Positions 1 to 52,408 of a stretch of 52,408 nt of DNA are shown in pieces. The translations under genes were made by a program, and so were the position numbers. Location: positions 1 through 52,408 of the forward strand of contig JAFZDQ010000053.1 of NCBI GenBank assembly GCA_017561085.1. Direction: 5' to 3'. This stretch comes from Lachnospiraceae bacterium. Its GTDB lineage: Bacteria; Bacillota; Clostridia; Lachnospirales; Lachnospiraceae. The notes beneath the pieces are model-generated. The model searched no databases. It was not told the DNA's origin and saw nothing but the letters and a program-made list of their open reading frames with translations. How positions within the stretch are numbered: position 1 is the first letter of the stretch; each line of letters opens with the position of its first letter.

Positions 1-133
1 TATTGGTAAATTTATTTGCCAACCCCGCCGCCCGAATAGCCGTATAGATAAGGTTCGGCATATGTTCCACAAGTTAGCTTAACAGCTTGCAAAAGTCATA
101 TAAAATGAGATTTGAAAGGATTAGAGACTAATT

Positions 134-331
134 ATGATGAAGAATGACTCCGGTGGATTTACAATGGATAATTTAATGATTGGCCATGAGCACTCGCTTG
201 AGCTGCATAACATCAGCTTCAAAAAGGGAATAGAAATAAAGGATGATGATCCTTGCAAAGTTGTACTAAATCCGCCAAATAATACGGATTATTGTCTTAA
301 AAAGGATAATCACCAGAACTATCAATTATAA
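134..331 (+). CDS. Hypothetical 65-residue protein
   Basis: This is the only plausible plus-strand gene. I do not recognise the product: it is polar, with no membrane segment, signal peptide or cysteine pattern. A purine-rich GAAAGGA lies upstream, but at about 15 nt from the double ATG the spacing is longer than ideal. It is followed at once by a GC-rich hairpin, as a real short transcript would be, and it converges on the HNH gene of the defence operon. It may equally be chance coding in AT-rich DNA. Confidence 0.3.
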   Translation: MMKNDSGGFTMDNLMIGHEHSLELHNISFKKGIEIKDDDPCKVVLNPPNNTDYCLKKDNHQNYQL

Positions 332-345
332 TTCTCTTATCAAAA

Positions 346-377
346 CACAGCGGAACATCCCATGTTGATCCGCTGTG
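346..377. terminator. Bidirectional hairpin terminator between convergent genes
   Basis: Perfect arms CACAGCGGA and TCCGCTGTG enclose a 14-nt loop. The hairpin lies between the end of the small plus-strand gene and the end of the minus-strand HNH gene, so it probably ends both transcripts. On the minus strand it is followed by GTTTT, and on the plus strand by a weaker T-rich run. Confidence 0.6.
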
Positions 378-392
378 GTATTATTTACAACT

Positions 393-1025
393 CTACACCA
401 TATTCCTTTTTTTCCTCAACAATTCTGCCATCTGTCCAACTTTCTCATACGCCTCTGCCATTCCTTCAATAGAGTGCAGTTGATGTTGCAGACCATATAT
501 GCTCATTAATAAATAATCAAGTCTTCTTAATTCGTCGCCTAACCCAAGCTTTTCGTAAAATAATTTAACCACATCATCTTCGTTCCCATCAGAAATATGT
601 ATATAATACTTTTCATCTCGTTCAAAACAACCAATAATTCCATCACCATCAGGATGTAACTTATCAGCATCCTCCCTTGGAATTTCAAAGGCACCTTTTC
701 TATGATTGCAAGTATGGCATGCTAACACTAAATTATCCATTTCTCCAGCTTCTGCTTTTGATGAAAATGATTCTTTGTAAAAAAAATGGTCAATCTCAAA
801 AAAAGTCTTTGAGACTATATCGTTTGATACACCGCAATACGAACACTTTCCGTTGTACGCCTTAATAAATTCTCCCTTATACTTTCCATCATTAGGACTC
901 AAATAATTATGCATGTCTCTTGCCCTAGAATGATCTGTCTTAATCATGTCCTCAACAGCTTTTTTTCTTTCTTTTATACCTTTAAGTTCAGGACAATATA
1001 TAGTATTTCTATAATCATTGCGCAT
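393..1025 (-). CDS. HNH endonuclease, last gene of methylase/GHKL/receiver operon
   Basis: A 210-residue protein with a zinc-ribbon HNH fold: CSYC (C61, C64), IDH (D79, H80), then N98 and a second CxxC (C103, C106) followed by NHRKG. This is the arrangement of McrA/HNH nucleases that cut DNA with a metal at the His. The N-terminal 50 and C-terminal 90 residues are not recognised and may bind partners or DNA. The start is supported by CAGGAGG about 7 nt upstream. The gene overlaps the receiver gene by 11 nt, so translation is coupled. In this operon it is the only obvious nuclease and hence the likely effector of the system; that role is inference. Confidence 0.85.
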   Translation of the reverse strand: MRNDYRNTIYCPELKGIKERKKAVEDMIKTDHSRARDMHNYLSPNDGKYKGEFIKAYNGKCSYCGVSNDIVSKTFFEIDHFFYKESFSSKAEAGEMDNLVLACHTCNHRKGAFEIPREDADKLHPDGDGIIGCFERDEKYYIHISDGNEDDVVKLFYEKLGLGDELRRLDYLLMSIYGLQHQLHSIEGMAEAYEKVGQMAELLRKKRNMV

Positions 1026-1629
1026 TTAATGCCTCCTGAACCTCCTTGAATACTTCAACCATTTTATCAATATCCGTTTTTGTTAACTCATCATATGTTC
1101 CTGTACCTTCAAGTGAATTCGTTATTTTTTCAACCAGAACTCTTTCCAAGGATTTATTATTTTTTAAATTCTTTGCAATTTTTCTATAATCTAAAATATT
1201 TCTGACGGCTTGATTTAATTTATTTGGAAGATGTTCTTTATAGTAATCTGAAGCAGTCCCCATATACTTTTGAGGATTATACTTGGGAATTTTCACAAAA
1301 CCATCTTCTATCTCATTTTGCGTAACAACAATCACTTCAATAAAAGGAAAATGCTTACGCAAAATAAGCTTAAACTCTTCTCCTGTAAACTTACTATCCG
1401 CTATGCTTCTATTCTCAAATAACTTTGAATCAATCAGAATAATATTTGCCTCGCGAACACATTGATTATTTATTAAACTCTCATATCCATCTTCTGGCTT
1501 AAATACAATATCTCCCTCGTAGATAATTTTGCATGCATCAAAATGGTAACTATCCAAATATTTGGATAGTTCTGTTTCAGGAGAATCATCTATATATACC
1601 ATTCTTATTATTTCCCTATCTTCCTGCAT
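1015..1629 (-). CDS. Stand-alone receiver-domain protein (204 aa)
   Basis: The N-terminal 120 residues look like a response-regulator receiver: acidic pair D14 D15 after a hydrophobic strand (MVYIDD), a strand ending in the candidate phosphoacceptor D67 (ANIILIDSKLF), and a strand ending in T103 (VIVVTQ). The usual final Lys-Pro is not clear. No DNA-binding output domain follows; the last 80 residues are helical and charged. The start is ATG at 1629 because TTGGAGG lies just upstream; this overlaps the stop of the GHKL gene by 14 nt. Encoded between a kinase-like protein and an HNH nuclease, it probably relays a signal from one to the other. The phosphorelay is inferred from domain order only. 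Confidence 0.7.
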   Translation of the reverse strand: MQEDREIIRMVYIDDSPETELSKYLDSYHFDACKIIYEGDIVFKPEDGYESLINNQCVREANIILIDSKLFENRSIADSKFTGEEFKLILRKHFPFIEVIVVTQNEIEDGFVKIPKYNPQKYMGTASDYYKEHLPNKLNQAVRNILDYRKIAKNLKNNKSLERVLVEKITNSLEGTGTYDELTKTDIDKMVEVFKEVQEALNAQ

Positions 1630-3760
1630 ATTTTCCTCCAATCGACAAGCTAATCTCAAACCCCTTATCACCCTTTATTTCTGTGATCTCTCCTCCTGAC
1701 ATCACAACCGTGTTATTGACAATCCACATACCCAAGCCATGACCATTTGTCCTTGTAGTCTCATGTACTTCAAGAATTTTCATGGGATTATTTTCATATT
1801 TCTTATTCAATCCTTGCCCTAAATCTCGATAACGCACTAATAACATTCCTGCCTGCTTTTTTATTTCAATATAAATCTGAAGATGTGGCATATTATCATT
1901 CTGCTGAACGCTATTAAGTATAAGATTGTCCAAAATAACCCTCATAACATCTTCTGATAATGCAAATTCCAATGATGAATCTATATCAGCAGTTATACTC
2001 AACCACCCATAATCTCTCAGCCATGTCATTTTAATACGTTCAACAAGTTCACGTATATTTTGCATCTTTATATCAAATTGTCGTTTTTCTATTTCAGCTA
2101 ACATCGTATCCATAAAGACAACCAGTTTTTTTGAAACCTCATAGTTTTTATCTAGCATATATGGAACATTTCTATACACTTTCCTTGTGTTTTCAGGTCT
2201 GCTTAAGGTATCCCACATCTCATATTCTTTTAGTGACTCAACAATATTATTGTATATCTCATATAAATCATTACGATCATTTTTCAATTCATGAGCTATT
2301 GAAGATGCTTTCAATCCTGTAGTCGCTAAAACATTCAGTATTCGAACATCATATTTATAACGCGCTTCTACCTCTTTTCTCTCCTGTTTTGCCTGTTTTC
2401 CCTCTTTTTGTATAATCGCAATTTCTTGCTTTAATTGTCTAGCCTCAGTGTCAGATAGAGACTTAACAAATAGGGGATTTTTTACCACCTTCTCTGAAAT
2501 TGGAGTTGGCTTTTCTTCTTCTAAATTGTTTTTTTCATTTATTTTCCTAATAATACTCTGTCTATAACGTTCAAACTCCTTCACCCCTGCTAATATAATC
2601 TCAATAAACAAGATATAATAAATATTTTCATCCAACCCCTGTCTGTTTGCCAAATCCCTCAGTAAATAATTAGCCCTTTTATCAATTTGTACATATCCTG
2701 CCAACTGATTTTCCCTTACTCTCCATGAGCCTGTCGGATGGGTCGCAGCAGCTGGTGACTTTCGAGAACGCTTTCCCAATCCAAGCCAATCCTTCTTCCC
2801 CTCATAAGAAGATATACTAAATGCATTTCTATATAATATTATTCCTTCTTCAACTGAATTTGGGGTCTCTGTATATTTATATAAAAACTTTTCTTTGTCC
2901 AATTTGCTTGAATTTAAATTAAAGAAAAAATTGGCAGAAAAATGTCCGATTTCATTTAACTGTTGTCCTAAAAGTTCCTCATCCAGTTCTGGCAAATCAA
3001 CGCCTTTTAGTTCTTCTTCCATATTCGTTTCTATAGAATAATAATGCAAATCCATTCCATTGCAGTACTTCTCTGCTTCTTCTGAAAACTCATCAGTAAA
3101 AATGGTAGTCGTAAGTTTCCCCTCTGAATAATCAAGAACAATATTGCTCCTGCAATTAATTCCTGGTTCCGGCTTTGGAAAATGGCAAGGAACTAATATA
3201 CAATTATCGCCAAATACAACTTCTATCTTCATAGCTGTATCATTATACGTTTTTTCGAGATACTTACCTAAATTTTCAATTCTCTTTGAAGTCCACTTTT
3301 CACGTAAATTTCCAATTTTTATTTTGGTGCCATGTAAAATATCTACATTTTTTTCGTCTAATATTGATTTGTTCCAATCTGTCTTCCAAACAACTCCCCT
3401 TTCATTCTCCTTTCGACTTTGAATCTCTATTTCTTTGCCCAATCTTGATAACGCAAATCTACCTACCCCTTTCGAGCCGGCTTGGATGCGTTTATGATTG
3501 TTAGAGTCCACTATTTCATATTCTTTGTTACTCTTTCCGATATGCATCCAATGTTTTTTTATGTCACTATCATTCATACCTACGCCATCATCCGAAATAA
3601 ACAATGTGTTTCCAGAGAACTCTATCCGCAAATCTAGCGCTTTAGCATCATATGCATTTTTAACAAGCTCCAAAATCGCAGCCTCATCAGATGAGAAATT
3701 TTGCACACCAAGAAGTTCGGCTATTGTGCTATCTTCTATAATATACTTGAGTTCTTCCAT
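1616..3760 (-). CDS. Soluble protein with two GHKL ATPase domains (HSP90/MutL-like plus histidine-kinase-like)
   Basis: 714 residues with two GHKL modules. Residues 1-200 hold an HSP90/MutL/MORC-like ATPase: N box ELVKNAYDA (N35), DDGVGM (57-62) and KGVGR (97-101). Residues 430-470 are a charged coiled coil. Residues 478-710 look like a histidine kinase: H box SSIAHELKND with H490, N box LDNLILNS (609-616), DLGQG (646-650) and NGHGLGM (672-678). No membrane segment is visible, so sensing is cytosolic. The gene starts 12 nt after the methylase gene. Family knowledge: such N-terminal ATPases clamp on partners or DNA, and such C-terminal domains phosphorylate a receiver, here probably the downstream one. 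It is not a standard restriction subunit. Confidence 0.85.
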   Translation of the reverse strand: MEELKYIIEDSTIAELLGVQNFSSDEAAILELVKNAYDAKALDLRIEFSGNTLFISDDGVGMNDSDIKKHWMHIGKSNKEYEIVDSNNHKRIQAGSKGVGRFALSRLGKEIEIQSRKENERGVVWKTDWNKSILDEKNVDILHGTKIKIGNLREKWTSKRIENLGKYLEKTYNDTAMKIEVVFGDNCILVPCHFPKPEPGINCRSNIVLDYSEGKLTTTIFTDEFSEEAEKYCNGMDLHYYSIETNMEEELKGVDLPELDEELLGQQLNEIGHFSANFFFNLNSSKLDKEKFLYKYTETPNSVEEGIILYRNAFSISSYEGKKDWLGLGKRSRKSPAAATHPTGSWRVRENQLAGYVQIDKRANYLLRDLANRQGLDENIYYILFIEIILAGVKEFERYRQSIIRKINEKNNLEEEKPTPISEKVVKNPLFVKSLSDTEARQLKQEIAIIQKEGKQAKQERKEVEARYKYDVRILNVLATTGLKASSIAHELKNDRNDLYEIYNNIVESLKEYEMWDTLSRPENTRKVYRNVPYMLDKNYEVSKKLVVFMDTMLAEIEKRQFDIKMQNIRELVERIKMTWLRDYGWLSITADIDSSLEFALSEDVMRVILDNLILNSVQQNDNMPHLQIYIEIKKQAGMLLVRYRDLGQGLNKKYENNPMKILEVHETTRTNGHGLGMWIVNNTVVMSGGEITEIKGDKGFEISLSIGGKYAGR

Positions 3761-3772
3761 CTATACATCTCC

Positions 3773-5182
3773 TTAAAACATATAATTCTCTATATCCTTT
3801 GATGTGATCCGCAAGGAGTTCCCATTAACGTGTATTCCTATTCCCTCAACATACCTCTTAAATCTATCTGACTTCAATATAATCATTGCATCATCAAGGC
3901 CATACTCATCATCGTCCCTTTTGGGTATTATGTACATTCCTGCATAAGGTATGCATTCTTTACTCAATTTGTAAATTAATAAATCCGAAGAGATTACCGT
4001 TGAAACCAGGCATTTTTCCCTATTAAGATTTCCTAACGCTTGTGATCTTCCATACTCAAACCATTTTGCATTTTTTTCACTGTTTCGCTTTACCAACTTG
4101 GTTTTATAAGATGTTAAGTATTTATATGCTCCGGGAAACATATCTTTTATTTCGCATTGTTTATATCTAACCAACCCATTTTCACAATACTTGTAAGGAA
4201 ATATTATTTTTTCAACAGTGCCCGTTCGAAGTGTCCTCGGTGTAGCAGTTTCGCGCACCAATTCATGCTCAATCACATAGCCTTTACATACATAGTTTCC
4301 ATTTATATCAATATTATAATCTTTCAGCACAAAAGCATCATTATATAATGTCGCCACTACATGTGCTACTCTGAAATAATCGCCAAACCGTCTTTTTCCC
4401 TGTTCAGAACCTGTAAAAACCCATTTTTCCCCCAAGTCTGACTTTGATATTTCTGCTATCCTTTTCATTGAAACATCATAATACTTAAAACTCTTTTTGG
4501 TATTATTTGCCTCCATCAAAACAATCGCCGACTTAACAAGTGCTTTATCAAATACTTTTTTCTGAGTATAGTCTTGTATCTCCGAAATATATGGAAGCAT
4601 TACCCTTCTTAGATTTAACCCAAAAACAGTCTTAAATATACTGCTTGGAACCAAGTAAGCCATCTTTCCATTCTCAGTCAACATTGAAAGACTTTTCTCA
4701 ATAAAAGCATAACAATAGTCAAATTTTCCTTTCTTGCATGATTCATAGTGTTCATTTAAAAACTGCTGTTCTCTTCTTTCCATTTCACTATATGTAATAT
4801 ATGGCGGATTTCCAATAATGAATTCATACTTTGTCGAATCATCTCGGCGAAGAAAATCCTCATTATATATTTGCCATATAATGTGCGGTATTCCTTCTTT
4901 GTCAAGAATATTATTGAGATTTTCTATACACTTTTTACAATGCCTTTCATCAATTTCGACACCTATAATATCTCTTGCTAAACCATTCTTGATTATAGTT
5001 CTCGATAAACCTTTACTTTTGCAATCTGCGATATATCTTTGAACCACAACCACCAAGATGTTTCCATCACCGCAAGAATTCTCCAGTATTCTTTTTCCTT
5101 TTAAATTGTTAGTATATCCCACATCATCCAATAGTTTTTCAACATAATCTTGCGGTGTAAACACTTGACATTTTAAATTCAT
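3773..5182 (-). CDS. N6-adenine DNA methyltransferase (Eco57I/TaqI-like)
   Basis: A 469-residue amino-methyltransferase. Motif I is ENSCGDGNIL (SAM binding) and motif IV is NPPY, typical of N6-adenine methylases. The N terminus QVFTPQDYVEKLLDDVG is the usual entry of type I/Eco57I-like methylases. The C-terminal 200 residues, with a WFEYGRSQAL segment, resemble the target-recognition part of TaqI-like enzymes. ATG at 5182 is preferred over a TTG one codon earlier because AAGAGGAATTG precedes it. It is the first gene of the four-gene operon. It most likely marks self DNA, while the GHKL/receiver/HNH proteins act on unmarked DNA. Confidence 0.85.
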   Translation of the reverse strand: MNLKCQVFTPQDYVEKLLDDVGYTNNLKGKRILENSCGDGNILVVVVQRYIADCKSKGLSRTIIKNGLARDIIGVEIDERHCKKCIENLNNILDKEGIPHIIWQIYNEDFLRRDDSTKYEFIIGNPPYITYSEMERREQQFLNEHYESCKKGKFDYCYAFIEKSLSMLTENGKMAYLVPSSIFKTVFGLNLRRVMLPYISEIQDYTQKKVFDKALVKSAIVLMEANNTKKSFKYYDVSMKRIAEISKSDLGEKWVFTGSEQGKRRFGDYFRVAHVVATLYNDAFVLKDYNIDINGNYVCKGYVIEHELVRETATPRTLRTGTVEKIIFPYKYCENGLVRYKQCEIKDMFPGAYKYLTSYKTKLVKRNSEKNAKWFEYGRSQALGNLNREKCLVSTVISSDLLIYKLSKECIPYAGMYIIPKRDDDEYGLDDAMIILKSDRFKRYVEGIGIHVNGNSLRITSKDIENYMF

Positions 5183-5357
5183 CAATTCCTCTTTCTACGG
5201 CAAATAAAAACTCTCAAATTATATTCTCATTAATACACTTTGAGTTTTCCCGCATCTATCCTCTATATTCTTAATTCCATGGATAATCCGCCAAGCTGAA
5301 CAAATAACGTTTACCATCAGTATACCTATCAACAGTTTTCTAGTTTCAGATTCATTC

Positions 5358-6404
5358 TCAATTCTTAATATATTTTGTTCCTCTACCTGTTCCAACCTTC
5401 CTAATAGAGCCAATTCTAACCATCTGGCCGAGAACCGCTTCTATCGTTGTAGCACTGACATCAGGAAGTATCTTTCCTATATCCGCTTTTGATATTGGTG
5501 TCAGGCTATTCAGCACAGTAGCCTCTACTCTTGCCTGCTTGGTAACCTTCTTACTTCCAATTACTGCAAATCTTTTGTCCAACTCTTTGTAGCACGCATA
5601 TACTGTTGTAATAAATTCCATGATGAATGCTGAATAATCCTGGCTGTTTTCATGCCAGCCGAAGGATGACTTTTGCAGTGCGTCGTAATAGTTTCCCTTC
5701 CTATTATTGATCTGCTCTTCGAAAGAAATATACTTCCCAGCGTCAAATCCGTTTTTATAAAGTAGCAATAATGATAATAACCTTGATATTCTGCCATTCC
5801 CATCCCTAAAAGGGTGTATGCATAGAAAATCAAGTATCACACACGGTATAAGAAGAAGCTGATTGATATTTGGATTATCCCTTGCCTCCAAGTATGCCAA
5901 TTCTAGCTGTTCCATTTCATCCGGCGTATCCTTCGCTGATGTCGGATGAAATCTTACACGTCTCCTACCATTCTTATCTTCTTCAATAATATCGTTGTCA
6001 TATTCCTTGTATTTTCCTGCATAAGAATATCCCGCAATATTCATCATGATGGAATGGAGCCTCAATATATCCGATTGCCTAAAATCCATATCGGCATGTC
6101 CTGTATGAACTTCAGCAAGAGCGTCTCTGTAACCAGCTATCTCCTGTTCACTGTGATTCAAAGGCTCACTACTACCATTTACAATTTCATAAATACGTTC
6201 ATCAGTAGTAACAATACCTTCTATCTCATTCGAATTCTTTACTGACTGCACTTTTGCTATTGCTTCCAACTCCGTGAACACATCCACAAACTGTTCCTTT
6301 CGATCCGAAGCCATGACACGCAGTGTATATATATCTGTTGTAATATTTAAAAGTCCTGCCGGTAGAAGTCCATTTTGTAGAAATGAGTAATCAAATATAT
6401 GCAT
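5358..6404 (-). CDS. fic: Fic family protein (AMPylase), class II
   Basis: 348 residues. The catalytic loop HPFRDGNGR (H197 to R205) is the complete Fic consensus, so it should transfer AMP or a related group from a nucleotide to a target hydroxyl. The N-terminal Fic_N domain carries an inhibitory helix motif SNEIEG (S58 to G63, [ST]xxxE[GN]), which makes it a self-inhibited class II Fic. The last 75 residues form a winged-helix-like domain (IGKILPDVSATTIEAVLGQMVRIG type), so it may bind its own promoter. AGGGAG lies before the ATG. The gene has its own sigma-A promoter with TATGCAT boxes. It sits between the TIR gene and the methylase operon. The cellular target is unknown. Confidence 0.92.
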   Translation of the reverse strand: MHIFDYSFLQNGLLPAGLLNITTDIYTLRVMASDRKEQFVDVFTELEAIAKVQSVKNSNEIEGIVTTDERIYEIVNGSSEPLNHSEQEIAGYRDALAEVHTGHADMDFRQSDILRLHSIMMNIAGYSYAGKYKEYDNDIIEEDKNGRRRVRFHPTSAKDTPDEMEQLELAYLEARDNPNINQLLLIPCVILDFLCIHPFRDGNGRISRLLSLLLLYKNGFDAGKYISFEEQINNRKGNYYDALQKSSFGWHENSQDYSAFIMEFITTVYACYKELDKRFAVIGSKKVTKQARVEATVLNSLTPISKADIGKILPDVSATTIEAVLGQMVRIGSIRKVGTGRGTKYIKN

Positions 6405-6428
6405 AGTCGAGTCTCCCTTCTACATTAA

Positions 6429-6457
6429 AATATACTATTTTTTATGCATAAAGTCAA
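6429..6457 (-). promoter_or_regulatory. sigma-A promoter of fic
   Basis: TTGACT (6452-6457) and TATATT (6429-6434), read on the minus strand, are separated by exactly 17 bp. The TATGCATA box at 6443-6450 lies inside the spacer, so a protein bound there would block RNA polymerase. Confidence 0.75.
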
Positions 6458-6514
6458 TCTTATATGCACAAAAATATCCCCTTTTATATGCATATCATTC
6501 ATTTGTTATGCATA
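6443..6514. promoter_or_regulatory. Four phased TATGCAT operator boxes upstream of fic
   Basis: TATGCATA occurs at 6443-6450, 6487-6494 and 6507-6514, and the variant TATGCAC at 6463-6469. The start-to-start distances are 20, 24 and 20 bp, roughly two helical turns each, so binders would line up on one face. The first box is in the promoter spacer. A likely binder is the winged-helix domain of Fic itself, or an unlinked repressor; this is inference. Confidence 0.6.
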
Positions 6515-6721
6515 CGAAAGAGGATGCTTTAGTTATATTCACTTACTTTCTATAAATTAGACACTCATTACACATTTTCTGTGACATTTACCCTCGTCAC
6601 AGTACCTGCCCCATACGTTCTATAGACTTTTACGTCTAAAATTCAGATTGAGTTTCAAAAGCTACTGTAAAAGATTATAAGTCGAACTCCCGTTTAATCG
6701 GAATTCCCTTGAAAACATGGA

Positions 6722-7993
6722 TCATTCAGTTTCGAATTCTTCTAATATTTCCGCCGGAGTCTTGCTACAATCAAGTTCATTATCTTCCTTAAACCCATCC
6801 GCTATGCTATAACCGATAGTCGTCACTTGGAAGAGAGGATCTTTCCTACCAATCTTTTTTATGTACCCTTTTTTAAGTAGTCTTGCAACAGCATCATCCC
6901 ACAACGCAATCTCTCTGGGTTTCTGATTTCTTTCCAAAGTAACCTTACCTGCTTGGTATGACGTTCCACTTAAAGTCTGTAAAACCATGATCTGTCCGTC
7001 ATCTTCTGCTGCATACAGAAGCATTACACAAGCATAAATCGTTATAGTATCATCATCTGCGTCAATAGGAGTAATAATGTAATCTGTTTTGGTTTGCTTC
7101 GGTTCTGACGTTATTTCCTGGATTGTAGAAATATAATTATTTCGAATTTTTTCCCACCTTGTATTGCTGACAGTCCTCATTCCGAACTCTGCAACAATAC
7201 TGTCCTTCAGTTCTCCGAGCCTATGCTTAAGTTCGTCAATATCTCCATCAAGTTTGATGCCTATTTGTGTGGGATCAATACATCCTGCAATATCAGAAAA
7301 CCCAAAGTCCGGAAGCAAAATACCATCCCATTTCTGTTTCATTGCCCATGCCGCACCCATTTCGTTAAGACAAGCTGCTGATTGATAATAATTGTGAGAA
7401 AGAAAGTATAGCACATGCAAGTCATACTCTTGAAATTTCTCAACCAACCATTCATAAACTTTCTCTCCGAGAGGAATTCCAACACTGGGGTATGAAGAGC
7501 ACACTATATCATCTTCGTTTAGTCCTATTGCAAATAGTAAATCTACAAATGCTTTTGTGTATTCCTTATCTTGTGTTGAATGACTAATAAATATAAGCTT
7601 TTTTCTTTCACTATTCGCATATTCTATGTTATCTGCATCTGTGGCAATGTTATTAGTTGTATCCCTTACTATAAAATCATTCTTTATCGCATTAATCAGC
7701 ACACGTACCGATGACAGCGCATCCTTAGTAACAATCTGAGTCCGTTGTTTCAATACTTCAAATTCAGCTTTACGTTTCTCATCAGGATTAATTCTGAAGA
7801 ACGTATCGAAATCCTGACACAACTTTATCCAACGTTCATCCGTAATCTGAATGTTTACTGAAGAATTATTATAAACTTCTGCAGGATCATCTATATAGTT
7901 TAATGCAAGAACTCCTGCTGCATTTATAGACTCTTCCATATCATCACATTGCTGAATTAATGAATCAAGTTCTCTTTGACAATCATACACCAT
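6722..7993 (-). CDS. TIR-domain protein with C-terminal winged-helix-like region
   Basis: 423 residues. A TIR domain spans about 130-275: strand FISHS (135-139) followed by TQDKEYTKAF, and the catalytic-type glutamate E211 in CLNEMGAAW. Bacterial TIR domains of this kind cleave NAD+ or make signalling nucleotides in phage defence. The N-terminal 110 residues (helical, polar) are not recognised and may be the sensor. Residues about 310-410 look like a winged helix (DDAVARLLKKGYIKKIG). The start follows AGGGGTTAAT. It has no operon partner: Fic lies downstream after 317 bp. It may be a single-gene defence protein or act with an unlinked activator. Confidence 0.85.
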   Translation of the reverse strand: MVYDCQRELDSLIQQCDDMEESINAAGVLALNYIDDPAEVYNNSSVNIQITDERWIKLCQDFDTFFRINPDEKRKAEFEVLKQRTQIVTKDALSSVRVLINAIKNDFIVRDTTNNIATDADNIEYANSERKKLIFISHSTQDKEYTKAFVDLLFAIGLNEDDIVCSSYPSVGIPLGEKVYEWLVEKFQEYDLHVLYFLSHNYYQSAACLNEMGAAWAMKQKWDGILLPDFGFSDIAGCIDPTQIGIKLDGDIDELKHRLGELKDSIVAEFGMRTVSNTRWEKIRNNYISTIQEITSEPKQTKTDYIITPIDADDDTITIYACVMLLYAAEDDGQIMVLQTLSGTSYQAGKVTLERNQKPREIALWDDAVARLLKKGYIKKIGRKDPLFQVTTIGYSIADGFKEDNELDCSKTPAEILEEFETE

Positions 7994-8010
7994 ATTAACC
8001 CCTGCCTCAT

Positions 8011-8058
8011 ATTATATAGTCATACCCATTCTTTAACTGTTCTTTGGTATAGGGTATG
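8011..8058 (-). promoter_or_regulatory. Probable TIR-gene promoter with inverted repeat
   Basis: On the minus strand a TATAAT (8011-8016) stands 17 bp from a poor -35 CAGTTA (8034-8039). Arms CATACCC (8021-8027) and GGGTATG (8052-8058) flank the -35, so they could be an operator. The weak -35 fits a gene kept nearly silent. Confidence 0.4.
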
Positions 8059-8171
8059 CTGTGGATTGGATTCGCTAGCCTACCACTCGATATTTTAAGA
8101 AAGGTTTCACCCACATTCTCTTTGTCACGATGTTAATGTTCCTCAATCACAGTATCTGCCCCTAATGACAC

Positions 8172-8357
8172 AAAAGTCCTGCCTAAAGAAGTCCGTTTTA
8201 CAAAAAATGAGAAATCTAATATGTAAATAGCCGAGGCTTTCTACTGCATTAAAATATATCGCCTTTTATGCATAAAGTCAATCCCATGTGCATAAAAATA
8301 TCCTCTTTTACATGCACATCATTCGTTTCATGATGTATATAAAAGAGGATGTTTTAT
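8172..8357 (-). pseudogene. Remnant of a second fic gene start with its promoter (copy B)
   Basis: This is an imperfect copy of 6349-6531. The first 20 or so fic codons are recognisable (for example the GGACTTCT and GCAGGACTTTT segments on the minus strand), but the ATG is lost and several stops are present, so no Fic can be made. The upstream promoter is still intact in outline: TATATT, the TATGCATA spacer box at 8267-8274 and the TTGACT -35. It points at the TIR gene about 180-240 bp downstream. The rest of 7994-8457 holds only the TIR promoter region, an imperfect 45-50 bp repeat at 8112-8163, and AT-rich sequence after the ABC gene. Confidence 0.65.
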
Positions 8358-8457
8358 GTATATAAAGCGGAAAACAAGTCTGTAAATACAAACACACAAT
8401 CATAACTATCTGCATTTTCGAATAATATTTTACTGGGTGTTTTTCTAGAAACAAAAC

Positions 8458-10158
8458 CTATACTTCACTAATAATTCCATTATATACATCTGATTTTGTC
8501 ATTCTTTCATAATCATCAACTTGTACAATTCTCCCTGCATCCATAAGTATTATCTGATCCATTTCCTTTAATACTGATTCCCTATGGCTGATCACAATAA
8601 CCGTCTTTTCCTTCAACCTTGTACGCAGCAAGGAATTAATCTGCAGCTCTGAAGAGACATCCGCATTGGATGTTGCCTCATCTAATATGAATATAGGCCG
8701 ATCCAAAACCAATGCTCTGGCAAGAGCCACCTTCTGCTTCTGTCCTCCAGATAGCATAGCTCCGTTTGCACCAACATTATAATCAAGAGATACTTCTTTT
8801 ATAAAGTCCGCTAGTCCGCTGTCTTCACAGGCTTTATTTATGGTTTCATCATCTATATCTTTATAAAGACGAATATTATTTCTTATGGTATCATTGAACA
8901 AATACACATCTTGACTTACCACCGAAAACAATTCTCGATATTTCATCAAGGATAATTCTTCAATATTAATATCACCAACCCTAATGTTACCCACCTGCGG
9001 TTTACGGAGATGTAAAAGAAGCTCAATAAGCGTACTCTTTCCACATCCATTTTTACCAACAAATGCTGTCTTATGACCTTTCAATATACATAAATTTATA
9101 TTCTCAACGGCAGGTATCTTCTCGTCATAAGAAAAAGTAACTTTGTCAAATATAACCTCATCCCAAACAGGGAGTTCTTTTCCATCTGTACTGCTTTCTT
9201 CTGGCTCTGACAAAAAATCATAATATCTTTTGGTAGAGGGAATTATTCCAGAAAGAAGGTATTTTATATTCAATATTGCAGATATGGGACCGGTAACATA
9301 CGCACTATAAGTAATGAATGCAAAAACAGTTCCTATAGTCAACCCCAAATCAAATACAAGATTTGCTCCAACAATATATATCACAAGTATCATAGCTTGC
9401 ATCATAATAGAATCAATACCCATGTTCCATTGAGACAGCATATTCAATCCTTTAAGTTTTCCAATAGCTTTTTTCTGTTTAACTGAAAACTCCCCTTGTT
9501 TTTGGCATATTATGCCAAGGAGCCTTACTTCCCGCACTCCTCCTATCGTATCACCAAACCATCCTGCATAATCTTTATTAGCTTCAATAAATTGATCCAT
9601 CTTTTCTTTTCGTTTCTTTGCAAAAAACTTCATGACTATATATTTTATCGGAATAATCACAAGAACAATAGCTGTCATTCGGTAGTCAAGAATGAACAGA
9701 CCTATAATCCCTCCGATAATACTAAATATTTGTGTTACAACAAAAAACATTCCTTCATCGGCAATAGATGTAATAGCAGAAATATCCATATTTAGACTAC
9801 TAAAAGTCTCCGCATAATTTTGCTTATCATAATACCCAATCTTAATGTGTAACAAATGGTTAAAGGCCTCTTCATTGAGTTTATACTGTATTTTCGCAGA
9901 TAATCCTATCCTTAACTTTTCAGTAAATAAATCCAAAACTGTAATCATCGTAAAAATCAAAAAAGATGCTAATGCCAAAAAGATGATGAGATTTTTATTA
10001 CCAGCAATAAATCCATCATCCATAATCTTTCTGCTTACTAACGGAATAGCAAAATTAAGTATCGTTGATACAATTAAGCCTCCCATAATCAGGCTTATTG
10101 TAAGTTTATATTTTGTAATTAGCTTTACTAATCTAAAAACGGCTTGTTTATCTGTCAT
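8458..10158 (-). CDS. ABC exporter of the Cys-rich peptide locus (membrane plus ATPase domain)
   Basis: 566 residues forming a half-transporter. Residues 1-310 carry about six membrane helices, and the ATPase has Walker A GKNGCGKST (near 369), signature LSGGQKQK (near 471) and Walker B IFILDEAT (near 494). It would work as a homodimer in the membrane. There is no N-terminal C39 peptidase, which bacteriocin exporters often have; here a separate S8 peptidase lies directly upstream (17-nt gap), so cleavage and export are split between two proteins. AGGGGAAAAT precedes the start. It is the last gene of the RiPP operon and probably exports both mature peptides. Confidence 0.9.
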   Translation of the reverse strand: MTDKQAVFRLVKLITKYKLTISLIMGGLIVSTILNFAIPLVSRKIMDDGFIAGNKNLIIFLALASFLIFTMITVLDLFTEKLRIGLSAKIQYKLNEEAFNHLLHIKIGYYDKQNYAETFSSLNMDISAITSIADEGMFFVVTQIFSIIGGIIGLFILDYRMTAIVLVIIPIKYIVMKFFAKKRKEKMDQFIEANKDYAGWFGDTIGGVREVRLLGIICQKQGEFSVKQKKAIGKLKGLNMLSQWNMGIDSIMMQAMILVIYIVGANLVFDLGLTIGTVFAFITYSAYVTGPISAILNIKYLLSGIIPSTKRYYDFLSEPEESSTDGKELPVWDEVIFDKVTFSYDEKIPAVENINLCILKGHKTAFVGKNGCGKSTLIELLLHLRKPQVGNIRVGDINIEELSLMKYRELFSVVSQDVYLFNDTIRNNIRLYKDIDDETINKACEDSGLADFIKEVSLDYNVGANGAMLSGGQKQKVALARALVLDRPIFILDEATSNADVSSELQINSLLRTRLKEKTVIVISHRESVLKEMDQIILMDAGRIVQVDDYERMTKSDVYNGIISEV

Positions 10159-10175
10159 ATTTTCCCCTAAAAACC

Positions 10176-11525
10176 TTATAAAACACTAATAATACAGTGT
10201 AAAACAGATCTCATATTTTCTTTTTTCAAATTTGAAAATGTAATGCTCTCCTTATCACTGCCTGGAACATTTATAGACAAATTAAGTCCCTTTTTATCTC
10301 TCATCAATTCAATTATCAAATCCGGCTCATCGAAAACCATATCCTGATATTCACTAATTTTTTTTTCGCCAATCAAAATGACGTCTGATTGCTGATTATT
10401 TGTTTGCCAAAAAATATAGTCTTCTATTTTATTCTTATTAACACCTTCTTGCGGCAAGTATTCTAAATCGTATAACACACTATCTATGGAGTCACAACCA
10501 ACATATGCATTATACCCTTCGTCCGCAAACTGCTTTTTCAAAGAGTCAAGAAAACTTATAATATCTACATCTTTTTCGTAAAAGAAATAAGCAATTGGAA
10601 CATCTATTACCCCTGTCTTTTCTTTAGATAACATTATTCGATTTTTTTGCACATTGCTGCTCCAAAAATGATATTCATATTCACAAATATTTAGATTATC
10701 CCTACCCAAATAAACAATATGCTTGCCAAAAATAAAATACGAATTGAACTCTTCCGTATTACATAAAACAATAGTATCTACATCATTGATACAAGTCTGT
10801 AGATTTCTAGTGTCTACCCCAAAATAAAACATAGCTTCTCGTCCCTGATATTCTGGCGATATCCATGCTGTTTCTATCCAATCAGGGGCATAAAGAAACA
10901 TATTCATTTTCTTAGATAATTCTCGCCTAATTTTATTAACAGTCATAACCCCCTTTTTTTCAATTAAGTTCCCAACCTTAGCTGTGACATAAGGTGCCGC
11001 AAAACTGTTCCCTTTATCAACAAAAAAAGAAACGCCTTCCATTTCTATTTCGTGTCCTGGAGGCGCAAAAAAATCAATTCCTTTTTGGATACACATATCT
11101 ATATTTGTATCCAAAATATCTCCTGCCGATACGCCGATTACATTTGAAAACGACGCTGGATAAGATGTATATCCATCATTTGATGATGCTGCTATAATAA
11201 CCATTCCCTGATTTGCGTAGTGGTTTACTATTTTGCGTATAAACTCCTTATCTCGAAAATGAGTAGTACCAAAACTAATATTAACAATCCTTGCCCCACA
11301 TAAATAACACTTTTCTAATCCATTAGGAAGATCCGTAATTGAACCTATTCCATTTGCATCTAATATCTTTTCACTTATAATTTGAATGTCAATCCCATAT
11401 TTGATTATTATTTCCGCACACTTTTCTCCATGCGATAACATCATTTCCTTCTGCTGTATTCTATCTTCGTCTCGTCTAATAATACTGTCTTTAGCTATTT
11501 CGCTATCAAGTATTCCTATTTTCAT
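10176..11525 (-). CDS. S8 (subtilisin-like) peptidase of the RiPP locus
   Basis: 449 residues. The subtilase triad is visible: D7 (GILDS), H32 (SHGEKCAEII) and S174 (GNSFAAP), with the oxyanion Asn N116 (AASSNDG). The fold starts at residue 1 with no signal peptide or prodomain, so it is cytosolic and probably cleaves leader peptides from the modified precursors before export. The C-terminal 250 residues are not recognised. It lies 3 nt after the acyl-carrier-related gene and 17 nt before the ABC exporter. It is the only peptidase for two peptide cassettes, so it probably serves both. Confidence 0.88.
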   Translation of the reverse strand: MKIGILDSEIAKDSIIRRDEDRIQQKEMMLSHGEKCAEIIIKYGIDIQIISEKILDANGIGSITDLPNGLEKCYLCGARIVNISFGTTHFRDKEFIRKIVNHYANQGMVIIAASSNDGYTSYPASFSNVIGVSAGDILDTNIDMCIQKGIDFFAPPGHEIEMEGVSFFVDKGNSFAAPYVTAKVGNLIEKKGVMTVNKIRRELSKKMNMFLYAPDWIETAWISPEYQGREAMFYFGVDTRNLQTCINDVDTIVLCNTEEFNSYFIFGKHIVYLGRDNLNICEYEYHFWSSNVQKNRIMLSKEKTGVIDVPIAYFFYEKDVDIISFLDSLKKQFADEGYNAYVGCDSIDSVLYDLEYLPQEGVNKNKIEDYIFWQTNNQQSDVILIGEKKISEYQDMVFDEPDLIIELMRDKKGLNLSINVPGSDKESITFSNLKKENMRSVLHCIISVL

Positions 11526-11528
11526 CCA

Positions 11529-11771
11529 TCACACCTTCTTATCCAAAACCGAATTGACCATATTATCAATATAATCAAATCGCCGAGTAATAATATCTTT
11601 TTCATCAAAATCAACATCAAATTCTTCTTGAATTTCAAAAAATAAACGCAACAAGTCACGTGGCAACAATCCATTCCTTGGATCCAACAAACTTATTCCC
11701 TCATCAATTTTTATACCGTTATACTTCAAAATCGAATTTGTAATCCATTCTCTTACTTGTTGTTCCATCAT
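11529..11771 (-). CDS. Acyl-carrier-related maturation protein, cassette 1
   Basis: 80 residues with the size and pattern of an acyl carrier protein, like the TIGR04069 family (peptide maturation system acyl-carrier-related protein, from memory). The region that should read DSL is LPRDLLRLFFEIQEEF: helix 2 is well kept, but no serine is available for phosphopantetheine. It is therefore probably a docking or scaffold protein and not a carrier. It follows the TIGR04066-type gene by 11 nt and precedes the S8 peptidase by 3 nt. AGGGAGCAAGAAT is before the double ATG. Confidence 0.75.
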   Translation of the reverse strand: MMEQQVREWITNSILKYNGIKIDEGISLLDPRNGLLPRDLLRLFFEIQEEFDVDFDEKDIITRRFDYIDNMVNSVLDKKV

Positions 11772-11782
11772 ATTCTTGCTCC

Positions 11783-12838
11783 CTAGAATTGTTCATAATC
11801 GGCAAATCGCTTTAACTGTTCTTCAATACGATTAAAAAACATCATATCGTCTAAATCTTTTTCATGCCAGTATTTACCCTCTATATCAGATACTGTACTG
11901 TCAGAAACATATGCATATGTCAGTTCTCTAGAATACAGAGAATTTGAAACAATCGTAAAATTTGAAATATAAAAATCATCAATCTCCGTATTGTACCTAT
12001 ATTTAAAGAAATTATTCATTTCGTCCTTAAACTCATCTGAATATACACCATGCATAAGTGCTAAAATTGTATAATCTACGTCTACCGCATTCATCACTTC
12101 ATATGCTATAATCCCCATATTAAAAGGGTGTTTTTTGTTTAAAGGTAAAATAGGCTCCGGTACTCCAATTATTATCACATCTGGTTTTTCAGTCTTGCTA
12201 ATCAGCCTAACATATTCGTTATATTTAAATATTTTCTCTTGATTTGAATATTTATTATTAAACATAAAATCAGGTGTTGAATGAAATCCAAATAGCTCAC
12301 CGGCTTTTTTTGAGGCAATCTGCGACACTCTATATCCTTTTTTGATAAAATTGGTTCCCAGATATAATTGGATATCAAATTTAGAAACATTATATCCTGT
12401 TCCTAAAATTGCTATTATAGGAACACTAATATCCCTCTTTTCAAGACTTTCGGCCTCTTCAACACTGATTTCCGTCACAAGTTTTATATCATGTATATCT
12501 TTAATCAGAGAACTACATTCAGAATTATTCTTCATTAATGCATCATCATATTTACCAGTAGCAAGAACAACTTCTATGCCTTTTTGTACAAACAACTTAA
12601 GCGCCTTGTCATAGTCTTCAAACGACAAGATATTACAATCCACAAAGAAGACTCTATCAATCTCTACTGGATAACTCTTCGCATCGTCAAGCAAAATAAT
12701 TCTATTATCTTTAGGGTTGTTCACATCCTTAAAAAAACTCCCATAAGAAATCAGATAAGAATACTTATATTTACAAAGCTTCTCATACTTACACAAATAT
12801 CTGTTGTCTACTGAATATGGAAATAATCCTATTCTCAA
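11783..12838 (-). CDS. TIGR04066-type peptide maturation protein, cassette 1
   Basis: 351 residues, resembling the 'peptide maturation system protein, TIGR04066 family' (nat_prod_clost) that accompanies CcpM-type radical SAM enzymes in clostridia. The biochemical role is not known to me. A Rossmann-like segment IPIIAILGTGYNVSKFDIQ sits near the middle, and a second conserved one is KPDVIIIGVPEP; both recur in the cassette 2 copy (ILVIGAGERCCKFDVQ, NPDVIIIGVPGG). A nucleotide-binding regulatory or modifying role is thus plausible. The start appears to be TTG with GAGGAGG upstream. It begins 5 nt after the maturase gene. Confidence 0.75.
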   Translation of the reverse strand: MRIGLFPYSVDNRYLCKYEKLCKYKYSYLISYGSFFKDVNNPKDNRIILLDDAKSYPVEIDRVFFVDCNILSFEDYDKALKLFVQKGIEVVLATGKYDDALMKNNSECSSLIKDIHDIKLVTEISVEEAESLEKRDISVPIIAILGTGYNVSKFDIQLYLGTNFIKKGYRVSQIASKKAGELFGFHSTPDFMFNNKYSNQEKIFKYNEYVRLISKTEKPDVIIIGVPEPILPLNKKHPFNMGIIAYEVMNAVDVDYTILALMHGVYSDEFKDEMNNFFKYRYNTEIDDFYISNFTIVSNSLYSRELTYAYVSDSTVSDIEGKYWHEKDLDDMMFFNRIEEQLKRFADYEQF

Positions 12839-12843
12839 TGAAC

Positions 12844-14271
12844 CTACACCTCCTCAAATTCACATCCATATTTTTTTAGTACGATATAATTTCTTATGGT
12901 ATTTTCCACATTTTCTTTTGTTTGAGTGCACCATTTCAATCTTGCCGATGAATCTATTTTTCCATCCTTTTGTGCTTTAGCAACACATTGATAACACATC
13001 TTATAACACCAACAATTTTTACATTGCTCTGTAGTCAGCTGTGCTATATTCAAAATACTTAATGCTTTATCAATTGCTATTCCCTCTTCAAGATTGCCTA
13101 TGCATAAATCATCTGATGTTTCATCTACTCTTTCACATGGGAAAAATTTCCCATCAACGGTCACAAAAAACCTTTGTATTCCGGGCAAACACTGACCACC
13201 AGGGCTTATTCTATCCTCAAATCCCTCTTTACCCACATATCTGTCGCACATCGTTTGCTTAATTGATGAGATCTCACTACCAAAAACTGTCGGCTTATAT
13301 ACGTTAAACATTTCTTTCTTACAAGCATATAAAAACACTTTAAAAACCTCATAGTTAGCATCTGCATAGTTTTTATAATCATATTGGATAGCATCTTTCC
13401 TATTAACCTGATTTACAAAAGTACCATTTACGCCAATATTCTTTACTGTATCATAACTCATAAAGAAATCATTTGAACATCCGACATCTTGAGACATATC
13501 AATTACAGCATTGAATGCAATTCTCTCTATAGCTTCCGGAAATCTTTCTTTTATAGCCTCTATATTTTTCATAACTGTATCGAAAGAGCCCTCATTGCTA
13601 TTTGCAAACACTCGATTTTTATTATGAATTTCTTTCGGTCCATCTAAACTAACAGTAATATTGAATCCATTTTCAATCAAAAAATCTGCTATATCCAAAT
13701 TAAGCAGTGTAGCGTTTGTAGTTATGTTGAAATTAATTTTTTTACCACCAAATATTCCTCTAGCATAAGTAACTATTTCTTTAATTAAACTGATTTCCAA
13801 TAAAGGCTCACCGCCATAGAAACCTATTGAAATATCACTACTATTGGAAGAATGGCTTGCCAAAAAATCAATCGCTTTTTTAGCCGTGTCTACAGACATC
13901 CTTGCTTTGGTATGTGTACGATTAATATAACTTCCAGAATAAACACAATACTTGCATCGCAAATTACAATTCTGCGTCACTTGAAGAATAATCGATGACA
14001 TATTACTATTTAGGAGATCCTGCAAAACTTCCGCTTCAAAATGTGATACACTGTTTATTATTCTCTTTTCAGACAAATACCCATGCCCTGTTAGAAATTG
14101 TATGGTTTCTCTTAAAGATTCAGGTATTTCACGATCTATATTATCCTTCCATTCAGATAAAAAAAGATACAATTCTCTCGAAATAGATACTATAGAATTA
14201 ATATTCACATCATATAGATAATGCTTTTTCGCCTCTTCAAAAAGATAATAATTTGGTTTTCTCATATGCAT
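12844..14271 (-). CDS. ccpM: Radical SAM/SPASM Cys-rich peptide maturase, cassette 1
   Basis: 475 residues. The [4Fe-4S] radical SAM motif is CNLRCKYC (C102, C106, C109), followed by a GFYGGEP SAM-binding segment. The C-terminal SPASM-type cysteines lie in GGQCLPG, FPCERVDE, and CKNCWCYKMCYQC. It matches CcpM (TIGR04068-type) maturases and should install thioether or related links on the Cys-rich precursor encoded 74 nt upstream. I chose ATG at 14271 (AGGAG 7 nt before it) over an earlier start at 14319, which would begin inside a strong hairpin. The N terminus then aligns with the cassette 2 enzyme. Residues 1-80 probably bind the leader. Confidence 0.9.
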   Translation of the reverse strand: MHMRKPNYYLFEEAKKHYLYDVNINSIVSISRELYLFLSEWKDNIDREIPESLRETIQFLTGHGYLSEKRIINSVSHFEAEVLQDLLNSNMSSIILQVTQNCNLRCKYCVYSGSYINRTHTKARMSVDTAKKAIDFLASHSSNSSDISIGFYGGEPLLEISLIKEIVTYARGIFGGKKINFNITTNATLLNLDIADFLIENGFNITVSLDGPKEIHNKNRVFANSNEGSFDTVMKNIEAIKERFPEAIERIAFNAVIDMSQDVGCSNDFFMSYDTVKNIGVNGTFVNQVNRKDAIQYDYKNYADANYEVFKVFLYACKKEMFNVYKPTVFGSEISSIKQTMCDRYVGKEGFEDRISPGGQCLPGIQRFFVTVDGKFFPCERVDETSDDLCIGNLEEGIAIDKALSILNIAQLTTEQCKNCWCYKMCYQCVAKAQKDGKIDSSARLKWCTQTKENVENTIRNYIVLKKYGCEFEEV

Positions 14272-14291
14272 ATATGTTCTCCTGAAAGCAG

Positions 14292-14325
14292 AAGACCTTG
14301 CTTGAATTTCTTCACGCAAGGCCTT
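14292..14325 (-). promoter_or_regulatory. Hairpin between precursor 1 and its maturase (attenuator or stabiliser)
   Basis: 15-bp arms with two non-Watson-Crick positions close on a GAAA loop (minus strand), a stable GNRA tetraloop. It lies directly after the precursor gene and before the maturase ribosome site. It has no long T-run, so partial termination or protection of an upstream mRNA fragment would both give excess precursor over enzyme. Confidence 0.65.
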
Positions 14326-14344
14326 CTCAAAACACCGTCCTTTA

Positions 14345-14542
14345 CTAAGAATTCAGTAGCAAAATGGGAGCTCTATTCTGAATGCTAGTAGTGCTATTCT
14401 GAGCATCTTTTGCAATCTGAGTACCATTTGCTTCTCCAATGCTGTGGCAATTCTGGCATTTACAAACGCAAAAACAAGTACATGAGCATGATGCATAAGC
14501 CATAAACGTGCCACTTTCCATTCTCATTTTCTTTCCCAGCAT
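14345..14542 (-). CDS. Cys-rich RiPP precursor peptide 1 (CLI_3235-like)
   Basis: 65 residues: a short basic leader beginning MLGKKMRM, then a core with seven cysteines in an alternating CxC pattern (C19, 21, 23, 25, 27, 29, 32), then a polar Ser/Asn/Thr-rich tail. This is the layout of CLI_3235-type bacteriocin precursors that pair with CcpM radical SAM enzymes. AAAGGAGG stands 9 nt before the ATG. The LGKK leader start is shared with precursor 2. The modified product should be exported by the ABC protein after S8 cleavage. Antimicrobial activity is an inference from the family. Confidence 0.85.
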   Translation of the reverse strand: MLGKKMRMESGTFMAYASCSCTCFCVCKCQNCHSIGEANGTQIAKDAQNSTTSIQNRAPILLLNS

Positions 14543-14582
14543 ATTTGCATTCCTCCTTTCTTGTTAAGATACAATATGGAAA

Positions 14583-14605
14583 TAGATAATTTTTTCAATT
14601 ATCTA
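14583..14605. promoter_or_regulatory. Perfect inverted repeat upstream of precursor 1
   Basis: TAGATAATT and AATTATCTA, with a 5-nt spacer, lie between the DUF6033-like gene and precursor 1. It could be a repressor or activator site for a precursor promoter, or a weak terminator of the gene before; there is no convincing T-run. Confidence 0.45.
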
Positions 14606-14626
14606 ATCCCACTAAAAGCATTACAT

Positions 14627-15211
14627 TCATCCTCTAATATCAAAATTTGAAACAGGATATAAATCTGTTTTCATTGTTGAATTTAAATCCATCTTAAACT
14701 GACGGGATAAATCCTCCAAATCTTTTCCTTGAAATTCTTTCGTGTATAAAGCATCCTCCTGTTCTTGGTTTTCTCTTTTTTGCTCTATTTTTTTATCCTC
14801 TTCTTTTTGTTTTGATTTTTTATCCTTAATCTTTTCCAACCATTTATCAATTTCAGAATCTGTTCCACCACCATCTGTCACAGTACATACCGTCATAGTT
14901 GTATATTCTTCACCAAATTCTATAGATATAGATTTTAGGGTTGATCCATGTGCTATTGCTGATTTTTGTGCCTCTTTTACGTAATCTGGAGCCTTTGCCA
15001 ATTCTCTCTCTAGCCATTCTCCAGTTTTTTCATCTGCCATAGCTTTCCGTAATAATCCACCCGTTATAGAAACAGCCGCATTTTTCCCTGGAGTAAGACA
15101 TCCATACTTATTTGTAAGATAATTTGAATACTCTCTCACATTGTTTGGCTTTTTATTATTAGTTACCCAATTATTCACTGAATACTGATTATTCGCAGTA
15201 GTAACTTTCAT
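14627..15211 (-). CDS. DUF6033-like protein
   Basis: 194 residues resembling DUF6033 proteins of Lachnospiraceae, recognised from the SNYLTNKYGCL / ISGGLLRKAM / AQKSAIAHGSTLKS-type pattern. A Gly-rich turn and a long charged Lys/Glu/Gln helix follow (about residues 125-165). Function unknown. No signal peptide is seen. ATG at 15211 is chosen because AAGGAGG lies 8 nt before it; a longer reading start at 15250 lacks one. It precedes precursor 1 by 84 nt. Together with the FliD-like and FlxA-like genes upstream, it is a third protein of flagellar or export flavour inside the RiPP locus, which suggests a link to secretion. Confidence 0.65.
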   Translation of the reverse strand: MKVTTANNQYSVNNWVTNNKKPNNVREYSNYLTNKYGCLTPGKNAAVSITGGLLRKAMADEKTGEWLERELAKAPDYVKEAQKSAIAHGSTLKSISIEFGEEYTTMTVCTVTDGGGTDSEIDKWLEKIKDKKSKQKEEDKKIEQKRENQEQEDALYTKEFQGKDLEDLSRQFKMDLNSTMKTDLYPVSNFDIRG

Positions 15212-15253
15212 GTCATAAACCTCCTTCATCATATCTTTCATAATTATCAAGTA

Positions 15254-15481
15254 TTATTTCCTTATAATCCGAAGCAAATCCAAATACTGTTCCCCCGTCA
15301 ATGGATTAGGTTCTTTAAGTTCATCTGGCGTGCCAAGTTTGTGTAAAATTGATTTAATAATATCAATAGTCTTCTTAACAAGGTATCTCAAGTTCTCACC
15401 TCTTTTCACTAATAATAGTCCTATCATAAAACCAAATACCATAGTGGATATTCTTGTCCAAAGAAACCTTGATTCCGGCAA
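15254..15481 (-). CDS. Small membrane protein, possibly truncated at its start
   Basis: 75 residues with one membrane helix near the N terminus (MVFGFMIGLLLVKRG) and a charged helical tail. Not recognised. The longest reading begins with TTG at 15481, inside the left arm of the palindromic element, and neither this TTG nor the internal ATG has a good ribosome site. The element may have removed the original start, leaving a broken gene. It ends 42 nt before the DUF6033-like gene. Confidence 0.4.
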   Translation of the reverse strand: MPESRFLWTRISTMVFGFMIGLLLVKRGENLRYLVKKTIDIIKSILHKLGTPDELKEPNPLTGEQYLDLLRIIRK

Positions 15482-15695
15482 TTTGGAAACCGGTATTCCG
15501 GATGCCGGAAACCGTCTTAATTCTGCTTGGGTGATATGTGCTTGGATTGTCTTCGTTTGTCAAGCCCTTGCCGCTTCAGCGGTGCGAAGCAGGCTTTACA
15601 AACGAAGACGATTCATGCAAACTACCAGTTGCAGAATTGAGATGGTCAAGAAGCGGTTTCCTGTCACCGGACAGGCGGTGTAATATCGCCCGGAT
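15471..15695. repeat. Long imperfect palindrome (MITE-like element or structured RNA) between the two cassettes
   Basis: The two halves are reverse complements over about 100 bp each. Matching pieces from outside inward are GATTCCGGCAAT with AATCCGGGCGAT, GGAAACCG, AATTCTGC, GTCTTCGTTTGT (12 of 12) and AAGCC; the centre is CCGCTTCAGCGG. It contains no gene, and its GC content is higher than that of its neighbours. I see no clear target-site duplication. It may be a non-autonomous mobile element, or a transcribed structure separating two transcription units. The remaining bases up to 15734 hold nothing else. Confidence 0.7.
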
Positions 15696-15734
15696 TATTC
15701 ACCATAGATGGCATTAATATCAAATCTATTATTT

Positions 15735-15989
15735 TTACATCATATTCATACAGTCCAAAATAGTCTCTGCAATCCCACCTACAGTTACAAGATTATGCTT
15801 CTTTATCACATTTTCCGAAATCCTTATTGTATACTTTTCTTGTATATCAATATACAAATACACCATATCTCTTGGATTTATATAGTATGGTTTTCCAAAT
15901 ATATTCGCATTTATATCATCAATCTTTTTCCCAGTTAATGAAAATATATTTGAACACACCTCACGCTCTATCGCTTTTTTATCCACCAT
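15735..15989 (-). CDS. Acyl-carrier-related maturation protein, cassette 2
   Basis: 84 residues, a diverged copy of the cassette 1 protein. The shared core is NPRDMVYLYIDIQEKY against LPRDLLRLFFEIQEEF. As there, the carrier serine is absent, and PRD stands in its place. The start is taken at ATG 15989 (13 nt after the TIGR04066-type stop) because a longer reading to 16046 would overlap that gene without a ribosome site. The site here is weak (AAGGGAAATAG), which suggests coupling to the gene upstream. Confidence 0.72.
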   Translation of the reverse strand: MVDKKAIEREVCSNIFSLTGKKIDDINANIFGKPYYINPRDMVYLYIDIQEKYTIRISENVIKKHNLVTVGGIAETILDCMNMM

Positions 15990-16002
15990 TACTCTATTTC
16001 CC

Positions 16003-17112
16003 TTATAAAACCGAAATATTTGCATATTCCTGTAATGTTGATACAAGTTTTTTTATGGATTTTTCCTTCGTCTTGTTATCAAAAATAGTAAATGTACTTG
16101 TCCCATCCGTTTTCTCAATAACAAATTGAGTATTACATGTAATATATGACAGTTCCTTATCTGATTTAGATACTGGGTAATTGAGTGCAAAATTGCTTAC
16201 ATATACCTGATCCACCTCATAATCATATTTGTTGTAAAGTTGATTTATAACGTCATTCAAATATCCCTGCATATTATCTACATAAAGTGAGTTAAATATG
16301 ATGTAATCAGCCATAACCGCATGGGAAACATAATAGTTTAATATGCCAAATTCGTTATGGAAGAAATCATCATATGGAAAAGCTCCTCCTGGCACTCCAA
16401 TAATTATCACATCAGGATTTTCTTCCTTGTACAGTTGCAAAATATATTTATTAAATCCAATAATCTTAGTGGATTCTGAATCTTCGCCGTAGCTAAACAT
16501 AAAATCCGGAAATGCATGAAATCCATAAAACTCAGAATAATTTTTGCTGCCAATTTGAGTTATCTTATAATTTCTTTTATGTAATTCTCTCCTCAATTCC
16601 AATTGCACATCAAACTTACAGCATCTCTCTCCAGCTCCGATGACAAGTATTATAGGAGCAGGTACCTTTTCTATAGTTCTATCATTTATGTCAATATCAT
16701 CATTTAACCGTATTTTATTTCCGTCATATAACTTCAAATTTGGGTTATTGTGTGTTTTTTCAAGCAACAGCTTTTGAACTGATAAGCTCAATTTTCGTAG
16801 CACAATAACTTCTATCCCTTTTAATAAGGCATCTTCTATTTTATGTATAATTTCTGTTTCCGATATCGGTAAAAATGATTCTGTTATTATTAAAATATCT
16901 GCATTTTTTATCAAGCGATTATAATCGGATTCGACACAAATCTTTGTAGCTATCCCTATCTTAGCTCCTGCATCTTCACCCTCATATCCCCATCCTCTCG
17001 GTGCGACACAAAATAATCTCAGGTCTTCTTTATTAAGATAAACCGTCATATCCATGTGCTGTAAAACATGAATATCCGTTACATCGTATGGATATAGGAC
17101 AACTCTCTTCAA
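16003..17112 (-). CDS. TIGR04066-type peptide maturation protein, cassette 2
   Basis: 369 residues, clearly a paralogue of the cassette 1 protein: APIILVIGAGERCCKFDVQ in the middle and ENPDVIIIGVPGG later occupy the same positions as the corresponding segments there. Both look like Rossmann-type strands and loops. Specific activity unknown. The start is TTG at 17112 with AGGAGGAAATCTT before it, a good spacing. It lies 20 nt after the maturase gene and 13 nt before the acyl-carrier-related gene, the same order as in cassette 1. Confidence 0.75.
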   Translation of the reverse strand: MKRVVLYPYDVTDIHVLQHMDMTVYLNKEDLRLFCVAPRGWGYEGEDAGAKIGIATKICVESDYNRLIKNADILIITESFLPISETEIIHKIEDALLKGIEVIVLRKLSLSVQKLLLEKTHNNPNLKLYDGNKIRLNDDIDINDRTIEKVPAPIILVIGAGERCCKFDVQLELRRELHKRNYKITQIGSKNYSEFYGFHAFPDFMFSYGEDSESTKIIGFNKYILQLYKEENPDVIIIGVPGGAFPYDDFFHNEFGILNYYVSHAVMADYIIFNSLYVDNMQGYLNDVINQLYNKYDYEVDQVYVSNFALNYPVSKSDKELSYITCNTQFVIEKTDGTSTFTIFDNKTKEKSIKKLVSTLQEYANISVL

Positions 17113-17132
17113 AAGATTTCCTCCTACGAACT

Positions 17133-18551
17133 CTACAGAAAATATATATTGTTATCTTCTGCTTCAACTTCTTTAATCAAACAATAATCCAGAAATAAAT
17201 TTTCCGTCGCCGATTTAACCGCTTCACAATGTGATAGCCTAGCTTTTTCTGAAAGCCGATCTCCACATTCTGAAAAAAGTACACACTGATAACAAAATCG
17301 ACTACACCAACAATTTTTACACTCATTCTGAGTGGTTTTACCTATATTCAAAATGTTATAAATCTTTTGATAATCAAAGCCATTTTCAATATTTCCAATA
17401 ACTATTTCTGGTATATTTTCATTTAGTTTTTCACAAGGATAAAAATCTCCATTAACATTTACAAACAATTTGTGTATACCAGGAATACAAGGTCCACCTG
17501 GGTGACCTGAATCTTCGTAATTATAACCCTCGCTCCTGCCTTTAAGCCGCATTTTTATCACATCATAATACGACTTAACAATCGGAGATATCTCTTTTTC
17601 TGATATGAAACCACACTTACTTAATAGAAGCTTAAATACTTCATATTGATATGCTTTATCATATTCTTCATTGTAGCCAAGCATATCATCATCCTTAATT
17701 CCTTCAGCAGCAATGTCACTAAAGAAAGTATTAGATTCTTTGACGCTATCATAGTTTGTGAAGAATTCATTTAAGCATCCATAATCCCCCTGTCCATCAA
17801 CAACACAGTTAAACATTATCTCCTTCATATAATCCGGATAATGCTTTTGTATAAGCTGAATGTTTTTCATTACCTTGTCAAAGCTTCCTTTACCACTCAT
17901 TAGTTTTCTATTCTTATCATGTAATTCTCGTGGTCCATCTAAGCTTATCGTCATTTTAAAATGATGACTTGCAAGAAAAGATATTTTCTCTTGATCCAGT
18001 AATGTTGCATTTGTTGTTATATGATAATTGACTTTTTTACCTTCTCCTTTGACTTCTGTATATTCAACTATATTTTTTATAAGATCATATTGGATAATCG
18101 GTTCTCCACCATAAAACCCGATATTAATTTCTCGCTTGTCAAAAGAATGTTTTATATAAAAATCTATGGCCTTTTTTGCCACCTCAATAGTCATATTTTT
18201 ATTGCTATGTATTCTGTTATAATAGCTTCCAGAATATGGACAATAATTACATCTTAGGTTGCATTGTTGAGTAATCTGCAATGTCAACATTTCAATTGAA
18301 CCATTTAGGTTTTCCAACAGCATTTGTGAAGCTGGATGTTCTATAACCTTCCATTTTTCACTACTAAGCATTCCTGCCATTTCAAGCGTTTCTAATTCTC
18401 TCCTTATATTCCCATCATCACAATGCTTTTTCTTTCCTTCGGATAAATAATCATATAAATCCGATGACACCCTGACTATGGCATTTGTATTAACATCATA
18501 AAAATATTTTGCTTTTGGCGTTTCAAAACAATGTATGAATGGTTTATTCAT
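17133..18551 (-). CDS. ccpM: Radical SAM/SPASM Cys-rich peptide maturase, cassette 2
   Basis: 472 residues. The radical SAM motif is CNLRCNYC (C97, C101, C104), followed by GFYGGEP. The SPASM-type C terminus has GGPCIPG, FYPCEKLNE and CKNCWCSRFCYQC. It is a paralogue of the cassette 1 enzyme over its whole length, including the N-terminal YFYDVNTNAIV against YLYDVNINSIV. ATG at 18551 is preferred over 18563 because the protein then aligns with its paralogue and GAGGCAGGAT precedes it. It follows precursor 2 after 57 nt that hold a hairpin, and should act on that peptide; the two enzymes have probably diverged with their substrates. Confidence 0.9.
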   Translation of the reverse strand: MNKPFIHCFETPKAKYFYDVNTNAIVRVSSDLYDYLSEGKKKHCDDGNIRRELETLEMAGMLSSEKWKVIEHPASQMLLENLNGSIEMLTLQITQQCNLRCNYCPYSGSYYNRIHSNKNMTIEVAKKAIDFYIKHSFDKREINIGFYGGEPIIQYDLIKNIVEYTEVKGEGKKVNYHITTNATLLDQEKISFLASHHFKMTISLDGPRELHDKNRKLMSGKGSFDKVMKNIQLIQKHYPDYMKEIMFNCVVDGQGDYGCLNEFFTNYDSVKESNTFFSDIAAEGIKDDDMLGYNEEYDKAYQYEVFKLLLSKCGFISEKEISPIVKSYYDVIKMRLKGRSEGYNYEDSGHPGGPCIPGIHKLFVNVNGDFYPCEKLNENIPEIVIGNIENGFDYQKIYNILNIGKTTQNECKNCWCSRFCYQCVLFSECGDRLSEKARLSHCEAVKSATENLFLDYCLIKEVEAEDNNIYFL

Positions 18552-18568
18552 ATCCTGCCTCATAGCGA

Positions 18569-18601
18569 GACGGGCTGCTGTTTTATAACAACAGCCCTGT
18601 C
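18569..18601 (-). promoter_or_regulatory. Hairpin between precursor 2 and its maturase
   Basis: Arms GACAGGGCTGTTGTT and AACAGCAGCCCGTC (minus strand) pair around ATAA. It occupies the same place as the hairpin after precursor 1, although the sequences differ, which points to a selected role in setting precursor-to-enzyme ratios. Confidence 0.65.
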
Positions 18602-18608
18602 CATGGAA

Positions 18609-18752
18609 TTAGTCTCTCTGCAATTTCTGGTTAGTGTACTTGGATGATGTACTATTTACATGAACAGTACATCCACAATTTGTACACATGCAATACATGC
18701 GCATGTCCATGGAACTCGCTTTTCTTCTTACCTTTTTTCCAAGTTTCTGCAT
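18609..18752 (-). CDS. Cys-rich RiPP precursor peptide 2 (47 aa)
   Basis: A short gene that is easy to miss. ATG at 18752 follows a perfect AAGGAGGT by 9 nt. The product starts MQKLGKK, the same leader start as precursor 1, continues with a basic, Met-rich segment, then a compact core YCMCTNCGCT with four cysteines (C21, C23, C26, C28) and a polar tail ending in QKLQRD. It stands just before the second maturase gene, exactly as precursor 1 does before the first. It has fewer cysteines than typical CLI_3235-like precursors, so the mature product should carry a smaller set of links. Confidence 0.82.
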   Translation of the reverse strand: MQKLGKKVRRKASSMDMRMYCMCTNCGCTVHVNSTSSKYTNQKLQRD

Positions 18753-18790
18753 CAAATTTGTACCTCCTTCCGGTTCAACACATTCACAAA

Positions 18791-18814
18791 TCTATGTATA
18801 ATAGAACACATAGA
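18791..18814. promoter_or_regulatory. Inverted repeat at a possible precursor 2 promoter
   Basis: Arms TCTATGT and ACATAGA flank a TATTAT that could be a -10 read on the minus strand; the -35 region is poor. Upstream, GAGAG and CTCTC may form a weak terminator of the FliD-like gene. It may allow precursor 2 to be expressed separately from flxA. Confidence 0.35.
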
Positions 18815-18870
18815 CCATTTACTTTTTAAAGAGAGTACGCTTATCCTCTCGCTCCCTTCCAAATATTGCC

Positions 18871-19644
18871 CTATTCCTTCGTATCAATCTTCCCAGACAC
18901 AAGCTGTGACAGGGCGGAGGAATATGTGCCGCTACTAGTATAAGTCCCACCGGCATTTGCCGCAGCCATAGCTATGGCATTTCCCTTGGACATCATTTTA
19001 TCCGCATAGGAATTATGCCCGGTGAACAGCGTCTTTAATGTGGATATATCAGCTTCTTTCAGCTTATCTTCGTCCAGTTCAAGCTTGTTTCCGCTTCCTA
19101 CAGAAATACCCACCTTATTCAGCAGTCTTTCGCTCATGGATGTAGTCTTGGTCATCCACGCAGCATTACGCAAGACATTCTTGTTGTTAGATTCTCCTGC
19201 CCCTTCAACCGTAGCATTATAATCGTCAATAAAGGACTTCAACGCCTTGGTTATGGCCTTCCAATCATAATCCTCTTTTTCCGTTTCTTCTCCGGTCTTT
19301 TCGTCCTTTTCCTTTATGGTTTTCTTCTCCCATAGCGAATCCTGCATCAACGCCTGAGCAGATTTCGCCATAGAGCCTGCATTTCCTGCCATAAGAGAAA
19401 GTTTCGGCTTGCTGTCTCCACCGGAAAAAGCCTGTTCGGCTTTTTCCTTCGCATAATAAGCCTTCATCAGCTTTCCGTAGGTTCCATTTTTGATCATGGC
19501 ATAATCGGAAAGGTTAAAAGCACTGCTGTTATCAGACGATACGCTTAAGCCCTCAAGAAACACATTGGAATAATTCTTATATTTGCTGGCATAAGAATCA
19601 TCAAAATAATCATTGCCTCCGGCATATTCCCGTATTGTAGACAT
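18871..19644 (-). CDS. FliD-like (flagellar cap C-terminal-like) protein in the RiPP locus
   Basis: 257 residues. The segment KALKSFIDDYNATVEG ... LNKVGISVGSGNKLELDEDKL ... LKTLFTG has the pattern of the C-terminal part of flagellar hook-associated protein 2 (FliD). It lacks the large N-terminal domains of FliD (usual length over 450 residues), so it is not a normal cap. No signal peptide is seen. A perfect AAGGAGGT precedes it. It follows the FlxA-like gene by 50 nt. GC content is higher than in the maturase genes. It may be exported through the flagellar apparatus or be a domesticated relative; function unknown. Confidence 0.6.
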   Translation of the reverse strand: MSTIREYAGGNDYFDDSYASKYKNYSNVFLEGLSVSSDNSSAFNLSDYAMIKNGTYGKLMKAYYAKEKAEQAFSGGDSKPKLSLMAGNAGSMAKSAQALMQDSLWEKKTIKEKDEKTGEETEKEDYDWKAITKALKSFIDDYNATVEGAGESNNKNVLRNAAWMTKTTSMSERLLNKVGISVGSGNKLELDEDKLKEADISTLKTLFTGHNSYADKMMSKGNAIAMAAANAGGTYTSSGTYSSALSQLVSGKIDTKE

Positions 19645-19694
19645 AATCCAGACCTCCTTATCTTAAATCAGCATCCATGCACAAAAACTTCATA

Positions 19695-20531
19695 TCAAAC
19701 CTTCACATCAACATTATTCCCGGCAGGCTCAGCCACAGAACCCGTGCTTACCGAAACACCCTCTGATACAATATCGATTGGCTCATACTCATAATCTGTT
19801 CCATGTACAGCTTCAACCTGGATACCATCATCCTCAGGAACAACACCGGGCTGCTTATCTTCTTTATCCGTCTTGTCCTTCTTATCAGTCTTATCCTTAC
19901 TTTCAGCCTTCTCGGTCTTCGCAGCTTCCTGGTCTGCCTTGGCAGCCTCTTCCATTTTCTTATTTGTGTCAGACAGGATCTCCATCTGAGAGGCTGTTAT
20001 ATCCTCTGCCTTTTTCTCAACCTCTGCAAGCTCTTCCCTCTTTTTCGTGGTATCACCGCCCCGTGCTTCATCAAGCTTGATCTCCGAGTCTAAAACTCCG
20101 GCCTTGCCCTCCATCTCAGACTTCACCGCCCCCTGCACCTTGACCTGATGCATAGATGAATCGGCTGAAATGATAGCCTGCATACTGGCACTTGACATCC
20201 CGGTACCACCTTTAGTTTTTCTCGCAGCCTGTCTGCTACCTCCAAGCATATCATCCATAGAAGAACCGCTCTTCTGCTGGTTCTCCTTCCTCTGCTCAAT
20301 CTGATGCTGGCGGAGCTGGTTCTGCAAGTCGCTGATCTGCTGCTGGATTTCCTGACGCTTCTTCATCTTTTCTTCCAGCGACATCTCCTTATTCTCGCCA
20401 AGCTCCTGCATCTGCTTCTGAGCATTTGCTATCTGATTCTGAATATTTTTACTGAATGCATCCTTTCCCTGTTTTGACGGCATTTGGATAATTCCAGTAC
20501 TTGTTTGATCGTTAACACTTCCTACTCTCAT
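19695..20531 (-). CDS. FlxA-like coiled-coil protein
   Basis: 278 residues. Residues about 25-85 (IQNQIANAQKQMQELGENK, then EEKMKKRQEIQQQISDLQNQL) form a coiled coil as in FlxA-like proteins. A Ser/Gly-rich middle, a second helical stretch and an Asp/Lys-rich low-complexity run (KTDKKDKTDKEDK) follow, then an acidic tail. No signal peptide or membrane segment. AAAGGAGGGC lies before the ATG. A LytTR operator and a -10 stand about 210-260 bp upstream, so this is probably the first gene switched on by the neighbouring two-component system. Confidence 0.65.
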   Translation of the reverse strand: MRVGSVNDQTSTGIIQMPSKQGKDAFSKNIQNQIANAQKQMQELGENKEMSLEEKMKKRQEIQQQISDLQNQLRQHQIEQRKENQQKSGSSMDDMLGGSRQAARKTKGGTGMSSASMQAIISADSSMHQVKVQGAVKSEMEGKAGVLDSEIKLDEARGGDTTKKREELAEVEKKAEDITASQMEILSDTNKKMEEAAKADQEAAKTEKAESKDKTDKKDKTDKEDKQPGVVPEDDGIQVEAVHGTDYEYEPIDIVSEGVSVSTGSVAEPAGNNVDVKV

Positions 20532-20741
20532 GATTTTGCCCTCCTTTGGCTTATTGTGTGCTTATGAAATCCGTTTCATTTATACGTAGTAGTCAGTTTC
20601 CTAAATACAACTACGATATGAACGCTATTAAACTGTTCCTCATATTGTTTGTTTTTATGCCATAGTTCCTTATGCGCTAAAATCATTGTAATCAATATAA
20701 AATTGTCCTTTTCTATTCTCATTTTCGGATGTTTTCATTCC

Positions 20742-20788
20742 AATATAAACCACTTTGAAGTGAACGGCAGGATTTTCGAGGTAAACGG
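20742..20788 (-). promoter_or_regulatory. LytTR operator and promoter of the flxA-RiPP transcript
   Basis: Two repeats, AGTGAACGG (20759-20767) and GGTAAACGG (20780-20788), start exactly 21 bp apart: two 9-bp half sites with a 12-bp gap, the classic AgrA/ComE/PlnC layout. Read on the minus strand they are ACCGTTCAC-like. A TATATT (20742-20747) follows on the minus strand and the proximal half site replaces the -35, as expected for an activated promoter. The site starts only 7 bp after the kinase stop; the leader before flxA is about 200 nt and otherwise featureless. Confidence 0.7.
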
Positions 20789-20794
20789 TAAAAA

Positions 20795-22168
20795 TCACTC
20801 TGGTATCATCATCATAGCCGTAAAAATAACCATATTTCTATCCTGCTCAATTTGGATAGTTCCAAAATACTTTTCAGCAATTCTCTTTATATTCATAAGT
20901 CCATACCCATGTGTCTCTTTGTCCTTCTTAGAGGTTTCTGGATATCCTGTCTCTAAATTCATATTAAGCATATGCGAATAACTGTTTTTCACCTGTATCA
21001 AAAAAGCATTATTATTTTTCCATGATTTTACCTCAATAATTGGATTTTCACTTTCAAGTGAAGCTCTAATTGCGTTTGATAACGCATTATTCAAAATAAC
21101 ACCAATGTCTATGGATTCTACTTTCCCATTTGTTGGATAACTGAATTTCTCATAAAACCTAATTCCTGATTCTTCAGCCTCTCTCTTCTTCTCAGATATA
21201 ACTATATCCGTGACTGGATTTCCCGTTTTAACATTTATGTCTGGCATAGGAAACCCATTCTGCCATTCATTAAGATAAGCTATTGCCTCGTCATTCTCTG
21301 CTTTGTCAAGAAGATTTCCCAGTACCATGATATGGTCATTGATATCATGCTTTATCCCACGTATATCAGAATATATCTTCTCCATTGCATGGACATGACC
21401 AGTTAATTCTTCTATCTGCTTAGATATAAGCACATTCTGCAGAGCATCTTCCTGTGATTGCTTGATATGTTGATATGAACGCATAACTGTAATAGCAGCG
21501 AGAAATGCTATTATTCCAAACAGTGCACGAATTCCGTCATAAATCGGATAATTATTCCAGATATATCCACCAGACACTTTCACATACGCATCAGACATAA
21601 ATGCACTAATCCAATATCCTGCTATTATCGCAACATAAGGAGATACAAGCAGCGTCAGCTCTCTCCATTCCATTATTTCAAATTTCCTCAAGTAAATTTT
21701 TTCTGCAATTATTATCTCTAAAAATAACAATACATTTTCTGTGATAATCAACAAAATCAATGCCACTATAAAAAGAATAAAGCGACTTTGCTCATTTACA
21801 GACGAATTCGCATAGGTTAGTTTACTTATCAGTTCCCATGGTAATGAAGCAACAACATTTGACACCCAAAGGAACATATAAATTGTCAAAGATAAAAAAA
21901 TCTTCTGCGGAATATTTCTTCTTTCAACAAGCAACGAGGATAAACAGATCGATACTATACCAATAATATAAGCAGAGATACTCGACATCTTAAATGGTGT
22001 TAGGTATAAAAAAGTCATGACCAAAAAGAAAACAATTCCTGTTATCATCGCCATATATTTTTTTAATACGTATGGAACATAAAAGCGTGCGACAAGAATG
22101 CCACTAAACAATAAGCCTATTACAGCAGATACAATATTCGCTATCTCCCACATTTTTTCTACATTCAT
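20795..22168 (-). CDS. AgrC-like GHKL sensor histidine kinase
   Basis: 457 residues. About six membrane helices fill the first 230 residues with little outside the membrane, as in peptide-sensing AgrC/ComD kinases. A coiled-coil linker leads to the H box GIKHDINDHIMVLGNLL (H274). The GHKL ATPase has N box NALSNAIRAS and a G box HGYGLMNIKRIAE. It overlaps the response-regulator stop by 4 nt (ATGA), so the two are translated together. The signal is unknown; no AgrD-like peptide or AgrB is present, so the mature Cys-rich peptides, or an outside signal, are candidates. Confidence 0.9.
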   Translation of the reverse strand: MNVEKMWEIANIVSAVIGLLFSGILVARFYVPYVLKKYMAMITGIVFFLVMTFLYLTPFKMSSISAYIIGIVSICLSSLLVERRNIPQKIFLSLTIYMFLWVSNVVASLPWELISKLTYANSSVNEQSRFILFIVALILLIITENVLLFLEIIIAEKIYLRKFEIMEWRELTLLVSPYVAIIAGYWISAFMSDAYVKVSGGYIWNNYPIYDGIRALFGIIAFLAAITVMRSYQHIKQSQEDALQNVLISKQIEELTGHVHAMEKIYSDIRGIKHDINDHIMVLGNLLDKAENDEAIAYLNEWQNGFPMPDINVKTGNPVTDIVISEKKREAEESGIRFYEKFSYPTNGKVESIDIGVILNNALSNAIRASLESENPIIEVKSWKNNNAFLIQVKNSYSHMLNMNLETGYPETSKKDKETHGYGLMNIKRIAEKYFGTIQIEQDRNMVIFTAMMMIPE

Positions 22169-22878
22169 GCCTGAACCCTCCTACGGCCATATTCCAAGTA
22201 TGCCTTAATAAATCCATCATATTCTCTTCTGGCGATAGGAATATTATCGCCATTTATCATGGTGACCGATGCTCTATCATAACGTTCCACATATTTCATA
22301 TTTATAAGATATGATCTATGGATACGATGAAAGTCCCCTCCAACAAGCACTTCTAGTGCTGATAACTGTCCATAGTATTCAATGTTTTCTTGTTTTGTGT
22401 GAAGAATAGTTTTCCTATCAAACACCTCTGCATATATCAGCTTTGACAAGCCAACTCGAATGTGCTCTGTTCCAGACTGTATTTCAATATATTTATCACG
22501 GGTGCCCTGTAACTTTTCTATATATCTCAATTCCTCTATTGCATCTTCAAGCACAGATTTAAGCTTTTCATCGGACACTGGTTTGACCAGAAAGTGAAAA
22601 GCATGAAAATCAAATGAATTGAATACTTGACTCTCTTCACCTGTTATAAATATTAAAATCTTTCGCCAGCCTTTATCTCTCAAGACCTTTGCTACTTCCA
22701 TGCCGTCTAATTTCGGCATCTTGATATCCAGCAACAAAATATCCGGAAATATTTCCGCTTCAATAAGACTATCACCTGATGTATAAACCATAATCTCCGC
22801 ATCGGGGAAAAGATTTTCAACTTTCTCGGCAAGAATGGAACATATTCTTTTTTCATCATCGCATATAGCAATTTTCAT
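22165..22878 (-). CDS. AgrA/LytTR-type response regulator
   Basis: 237 residues. The receiver has the D7 D8 pair, phosphoacceptor D51 (LLLDIKMPKLDGM) and FLVKPVS with the conserved Lys. The C-terminal LytTR domain (from about residue 135) includes HRIHRSYLIN and NGDNIPIARREY. ATG at 22878 is chosen, with AGGAGG 8 nt before it. It should bind the two 21-bp-period operators seen at 20759 and 22946 and so control both itself and the RiPP genes. First gene of the regulatory pair. Confidence 0.92.
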   Translation of the reverse strand: MKIAICDDEKRICSILAEKVENLFPDAEIMVYTSGDSLIEAEIFPDILLLDIKMPKLDGMEVAKVLRDKGWRKILIFITGEESQVFNSFDFHAFHFLVKPVSDEKLKSVLEDAIEELRYIEKLQGTRDKYIEIQSGTEHIRVGLSKLIYAEVFDRKTILHTKQENIEYYGQLSALEVLVGGDFHRIHRSYLINMKYVERYDRASVTMINGDNIPIARREYDGFIKAYLEYGRRRVQA

Positions 22879-22916
22879 AGTCATCTCCTCCTGCGTATAT
22901 TTTATAATATTATCGG

Positions 22917-22975
22917 ATTATACATCACGTTTTTTCTATCAATGGAGTGAACGGTCGATTTTTTGAAGTGAATGG
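22917..22975 (-). promoter_or_regulatory. LytTR operator and promoter of the regulator genes
   Basis: Half sites AGTGAACGG (22946-22954) and AGTGAATGG (22967-22975) start exactly 21 bp apart. On the minus strand a TATAAT (22917-22922) follows, and the operator ends right at the -35 position, which itself is poor (CCATTG). This suggests positive autoregulation of the response regulator and kinase. Confidence 0.75.
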
Positions 22976-23026
22976 TTAATATTTTCATAACAAATGACGT
23001 TATATATTATTCGACCCTTTTCCCAA

Positions 23027-23071
23027 TAAAAAAACAGGTAGTTGTACCCTATCTGTGTACAACCGCCTGTT
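23027..23071 (-). terminator. Rho-independent terminator of the conjugation operon
   Basis: On the minus strand, arms of 15 nt (AACAGGCGGTTGTAC with GTACAACTACCTGTT) enclose a short loop and are followed at once by a T-run. It lies 10 nt past the last transfer gene and separates the transfer genes from the RiPP locus. Confidence 0.85.
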
Positions 23072-23080
23072 ATGTCTATT

Positions 23081-24475
23081 TTATACTTCTATTTGTGAAG
23101 CTAGCACCTCACGTTGCACCTTTCGCTGTTTTTCGGGTTGGGGGACTGTACCTCTCTCTGCCACGATAGCTTTCTTCTCAGCTAACCTTGCTCTAAGAGA
23201 CGGTCTTCCCTTATATCTACGCTTCCTCTCTTCTTCCTCAATCCTCTCAAGTTCGGCATTTCGGATTTCCTTGCGCTCTTCAGCCTTGGGAACGGTGTTG
23301 CTCAGATAGTTGTCAATCTGGTTAAGGTTCTCCTCTTCCAGCTCCTCAACCTTGGCAAGCGGCTTATATTCTGCAAGCTTTATCAAGAGTTCTGCAGCCT
23401 TACGAACATCCTCAATATTATCACTCTGCGATAGCACATCCCCTAAATACTTCTTATAATCCATGGAATTGCCACTACGGATATCAGCAGCGATATTCTG
23501 TACCTGCACCTCCCAGTTATCTACCGTATCCTTGTACTCATAAGGATCAAAATCACTGGAGAATCTGTCTATCTCCGCCGCAAGTTTAGCCGCTTCGTCC
23601 ACATATACAGGCTTAATGGCATCCAAATCCACAGTCTGATCTGAAAGCTGTCTGCCATATTCCCCATGCCCAGGCAGATTACCAACAACCTCTGCATCAG
23701 GAAATGCCTCAATAAGCTGTGTCAACTTCGATACCGCTTCTGCATTATTGCTGATATCAGGAAGGTATCCAAGGTCATTGAGGCCAATCCTGTTTCCATA
23801 TAAGAAATCCCACTGGACATCATCCATTTCCTCTGCCCCAACGGTATGCACATTGATTCCAACTGCCGGAATCATGTTCATATGCTCTGGCGGTATAGCA
23901 TCATATATTGCCTTTGCTTCTTCAATAGTTGCTATGTTTTCATGGTACTTACCCATGCTGTGAAACTCACCGCATTCTGCCACCGTATAGGTTACAATCG
24001 TTTCAGCCTTCTGTGGAAAATCTAATGCCTTACTTTGTTCCTCTTCCACTGCCATCTGAGCCTGCTTCTCCGCAAGATAAGCCTCTACGCCTGTCAAATA
24101 CTCTGAAAGGCTTCCCGACTGCTCCTGCGATATGGGGTTTATGTCAAGAGCTACGCCTCCCATGACAATTCCATCCTCATGGAGCAGATTAAACAAGGTA
24201 TCCTCCCTCTCCGAGCCGCTGAAATACAGAACAACATCAATATCGGAGCCTTCCATTTCCATCCCACGGCAACGGCTTCCCGATACCACTACATCCTCTA
24301 TTGTCACATCAAGGTTGTATTCTGTTATCAGCTCCTGCACATGATTTTTCACAAAGGATTCAATCGTATCCGGGTCCATCGTCCCAAGTTCATGGAACAT
24401 CTCTTTAGTCTTATCCTTAAATGTGCTTATTACTGCCGCATCATTAAGACTGCTATTCATGTTTTCATTATCCAT
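23081..24475 (-). CDS. Nucleotidyltransferase-like ICE protein with polyvalent-protein domain
   Basis: 464 residues. A nucleotidyltransferase-type core is visible: GSRCRG (66-71) and SDIDVVLYF with D78 and D80. The middle (from about 155: VAECGEFHSMGKYHENI) resembles a large-polyvalent-protein-associated domain common in Firmicute ICE proteins. The last 41 residues begin RPSLRARLAEKKAIV, the motif shared with three other proteins here. ATG at 24475 has AAAGGCGGACAG upstream; an earlier in-frame start would overlap the helicase gene. It may modify nucleotides or protect incoming DNA. Last gene of the transfer operon. Confidence 0.75.
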   Translation of the reverse strand: MDNENMNSSLNDAAVISTFKDKTKEMFHELGTMDPDTIESFVKNHVQELITEYNLDVTIEDVVVSGSRCRGMEMEGSDIDVVLYFSGSEREDTLFNLLHEDGIVMGGVALDINPISQEQSGSLSEYLTGVEAYLAEKQAQMAVEEEQSKALDFPQKAETIVTYTVAECGEFHSMGKYHENIATIEEAKAIYDAIPPEHMNMIPAVGINVHTVGAEEMDDVQWDFLYGNRIGLNDLGYLPDISNNAEAVSKLTQLIEAFPDAEVVGNLPGHGEYGRQLSDQTVDLDAIKPVYVDEAAKLAAEIDRFSSDFDPYEYKDTVDNWEVQVQNIAADIRSGNSMDYKKYLGDVLSQSDNIEDVRKAAELLIKLAEYKPLAKVEELEEENLNQIDNYLSNTVPKAEERKEIRNAELERIEEEERKRRYKGRPSLRARLAEKKAIVAERGTVPQPEKQRKVQREVLASQIEV

Positions 24476-24491
24476 TACTGTCCGCCTTTCT

Positions 24492-24525
24492 ATGGGGCCT
24501 CGAAGATTTCTCCCCGAAGCCCCAT
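24492..24525 (-). promoter_or_regulatory. Intercistronic hairpin in the transfer operon
   Basis: ATGGGGC and GCCCCAT arms, extended by TCG/CGA with one bulge on each side, lie between the giant helicase gene and the last gene. There is no T-run, so mRNA processing or stability is more likely than termination. Confidence 0.55.
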
Positions 24526-24530
24526 GTAAT

Positions 24531-27500
24531 TTAAGATATAACTGTCTCTTTTTTCTTCTGAATACCAGGATTATTCCTGTCCATAGCTGCCACGATATCT
24601 TTTTTCTCATTAAGCCTTGCAATGAGAGACCGCCTTTCTTCTATTTCTGCAGGCTTTGAACCAGTTTTATCCTCATCATCAACATCCAAGAGGTTTTCTT
24701 TCTCTGGAATATCCCCATTGGAAACAGCTTTCGCCTCATCTTCATGTATATTTGGTTCCGAATGTTCTTCTTTTTTCTCAGTTTCCGGCTCTGGCTTTGG
24801 AGCATCTTCATCAAGATCAACTGCATCCTCGCCTTTTTCATCCATATCAAGCAAGCTGTTCAGCTCTGCAAGCCTTGTCAGCTTATCGTTAAGCTCCTGT
24901 TCCTGTGGGAATGGCTTTTCCACCTCGATTTTTGCGGTTTCAAGCTGCTGTTCCACATTGGCGAGCTTTGCAATCGCATCCTCAAGCTGTTTTGTCATGG
25001 ATTCCATGGCATTACCTATACGGGTAATGTTACCGGACGGGTCAGAGCCAATCTCCACTTCATGGCTGAGTTTTCCCTTCATGTTCAGCGTAAACTTCCT
25101 GAAAAACGAATCAAAAGTTACATTCATCTTCATGCCAAGGTACTCACCGATTGGCACAGCCACATTTGCCTGCTTCATCTCCTTACAGATACCGATGATC
25201 GCTGTCCCGGCTTCCTTCCTGTCATCATAGGTCTTACCGGCTACCGTCATGGTAAAGATATCCTTGTCTGCAGGCTTGTTGGCATTATAGGTTGCGATAT
25301 CTGCCTTCATTCCAGCGATACGTTCCTTTAGTGCCGATATCTGCTGAGGATAGTTCTTAGCGATATTGTCCTCCAGTCGGTATTTCTGGCTGGTATGGTT
25401 CGCTTTCATCAGCTTCAGCTTCGATACCTGGATATCCAAGTCCATCTTTTCCTTAATGTACGGATTTCCCGTAGCAAGAGCCTTGACCTCCGCATAAGTA
25501 AGAGCTGCCTCGTCGATATCCTCACAGCTTCTGACCGGAGATTTGCTGGTCATAATCTGCCCGATGAACTTCTGCTTATTCTCGATGAGCTGCCACGAGT
25601 AGGCGTCGAAGGTTCCTTCCGTAACATAGCGGAAGATCTTAACCTTCGGGTTGGTATTTCCCTGTCGTAAAATACGGCCTTCCTGCTGTTCTATATCAGA
25701 AGGTCTCCAGGGTACATCCAGATGGTGCAATGCTATCAGCCTGTCCTGCACGTTCGTACCGGCTCCCATCTTCTGCGTGGATCCCAACAAAAAACGGACT
25801 TGCCCGCTTCTTACTTTCGCAAACAACTCCGCTTTCCTCGTTTCGGTATTCGCATCATGGATAAATGCAATCTCTTCCGGTGGTACTCCTTTTGCTATCA
25901 GCTTATCCCGGATATCCTCATATACATTGAATGTTCCGTCTCCTTTTGGTGTCGAAAGGTCACAAAAGATGAGTTGGGCTGACCGCTTGTCCGCCGTATC
26001 CTCCCATATCTTAAATGCCTTTTCCACGCACACGCTGGACTTGCTGTTTTCATCATCCGGCAGCATATCATTCATAAGACGCTGATCCAGTGCCAGCTTC
26101 CTGCCATCGTTGGTAATCTTCAGCATATTATCGACGGATGAATCCACCATGCGGTTACGCACCCGCTCTGCCCTATCTGCCAGGGATGCCACCATTTCCT
26201 TCTGTGCCTCTGACGGCTTTAATGTCACATTCTCATACTCCGCCTCCGGCACAGGAAGCTTAAGCATATCGGGAGTCTGGATATCAGCACTCTCCTTAAA
26301 AAGTGCGATCAACTCCGGCAGGTTAAAGAACTTCGCAAACCTTGTCTTAGCCCTGTATCCGGTTCCTTCCGGCGCAAGCTCTATTGCAGTCTGTGTATCA
26401 CCAAAATTAGCCGCCCATGCATCGAACTGTCCCAGTCCCAGCTTCTGAAGTGTACCATACTGTAAATATCTCATATTGGTATATAGCTCCGTCATGCTGT
26501 TGGAAATTGGCGTTCCGGTTGCAAAGGTCACACCCTTACCGCCTGTCAGTTCATCGAGGTACTGGCACTTGTTAAACATATCCTGTGACTTCTGAGCCTC
26601 GGTCTGTGCAATACCCGCCACATTACGCATCTTCGTATATAGGAACAAGTTTTTATAAGAATGCGATTCGTCCACAAAAAGCCTGTCAACGCCAAGCTGC
26701 TCAAAGGTTACGACATTATCCTTACGGCTCTGATCATTAAGCTTATCAAGTCTTGTCATGAGCTGCTTCTTGGATTTCTCCATCTGTTTGATGGTATATC
26801 GCTCGCCCCTGTCAGCCTTTGCCTGTGCTATGGCTTCCGTGATCTCATCTATCTGCCGCTCCAGTATCGCCACCTGTCTTTCCTGTGACAGAGGGATCTT
26901 TTCAAACTGCGTATGACCGATGATTACAGCATCATAATCGCCTGTTGCTATACGGGAGCAGAACTTCTTGCGGTTTGCAGGCTCAAAGTCCTTTTTCGTT
27001 GCCGCAAGGATATTCGCTCCGGGATATAGCCGCAGGAAATCTGATGCCCACTGCTCTGTTAAGTGGTTCGGTACTACAAACAGCGACTTCTGAGCAAGCC
27101 CAAGCCTTTTAAGCTCCATAGCTGCCGCAGTCATTTCAAAGGTCTTGCCCGCACCTACGCAATGAGCAAGAAGCGTGTTATCTCCATACAGCACATGAGC
27201 CACCGCATTTTTCTGATGAGGTTTCAGCTCTATATCAGGTGTCATGCCCGGGAACTGCAAATGTGAGCCGTCATACTCTCTCGGTCTCGTGGAATTGAAA
27301 CGCTCATTATAAACCTTTACAAGATCAGCTCTCCGCTCCGGATCCTTAAAAATCCAGTCCTTAAAAGCTTCACGGATTGCCTCCTGCTTCTGTGCAGCAA
27401 GGGTTGTTTCCTTCTTGTTAAGCACTCTCTTTTCTTTGCCGTCCTCCACGATAGTATCATAGATACGCACATCCTTAAGGTTCAGACTGTCTTCCAGTAT

Positions 27501-30500
27501 CTTATAGGCATTCGCCCTGCCGGTACCGAAGGTCATGTTGGCAAGGGTATTGCCATAGTCTGCATTCTTACCCTTTACATTCCAAAGCCCGGTCACATCC
27601 GAATACTGTATGCCCATGACATTCCGGTCAAAAAGATATCCCGGTGTCTGGAAAGTCTCACGCATAAAGTCCTCGATATATTTCGAGTCTACCCATGTTG
27701 CCCCAAGGCGTACTTCGATATCCGATGCTTCAAGGTCTTTCGGCATTACCTGTTCAAGATGCACCACATTCACCTGATACTCAGGGTGATTTTCCGCATA
27801 GTTCTTTGCTATGGAAAGCTTCTCACGGACATTACCGGACAGGTACTCATCCGCTGTCTCCCACTGGTCTGTCAAAGGATTCCGAAATATAACTCCTGCC
27901 AGCTCCTCTGTTATGGCTTCTTTTTCCTTTCCCGTAAGCTCTGCCATATAGTCAAGGTCTACCTTGGCTTTTTCAGCCAGGGAGACCGCCAGTGCCTCGC
28001 TTGCGGTATCAACGCTTGTCACCACCTCTGCGTGCTTGATGGTACGCTTCGTGAACATATCCGCTTTACCGAGGAACTTGCCTTCATCGTCCAGCTTCTC
28101 CAAAGAACAAAGCAGGCAGTATGAAGAGTCCTGATTAAAGGCTCTCTTATTGGTCTGAGAACTGATAAGTCCGTATTTATCAGAGAACTTATCATATAAT
28201 CCGTTCAGTTCTGCCTGTTTCTCCGCAATGGTTGCATCGGGATAATCCTCCATCTGCATCTGGATCAGCTCCTGCGTACAGTCACGGATAGCGATCATAC
28301 CTTTGATGCGGTCTTCCATGGTATCTGACACATCGGCAGGCTTCATGACGGAATTCTCACGATAATACACATGATCATCCACCATACAGAAGCTGTAATT
28401 CTTCACATTCGGATCCGCCGGGATTACTTCAAGGTCAGACTTTCCAAGCTCGTCCGCTGAAAGCTCCACCGCTTCATATTCCGCATGGATATTGCTGATT
28501 GCCTCACGAAGCTGTTCCTCAAATGGTCTGCTCTCATCCGGTACACAGGTACTCTCCATCCCGAAAGGCCCTGACACCATTTCCATCTTTCCTACGATCA
28601 TCTCCGGATGGTCGGCAAAATACTGGTTCATGGCTATGCCGTTTGCATCCATGCCGAGGTGTACCCAGTCCGGCTCGATATCCATCAGCCTGTCTCTTTT
28701 CTTGAAAAAAAGAACGTCGGACGTTACTTCTGTTCCGGCATTCTCCTTAAAGGCTGTATTTGGAAGTCTCACCGCTCCGAGTAGCTCTGCCCTTTGAGCA
28801 AGATATTTCCTCACCTGCGGGCTTTGCTTATCCATGGTTCCCTTGCTTGTAACAAATGCTACAATTCCGCCCGGTCTTACCTTATCCAGCGTCTTTGCAA
28901 AGAAATAATCATGTATCTGGAAGTTAAGCTTATCATAGGGCTTGTCGCTGACCTTATAATTACCGAACGGTACATTTCCAACCGCCACATCAAAGAAATC
29001 ATTCTGAAAATCGGTCTTTTCATATCCGCTGATACGCACATCTGCCTGCGGATAGAGCTGCTTTGCGATGCGGCCTGTCAGATCATCAAGCTCCACTCCG
29101 TATAACTTACTGTCCTGCATCTCTTCCGGCAACATACCAAAGAAGTTTCCGACACCCATGGCAGGCTCAAGGATATTTCCCTTTTCAAAGCCCATCTGTC
29201 CCAGTGCTTCATAGATGTTTCTTATGATCACGGGGCTTGTAAAGTGGGCATTTAAGGTACTTTCCCTTGCGGAATTGTACTCCTCCGGTGTCAGCACACT
29301 CTTTAATTCCTGATATTCTGCAGACCAGTTGCTCTTAGTTTCATCAAAGGCATCCGCAAGTCCGCCCCAGCCGACATACTGCGATAAAATCTGCTGTTCC
29401 TCTGGCGTGGCTGTCCTGTGTTCATCCTCGATCTGCTTCAAAGTTGTAATCGCCCTGATATTGCCACGGAACTTTTCCTTTGCGCTGCCTTTTCCCAGGT
29501 CATCATCTGTAATGCGGAAATTCTTTGCTTCAATCCTTGCCGTCTCAGATAGTTCTGCCTCTCTTGCGTTATAGGATTCACAAAATCTTCCAACAAGCCT
29601 CCTTGGAAAGCTCTCATCATCCATAAACTCATACTGGATGTTCTTAACTGCATCAAGGCTATCAGCCTTTTCAATCTTCTTTTCATACTGCCCGATTCTT
29701 ACTTCATCTGACAGCTTCTCTTCCAGCTTGCGAAGCTCCGGTTCAGAAAGCCTTTCGTAAATATCGTTACTTTCAGTATGAATGGAAAAGCTCTCTTCAT
29801 CCCCGTCATGCCTTGTGACCTCATACCGGATCTTCTGATGCTCTCCCCGGATATCCGCTTCAAGCTCATACTCCGCTGTATGCCCGAAATTACTGTACTC
29901 CGCTCCGATATAGGAAATGTTCTGTATATCCTCTGCGGTAAGCTCCATGTTATGGAACTTCTCCCAGTCCTCTTCCGACACATAGGTAAGCTCGTCAAAA
30001 TCAAGGTACTTAAGCTCATTTTCTATGAGGTCAGTAAGGGTATCATATTCATTCTGAGAAATGATCTGCCCGTCAATCGCAAGACGGATGCTGTTATGTT
30101 CAAGATCCACAGACGCCTGTATCGGGTACTCTTTTCCGTCAGCTTCATCTATAAGGTCGGTATAGGCTATCTCCACATTGGAAAGGTCAGAGAAATCCGC
30201 ATCATGGTCATACTCCCTGTAGCAGAATTCATTGATAAGCTCCTTTGCCTGCTCCTGCTCCGGTGTAAGGACTGCCTCTTTCTCCCGAAGAAACTCCGGC
30301 ACTTCCGAAAATCCAAATGAATCCACGAAATATGCCTTATCCTCACCGTTCTGATGCATCACCACCACATCCGATACGGACATGGAGCGTCCCTTGTAAT
30401 CTGCAGGGTGATCTATGTTGAACTTCTCATAAAGATCTTCGAGGGTAGTGCCTTCCTCCAATGCTCCGGTATATACTGCTTCATAGTTTGCCGCATCAAC

Positions 30501-33419
30501 AGACAGTCCTCTGTTCTGCAGGTGCTCCAGGTTTTCAAAGATGATATCCCGTCTGTCCTCAGCTTCATCCGATATCTGATAGATTGTATATGTTGAAGAT
30601 TCCTGCTCAAAAGCCTGCTCTTTAAGCACTTCTCCCCGCATGGTCTCGTCAACATACTCCTGCGCCTCTTCAAGAGTCCTGAAGGTCTCCGTAGGAGCAG
30701 CAAAAGAATCAGCAACCGGATGAATCCCATATGAACCATCTTCCTCACGGTCTATCCATACATACTGACCGGAAGGGAGCTTTGTTGCCCACTCCTGGGG
30801 ATTATCATTTTCATCATCCGCTTCATGGACTATCGACCAGCGGCTGTTTTCTCCCCGTCCGACAGGAGGACCGAATTCGGGATTATGATCTGCCTCTTTG
30901 CTTTCAGGCTCTTCCTGTGCATCCCCGGCTTCAATGGCATCAACTAGTTTTTCCTGCTCATCAGCAAGAGCTTCCTTTTCCTGCTCCTTTTTATACTCCG
31001 CATAGGCTTCCTTTGCCTTTGGAGACAGGTACTTATCCTCTGCGATCAGTTCACGGATACGCTTTTCCACCACATTCCAGTTAAGAAGCACGGATGTATA
31101 AGGCTCCATGATACTGCCTTTGTCAAGCTGAATGCCCTTTGCATCATGGTCTTCCCAACTCTTATCATTTCCAATCAGTGCATCTGACTGACCACCAGTA
31201 CCGTATTCGCTCTTAAGGAACGCTACATTATCTTTGCTGTCATGCCCTTCCTTAAAATAATCATAGATACGGAAAAGTCCCTGCGATACACCGCTTCCAT
31301 GGGTGAGCCTGCTGTCAATCTCATCCTGGGTAATGAAGTTTTCAAGCCTTACATTTACCTCATCTGCAAGAGGAAACTCCCTACGCTCAGCATCGAGGTC
31401 GGCAATCTCTGAAAGCAGATACTCCGGCTCTTTTACATATCGCCACCGAAGTTGAAGCTCTCCGCTCTCTATCCTGTCCGCAGCTCTGCCGATTTCCTCT
31501 GCAAGCAGCTCCCTTCCCTCATGGGTAGATAAAAGCTCTGCGATATGTGCCTGGCTGTCGGGATAATTACTTCCCTGGATAGAAAGAGAATCAGGCATAT
31601 CATCAATGCCGTCACGGAAAAAGAAATAAATCTGATCAGCCACCCTCGCCCGTTCGGTGCTGTCCACAAGAAAGGCTTCATTTCTCGACATATATGAGCC
31701 GTTTTCCACCATCTGACGGGTGAACTCTTCCACAAGGCTCCAACTATAGGTAGTGGCAAAGTCCACCTGAGCAGAGTTCCCCGGTGCGATGCTCATTCCG
31801 TTTTCGTTATACCAGACAGATACCCTCTGCCCGTCAAATTCAAAACCCTTACCTGTCGTTCCGATCTCGTTCTTAATGAAATCCGTCATTTCCGCAGCAT
31901 CTTTTCCTGCCTGGTACTTCGCATAGATGCGCTTGCGGTTATTCTCTTTACCGCCACCGGACCTTATCACATCAAGAAGCTGATCGTCTTTTAACATAAA
32001 AACAGCGGGAGCCTTCGTTTTCACGCTTGCTTCCGCTGCTGCTATCGTTCCAACCTGCTCCGCAAATGATGGGAACAGGTCAAACATATTCAGTTGTTCA
32101 GGTTCTGCATCCGGAGGGTTTAGCTGTAGATCAGCTCCGATAAAACTATCTCCTCCGCCGATGCCCGGATGTTGTTCATCAGCCCCACCCACTTCATCTG
32201 GTCTGATGCTTTCAGGGCTTCGTTCACTCCCTGCGACTTCGCCATCTGATCGGTCAAAAGATCCATCCGCTCCTCTGCCTGTTTCTGAATCATCAGGCAG
32301 TGCTCCTTCAGATTCCCCTCTAACATCATCCCGCTGTAGGTTCCTCTCCTGTGTTCCTTCAGGAAATTCCTCCGCATCAGTCCGTACTTCGTTAAGGGTT
32401 CCTCCGGCTCGCTGTTCGCTACCAAATTCGGGATCAGATAATCCCCGCTCTGCATGTAAGTCAGTTCCATGGTCATTTCCTCCTTGTTCTGAAATATTAG
32501 CGCTTTCGCCTTTTTCATAATCATCGGTGGAAATATCACCTTGCCGCTCGCTTTCACGCTTTAAAGCATTATATTCATTCTGAGCCTCATTTGCAAGCAA
32601 ATTTTGGCTTTTTTCTACGGCTTGTGATATATTCTCCGTTTGTCTTTCTACTTCGCCATATCGGGCGATATGACGCTCCTGTGCCGTTACCGCTCTTCCG
32701 ATTTCCATGAGCACCGGCTCAGTCATTTCCGATACTGCATTTCCCAGTACCGACAGTGTTTTCACATCGCTGAACTCATGCAGATAACGGAAATCAAAAT
32801 CATAAAGTTCTGTATCCACACCGCACCTTGTAAGAAGCGTATATGCGATGGAATCTCTCATGGTCTCCTGCAAGCGCAGTTCAAGATTCAGTTCATCATA
32901 TCCATACAGAAAGCTTCCATCCACCCTGTCCTGCAGATCAGGCATTACATCCCTGTAATAATCATCCGCAATACGATGTGCCAGCTCCACAAGCCTGTCC
33001 CCGAAAGGTCTGCTTTCATCCGTTTTTCCATATATGTTTTCAAGTCTGTTGAGAACTGTCTGTTCATTCCGTTCCCTGACCTGCCATATGTACGGGAGTC
33101 TTCCAACATTCCATCCGGGATGCACATTTGACACATCAAATACATACCGAAGTCTTGGTCTGCCGCTGCTCTCATCCAAAAGAGCGATACCCTTGGAGCC
33201 ACGGTTAACCCAGCAGTTCATCTTCTGATTCCATGTTTCAAGCTCTGCACATGCTGTGGCATCCGGTCTCTGGGCATAGATAAGCAGCTGATCCATGAAA
33301 GGATACCGGTATAGCCTTCCGGCAGTGGTAAGGAATCCCTTCCACTTTTCCGCATCAGCCGATAAATCCTGCGCCGTAGCCTGTGCAAGCCATTTGATCT
33401 CATCATATTTTCTTGCCAT
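24531..33419 (-). CDS. Giant DNA methylase/SNF2 helicase polyvalent protein
   Basis: 2962 residues. The N terminus ([19 protein letters not shown], near 40) is the usual entry of ICE SNF2/methylase proteins. Then come long acidic linkers and repeated polyvalent domains. A methylase fold lies near 1420 ([14 protein letters not shown]) with NVPFGNY near 1481 in the place of NPPY. A superfamily 2 helicase follows: VGAGKT near 2086, DESHS near 2251, GTPISNS, and [11 protein letters not shown] near 2583. The C terminus carries [15 protein letters not shown]. Family knowledge: such proteins travel with Tn1549-like elements and may protect or remodel transferred DNA. The missing Pro-Pro in motif IV leaves methylation uncertain. 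Confidence 0.88.
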
Positions 33420-33445
33420 AGCCTGTTTCTCCTAATAAAGATTAT

Positions 33446-33473
33446 GGGAGAAGGACATTACTGCCCCTCTCCC
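33446..33473 (-). promoter_or_regulatory. Intercistronic hairpin upstream of the helicase gene
   Basis: GGGAGA and TCTCCC arms lie between the DUF5688 stop and the helicase start. It is similar in position to the other hairpins of this operon, but unrelated in sequence. Confidence 0.5.
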
Positions 33474-33491
33474 GTTCAAAAACAAAAATTC

Positions 33492-34658
33492 TTATGCCAA
33501 AGCCTGTGCGCCTCTGTCCTTATTCATTTGACGAGGTTCTCTGTTTGCCTCATTCTTGGCAACAACATCTTTCTTCTGAGCAAGCCTCTCCTTAAGGGAA
33601 GGACGTTCCTGCCTCTTTTCTTCCTTTGCAGATGTTTTTTCTACAGATGTTTTTTCTACAGCAGTTTCCTTTGAAGCCTCGGCTTCCTTTGCCGCAGCTC
33701 TCTCCTCTGCCTTGTCCGCACGGAAAAGCTCATGTTCCTTTGCGTCATAGGCATATACGTGATCGGAGAGTCTTTCCTCCGGTGCTACCTGTGTGGCATT
33801 CACATCCTGCACCATGCTTTCCAGTGTCTTAAGATCCATCTGATCATTCTTAGGTACGATCAGCACCTCATGCACACTCGAAGGTAAAATGAAGTAGTCC
33901 TGACCCAGCTTCTCGGTGATATCATCCATGACCTTATCGTTAAGGAGAACTGCCGCACCGTTAAGCTTATCCTCATTAGAAAGTACATACATCATCTCAT
34001 CAGGTGTAGGCGGGATCATACCGGCGATGGCCTCCCTTGCCTCTTCCTCTGTCATGCCATTTCGCATCATATCGGGAAGCATCATATCCACCATGGTCTC
34101 CGTCATACTCTTGAAAGTTGCCGGAGTAAGGGTGTCCATGTTATCGAGGGCAATCTGATGAAGCTGTTCTACATCCACACCGTATCCCTCCATGAGCCTA
34201 TTGGTGATAGGTGCGCTCATTGTGCCGCTCTCTTCTTTGCCGATTGCGATATGGTATGTAACAGCCAGGTCATCCACCATGGTATGAGGCTTATCTGCAA
34301 GATACTCCGCATTCTGCTCTGCATTGATAAGGCGGCAGGTGATACGATCCTTCACGCTGTCAAAATCGGTAAGCCTGCTAACATCAAAATCCTGTGACAT
34401 CTCATGCTGTGTGCGGACATCTGCGATTGCAGCCAGGATATCATCCATAGGTCTGCCGTCCTCATGCTGTTCATAAAACTGATTGAGGTAAATATTGGGA
34501 GCGATATTGCTGTCCTCAAGCTTTACCATAAGACCATCCAGCTTCTGATCATTGTTCTTCACAACTGTCTGAATGGAAACATCCGCATCTGCGTACTTCT
34601 CAGGCAGAAACTCCTTGATACGGTCTGCCACTTCCTGCTTAAATTCTTCGTAATTCAT
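33492..34658 (-). CDS. DUF5688-like ICE protein
   Basis: 388 residues matching the DUF5688 pattern (MNYEEFKQEVADRIKEFLP at the start, then INLQFYE-type NIYLNQFYE). It is found in conjugative elements of clostridia; function unknown. It is a soluble protein. The C terminus has a short 15-nt tandem DNA repeat coding for VEKTS twice (near 33631-33661), then the tag RPSLKERLAQKKDVV 37 residues from the end. It overlaps the 51-residue gene upstream by 4 nt (ATGA). Confidence 0.75.
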   Translation of the reverse strand: MNYEEFKQEVADRIKEFLPEKYADADVSIQTVVKNNDQKLDGLMVKLEDSNIAPNIYLNQFYEQHEDGRPMDDILAAIADVRTQHEMSQDFDVSRLTDFDSVKDRITCRLINAEQNAEYLADKPHTMVDDLAVTYHIAIGKEESGTMSAPITNRLMEGYGVDVEQLHQIALDNMDTLTPATFKSMTETMVDMMLPDMMRNGMTEEEAREAIAGMIPPTPDEMMYVLSNEDKLNGAAVLLNDKVMDDITEKLGQDYFILPSSVHEVLIVPKNDQMDLKTLESMVQDVNATQVAPEERLSDHVYAYDAKEHELFRADKAEERAAAKEAEASKETAVEKTSVEKTSAKEEKRQERPSLKERLAQKKDVVAKNEANREPRQMNKDRGAQALA

Positions 34659-34810
34659 GCTTTTGCTCCTCCCTTCATCATAGCTTCCTTCTGCATCTGT
34701 GCCTTACACTCCAACTTCTTCATGCCCTGCATATAGGCCGTAAAGCGAGCCTTGCCACTTGTCTTTGGCTTTTCTGCAACCTCTGTTGCGATCACATTGT
34801 TATTCTGCAT
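34655..34810 (-). CDS. Small basic ICE protein (51 aa)
   Basis: 51 residues, basic and Met/Lys-rich (GKARFTAYMQGMKKLE, then a KAQMQKEAMM segment). Not recognised. ATG at 34810 follows GAAGGAGGATG; it overlaps the gene before by 11 nt and the DUF5688 gene after by 4 nt, so it is embedded in a translationally coupled run and is probably real. Confidence 0.65.
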   Translation of the reverse strand: MQNNNVIATEVAEKPKTSGKARFTAYMQGMKKLECKAQMQKEAMMKGGAKA

Positions 34811-35369
34811 CGTTTTCATCCTCCTTCTTTGTATAATCTTCAAGAAAATCCCAGAAATCCTCTGGGGTGTTCTCGCTTACCATATCTGAAATATCTTCAA
34901 CGCATCCGCCCAAAAGATCATTGTTATCCTTTCCTGCCATGCAAATAGCTCTGATCTGCTCCAGCTTTTCTGCATTGGAGATATTTCTTCTGCGGCAAAG
35001 TCTTTCAATATCCTCAAATTTCACATTCATAAGGTATCCGACATTCCTGATTCCTTCGAGGATATACTTGATAAAAGCAACCTCTTCTTTTTCCAGAATG
35101 CTGATATCAGCATATTTACCGGGATAGTAATCATCATCAGATGCTCCAAAATCATGATCATCCGTGCTGATAAGCTCCTCTCCCTCTTCGGGTGTAAGAT
35201 GATATTCTTCATCAAAATCATCCGGCTCTTCATCGAAGTAGTCATCATCACAGACATACTTCTTTTTACTGTCCCTGTACTTCTTTACGGCTAAAGCCGC
35301 AGCAGAGACCGAAGCCCCTGCCGCCGCAATGCCCAGTAATACTTTTACTGCTTTCTTCATGTTGCTCAC
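34800..35369 (-). CDS. Membrane-anchored acidic ICE protein
   Basis: 189 residues. Residues 5-28 form one membrane helix (VLLGIAAAGASVSAAALAV), followed by a basic stop and a very acidic stretch (45-85), then a helical domain. Not recognised as a named family. It overlaps the topoisomerase stop by 4 nt and the next gene by 11 nt. Its place in the operon suggests a role at the membrane during DNA transfer. Confidence 0.7.
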   Translation of the reverse strand: MSNMKKAVKVLLGIAAAGASVSAAALAVKKYRDSKKKYVCDDDYFDEEPDDFDEEYHLTPEEGEELISTDDHDFGASDDDYYPGKYADISILEKEEVAFIKYILEGIRNVGYLMNVKFEDIERLCRRRNISNAEKLEQIRAICMAGKDNNDLLGGCVEDISDMVSENTPEDFWDFLEDYTKKEDENDAE

Positions 35370-37465
35370 TCTCCCTTCTTCTTACGCTCCGGAAACTCAA
35401 AGGCGAACTTGAACTGAAAGCCGCTCTTTTCCTCACCATCCTTGTTGGTGTAGTCATATGCCTCTACCCCTTCAGGCTTAAGAAAAGCATCATAGCTCTT
35501 GCCCTTCTTGCTCTTAAGACCTTTCATAAAGATCTTTTCTCCTGCAAGAAGCTTCTTGATCTGCTCCTCGTCAAGCTTTCTTCCCATGGCATAGCCAAGG
35601 CTCATGCCGCACTTCTCGGTGCAGTATGCTCCATACTCGCCAACAACGACATCTCCGCCACACTTAGGGCATTTTCCGATTGCTTCTTCTGAACCAAACA
35701 TCTTCTTTTCCTCCTCGCTTACGCTACTGTATGTTTTTACCAAATCAGTTACCATGTCCTTAATGCCCTTCATAAAGGCATCCGCACTCATCTCACCCTT
35801 GGAGACAAGGACAAGTGCGTTTTCCCAGTCCGCCGTCATCTGCGGAGATTTGACCGCATCAGGCAGAATGGTTATGAGCTTGATCCCATCATCCGTGGGA
35901 ACCAGCTTTTTCCTATCTCTTTTGACGAACCCGTCTTTTACCAGCTTCTCGATGATATCCGCTCTGGTTGCAGGTGTACCGAGACCCTTACGCTCCACAT
36001 CATCATCCATTTCCGAAACTCCGGCAGTTTCCATATACTTAAGGAGCGTGTCTTCCGTAAAAGCTTTTGGTGGCTGCGTGAAGCCCTCCACCACTCTCGG
36101 ATTCACATCACGGAATGACTGTCCCTCATGTACCAAAGGCAAAGTCTTTTCCTCATCCTCCACATCGGCTTTTACCTTAAAGCGGTTCCTGAGCATCTTT
36201 TCATACTTCTTAAAGCCTTCAGATATGACCGTCTTTCCGCTTGCATGAAGCTTAAAACCGTCACAGTCAAGCTCCACTTTTACACCCTTATAAATGTGTC
36301 TCCCGGATGTAGCACACAGGACACGATATGAAATGAGGGAAAGAATCTTCTTCTCTCCCTCTGCAAGTGCATCCATATCCTGTTTTGCGATTTCCATCGT
36401 GGGAATGATGGCGTGGTGGTCTGTGACTTTTTTGCTGTTTAAGACTTTGCCGATATCCGGTGAATAATCCTGCGGCATCTTTAATACGCTCTTAAACACC
36501 GCTCCGATCACATCTTCCGCAGTCTGTCCCATATCATCGGATAAAAACTGGCTGTCCGTCCTTGGATAAGTACAAAGACGCTTTTCATAAAGGCTCTGGG
36601 TATAATCCAAGGTCTGTTTTGCCGTAAATCCAAAGATACGATTGGCATCCCTCTGCAGGGTGGTAAGGTCATAAAGTCTCGGCTGTGCGATACTCTTTTC
36701 CTCTTCCTCCACCTTCGTAATACGCACCGGGTTAAATACGGCACATCCCTCTACGGACATTGCCTCATCTTCTGTCTTGAACTTATCAGATACAGCTTCC
36801 ATGCCATTTACATCTATATGGCAGGTATAAAACGGCTCTTTCTTAAAGGTTCGGATTGCTTCATCCCTGTCCACAAGCATTGCAAGTGTAGGAGTCTGCA
36901 CCCTTCCGACTTTCAAAAGTCTGTTATAAAGCACCGTGAAAAGCCTTGTACCATTGATACCCACAAGCCAGTCAGCCTGTTGTCTGCATAAAGCACTCTG
37001 ATACAGGTCGTTGTACATATATCCGGGTTTCAGATTGGCAAAGCCTTCCCTTATGGCACTCTCTTCCATAGATGAAAGCCATAAACGCTTAATAGGTTTA
37101 TCGCAGCCTGCCTGCTCATATACAAGACGGAAAATCAGCTCACCCTCTCGTCCGGCATCGGTAGCACAGATAGTCTCATCCACACCTTTATCGTGCATGA
37201 GCTTCTTAAGTACCTTAAACTGAGCTTTCGTATCCTTCTTGATCTCGTACTGCCAGTTTCCCGGCATGATCGGGAGCGAATTATATGACCACTTCTTTAA
37301 AGCGGGATCATATACATCCGGCTGTGCCAGCTCAATAAGGTGTCCTACACACCACGAAATGATATAACCATTTCCCTCGATATAACCGTCCTGTGCATTT
37401 TTGACGCCCAGTGCATCCGCATAGGCTCTGGCCACACTGGGCTTTTCTGTTATCACAAGTTGCAT
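35366..37465 (-). CDS. topB: DNA topoisomerase III (ICE-encoded)
   Basis: 699 residues of type IA topoisomerase. The Toprim domain has the LVITEKPSVA start and ATDAGREGELIFR; the catalytic tyrosine is Y300 in CTYPRTDSQ; the C terminus has a zinc-type segment (KCPKCGGD ... YCTEKCGMSLG). It relaxes or decatenates single-strand-containing DNA and is a regular member of Tn1549-like transfer modules. ATG at 37465 is chosen (GGGAGGAAAATGG before it); the earlier in-frame start at 37501 is unlikely. Confidence 0.93.
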   Translation of the reverse strand: MQLVITEKPSVARAYADALGVKNAQDGYIEGNGYIISWCVGHLIELAQPDVYDPALKKWSYNSLPIMPGNWQYEIKKDTKAQFKVLKKLMHDKGVDETICATDAGREGELIFRLVYEQAGCDKPIKRLWLSSMEESAIREGFANLKPGYMYNDLYQSALCRQQADWLVGINGTRLFTVLYNRLLKVGRVQTPTLAMLVDRDEAIRTFKKEPFYTCHIDVNGMEAVSDKFKTEDEAMSVEGCAVFNPVRITKVEEEEKSIAQPRLYDLTTLQRDANRIFGFTAKQTLDYTQSLYEKRLCTYPRTDSQFLSDDMGQTAEDVIGAVFKSVLKMPQDYSPDIGKVLNSKKVTDHHAIIPTMEIAKQDMDALAEGEKKILSLISYRVLCATSGRHIYKGVKVELDCDGFKLHASGKTVISEGFKKYEKMLRNRFKVKADVEDEEKTLPLVHEGQSFRDVNPRVVEGFTQPPKAFTEDTLLKYMETAGVSEMDDDVERKGLGTPATRADIIEKLVKDGFVKRDRKKLVPTDDGIKLITILPDAVKSPQMTADWENALVLVSKGEMSADAFMKGIKDMVTDLVKTYSSVSEEEKKMFGSEEAIGKCPKCGGDVVVGEYGAYCTEKCGMSLGYAMGRKLDEEQIKKLLAGEKIFMKGLKSKKGKSYDAFLKPEGVEAYDYTNKDGEEKSGFQFKFAFEFPERKKKGE

Positions 37466-37492
37466 CCATTTTCCTCCCATAAAATAAAAAAT

Positions 37493-37520
37493 GCCGGTCA
37501 AGAAACTATTCTCAACCGGC
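37493..37520 (-). promoter_or_regulatory. Hairpin upstream of topoisomerase gene
   Basis: GCCGGT and ACCGGC arms with a 16-nt loop lie 28 nt before the start codon. It marks the point where the transfer operon resumes after the cargo cassette. Confidence 0.45.
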
Positions 37521-37610
37521 TAACCATAGACCAATATTATCTTTCATAAAATCCATGTATCATTTTTCACCCATTCTTTCCATTTGTTCTTCATTTTCCC
37601 TCCAAATAGA

Positions 37611-37638
37611 ATAGACAGGAGTTTGCACTCCTGCCTAT
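37611..37638 (-). terminator. Hairpin ending the cargo cassette
   Basis: 12-bp arms around a GCAA tetraloop on the minus strand (ATAGGCAGGAGT with ACTCCTGTCTAT, one G-U pair), then a T-rich tail TCTATTT. It lies 100 nt after the DUF4885-like gene and probably ends the BlaI-led transcript at least in part. The rest of 37521-37737 is AT-rich with no gene. Confidence 0.6.
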
Positions 37639-37737
37639 TTTTAATGTTCTATATTTAAGTGTTCTATCAAAAAAAATTTTCTCTCACATATCAAATAAGA
37701 CATATTTATATCACTTTTTTATAATGGTCAAATGGTT

Positions 37738-38922
37738 TTATAATACAGAATACCAATTGTCACCATCAAATTTACTATATCCGTCATATACAACTTTTTG
37801 CCCAATATCCATAAGACCTCTTTGTGTATACGAGATACTAAGAAACATATCTGCCGTATTATTCCAATCGATATTCCCTACTTCTTTGAGAAGATGATTC
37901 ACATATTCTATAGCATTACTTTTATTACCGTCTTTTACCTTTGCTTCAATTCCCTGTTTGAGTATCAAACGGATATCCATGCCATCTTCTGTATAGAATG
38001 ACCCGTCTCTTTGTGTCATTTCATATAGATTTAGGCCTGTATATTCATTTACAGCAGCATTGGCATGATATTTCAATTCTCGAATTCTATCTATTTGATT
38101 ATTTTCGCAATTATCCTGTTGAGTCGCTTGATAAATGTGTAAAAACAGTTTTTTCCCATTATTACCAACATTGAGTGCCTCTTCTATTCTTTCCTTCATA
38201 TCCTTTTCAACACCATCAACCGAAATATGGTATGTATAGGGATTTATTGTAAATATACAGTTGTTAGTCAGGAAACCTCTATCAATATTCTCTTTTTCAA
38301 ATATATTTTCGATCTGCTTGTTAACAATCCTTCTGTTTAGCTGATATTCTTCATTCTGATATGCTCCAAACGAATATCCACGCAAAAGTGAGTCCTGATA
38401 ATAAGTATGACTCAACTTGCCAATTTTAAGCATATCCATTTCACTATTATATCCGGCAGATCTTTCAACATCAGATAAATCGCTTTGATAATACGGGGAA
38501 GATTTATCAAAATACTTCTGTTGAATATAGTTTGCTGGATCCGAATGGCTCTTTGCTTCCTGCGCCAATCTCTCATATTTGTCAGTTAATGCAGCATAAA
38601 TTGCATCCTTATAAGTTTTAAGTACTCCACCTGATCCATCAATACTCGTCCCTGTATTTCTAACCACATCTTCATTTTCTTTCTTAACTGCATCAATATA
38701 GCTCTGTAAATCAATAGATTTATCTATATTGGTATTTCTACAGTAGTCGACGTGATTTTCTTGAATTGCAAGTTCTTTAGCCACTGCGCTTATAGTAACA
38801 GTATCGTAATTATGTTTTTTTTCAGAGGACAGCACTAAACTTTTTTTATTCTTGCCATTACCAAAAAGATAGTTTATGAGCGATGTCTTTTGGTGAATTG
38901 TCTCATTCAAAAATAGTCTCAT
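37738..38922 (-). CDS. DUF4885-like protein
   Basis: 394 residues that resemble DUF4885 proteins of Firmicutes (YSFGAYQNEEYQLNRR segment, NCIFTINPYTYHISVDG in the middle, and the NIDWNNTADMFLSI ending). Function unknown. No clear signal peptide is present, although every gene just upstream encodes an exported product. It follows the secreted beta-rich protein by 11 nt and is last in the cargo operon. Confidence 0.6.
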   Translation of the reverse strand: MRLFLNETIHQKTSLINYLFGNGKNKKSLVLSSEKKHNYDTVTISAVAKELAIQENHVDYCRNTNIDKSIDLQSYIDAVKKENEDVVRNTGTSIDGSGGVLKTYKDAIYAALTDKYERLAQEAKSHSDPANYIQQKYFDKSSPYYQSDLSDVERSAGYNSEMDMLKIGKLSHTYYQDSLLRGYSFGAYQNEEYQLNRRIVNKQIENIFEKENIDRGFLTNNCIFTINPYTYHISVDGVEKDMKERIEEALNVGNNGKKLFLHIYQATQQDNCENNQIDRIRELKYHANAAVNEYTGLNLYEMTQRDGSFYTEDGMDIRLILKQGIEAKVKDGNKSNAIEYVNHLLKEVGNIDWNNTADMFLSISYTQRGLMDIGQKVVYDGYSKFDGDNWYSVL

Positions 38923-38933
38923 CTATTTCTACC

Positions 38934-39833
38934 TCAAAATGTATGATATCCATTATTGGCAATGTCATATCTCCAATCAAATGTTATCTGAACGTTCTTC
39001 ATTGTTGATTTTGCCGTTGCCATAGCATTATACTTAAATGACCATACTTGTTTAACAGCAATTTCATCAGTTACACTAATGCTATATGATCCACTTGAAT
39101 TACTGGAGTAATTCGACGTGTACCATGTACCTGGATTTGCGGGCATAATCATATGGTGAACATTTCCTTGGCTAGGTGACTGCGTTCCACTTGTACTTAC
39201 ACTTGTCACGATGGCTCCTGGTGGAATGTTATTATTTGTTGACAAGTTCAGTGTCAACACCGAAGAATCCCTCCCCGAATAACTAAATGGATTATTTCCT
39301 GGATTTGAAGCCGTTCCACTAAAAGGGAATACCCCATGCCCAGTTTTAAACCTTTCTCCCATAGATATGGTAAAATACATTATGCCCGAATAATTTAATC
39401 CTCGATTAACGTGAATATAATATGTATCCGTAGATGAGCCATTATTATCAAGAGCCACTGCCAAAAATGGTATAACTGTATTTGGATCATAAACAGAAAC
39501 TGCACTATCATGAGATTCTATTATTGAAGTCGATGTCCATGATTCCAGCACCATACCCAAATAATCACTATCATAGGAACTTCTCGCAAACACATGACTA
39601 TCTGATGGAAGATTTACGCTAATCCAAAAATCATTCTCATTCGCTGGAAGAACTACAAGTATGGAATTATATTGACTATATGATCCCCAATTATAGGCAT
39701 TTCCCATAGAAGTATGTCCTCCATAAACCGTTACAGAGGATGCCTCAACTTTCGTTGATGGAATAATCATAATAATACATATAACAGATAACATTACCAC
39801 TATTAGATTTCTTATTTTAGTTCTAATTCTCAT
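38934..39833 (-). CDS. Secreted beta-rich protein
   Basis: 299 residues. A Sec signal peptide (basic RIRTKIR, then LIVVMLSVICIIMIIP, cleavage likely after KVEA) is followed by a Ser/Thr/Gly/Asn-rich mature part with no Cys, typical of an extracellular beta-sheet protein. Not recognised as a known family. GGAGGTTACAATCT precedes the ATG. In the cargo operon it lies after the lipoprotein gene and before the DUF4885-like gene. Confidence 0.7.
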   Translation of the reverse strand: MRIRTKIRNLIVVMLSVICIIMIIPSTKVEASSVTVYGGHTSMGNAYNWGSYSQYNSILVVLPANENDFWISVNLPSDSHVFARSSYDSDYLGMVLESWTSTSIIESHDSAVSVYDPNTVIPFLAVALDNNGSSTDTYYIHVNRGLNYSGIMYFTISMGERFKTGHGVFPFSGTASNPGNNPFSYSGRDSSVLTLNLSTNNNIPPGAIVTSVSTSGTQSPSQGNVHHMIMPANPGTWYTSNYSSNSSGSYSISVTDEIAVKQVWSFKYNAMATAKSTMKNVQITFDWRYDIANNGYHTF

Positions 39834-39901
39834 AGATTGTAACCTCCAATTTTATATAATATATTGGATTTATCCAATAAGCTTTTGTTATAAGCATCTG
39901 A

Positions 39902-40486
39902 TCATTTCAAAATATTCAATAACTCGTTTAGCCATTCATCATCAGATTTATTCAAATTATAAACAGACTGCGTGTCATTAAGTAAACTCGGATAACTATT
40001 TTCAAATGTTTTTACTAAAAACATGTAGTTTTGTCCTTCTTCAATTTGATTATTAATCTCAGAGACAAATATACTTCCATCAATGTTTCCTCCTGGACAC
40101 TTGATTTTTATAATCTCTTTTTGTGTATCTCCTTTATAAATGCGTTCAACTTTAATACTGTAAATTGTATATGGCACGGGAGATGCCTCATCTAATCCAG
40201 TAGATGAATCCTTTCCATCTTCCATTTTTATATCTATGTATTCACTTTGACTATCTATAACAATTCCGGAAAAAACGATATCTGCGGCATTTACTAATCC
40301 TTCAGGCGATTCATATTCCGGATAATCCGCCGATACAACAGTAACCTCCTCGGATTGATCCCCGTAATCAATTATAGATTCTTGAGCTTGATTCTGCCCC
40401 GTATCACTTGAAGTGTCAACATTACCACAAGCAACTAAAGCGCATATCATTACGCTTGACAATAAAATAGCCACTTTCTTTTTCAT
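39902..40486 (-). CDS. Lipoprotein
   Basis: 194 residues with a clear lipoprotein signal: MKKKVAILLSSVMICALVAC, lipobox LVAC with C20 as the lipidated residue. The mature part (after an acidic Asp/Glu/Gln spacer) has strands such as ADIVFSGIVIDSQSEYIDI and IYSIKVERIYKGD, like secreted proteins that fold as small beta barrels. Role unknown. ATG at 40486 is chosen because AGGGAGGAATTGAAT precedes it; an upstream in-frame start would overlap the protease gene. Confidence 0.75.
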   Translation of the reverse strand: MKKKVAILLSSVMICALVACGNVDTSSDTGQNQAQESIIDYGDQSEEVTVVSADYPEYESPEGLVNAADIVFSGIVIDSQSEYIDIKMEDGKDSSTGLDEASPVPYTIYSIKVERIYKGDTQKEIIKIKCPGGNIDGSIFVSEINNQIEEGQNYMFLVKTFENSYPSLLNDTQSVYNLNKSDDEWLNELLNILK

Positions 40487-40499
40487 ATTCAATTCCTCC

Positions 40500-41054
40500 C
40501 TAATACTTTGCATTTACATTGTTAATATCGAAAGTCTGTGGTGTTGTCATTGTATTGCGATCTCTACTGTGTTTCATTAAGGAAGATGATGTCGTCGAAG
40601 GGTTATCACATAGCCAGAAACTATGACCAAATTCATGTGCCACGGTACTTTTCGCAAAATTAGAAAAATTAGTTGCATCATTACTTATGGTCCTGGCATT
40701 AACCTTAATCACAAATTTCGTAGTATATCCTGTTGTTGTGTTATATGTCTGTGTATTAAGACCGTACCATGTATCACTGTAATTTGCTGCTTCTAAAGTA
40801 TTATTGCTCGATGATGATGTTGAAATAGAGACATTTGCAGATGAACTATTCCATGCTCCCCTCCCGTTATCGAGAATTGTAACCCATGTGCTATTATACA
40901 AACTAGAATATGGCTTTACGGTAATATCCCCATATTGGCACCCATATGACAAATATGGGTCTGCAGCATACACCATTAAAGGCATTGTAATCAAAAAAAT
41001 AATTGATAATGTAATACCCAAAAGACTTTTTATAACACTTTTAAATTTTGTCAT
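40500..41054 (-). CDS. Secreted zinc metalloprotease (metzincin-like)
   Basis: 184 residues. Signal peptide to about A30 (LLGITLSIIFLITMPLMVYA). The zinc site is HEFGHSFWLCD (H140, E141, H144, candidate third ligand D150), like HExxHxxGxxD enzymes (snapalysin type), but with Trp at the usual Gly. SLMKHSRD (M160) is a likely Met-turn. No pro-domain is seen. ATG at 41054 follows ACAGGAGGG. It is small, as snapalysins are. It probably cleaves an extracellular protein; in this cassette it may act on the other exported products or on competitors. Confidence 0.82.
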   Translation of the reverse strand: MTKFKSVIKSLLGITLSIIFLITMPLMVYAADPYLSYGCQYGDITVKPYSSLYNSTWVTILDNGRGAWNSSSANVSISTSSSSNNTLEAANYSDTWYGLNTQTYNTTTGYTTKFVIKVNARTISNDATNFSNFAKSTVAHEFGHSFWLCDNPSTTSSSLMKHSRDRNTMTTPQTFDINNVNAKY

Positions 41055-41077
41055 ATAATCTACCCTCCTGTCGAAAA

Positions 41078-41314
41078 CTAAGCTATAGTTATCCAATCGT
41101 CCTCTACCCAATATCCCTGCGTTGCATTCCAATGTCTATATTGGTAATATCCATTATGCACACGATACTTTGTAACAATAACATCCCCTCTGGTATAACC
41201 CGATTCAATTTTCACATCTTGAACATTTTCAATACTTTTTGCATAAGCAGTGTTTGGATTAACAATTGAAATCAATGCCATACACACAGCAAAAGCAACA
41301 ACTGTTTTCTTCAT
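41078..41314 (-). CDS. Small secreted protein
   Basis: 78 residues. A strong signal peptide (MKKTVVAFAVCMALISI, cleavage after AYA) leaves a mature part of about 54 residues rich in aromatic residues (YYQYRHWNATQGYW). Not recognised. It lies 23 nt before the metalloprotease gene, so it could be its inhibitor, substrate or partner; nothing in the sequence decides this. Confidence 0.65.
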   Translation of the reverse strand: MKKTVVAFAVCMALISIVNPNTAYAKSIENVQDVKIESGYTRGDVIVTKYRVHNGYYQYRHWNATQGYWVEDDWITIA

Positions 41315-41329
41315 ACAATCCTCCTTTCA

Positions 41330-42457
41330 TCATTGATCTATAACAGTGAAGCCATCTTTTATCAGCATATTAGCAGACTCTTCATCAATTTCCTTTTCAA
41401 AGCCATCAGAAGTACGCCATATATAACTACCATTGTGCTGTTTTATAAGATAGCTATTGCTCTGGTTCACTTCATAGGTATCACTTTCAGTATTGTAGGT
41501 ATCTTCTGGCACATCATAATTTGACTGAAAAATAAAGGAATAGGATATAACCATAAAAACTGATGCAATAACTATTGCAGCAATCTTTCCTATTGTCCGA
41601 TTTCTTCTATGCTGCCCCTTTGACAACATGATAAAGCGCTCTTTAATATCCTTATCTCTTCTTCTATGTGTTCCCAATAAACCGATACCATAGCGATTAG
41701 GGCTTTTCCGCTTTTTCTTGTATACTTTAAGCAGTACATCTAAATAATCGGCAATCTGAGTCTCAGACATGTCTTGAGTTACATTACTGTCACATCGAAG
41801 CTCAAAGTACTGCTCCAAATCAAGCCTCAACAGATACACAAAAGGATTCCACCAATAAATCGCACAAAGCATATTGATGAGAAATTGTACAGCCAAATCA
41901 TTATTAATCAAGTGCATATACTCATGCCGGATAATTAAAGCCTTGTCATCATCTGAATAGCCCTCATCTGGTATGAGTATTATTCTGTCAAACAATCCAA
42001 AACTCAAAGGTGTATCAACTGCCCCAGATAATATAATTTTTACTGAAGGAATATTTACACCATATTGAGACGTTTCAAGGTATTTTCCTTTCTCCGCAAG
42101 TTTATCAATTTGTTTTTTTTACTTTAAATATCTAATTACCAAATCAGCCGCTTTAACGATTGCTCCAGCAATCCATGCACCCATTGATATGTGATAAACC
42201 TTTACACCTGAAACACCTATCCCCTTCCTGATTGCCAAGTATAAAGAATTAAATGCCCCTTCCGCCGGTATAACCTTAACCCAAGGCAATTCTATAGGAA
42301 TCATCATCCTTACAGCACAAAATATGTATAATACTATAATGCCTGAAACACTGCATATATCTATTAACCTGCTTCTTTTTCTCAATATGGTAAACAATAC
42401 CATTAATGCACTGCCCCATATTATGCTCATGGCTATTGAGAAAAAAGTAATTTTCAT
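41330..42457 (-). pseudogene. blaR1: BlaR1-like M56 antirepressor, split by an in-frame TAA
   Basis: Two readings, 42119-42457 and 41330-42007, are in the same frame. A TAA at 42119-42121 followed by a run of A is the only interruption: RYLK, stop, then KKQIDKLAEKGKY and SFGLFDRIILIPD, as an intact M56 protein would read. The N-terminal part has three membrane helices; the C-terminal part has the zinc site RHEYMHLIN, a further helix and a short tail with no penicillin-binding domain. Intact, it would be 375 residues and would cleave or release BlaI on a signal. With the stop it should be inactive unless read through. Confidence 0.8.
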
Positions 42458-42458
42458 A

Positions 42459-42863
42459 TCATTTTCTATTTCCTCTCAACTGCTTTATGATATTTTCCAA
42501 CTCTTGTATAAGTTCTTCGTCTGCCTCCTCATCGCTACTCGAAGAACCAGTCATGGCTAATGCAATGTTTCCAAGAGCACTTCTCTTTATTCCCTTCTCT
42601 GTCAAAAATAATGCTGCATATTCCTCTTTGGTCATGGTGTATTCAAATTGTCTTGCGTATTGAGTGTGACTTCTTTCAACACCGCTAACCTTAATGTAAC
42701 CCTTCTCTAATAAGGACTGAATCGTATTAAAAAGAGTCGATTTATTCCAGCCTTTACCCTTAAGTACAGATCCTATCTCGGCAGTAGTCAGCGGTCTCTG
42801 TTCATCCCAAAGCAGTTCCATCAGGTTCTCTTCTTTTGGATTCATCAGATTTTTGTCTTTCAT
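42459..42863 (-). CDS. blaI: BlaI/MecI-family repressor
   Basis: 134 residues. The winged helix (ENLMELLWDEQRPLTTAEI, then WNKSTLFNTIQSLLEKGYI) is typical of BlaI/MecI/CopY; the C-terminal half is the dimerisation part. ATG at 42863 follows AAAGGATAACGAT; a longer reading to 42917 would start inside the promoter region. The stop is 2 nt before the BlaR1-like gene. It should repress its own operon of secreted proteins; no beta-lactamase gene is present. Confidence 0.88.
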   Translation of the reverse strand: MKDKNLMNPKEENLMELLWDEQRPLTTAEIGSVLKGKGWNKSTLFNTIQSLLEKGYIKVSGVERSHTQYARQFEYTMTKEEYAALFLTEKGIKRSALGNIALAMTGSSSSDEEADEELIQELENIIKQLRGNRK

Positions 42864-42907
42864 ATCGTTATCCTTTATTCCATTATTTTTAGAGTAGTTC
42901 CATTTGT

Positions 42908-42936
42908 ATATTATCATCTATGAAAATCCATGTCAA
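42908..42936 (-). promoter_or_regulatory. sigma-A promoter of the BlaI-led cargo operon
   Basis: TTGACA (42931-42936) and TAATAT (42908-42913) on the minus strand, with a 17-bp spacer: nearly ideal. It is about 45 nt upstream of blaI. BlaI probably binds here; I do not see a clean TACA-TGTA dyad. Confidence 0.8.
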
Positions 42937-42993
42937 TTCATTTTATATAGTTATGCCTTAATTTCCGCTGACTACTCAAGATAGTGTATTGAA

Positions 42994-43482
42994 TCACAAT
43001 GCCGCTTCTTTGGACTTTGTGGCAGTCTTCTGAGGCGCATCGTGCTTCTGCTGTGATACTTCCGCCTTTTTCTCGGAAAGTCTCTCTTTTAAGGACTCCC
43101 TCGGCTTTTCCTCCTGCTCCTTGCCTCTGGACTTATAGAACTCCACCATGCCTTTCAGATCTCTGTTGGATACCTTGGTCTTTTCGGTCTCCCAGATCTT
43201 CTTACCATCAGCACCTTCTCCGACGCAGTGATCCTTGCGTACTGTGGTATGACCATCGGCAGGCAGTTTCATCCACATACCCTTACCATACTGATCCTCA
43301 TGCACCGCATTTGACCTTGCCACAAATGTTGCCCAGGGGCTGTGATCATTTTCATCCTTATTGGGAATAAGGATCTGCTTATACTCCTTGCCATCCTTTC
43401 CCGTAAAAGGCTCTCCAACACATCCCTTGCCAAATTTGATGGTGATCTCATCCATCTTCTTTTTTTCTGCTGTCTGTTCCAT
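42994..43482 (-). CDS. Small soluble ICE protein with shared C-terminal tag
   Basis: 162 residues, not recognised by family. The core (ITIKFGKGCVGEPFTGKDGKEY, split here as ITIKFGKGCVGEPF and TGKDGKEYKQILIPN) looks beta-rich, like a small nucleic-acid-binding fold, but that is a guess. The tail has RESLKERLSEKKAEV 35 residues from the end, matching three other proteins of the operon. Start taken at 43482 (AGGAG 11 nt upstream); 43491 is an alternative too close to the ribosome site. The cargo cassette begins right after it. Confidence 0.7.
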   Translation of the reverse strand: MEQTAEKKKMDEITIKFGKGCVGEPFTGKDGKEYKQILIPNKDENDHSPWATFVARSNAVHEDQYGKGMWMKLPADGHTTVRKDHCVGEGADGKKIWETEKTKVSNRDLKGMVEFYKSRGKEQEEKPRESLKERLSEKKAEVSQQKHDAPQKTATKSKEAAL

Positions 43483-43510
43483 AAAACTCATTTCTCCTTT
43501 CAAAAGATGA

Positions 43511-43530
43511 CGGAGAGGTTATCCTCTCCG
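43511..43530 (-). promoter_or_regulatory. Intercistronic hairpin after the CD1107-type gene
   Basis: CGGAGAGG and CCTCTCCG pair perfectly around a 4-nt loop, 12 nt after the CD1107-type stop. No T-run follows, so partial termination or mRNA protection is likely. Confidence 0.6.
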
Positions 43531-43542
43531 CCGTAAATGTGT

Positions 43543-45435
43543 TTATTCATCTTTTTCTGATACATCTGCTGCGCTCTCCTCTTCCGTATCAGATATTGTT
43601 GCATCTTCCATATCCTCCGCCGTAGGAGCAGGTCTGTCTTTCTGTTCTTCTGTAGGTTCAGGATAATCTGCCGCATCATCGGCATTATCAAACCAGGCGT
43701 CATTAGGATCCTTTTCCTGCTCATCTGCATCGTCTGCATATACTTCCTCTTCGGCTTCTTCATCTTCATCCTCGACAAAATCGCCGTCCTGCTTTTTCTT
43801 AACTACCTTGAAATAATATGCAGCTCCGATCACACCACCGCCAAAGATTGCCATGATGATGTATCCCAAAAGCGGATTGCTCTTAACAGGCTCTTCCGGC
43901 TCCTCTTCGGCAGGCTCCTCTGTTTCAGTCTCCTGTGGCTCTTCCGGTGTTTCTGTCGGAGTCTCAACCTCGTGGGTATCGTCGATATCCGTATTGTTAT
44001 TAGGCAATGCGCTCTCCGTCACAGGGATCTGCGATTCAAGAGCCGCTGAGTTCTTAGGCAGAGTCTCCGAATTATCCGTTGTTACATTAAGCAGGTCATT
44101 TTCTGTAATCTCTGTCAGGAAGTAAACCATTTCCTCCTGTCCGTCACGATCAATGATCAAATAAAAGACCTTGCCGCTTGCAGCTTCGATGGTATAGAAC
44201 TCTTTTCCAAGGTTCATATCCTCTCCGTTTTCTCCATCTGATAAAGCGGCTTCTTCCGCATCAGCCTTTGCAAATTCAGCTTTCTTCTGTGCCTCGGGAG
44301 ATGTATTGGTGCTTGTAGTTGTACTCGTGGTATTTCCATTGCTGTCAGTCTTAGTATGGTCTGTCACTGTAGCTGTAGCAGATGAAGGCTTGGTTGCCTC
44401 CGCACTTGCAGGAAGCTGTTCTGCCGGATTACTGTCATCATCAGAATTAGGGTCCTTGTAGTAAGGATTCTTTGTCTTATAAACCTCCGACACATTCCCG
44501 GCATTATCCATGGCTGTGATCGTGAAATACTCATAGCCTGCATCAAACTGGGAAAGGCGGATATTCACGGTTCCGTTTGTAACATCCGTAAACTCATACC
44601 CATTCACATAAATAACCTTTACACCGGAGTCATTATCGGATGCCTGGATAGTAAGAAGTCCGTCCGATACCGCCGCATTAAGGGTGGGCTTGCTTGTATC
44701 AAAGCATTTGATGGAACGGCTTCTCTCATAACTCTTATCATTAGCATCGGTAACAAGCACATACACAGTGCAGTTCTCGGAAATTTCAAGGAACATATCC
44801 TCTGTTACATCGTTATAGCTGCCATTCTGTCCGATCTTTGCTTTCACGGACTTTATGGCAAAATTCCCGGTATCAAGGATATCTTCGACCTTAAAAGTGA
44901 CCTTTGCAGATGTACCGCTTGAATACCATCCAGAAGGAGTATTGATCGTAATCTTTACGCTCGGCTCCTTATATGCGCAGTCCTTATAGTTCTGACTACA
45001 TACAGGGCAGTCCTTGTTGTAATCATACTGGCTGCACTTGTGGTCACAGATACACTCAGGTTCCGGCTCAGGTGTAGGTTCAGGAGTCGGTGTGGGATCA
45101 TCTTCTCCAGTCTCACCACCGTCCCCACCATCCCCGGATTCATTTTCGGAGGCGCTGTCTCCTGTGTTGGAACCATCCCCGGCACCGGAATTATCCCCGC
45201 TCGAAGGATTTTCAACTGTTGTATCTGTTCCTTCATCTGTAGAACCACTATCTGAAGCATCATCACTTGATGACGAATCATCTGTAGTTCCTGCTTCATT
45301 ACCTGTCACGCTCTCTTCGGCATATACCGATACCGCAGTGGAGCTGTTCGCAATGAATGCCCCGACCGGCAGTGCAAATAGCATCACCGATAAGATCAGC
45401 GATGCAATAATCCTAACTGATAACTTTCTTTGCAT
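43543..45435 (-). CDS. CD1107-type mobile element surface protein (DUF4366-like)
   Basis: 630 residues. Signal peptide (LSVRIIASLILSVMLFALPVGAFIA region), a Ser/Asp/Thr-rich stalk with PTPTPEPTPEPEPE, a Cys-rich segment (CICDHKC ... CPVCSQNYKDC), Ig-like beta domains, and a C-terminal membrane helix (LLGYIIMAIFGGGVIGAAYYF) with an acidic cytosolic tail. This matches CD1107-family proteins with DUF4366 of Tn1549-like elements, thought to act at the cell surface in mating. ATG at 45435 follows AAAAGGAGACAAACG and overlaps the gene before by 23 nt. Confidence 0.85.
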   Translation of the reverse strand: MQRKLSVRIIASLILSVMLFALPVGAFIANSSTAVSVYAEESVTGNEAGTTDDSSSSDDASDSGSTDEGTDTTVENPSSGDNSGAGDGSNTGDSASENESGDGGDGGETGEDDPTPTPEPTPEPEPECICDHKCSQYDYNKDCPVCSQNYKDCAYKEPSVKITINTPSGWYSSGTSAKVTFKVEDILDTGNFAIKSVKAKIGQNGSYNDVTEDMFLEISENCTVYVLVTDANDKSYERSRSIKCFDTSKPTLNAAVSDGLLTIQASDNDSGVKVIYVNGYEFTDVTNGTVNIRLSQFDAGYEYFTITAMDNAGNVSEVYKTKNPYYKDPNSDDDSNPAEQLPASAEATKPSSATATVTDHTKTDSNGNTTSTTTSTNTSPEAQKKAEFAKADAEEAALSDGENGEDMNLGKEFYTIEAASGKVFYLIIDRDGQEEMVYFLTEITENDLLNVTTDNSETLPKNSAALESQIPVTESALPNNNTDIDDTHEVETPTETPEEPQETETEEPAEEEPEEPVKSNPLLGYIIMAIFGGGVIGAAYYFKVVKKKQDGDFVEDEDEEAEEEVYADDADEQEKDPNDAWFDNADDAADYPEPTEEQKDRPAPTAEDMEDATISDTEEESAADVSEKDE

Positions 45436-45724
45436 TTTCGTTTGTCTCCTTTTCATTTTCTGCATGAAAGGCCCCGCCTTCATCGGGCGGGGTCTGTTTT
45501 GATTCCTTATCCCTTGCAGCTATCATGTCCGCAACCTCTTTTTCAGAAAGGCTGTTAAACAGTGCCAGCTGCTCCGGTGTTATATGTTTCTTTCTGATGA
45601 TCTTCATCGCTTCCGCATCATCCGCTTCCTGTTCGAGTCTCGCCCAGTATTTCTCACGTTCGGTGTAATACTCTTTCTTCTCGGCAGCATGAATGCGGTT
45701 TTTCTTGATTGTTTCTCTTTTCAT
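45413..45724 (-). CDS. DUF4315-like small ICE protein
   Basis: 103 residues, charged and helical. The segment EAMKIIRKKHITPEQLALFNSL resembles the DUF4315 family found between the peptidase and CD1107-type genes in these elements. Function unknown. AAGGAGGCAAG precedes the ATG. The last third of the gene contains a perfect GC-rich hairpin (CCCCGCCTTCATCGGGCGGGG on the plus strand, near 45474-45494, with arms CCCCGCC and GGCGGGG), just before the CD1107-type ribosome site, which may control that gene. Confidence 0.7.
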   Translation of the reverse strand: MKRETIKKNRIHAAEKKEYYTEREKYWARLEQEADDAEAMKIIRKKHITPEQLALFNSLSEKEVADMIAARDKESKQTPPDEGGAFHAENEKETNENAKKVIS

Positions 45725-45739
45725 CTTGCCTCCTTATAC

Positions 45740-48214
45740 TTAATGCCCTGGAACTCTCGCAAATGAATAGAAATGCGATTGCCAGTACGGTGTGTTGATG
45801 GAAGAGTATTTGATCGGATCGCCTGCGTGTATCATCTGACCATTGCCGGCATAGATACCGACGTGAGTTACAGGATTACCGGAATTGTATGTACCCGTGA
45901 AAAAGATAATGTCTCCGGCTCTCGCTTCTGATGCACTGATCGGAGTACACTGGTTATAAATGCCCTGTGCCGTGGTCCTTGGCATGTTACAGTAACCACT
46001 ATGTGTAAGCACATAGCACACAAATCCCGAACAGTCGAAGCTCGTTGACGGATTGCTGCCGCCCCATACATACGGGTATCCAAGGTAGTTCTCTGCTTCT
46101 GCTATAAGCGCTGCCACATCACCACTGCCACCGATAGGATCTGTCGTACCGTAAATAGATCCGTTACCGTTTTCAAAATAGAAAAGCGGATTATAATACT
46201 CTCCATCCGATAAGCACTCCAGATGTAAGTGGCTTCCCGTTACGGCTCCCGTACTTCCAGTCTTACCTATAATCTCTCCATGCCTTACTGTCTGCCCTGC
46301 GCTGACATTCATACTTTCAAGATGCGCATACTTCGTAGTAAAGCCTTTTGAATCCGTGATCACGATATAATTCCCGTAATCATCGTCATAGGCTGCCGTG
46401 GTTACTGTTCCGTCATGCCCGGCATAAACCTCTGTCCCTTCCGGTACTGCGATATCAATACCTCTGTGGAACTGGTTCTCTCCGGTGATGGGATTCTTCC
46501 TGTATCCGTAGTAGCTCTTTATCAGGCTGTACCAGTCCGTATCAAGAGGCGTATAAAACTGCTGAAGCGCACCATTGGTCTGCTGATATGCCGCATAAAG
46601 CGTACTTGCATCATCATTCCCGGTAAGACGCTCTGCTACGATATCCTCCAAAGGCTTACGGGTAAGCTCCACATCAAGGATTGTTACGGTATATTCCTCT
46701 TCCACTTCTTCCTCTTCACCGGTTTCCTCATTCGTAACAGTTACCGTGCGGGTTCTCGTCTCTTCCCTCGGTGTAAGTGTCAGCTCATACATTTCATCAA
46801 AAAGTGATTCGATCTCCGCATCCACATCCGCAGCCACCACATCAACCTTTATGGCTGACAGGTAATTGATCAGCGTAAAAGGGTTATGCCCGATTTCTTC
46901 AAGGTTATAGTTGTACTCATCATAATCGGGATAATCTTCCTCGATACTGTCTATGGTGTTCTGCAATGCCATTTCCCTTGAGGTCATGGCTTCATCCGAT
47001 GCATCAAGCTGAGCTGGCTGACTCTGATAGCTTCCTGCCATGGTTGCCGACAGACCACCGTTTAAGACTGCTGAGCAGCTTGAAATACCTGCCGCTATCA
47101 GCATAAAGAAAAGCCCGAACAGTCCTATAGTTGCAATAGCTCCTATGTGCTTCCGGGCAAATTCCTCTACTTTTCTTGCCATGTTGGTGGTTGTCGTTGC
47201 CGCTTTCTTTGCATATCCGGCAGCCTGCTTTGCTTCTGATCCTTTTTTCAGGGCTTTGGCATACTCACGCTTGATACGCTGCTTCTGCAGACGCTTCTGT
47301 ATGGCTTTCTTTTTGACCTCCGGGTTTTCCTCCAAATACTTTTGATATCTGAAGTTCACCTCCGCCTTGAACTGCTTCTTTTCAAGAGCCGCTACCTTAT
47401 TGCTTCGCTTTGCCTGTACGCCATGCTTTATATTTCTCGCATGAACGATAACGGCTTCACCAGCCTCTTCTGTCCTGTGGGCAGCTTCAACACCGGAGTT
47501 ATCCTTTTCATCCTCCGATATCTTGTCATGCACCAGTCCCTGCGCTTCCATCATCGCCCTGCGGTTTGCGGCAGTTATGGGATTATCTGACTTCGGCTTT
47601 TTTAGTACCTTATTGGTCTGAAGCTCATAGGTTACTTTCCCGGTCTTTTCATCGAAATGCCGCACCAGCTTGTACTCCTTACGCTGTGGTAATTTCTTTC
47701 TCGCCTTCTGGGTTTTATCAGCAGCCTTTTCCGCTTTCTTTTCAAGCATCTCAAGCTTATGGCTCTTTGCCGTTTCAGCACCTGCTTCTTCCACAAAGCT
47801 GGTCTTTCCATGGAAATCTCCATCTGACTGGATAAAGCTGTCCTTTACCCTTGTACGGCTCTCATGCTGCCTGTGCTTGCGAAGTGCTCTCGTTTCCTCA
47901 CGCTGAGAAGCATACTCGGTATTCTTTTCATCCTCATTCTCATGTCTTTTAAAGAATTCCTGATTGACCTTTCTGCTCTTTTCTTCTGCCTGGGAAACCG
48001 TATTTGCAGGCGCAGCATTAAACATCTCCTGTGCTTCGCTTACAGCCTTACTTTTTACGGCACTGCCCTTACTTCTTCCATCAGCGGATCCCGTAGGACC
48101 CGCCCGTGCTTTCTTAAAATCTCCGGCATCGGCTTTCGCATCAAATCCCTCGGGTTTAGCCCCGGTTATATCCGATACTGCCTTCCTTGCCGTATTATTC
48201 TTTTTCTTCGCCAT
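45740..48214 (-). CDS. Peptidoglycan hydrolase with M23 and NlpC/P60 domains (CD1108-type)
   Basis: 824 residues. A long basic cytosolic N terminus (about 370 residues) precedes one membrane helix (IGAIATIGLFGLFFMLIAAG). Outside the membrane come an M23 peptidase (FHRGIDIAVPEG ... TGSHLHLE) and an NlpC/P60 domain (YPYVWGG, catalytic C near 729 in FDCSGFV, then THVGIYAG). It should open the cell wall for the conjugation channel. ATG at 48214 is chosen, GGGAGATGATGCGG upstream; it overlaps the VirB4 stop by 20 nt. Confidence 0.92.
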   Translation of the reverse strand: MAKKKNNTARKAVSDITGAKPEGFDAKADAGDFKKARAGPTGSADGRSKGSAVKSKAVSEAQEMFNAAPANTVSQAEEKSRKVNQEFFKRHENEDEKNTEYASQREETRALRKHRQHESRTRVKDSFIQSDGDFHGKTSFVEEAGAETAKSHKLEMLEKKAEKAADKTQKARKKLPQRKEYKLVRHFDEKTGKVTYELQTNKVLKKPKSDNPITAANRRAMMEAQGLVHDKISEDEKDNSGVEAAHRTEEAGEAVIVHARNIKHGVQAKRSNKVAALEKKQFKAEVNFRYQKYLEENPEVKKKAIQKRLQKQRIKREYAKALKKGSEAKQAAGYAKKAATTTTNMARKVEEFARKHIGAIATIGLFGLFFMLIAAGISSCSAVLNGGLSATMAGSYQSQPAQLDASDEAMTSREMALQNTIDSIEEDYPDYDEYNYNLEEIGHNPFTLINYLSAIKVDVVAADVDAEIESLFDEMYELTLTPREETRTRTVTVTNEETGEEEEVEEEYTVTILDVELTRKPLEDIVAERLTGNDDASTLYAAYQQTNGALQQFYTPLDTDWYSLIKSYYGYRKNPITGENQFHRGIDIAVPEGTEVYAGHDGTVTTAAYDDDYGNYIVITDSKGFTTKYAHLESMNVSAGQTVRHGEIIGKTGSTGAVTGSHLHLECLSDGEYYNPLFYFENGNGSIYGTTDPIGGSGDVAALIAEAENYLGYPYVWGGSNPSTSFDCSGFVCYVLTHSGYCNMPRTTAQGIYNQCTPISASEARAGDIIFFTGTYNSGNPVTHVGIYAGNGQMIHAGDPIKYSSINTPYWQSHFYSFARVPGH

Positions 48215-50783
48215 CCGCATCATCTCCCTTGTCAGCAGTATGTTCCTCTTCCTCCTGTGGACGAGTGTTCATGATCGCATACGTCTTGGTATCTGTCGGA
48301 TACCTGTCCGCAAATGGAATGACCACATCATTAAAAAGAATGAGTCCGCATCCGGATTCAGAGTTTGTTACATACTGGAGCTGCTTCTCTGAAAGTCCCA
48401 GCTTGTCTGCCAGGATCACCTGATCCTTTGCGTTCTGGTTAAGGAGATATACAAAATCGCTGTTACCAAGGATACCCTCGATCTCCTCCGAACGAAGGAA
48501 GTCACCTACGTTCTGCGTAAGCCCTGTTGGAATACCACCCCACTTTCTGAAACGCTTCCAGATCTCCACTGAATACTGCGCTGTCTGCTTATCTCTTAAC
48601 AAAAGGTGGAACTCATCACAGTAATAGCGGGTAGCCACCCTGCGCTCACGGTTACGGGAAACCCTGTTCCATACCGCATCCTGCACGATAAGCATTCCCA
48701 GCTCTTTCAGCTGCTTTCCAAGGTCTCTGATATCAAAGCAGACAATTCGGTTCTGACTGTCAACATTGGTACGATGATTAAAATAGTTCTGAGAACCATG
48801 TACATATAAAACAAGGCTGTTTGCGATACGCACCGCCTTCTGCTTTGCATCAATGGCAAGCTCCTCTGATACTGCCTTATCCGGCTCATACTTAACCAGT
48901 GCGTTATATAAGTCCTCCAATATCGGCATATTCTCTGGTCTCGGGTCTTTGAAATACTCATCATAAATACCCTCGATACAGCGGTCGATGATACCCTTTT
49001 CATCATTTGCAAGACCTGTCTCCCCGCCTGCGATAGCATCACAGAGCGTGATAAGGAAATCACTCTTAAGCTTAAGAGCCTCCCTGTCGTTCTTATGGGA
49101 AAGCTGAATATCCATCGGATTAAGATAATCCTTTGAATTGGTTGCCAGCTTCACTACCTCGCCACCAAGTGCCTTAACAAGCGGATAATACTCGCCCTCG
49201 GGATCACATATCAAAATGTCATCCCTTGATACAAGGAAGCTTCCAAGGATCTCACGCTTTGCAGAAAATGATTTACCGGAACCGGGCGTACCTAAGATTA
49301 CGCCGTTCGGTGTACGAAGCTTCTTACGGTCTGCCATAATCATGTTGTTACTTAGGGCATTCAGTCCGTAATACAAAGACTGTCCCGACTGGAAAAGCTC
49401 CTGTGTATTGAACGGCACAAGGATTGCCAGGTTCTTTGTGATCAGATGCCTGCCTTCCTTCGTTTCATTGATGCCTATGGGAGCTGCGGCATTCATGGCC
49501 ACCTCCTGCTTGTACTGAAGGTCGATAAGCCTACAGTTTGCCTGCTGAATGATACCCGACACCCTCTGTGACACGCTCTCCAGTTCCTTCTTGTTTCTTC
49601 CGAAGCTCGATATCAGGATCGTTGTCCAGATAAGCTTCTGGTTACTGGTATTCAGATCATCCAAAAGCTCCATGGTATTTTTTTCATACAAAACGATATC
49701 TGTAGGAAGAATATCCATGTCATACCCGGCTCTGACTGCTTTTTTCTGCTCGTCGATCTTTGTTTTCTGAACATCCGACAGTGCTCTTTTTAAGAGCTTG
49801 ATTGCTTCTGTAGGCTCAATGGTCCTCATGTGGATGGATATAGAAATATTGCTGTCGATATCCAAAAGCCTTTTAAGCAGCTCGTCATTGAGCTTCGGAG
49901 ATATGATGTCCAGATACTTTGTGGCTCCAAACATATGCCCCATCTTGTATCTGCCGGGGAAACGGAACTCAAAGCCCTGCGGTGCGATATAATCCTTAAC
50001 CGTATTGCCGGACTCTGCCATTTCCTTAAATGAAAAACGGAAAGGTTCCATCTTATCCTGATTGAAAAACTCATACAGGACTCTTAAGCGTTCCTTTCCG
50101 TCGAGACACTTCGCATTGGTACCAAGGTTTTTGAGGTTCTTTATGATATCTGCCTCAAGGCTTATGAACCTCTGCCTTGCTTCCTTGATATTCTCTGCTT
50201 CGATGCCGAAAATGATATATTTGCTCTTGATGACTCCGTTATTCCCCTTTGCAGACAGGCTCTTTAACATATCCGAAAACTCTTCACGGATATCGTCGAA
50301 CTTATCTCCCTGGGGAGAGATCTCAAACTGTGCCGCCAGTGTTTCCTCATTCACATGCCTGTTAAAGAGGAAGATCTGAAAGTTGATGGTCGGATCAAAA
50401 TAATTTATGAGCTGTGAATACAGCCCCAGTATATCCGCCCTTTCTTCCTCATCCAGAAGAACATAGTTCAGATCATAAAACTCGATCATCTTCGTATAAT
50501 AATTCTTTCTAACCTTGCAGATGCCATCCTGGTACATCTTGTCAAAGGTAATGGTCTGCTGTGTGGAAATCTGCTTGCCGGACTGACCATTATCTCCGGA
50601 GAGCGTTTTCTTAAGCTTTTTCAGCTTTAAGAACTCCGCAAGCGTAAGTCCCGTGAATCTCTCAAACAGCGACTTGCCGCTTTTCTTACTCTGCACGGCT
50701 TTTGCAGGCTTATTTGTCTGCTTCACGCTTTTCTGCGACTTTGCCGTAACGCTCTTCTTTCCACTTTTTTTGCTTGCGTTCAA
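48195..50783 (-). CDS. VirB4-like conjugation ATPase (CD1110-type)
   Basis: 862 residues. The C-terminal ATPase has Walker A GTPGSGKSFSAK (near 500), a LICDPEGEYYPL segment as in VirB4/TraE proteins, and RDKQTAQYSVEIWKRFRKWG. It powers assembly and transfer through the type IV secretion channel. The N terminus has an unusual Lys/Ser-rich stretch (about 35 residues) before LFERFTGLTL. The start appears to be TTG at 50783 with GGAGG 9 nt upstream, giving a 74-nt overlap with the PrgI-type gene; a GTG about 19 codons later cannot be excluded. Confidence 0.93.
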   Translation of the reverse strand: MNASKKSGKKSVTAKSQKSVKQTNKPAKAVQSKKSGKSLFERFTGLTLAEFLKLKKLKKTLSGDNGQSGKQISTQQTITFDKMYQDGICKVRKNYYTKMIEFYDLNYVLLDEEERADILGLYSQLINYFDPTINFQIFLFNRHVNEETLAAQFEISPQGDKFDDIREEFSDMLKSLSAKGNNGVIKSKYIIFGIEAENIKEARQRFISLEADIIKNLKNLGTNAKCLDGKERLRVLYEFFNQDKMEPFRFSFKEMAESGNTVKDYIAPQGFEFRFPGRYKMGHMFGATKYLDIISPKLNDELLKRLLDIDSNISISIHMRTIEPTEAIKLLKRALSDVQKTKIDEQKKAVRAGYDMDILPTDIVLYEKNTMELLDDLNTSNQKLIWTTILISSFGRNKKELESVSQRVSGIIQQANCRLIDLQYKQEVAMNAAAPIGINETKEGRHLITKNLAILVPFNTQELFQSGQSLYYGLNALSNNMIMADRKKLRTPNGVILGTPGSGKSFSAKREILGSFLVSRDDILICDPEGEYYPLVKALGGEVVKLATNSKDYLNPMDIQLSHKNDREALKLKSDFLITLCDAIAGGETGLANDEKGIIDRCIEGIYDEYFKDPRPENMPILEDLYNALVKYEPDKAVSEELAIDAKQKAVRIANSLVLYVHGSQNYFNHRTNVDSQNRIVCFDIRDLGKQLKELGMLIVQDAVWNRVSRNRERRVATRYYCDEFHLLLRDKQTAQYSVEIWKRFRKWGGIPTGLTQNVGDFLRSEEIEGILGNSDFVYLLNQNAKDQVILADKLGLSEKQLQYVTNSESGCGLILFNDVVIPFADRYPTDTKTYAIMNTRPQEEEEHTADKGDDADGEEKE

Positions 50784-51138
50784 GAGCTTCCACCTCCTTT
50801 TCCATAGATTCTCTTTCTCTTAACTGCTCGTAGAGGTTTTCCACCTTGTACCTTCTTATCCCGGGCCGGATGAATTTCATCTCAATGACCTGCTTCAGAT
50901 ACTGCTCTGCAGGCACTCCGTCCTTTTCATACATTGCCATAAAGAAGAACGGGAGCATGACTGCCACCATCATGAGGGCAGCCACGTCCGTCCCGATTAC
51001 CTTTCTTGTCAGAAGATAAAATGGTACTCCCACCACGGCAGCCGCTCCAAAGCAAATGACCTGACGCTTGGTGAAATTCCCGATGAATTTCGACTTGATC
51101 GCTTTCGGGTCCTTTGCCACATCAACTGCGATTGCCAT
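50710..51138 (-). CDS. PrgI-type conjugation membrane protein
   Basis: 142 residues. Two membrane helices (VICFGAAAVVGVPFYLLT and VAALMMVAVMLPFFFMAMY) then a basic cytosolic helix (EQYLKQVIEMKFIRPGIRRY), the standard shape of PrgI-family (VirB3-like) proteins that sit directly before VirB4 genes. GGAGGTGACTAAAAC precedes the ATG. Confidence 0.88.
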   Translation of the reverse strand: MAIAVDVAKDPKAIKSKFIGNFTKRQVICFGAAAVVGVPFYLLTRKVIGTDVAALMMVAVMLPFFFMAMYEKDGVPAEQYLKQVIEMKFIRPGIRRYKVENLYEQLRERESMEKEVEALERKQKKWKEERYGKVAEKREADK

Positions 51139-51157
51139 GTTTTAGTCACCTCCGTTT

Positions 51158-52030
51158 TTATGAAGCATGAAGGATGCTCTTTGCAAGTGATCCGGTCTTA
51201 AACAGGGAGAAGCACAGGACAACGGTATAAGCCATTACCTGCCAAAGTGCTGAGTGCAGATTTGAAGCCACTGCCACAGCATTTACGAGGACTGCGTAGA
51301 TTGCCACGCATACCATAATGAAAAATCCCTGAAAAGCCAGTGCTATGCATCCTTTGATATAGTTGGATCCGATGCTTCCCCACTCCCTGTTCACAAGGGT
51401 TGCAAAAGGCATCGGTGCTACCGAAACATAAAGATAGATTTCAATCATGCGCCCGTATAATATGACGGTGATCAAAACGGACATGATCTTCATACAAAAG
51501 CTGCAGAACATCGTTTCTATGCCAAGACCTATCAGCTCGCCTATCTCCATGGTTGACAGCTGTGACGAAAACATTGACTGAATCGTGGCTCCCACATCAA
51601 GCGAAGTGGAACCCGTGATGGCACTGGCAGCCTCACTTACCATGTGACCACCCACATCGAAGATCGCCATAACGATATCCGAGGTCTTGCTAAGGAGCAT
51701 TACTGCTATGCAAGCCTTGAAAAGATATCTGAAGAAAAGGCTCGTATCGAATTCATGCATGTTGTTCTTGTCTATTACCATCGTTATCAGCTCATAACAC
51801 AGCACATAGGTTATGATGATCCCGGCTATCGGTATGATGACCGTATCTGACAGGTTTTTGATCATATTGAAAATACCTGCGTTCCATGCGCTGGGAGTCT
51901 GGCTAACCTCTCCGGCGATTGTTCCTACCTTTGTATTCACATCGGTAAACATTCCTTCGAGGTTAGACATTACCCAACCTTGCAGCATTTCCTTTATGAG
52001 TTCGGTAATCTTTTCAACGATAGTGTTCAT
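51158..52030 (-). CDS. TrbL/VirB6-like channel protein (CD1112-type)
   Basis: 290 residues with about six membrane helices (for example IIPIAGIIITYVLCYELITM and YIKGCIALAFQGFFIMVCVA) and the conserved N-terminal start ITELIKEMLQGWVMSNLEG. It matches the VirB6/TrbL-like proteins of Tn1549-type ICEs, part of the inner-membrane channel. AAGGAGAAGATC precedes the start with somewhat long spacing. Confidence 0.9.
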   Translation of the reverse strand: MNTIVEKITELIKEMLQGWVMSNLEGMFTDVNTKVGTIAGEVSQTPSAWNAGIFNMIKNLSDTVIIPIAGIIITYVLCYELITMVIDKNNMHEFDTSLFFRYLFKACIAVMLLSKTSDIVMAIFDVGGHMVSEAASAITGSTSLDVGATIQSMFSSQLSTMEIGELIGLGIETMFCSFCMKIMSVLITVILYGRMIEIYLYVSVAPMPFATLVNREWGSIGSNYIKGCIALAFQGFFIMVCVAIYAVLVNAVAVASNLHSALWQVMAYTVVLCFSLFKTGSLAKSILHAS

Positions 52031-52047
52031 CTATCGTGATCTTCTCC

Positions 52048-52368
52048 TTATGAAAAGAGAGAAGTAAGCTGAGGGATCACCGTCTGGGCGATGATTACGA
52101 TACCTCCGCCCGCCATCAGCTGCTTGATTCCCTGTGATTTAGCACCGGGGTTATCGTTACCATAGCCCTCCAGCAAGTTGATGATTCCCCATACGGCTAC
52201 ACCTGCGCCGATGGCGGTTACGACGGTTTTAAGGGCTGTTACGCTATTAGTAAAAAATGCCATGATTTTGTTTAAAACTGACTTTTTAAGCCAGTTTTTC
52301 CTCCTTCCAAATTTGTTAATTGATTTTTGATAGTTACTTTTGGAAGGCATAAAAATACCCTGCTTCAT
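52048..52368 (-). CDS. Maff2-like mobile element membrane protein
   Basis: 106 residues. Basic N terminus, then two membrane helices (ALKTVVTAIGAGVAVWGIINLL and LMAGGGIVIIAQTVIPQL) joined by an EGYGNDNPGAKSQG loop: the pattern of Maff2 family proteins, VirB2-like small subunits of these ICEs. Two starts are possible, 52368 (AAAAAGGATAG) and 52350; I keep the longer. The last 40 bases of the window hold a TGCGATATCGCA palindrome and no gene. Confidence 0.85.
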   Translation of the reverse strand: MKQGIFMPSKSNYQKSINKFGRRKNWLKKSVLNKIMAFFTNSVTALKTVVTAIGAGVAVWGIINLLEGYGNDNPGAKSQGIKQLMAGGGIVIIAQTVIPQLTSLFS

Positions 52369-52408
52369 CTATCCTTTTTATATGCGATATCGCACATATC
52401 TGATAAAA

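Follow-up and report, generated by a model that had tools for sequence, protein, structure and literature searches.

A four-gene cassette that probably encodes an unnamed phage defence with a nuclease switched by phosphate transfer

The phage defence system Detocs uses a histidine kinase and a receiver, as we propose for the locus described here, but it has another effector and another set of genes, without a methylase. We know of no restriction nuclease that is under histidine-aspartate phosphotransfer control. Parts of the idea that a phosphorelay could govern restriction have been predicted in print. In the sections of their paper considered here, Bellieny-Rabelo et al. 2021 (PMC8011034) predicted pairs of genes, one HATPase_c_3/histidine kinase-like and one receiver-like, beside restriction-modification (R-M) genes. 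HNH_2 was the endonuclease domain most often represented near those pairs, which were speculated to exert direct or indirect control over R-M systems. Those sections describe no fixed receiver-HNH pairing, no adenine-methylase cassette and no cassette of methylase, kinase, receiver and HNH. A precedent for a GHKL-type ATPase serving defence is VcSduA, for which the portion of the report used here (PMC12137116) states that changes in the GHKL ATPase or in the nuclease site each abolished activity.

We analyzed a stretch of 52,408 nucleotides, here called the window. The cassette occupies positions 393-5182 on the minus strand and, on checking the sequence, comprises four abutting or overlapping genes in the 5' to 3' order methylase, double-GHKL kinase, receiver-like protein and HNH nuclease. 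There is a 12 nt gap between the methylase and GHKL genes, a 14 nt overlap between the GHKL and receiver-like genes, and an 11 nt overlap between the receiver-like and HNH genes. These coordinates bear out the operon with 12-nt spacing or overlaps of the original prediction, and residues H490, D67 and H80 are all where it had placed them. The surrounding genes encode a CD1110-family VirB4, TrbL_2, CD1107- and CD1108-like proteins and a topoisomerase, confirming that the setting, earlier called an ICE, is a conjugative element. Upstream and outside the cassette are the adjoining genes that had been noted for a Fic protein (5358..6404, minus strand; PADLOC SoFic, 2.2e-35) and an SpbK-like TIR protein (6722..7993, minus strand; PADLOC spbK, 3.5e-76).

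The first gene (3773..5182, minus strand) encodes a 469-aa N6-adenine DNA methylase of the Eco57I / N6_Mtase kind, as assigned from Pfam (Eco57I, E=3.7e-22; N6_Mtase, 1.4e-9), PADLOC (MTase_II, 2.7e-51) and an NPPY motif at 4799-4810. The ORF as mechanically called begins one TTG earlier, at 5185.

Relatives were found by a genome scan with two kinase peptides only, so linkage to the other genes was not selected for. Among loci with a close kinase relative (class I), the receiver gene adjoined the kinase in 37/37, a count that includes two partial or split receivers (L018 and L052) and one fused to the HNH (L050). The HNH was adjacent in all 33 loci whose contig continues, and a methylase was present in 35 of 37, the remaining two being cut. 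A further 19 diverged loci (class II) kept the order kinase-receiver-HNH and had a methylase beside the trio in 19/19, counting L062 (motif only) and L056 (HsdM-like, 321 nt away). Classes I and II together span five phyla, and versions of the cassette occur in Clostridium zeae (L019) and Paenibacillus (L034). The co-conservation of GHKL protein, receiver and HNH that had been put forward as a test was found across genomes, and the loss of four-gene linkage that would have spoken against the prediction did not appear. Spacing was also tight, ranging from -14 to +3 nt between kinase and receiver (34/34) and from -26 to +11 nt between receiver and HNH (33/33), with some of the gene starts behind these figures picked by us from alignments. 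Two of the 37 entries, L024 and L041, duplicate the loci L002 and L003, and alignments A4, A6 and A7 omit them. Also left out were L018, L050 and L052 from A4, L050 to L052 from A6, and L018, L030, L047, L050 and L052 from A7.

Conversely, a receiver profile matched 3 of 397 family genomes, each time beside a class I kinase, and these were the same three genomes that carry a class I kinase. At E<=1e-100, a scan of 398 phylum genomes recovered only the window's own copy, indicating that the cassette is rare. Class III relatives retain a kinase/receiver-like pair but lack an adjacent HNH, in a neighbourhood comparison one part of which did not extend to L067-L069 or to all of L070; the first output of the pair therefore need not have been nuclease switching. 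Three copies (L050, L051 and L052) are broken. We do not take the receiver-HNH fusion of L050 to prove a partnership: judged by eye, the fused ORF seems to be missing the junction segment of each of the two proteins, the locus is metagenome-assembled, and its kinase gene is frame-broken.

The 714-aa kinase (1616..3760, minus strand) consists of an HSP90/MutL-like HATPase_c_3 domain (residues 26-139; 3344..3685; Pfam E=6.9e-18), a middle region, a DHp segment with H490, and a C-terminal catalytic HATPase_c domain (residues 605-702; 1655..1948; Pfam 1e-13). H490 (2291..2293), in a SIAHE H-box, is the predicted phospho-histidine; it is kept in 65/65 relatives and aligns with the SHE histidine of ordinary histidine kinases. 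In that comparison (hhalign), the kinase core (residues 440-714) matched the cores of 11 ordinary kinases encoded by the same genome with prob 98.9 and E 2.9e-17 over 190 columns. The histidine-kinase-like GHKL domain claimed earlier thus has a true H-box, and by sequence the protein appears to contain a kinase core with a phospho-histidine. The N-terminal ATPase residues were also kept among the 65 relatives (E31 and N35 in 64, D57 in 63, G59 in 65), with E31 and N35 both missing from the L101 kinase. This N-terminus resembles the GHKL ATPase of BbrUII/HgiDII-family restriction enzymes (NF050001; 71 bits, residues 15-172), a match by the N-terminus alone to a family whose cut-off is 550 bits.

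The third gene (1015..1629, minus strand, with its ATG at 1629) encodes a 204-aa protein with a REC-like N-terminal region of ~130 residues followed by a conserved C-terminal extension. Residue counts, from which L055 and L060 were omitted as near copies of L054 (here as in the kinase and HNH counts), showed a receiver-like motif. In the 52 class I and II proteins, the predicted phospho-acceptor D67 (1429..1431) was present in all; of the D14-D15 acidic pair that would form the metal site (1585..1590), D14 was invariant and position 15 was acidic in 51; and position 103 was T or S in all. Within class I, D14, D67, T/S103 and K116 were each found in 35/35 and D15 in 34/35, so that the DD, D, T/S and K expected of a receiver all appear to be in place; class II proteins have no lysine in the K116 column of the alignment. 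The class I profile scored 28 against canonical receivers, whereas 60 column shuffles reached 11.5 at most, and under another setting it gave prob 77 against <1 for five unrelated profiles, a match that is nevertheless weak (prob 48 and 77). Searches of Pfam, NCBIfam and PADLOC at E<=1 matched the window protein to no receiver family, and Response_reg (PF00072) was absent at E<=10 among the best 25 of 29 families for 35 class I relatives. PF00072 matched three of four class II proteins, at E-values between 1.9e-4 and 3.6e-3 that fall short of the cut-off. A PDB search with the 35-row profile returned no receiver and two matches at E 1.1. The class II profile, A5, was built by position from 15 of the 19 class II loci, which makes matches there circular. 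Given the motif invariance and profile-profile comparison, the protein is most likely a receiver; the stand-alone receiver with D67 predicted originally finds support in these two lines, and is not recovered by Pfam.

The HSP90/MutL-like head has invited us to consider a different and improbable machine, in which an ATPase dimer clamps DNA and brings the HNH, with kinase and receiver as scaffold or timer and not as switch. The domain does resemble MutL and HSP90. According to the parts of Iyer et al. 2008 (PMC2292703) considered here, MORC/paraMORC ATPases likewise place an N-terminal GHKL ATPase in R-M operons, are proposed to loop DNA, and in paraMORC1 have HNH neighbours, as in the window. 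Helicases are common in those operons, but none was seen in the window operon, and the PMC2292703 text makes no mention of a receiver or of two-component proteins. H490, D14 and D67 show no substitution in the sets examined, a constancy that a mere scaffold would not need.

The last gene (393..1025, minus strand) encodes a 210-aa HNH nuclease with two CxxC pairs (Pfam HNH, 2.1e-6; alignment A7). The predicted catalytic histidine, H80 (786..788), is found in 48 of 49 relatives, the exception being a Y in L049; the count sets aside a wrongly cut L013 row, the L013 ORF itself carrying the HNH motif. The best PADLOC match is PtuB (9e-11). This resemblance, and a methylase that varies in type and co-varies less with the trio, would fit abortive infection, in which the phosphorelay frees a non-specific HNH that degrades host and phage DNA while the methylase is separate or protective. 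We think this very unlikely, since the trio has a neighbouring methylase in 35/35 judgeable class I and 19/19 class II loci, which points to self-marking.

Co-variation is tighter among kinase, receiver and HNH than between this trio and the methylase. Distance-matrix correlations were 0.84, 0.90 and 0.76 within the trio (n=31, with L027 left out for its masked HNH) and 0.66, 0.50 and 0.59 between trio members and the methylase (n=23). None of the trio or methylase values was reached in 5000 permutations. Common inheritance of one cassette would alone yield correlated distances, and the methylase correlates too, less so. These data bear on another unlikely account, an ordinary Type II R-M system whose methylase and HNH, with its own site recognition, are regulated in expression by the kinase and receiver, much as by controller proteins. 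Methylase plus HNH is a frequent Type II make-up, and the speculation in the PMC8011034 sections is of this kind. However, HNH distances track those of the kinase (0.90 at n=31, and 0.91 when restricted to the n=23 subset) better than they track those of the methylase (0.59, n=23). The same trio occurs with two unlike methylase families that are ~24 % identical, which a site-matched pair would not easily allow. The receiver also has no outstanding DNA-binding domain, the nearest family of that type being SpoVT_C (two members, E 0.075; best 25 of 29 families for 35 receivers). HsdM/HsdS is uncertain as a true partner: in L040 an HsdM follows the HNH despite an Eco57I-type methylase upstream, which means that L045's Type I genes may simply happen to be adjacent.

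We favor, with somewhat better than even confidence, a restriction-like mobile defence cassette in which a soluble phosphorelay gates the HNH nuclease. The adenine methylase would mark self DNA and probably also supply sequence recognition. The GHKL protein would be a histidine kinase, cytoplasmic by sequence, in which an HSP90/MutL/MORC-type ATPase has taken the place of the usual sensor and likely detects invading or unmarked DNA. Upon sensing, the C-terminal core would autophosphorylate H490, and the phosphate would move to D67 of the receiver. Because the receiver has no recognizable output domain, it most likely acts by touching the HNH nuclease that the overlapping gene encodes; phosphorylation would release or activate the nuclease, and dephosphorylation would reset it. 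Sensing, switch direction, receiver-HNH contact, nuclease activity and phage protection are the steps that we infer. On a broader and more tentative version, for which the odds are somewhat short of even, this is a distinct kind of restriction, in which a soluble histidine kinase with a DNA-sensing HSP90/MutL-type head and a stand-alone receiver make up a phosphorelay that has the HNH as sole output and takes its specificity from an exchangeable methylase of the window type, the M.Eco57I type, or perhaps HsdM/HsdS; one phosphorelay cutter would then plug into several marking systems. If the gating holds, restriction would be a reversible, signal-gated response that single-residue changes (H490, D67, H80) could dissect, and a role that kinase/receiver pairs near R-M genes have been given by computation alone could be tested in one compact cassette.

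The cassette is probably an unnamed phage defence with a cutter switched by phosphate transfer. The original prediction had named a match to an already named system as evidence against it; in PADLOC 2.0 none appeared. There the receiver had 0 matches, the methylase match was generic, the GHKL protein matched only REase_II through its N-terminus, and none of the six scanned proteins was a PtuA to go with the PtuB-like HNH. In a comparison of defence genes around the cassette, 182 PADLOC families were matched by 112 (of 158) neighbours and 100 by 112 (of 196) control ORFs from five genomes of one family. The unit of this tally is the family, not the gene, and type I specificity subunits account for a large part of the lists shown for both. 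PMC10853773 gave no match to the relevant terms, and the portions of PMC12839542 and PMC7159879 considered describe no such cassette. The legend of DefensePredictor Fig. 6F (PMC13092281), on which this likeness is based, names HATPase and REC among the domains of its systems, which the consulted part of the paper gives as predicted and not validated.

VcSduA, in the portion of PMC12137116 cited, resembles the cassette in that a phage defence confirmed by test couples a GHKL ATPase domain with nuclease activity, but is a single protein with a DUF4263 nuclease, for which that portion describes no kinase core, receiver, HNH or methylase. Also among the closest known systems are the Response_reg_2 / HEF_HK elements of PMC8011034, and here the original claim that no described system has this composition is partly wrong. 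Kinase/receiver genes beside R-M, HNH included, were predicted in 2021, whereas the window lacks both families of those elements and its fixed four-gene cassette is not in the sections considered. PF19192 had no match to the window receiver at E<=1, none in its own genome at E<=10, none among the best 25 of 29 families for 35 receiver relatives, and none in the plasmid and phage relatives scanned; it also had 0 matches in 398 phylum genomes, where controls gave 0 too, so absence elsewhere cannot follow. PF19191 did not match the window kinase, gave 0 in its own genome at E<=10, and among 11 further kinases matched only L108 (E 0.0023, under the cut-off). In the same sections, the described elements also differ in that cytosine-5 methylases dominate, Vsr is frequent, and ~70 % of the kinases are from Proteobacteria. 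What the window shares with them is the core arrangement: a soluble kinase-like protein of HATPase_c_3, DHp and HATPase_c, an adjoining receiver-like gene, an R-M setting and HNH neighbours.

The four-gene operon lies at window positions 393-5182 on the reverse strand, close to one contig end, and encodes an Eco57I-type adenine methylase, a 714-residue GHKL protein with HATPase_c_3 at its N-terminal end and HATPase_c at its C-terminal end, a 204-residue protein and a 210-residue HNH protein. Successive genes are separated by 12, -14 and -11 nt. Sequence and domain matches bear out the gene description in the original prediction. Genes for Fic and an SpbK-like TIR protein lie upstream of the operon, which is part of a conjugative element that has a VirB4 of the CD1110 family, TrbL_2 and CD1107/CD1108 proteins. 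A single 2962-aa ORF (24531-33419) also lies in the element. Separately, positions 8458-18563 hold two peptide-maturation sets in tandem, with two TIGR04066 proteins and two CcpM radical SAM maturases, each scoring above cut-off. An acyl-carrier-like protein and a QhpE-like subtilase in the same stretch scored below it, and an ABC transporter was recognized by eye.

We scanned 84,980 species genomes with two peptides of the kinase, a search that detects only relatives carrying one of these peptides, and recovered 43 loci. Thirty-seven were class I (L018-L053 and L058), with kinases 43-63% identical to that of the window. The receiver gene directly follows the kinase gene in all 37, a count that takes in L018 (cut by a contig end), L052 (split and cut) and L050 (fused to HNH). 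The HNH gene is present in all 33 class I loci uncut by a contig end (L018, L030, L047 and L052 are cut), and a methylase gene adjoins this trio in 35 of 35 judgeable loci (L047 and L052 fall outside the count), the one in L045 being HsdM. A class I receiver profile matched in 3 of 397 family genomes, the same three as the class I kinase and beside it each time.

Class II comprises 19 loci, of which L054, L055 and L060 are near copies, with kinases of 25-29% identity. Six came from the kinase-peptide scan, six from a family scan, four from 23 viral-contig loci and three from the plasmid loci inspected. The order kinase, receiver-like protein, HNH was found in all 19, with the methylase before or after; the L062 methylase was called from a motif and has no Pfam family at 1e-3, and that of L056 is HsdM-like and 321 nt away. 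The expectation that the genes are conserved together was borne out in both classes, and the cassette is real and conserved. It is also rare. Class I was found in 3 of 397 family genomes and classes I and II together in 9 of 397, counting the window's own genome, and the sole match in a scan of 398 genomes of the phylum (E ≤ 1e-100) was the window's own copy. Hosts are mostly Bacillota; the others are Rodentibacter, a Succinivibrio MAG, Salipiger and Ensifer (all Pseudomonadota), Brucepastera (Spirochaetota), an Eggerthellaceae MAG (Actinomycetota) and Bacteroides (Bacteroidota), and MAG contigs may be misbinned.

In a profile alignment, kinase residues 440-714 matched 11 ordinary kinases from the same genome (probability 98.9, E = 2.9e-17, 190 columns), with H490 aligned onto their H-box histidine. 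The DHp part by itself gave a probability of 55 over 23 columns and a score of 27.9; the best of 60 shuffles scored 19.5. H490 is conserved in 65 of 65 kinases (35 class I, 17 class II and 13 class III). For the 204-residue protein, no Response_reg or Response_reg_2 match was among the matches listed for 35 class I members, and a PDB profile search with the class I receiver found no receiver. The class I proteins have D14, D67, K116 and T or S at position 103 in 35 of 35, and D15 in 34 of 35; D14, D67 and T103 are each present in 17 of 17 class II proteins. In one run, profiles of class II and class I matched canonical receivers with probabilities of 98 and 48, both exceeding all 60 shuffles; with another setting, class I reached 77 and five unrelated profiles were below 1. 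Judged from sequence, the 204-residue protein is very probably a diverged receiver.

Distances among the trio are correlated over 31 loci (kinase-receiver, 0.84; kinase-HNH, 0.90; receiver-HNH, 0.76), whereas those of the methylase, over 23 loci with the window's type, are lower (0.66 with kinase, 0.50 with receiver, 0.59 with HNH). Some correlation is expected from shared inheritance alone, and the informative part is the difference between the trio and the methylase. The methylase beside the trio also varies. It may be the window's type, located upstream, or an M.Eco57I_C type, which is upstream in L022 and downstream in L041-L044, L046, L048 and L050; L045 has HsdM with HsdS. These types were assigned by Pfam in L022, L041, L043, L045 and L048 and by similarity to these in the remaining loci. 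In L045 (8001-14250) the Type I genes for HsdM and HsdS come after the trio, and no Eco57I-type methylase was found beside it. The Type I genes may be neighbors only, because L040 (6574-12946) has an HsdM gene directly after HNH despite an Eco57I-type methylase upstream of the trio. In our interpretation the core consists of kinase, receiver and HNH, to which different methylases can be joined. Recognition would come from the methylase, and the HNH nuclease would be the output of the phosphorelay. Phosphorelay-gated HNH restriction is the most likely mechanism, a prediction in which we have moderate confidence.

In some loci, genes are fused or split. In L050 a single 354-aa ORF (5214-6278) combines receiver and HNH, with the junction segment seemingly missing, and two overlapping ORFs stand in place of an intact kinase gene. 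In the complete Brucepastera genome (L051, 6491-10144), methylase and kinase genes are each in two ORFs, and receiver and HNH are single ORFs.

Class III consists of viral-contig and plasmid loci (L063, L065-L070, L072, L073, L076, L078-L080, L082, L102 and L104) in which no HNH match was found next to the kinase. Nearby is a gene resembling the cytosine-5 methylase of L078, which was named from motifs; L102 and L104 carry that annotation. In the loci inspected, the kinase is followed by a receiver-like protein of 340-464 aa. On viral contigs L063, L065, L072, L073, L078 and L082, a cytosine-5 methylase-like gene accompanies the GHKL kinase and this longer partner, and some of them also have a Vsr-like gene, recognized by eye in L063, L073 and L082. 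Elsewhere in class III, L102 has an annotated one. The viral-contig loci form a sister class, the longer partner presumably carrying an output domain. On a Methylorubrum plasmid (L109, 1-9118), a GHKL kinase is paired with a 673-aa partner, and next to them are genes of the DUF4007 and PAPS-reductase families, a gene neighborhood that resembles DNA phosphorothioation systems.

Earlier reports describe related ideas: GHKL ATPases connected to R-M operons (PMC2292703), a GHKL ATPase required in nuclease defense by VcSduA (PMC12137116), and, in the legend to Fig. 6F, HATPase and REC domains among the systems predicted by DefensePredictor (PMC13092281). A two-component-like system tied to R-M genes was proposed from sequence and genomic context (PMC8011034); class III loci resemble its elements, and none of its domains was above cut-off in the class III relatives tested. 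No paper on the cassette was among the matches listed in the literature searched, which covered few subscription papers. The original prediction knew of no such defense system; the cassette is indeed not a named system in PADLOC, but the concept had already been predicted in print (PMC8011034). We conclude that the cassette belongs to a kind of system so far predicted only, and is itself a variant not described in the literature searched.
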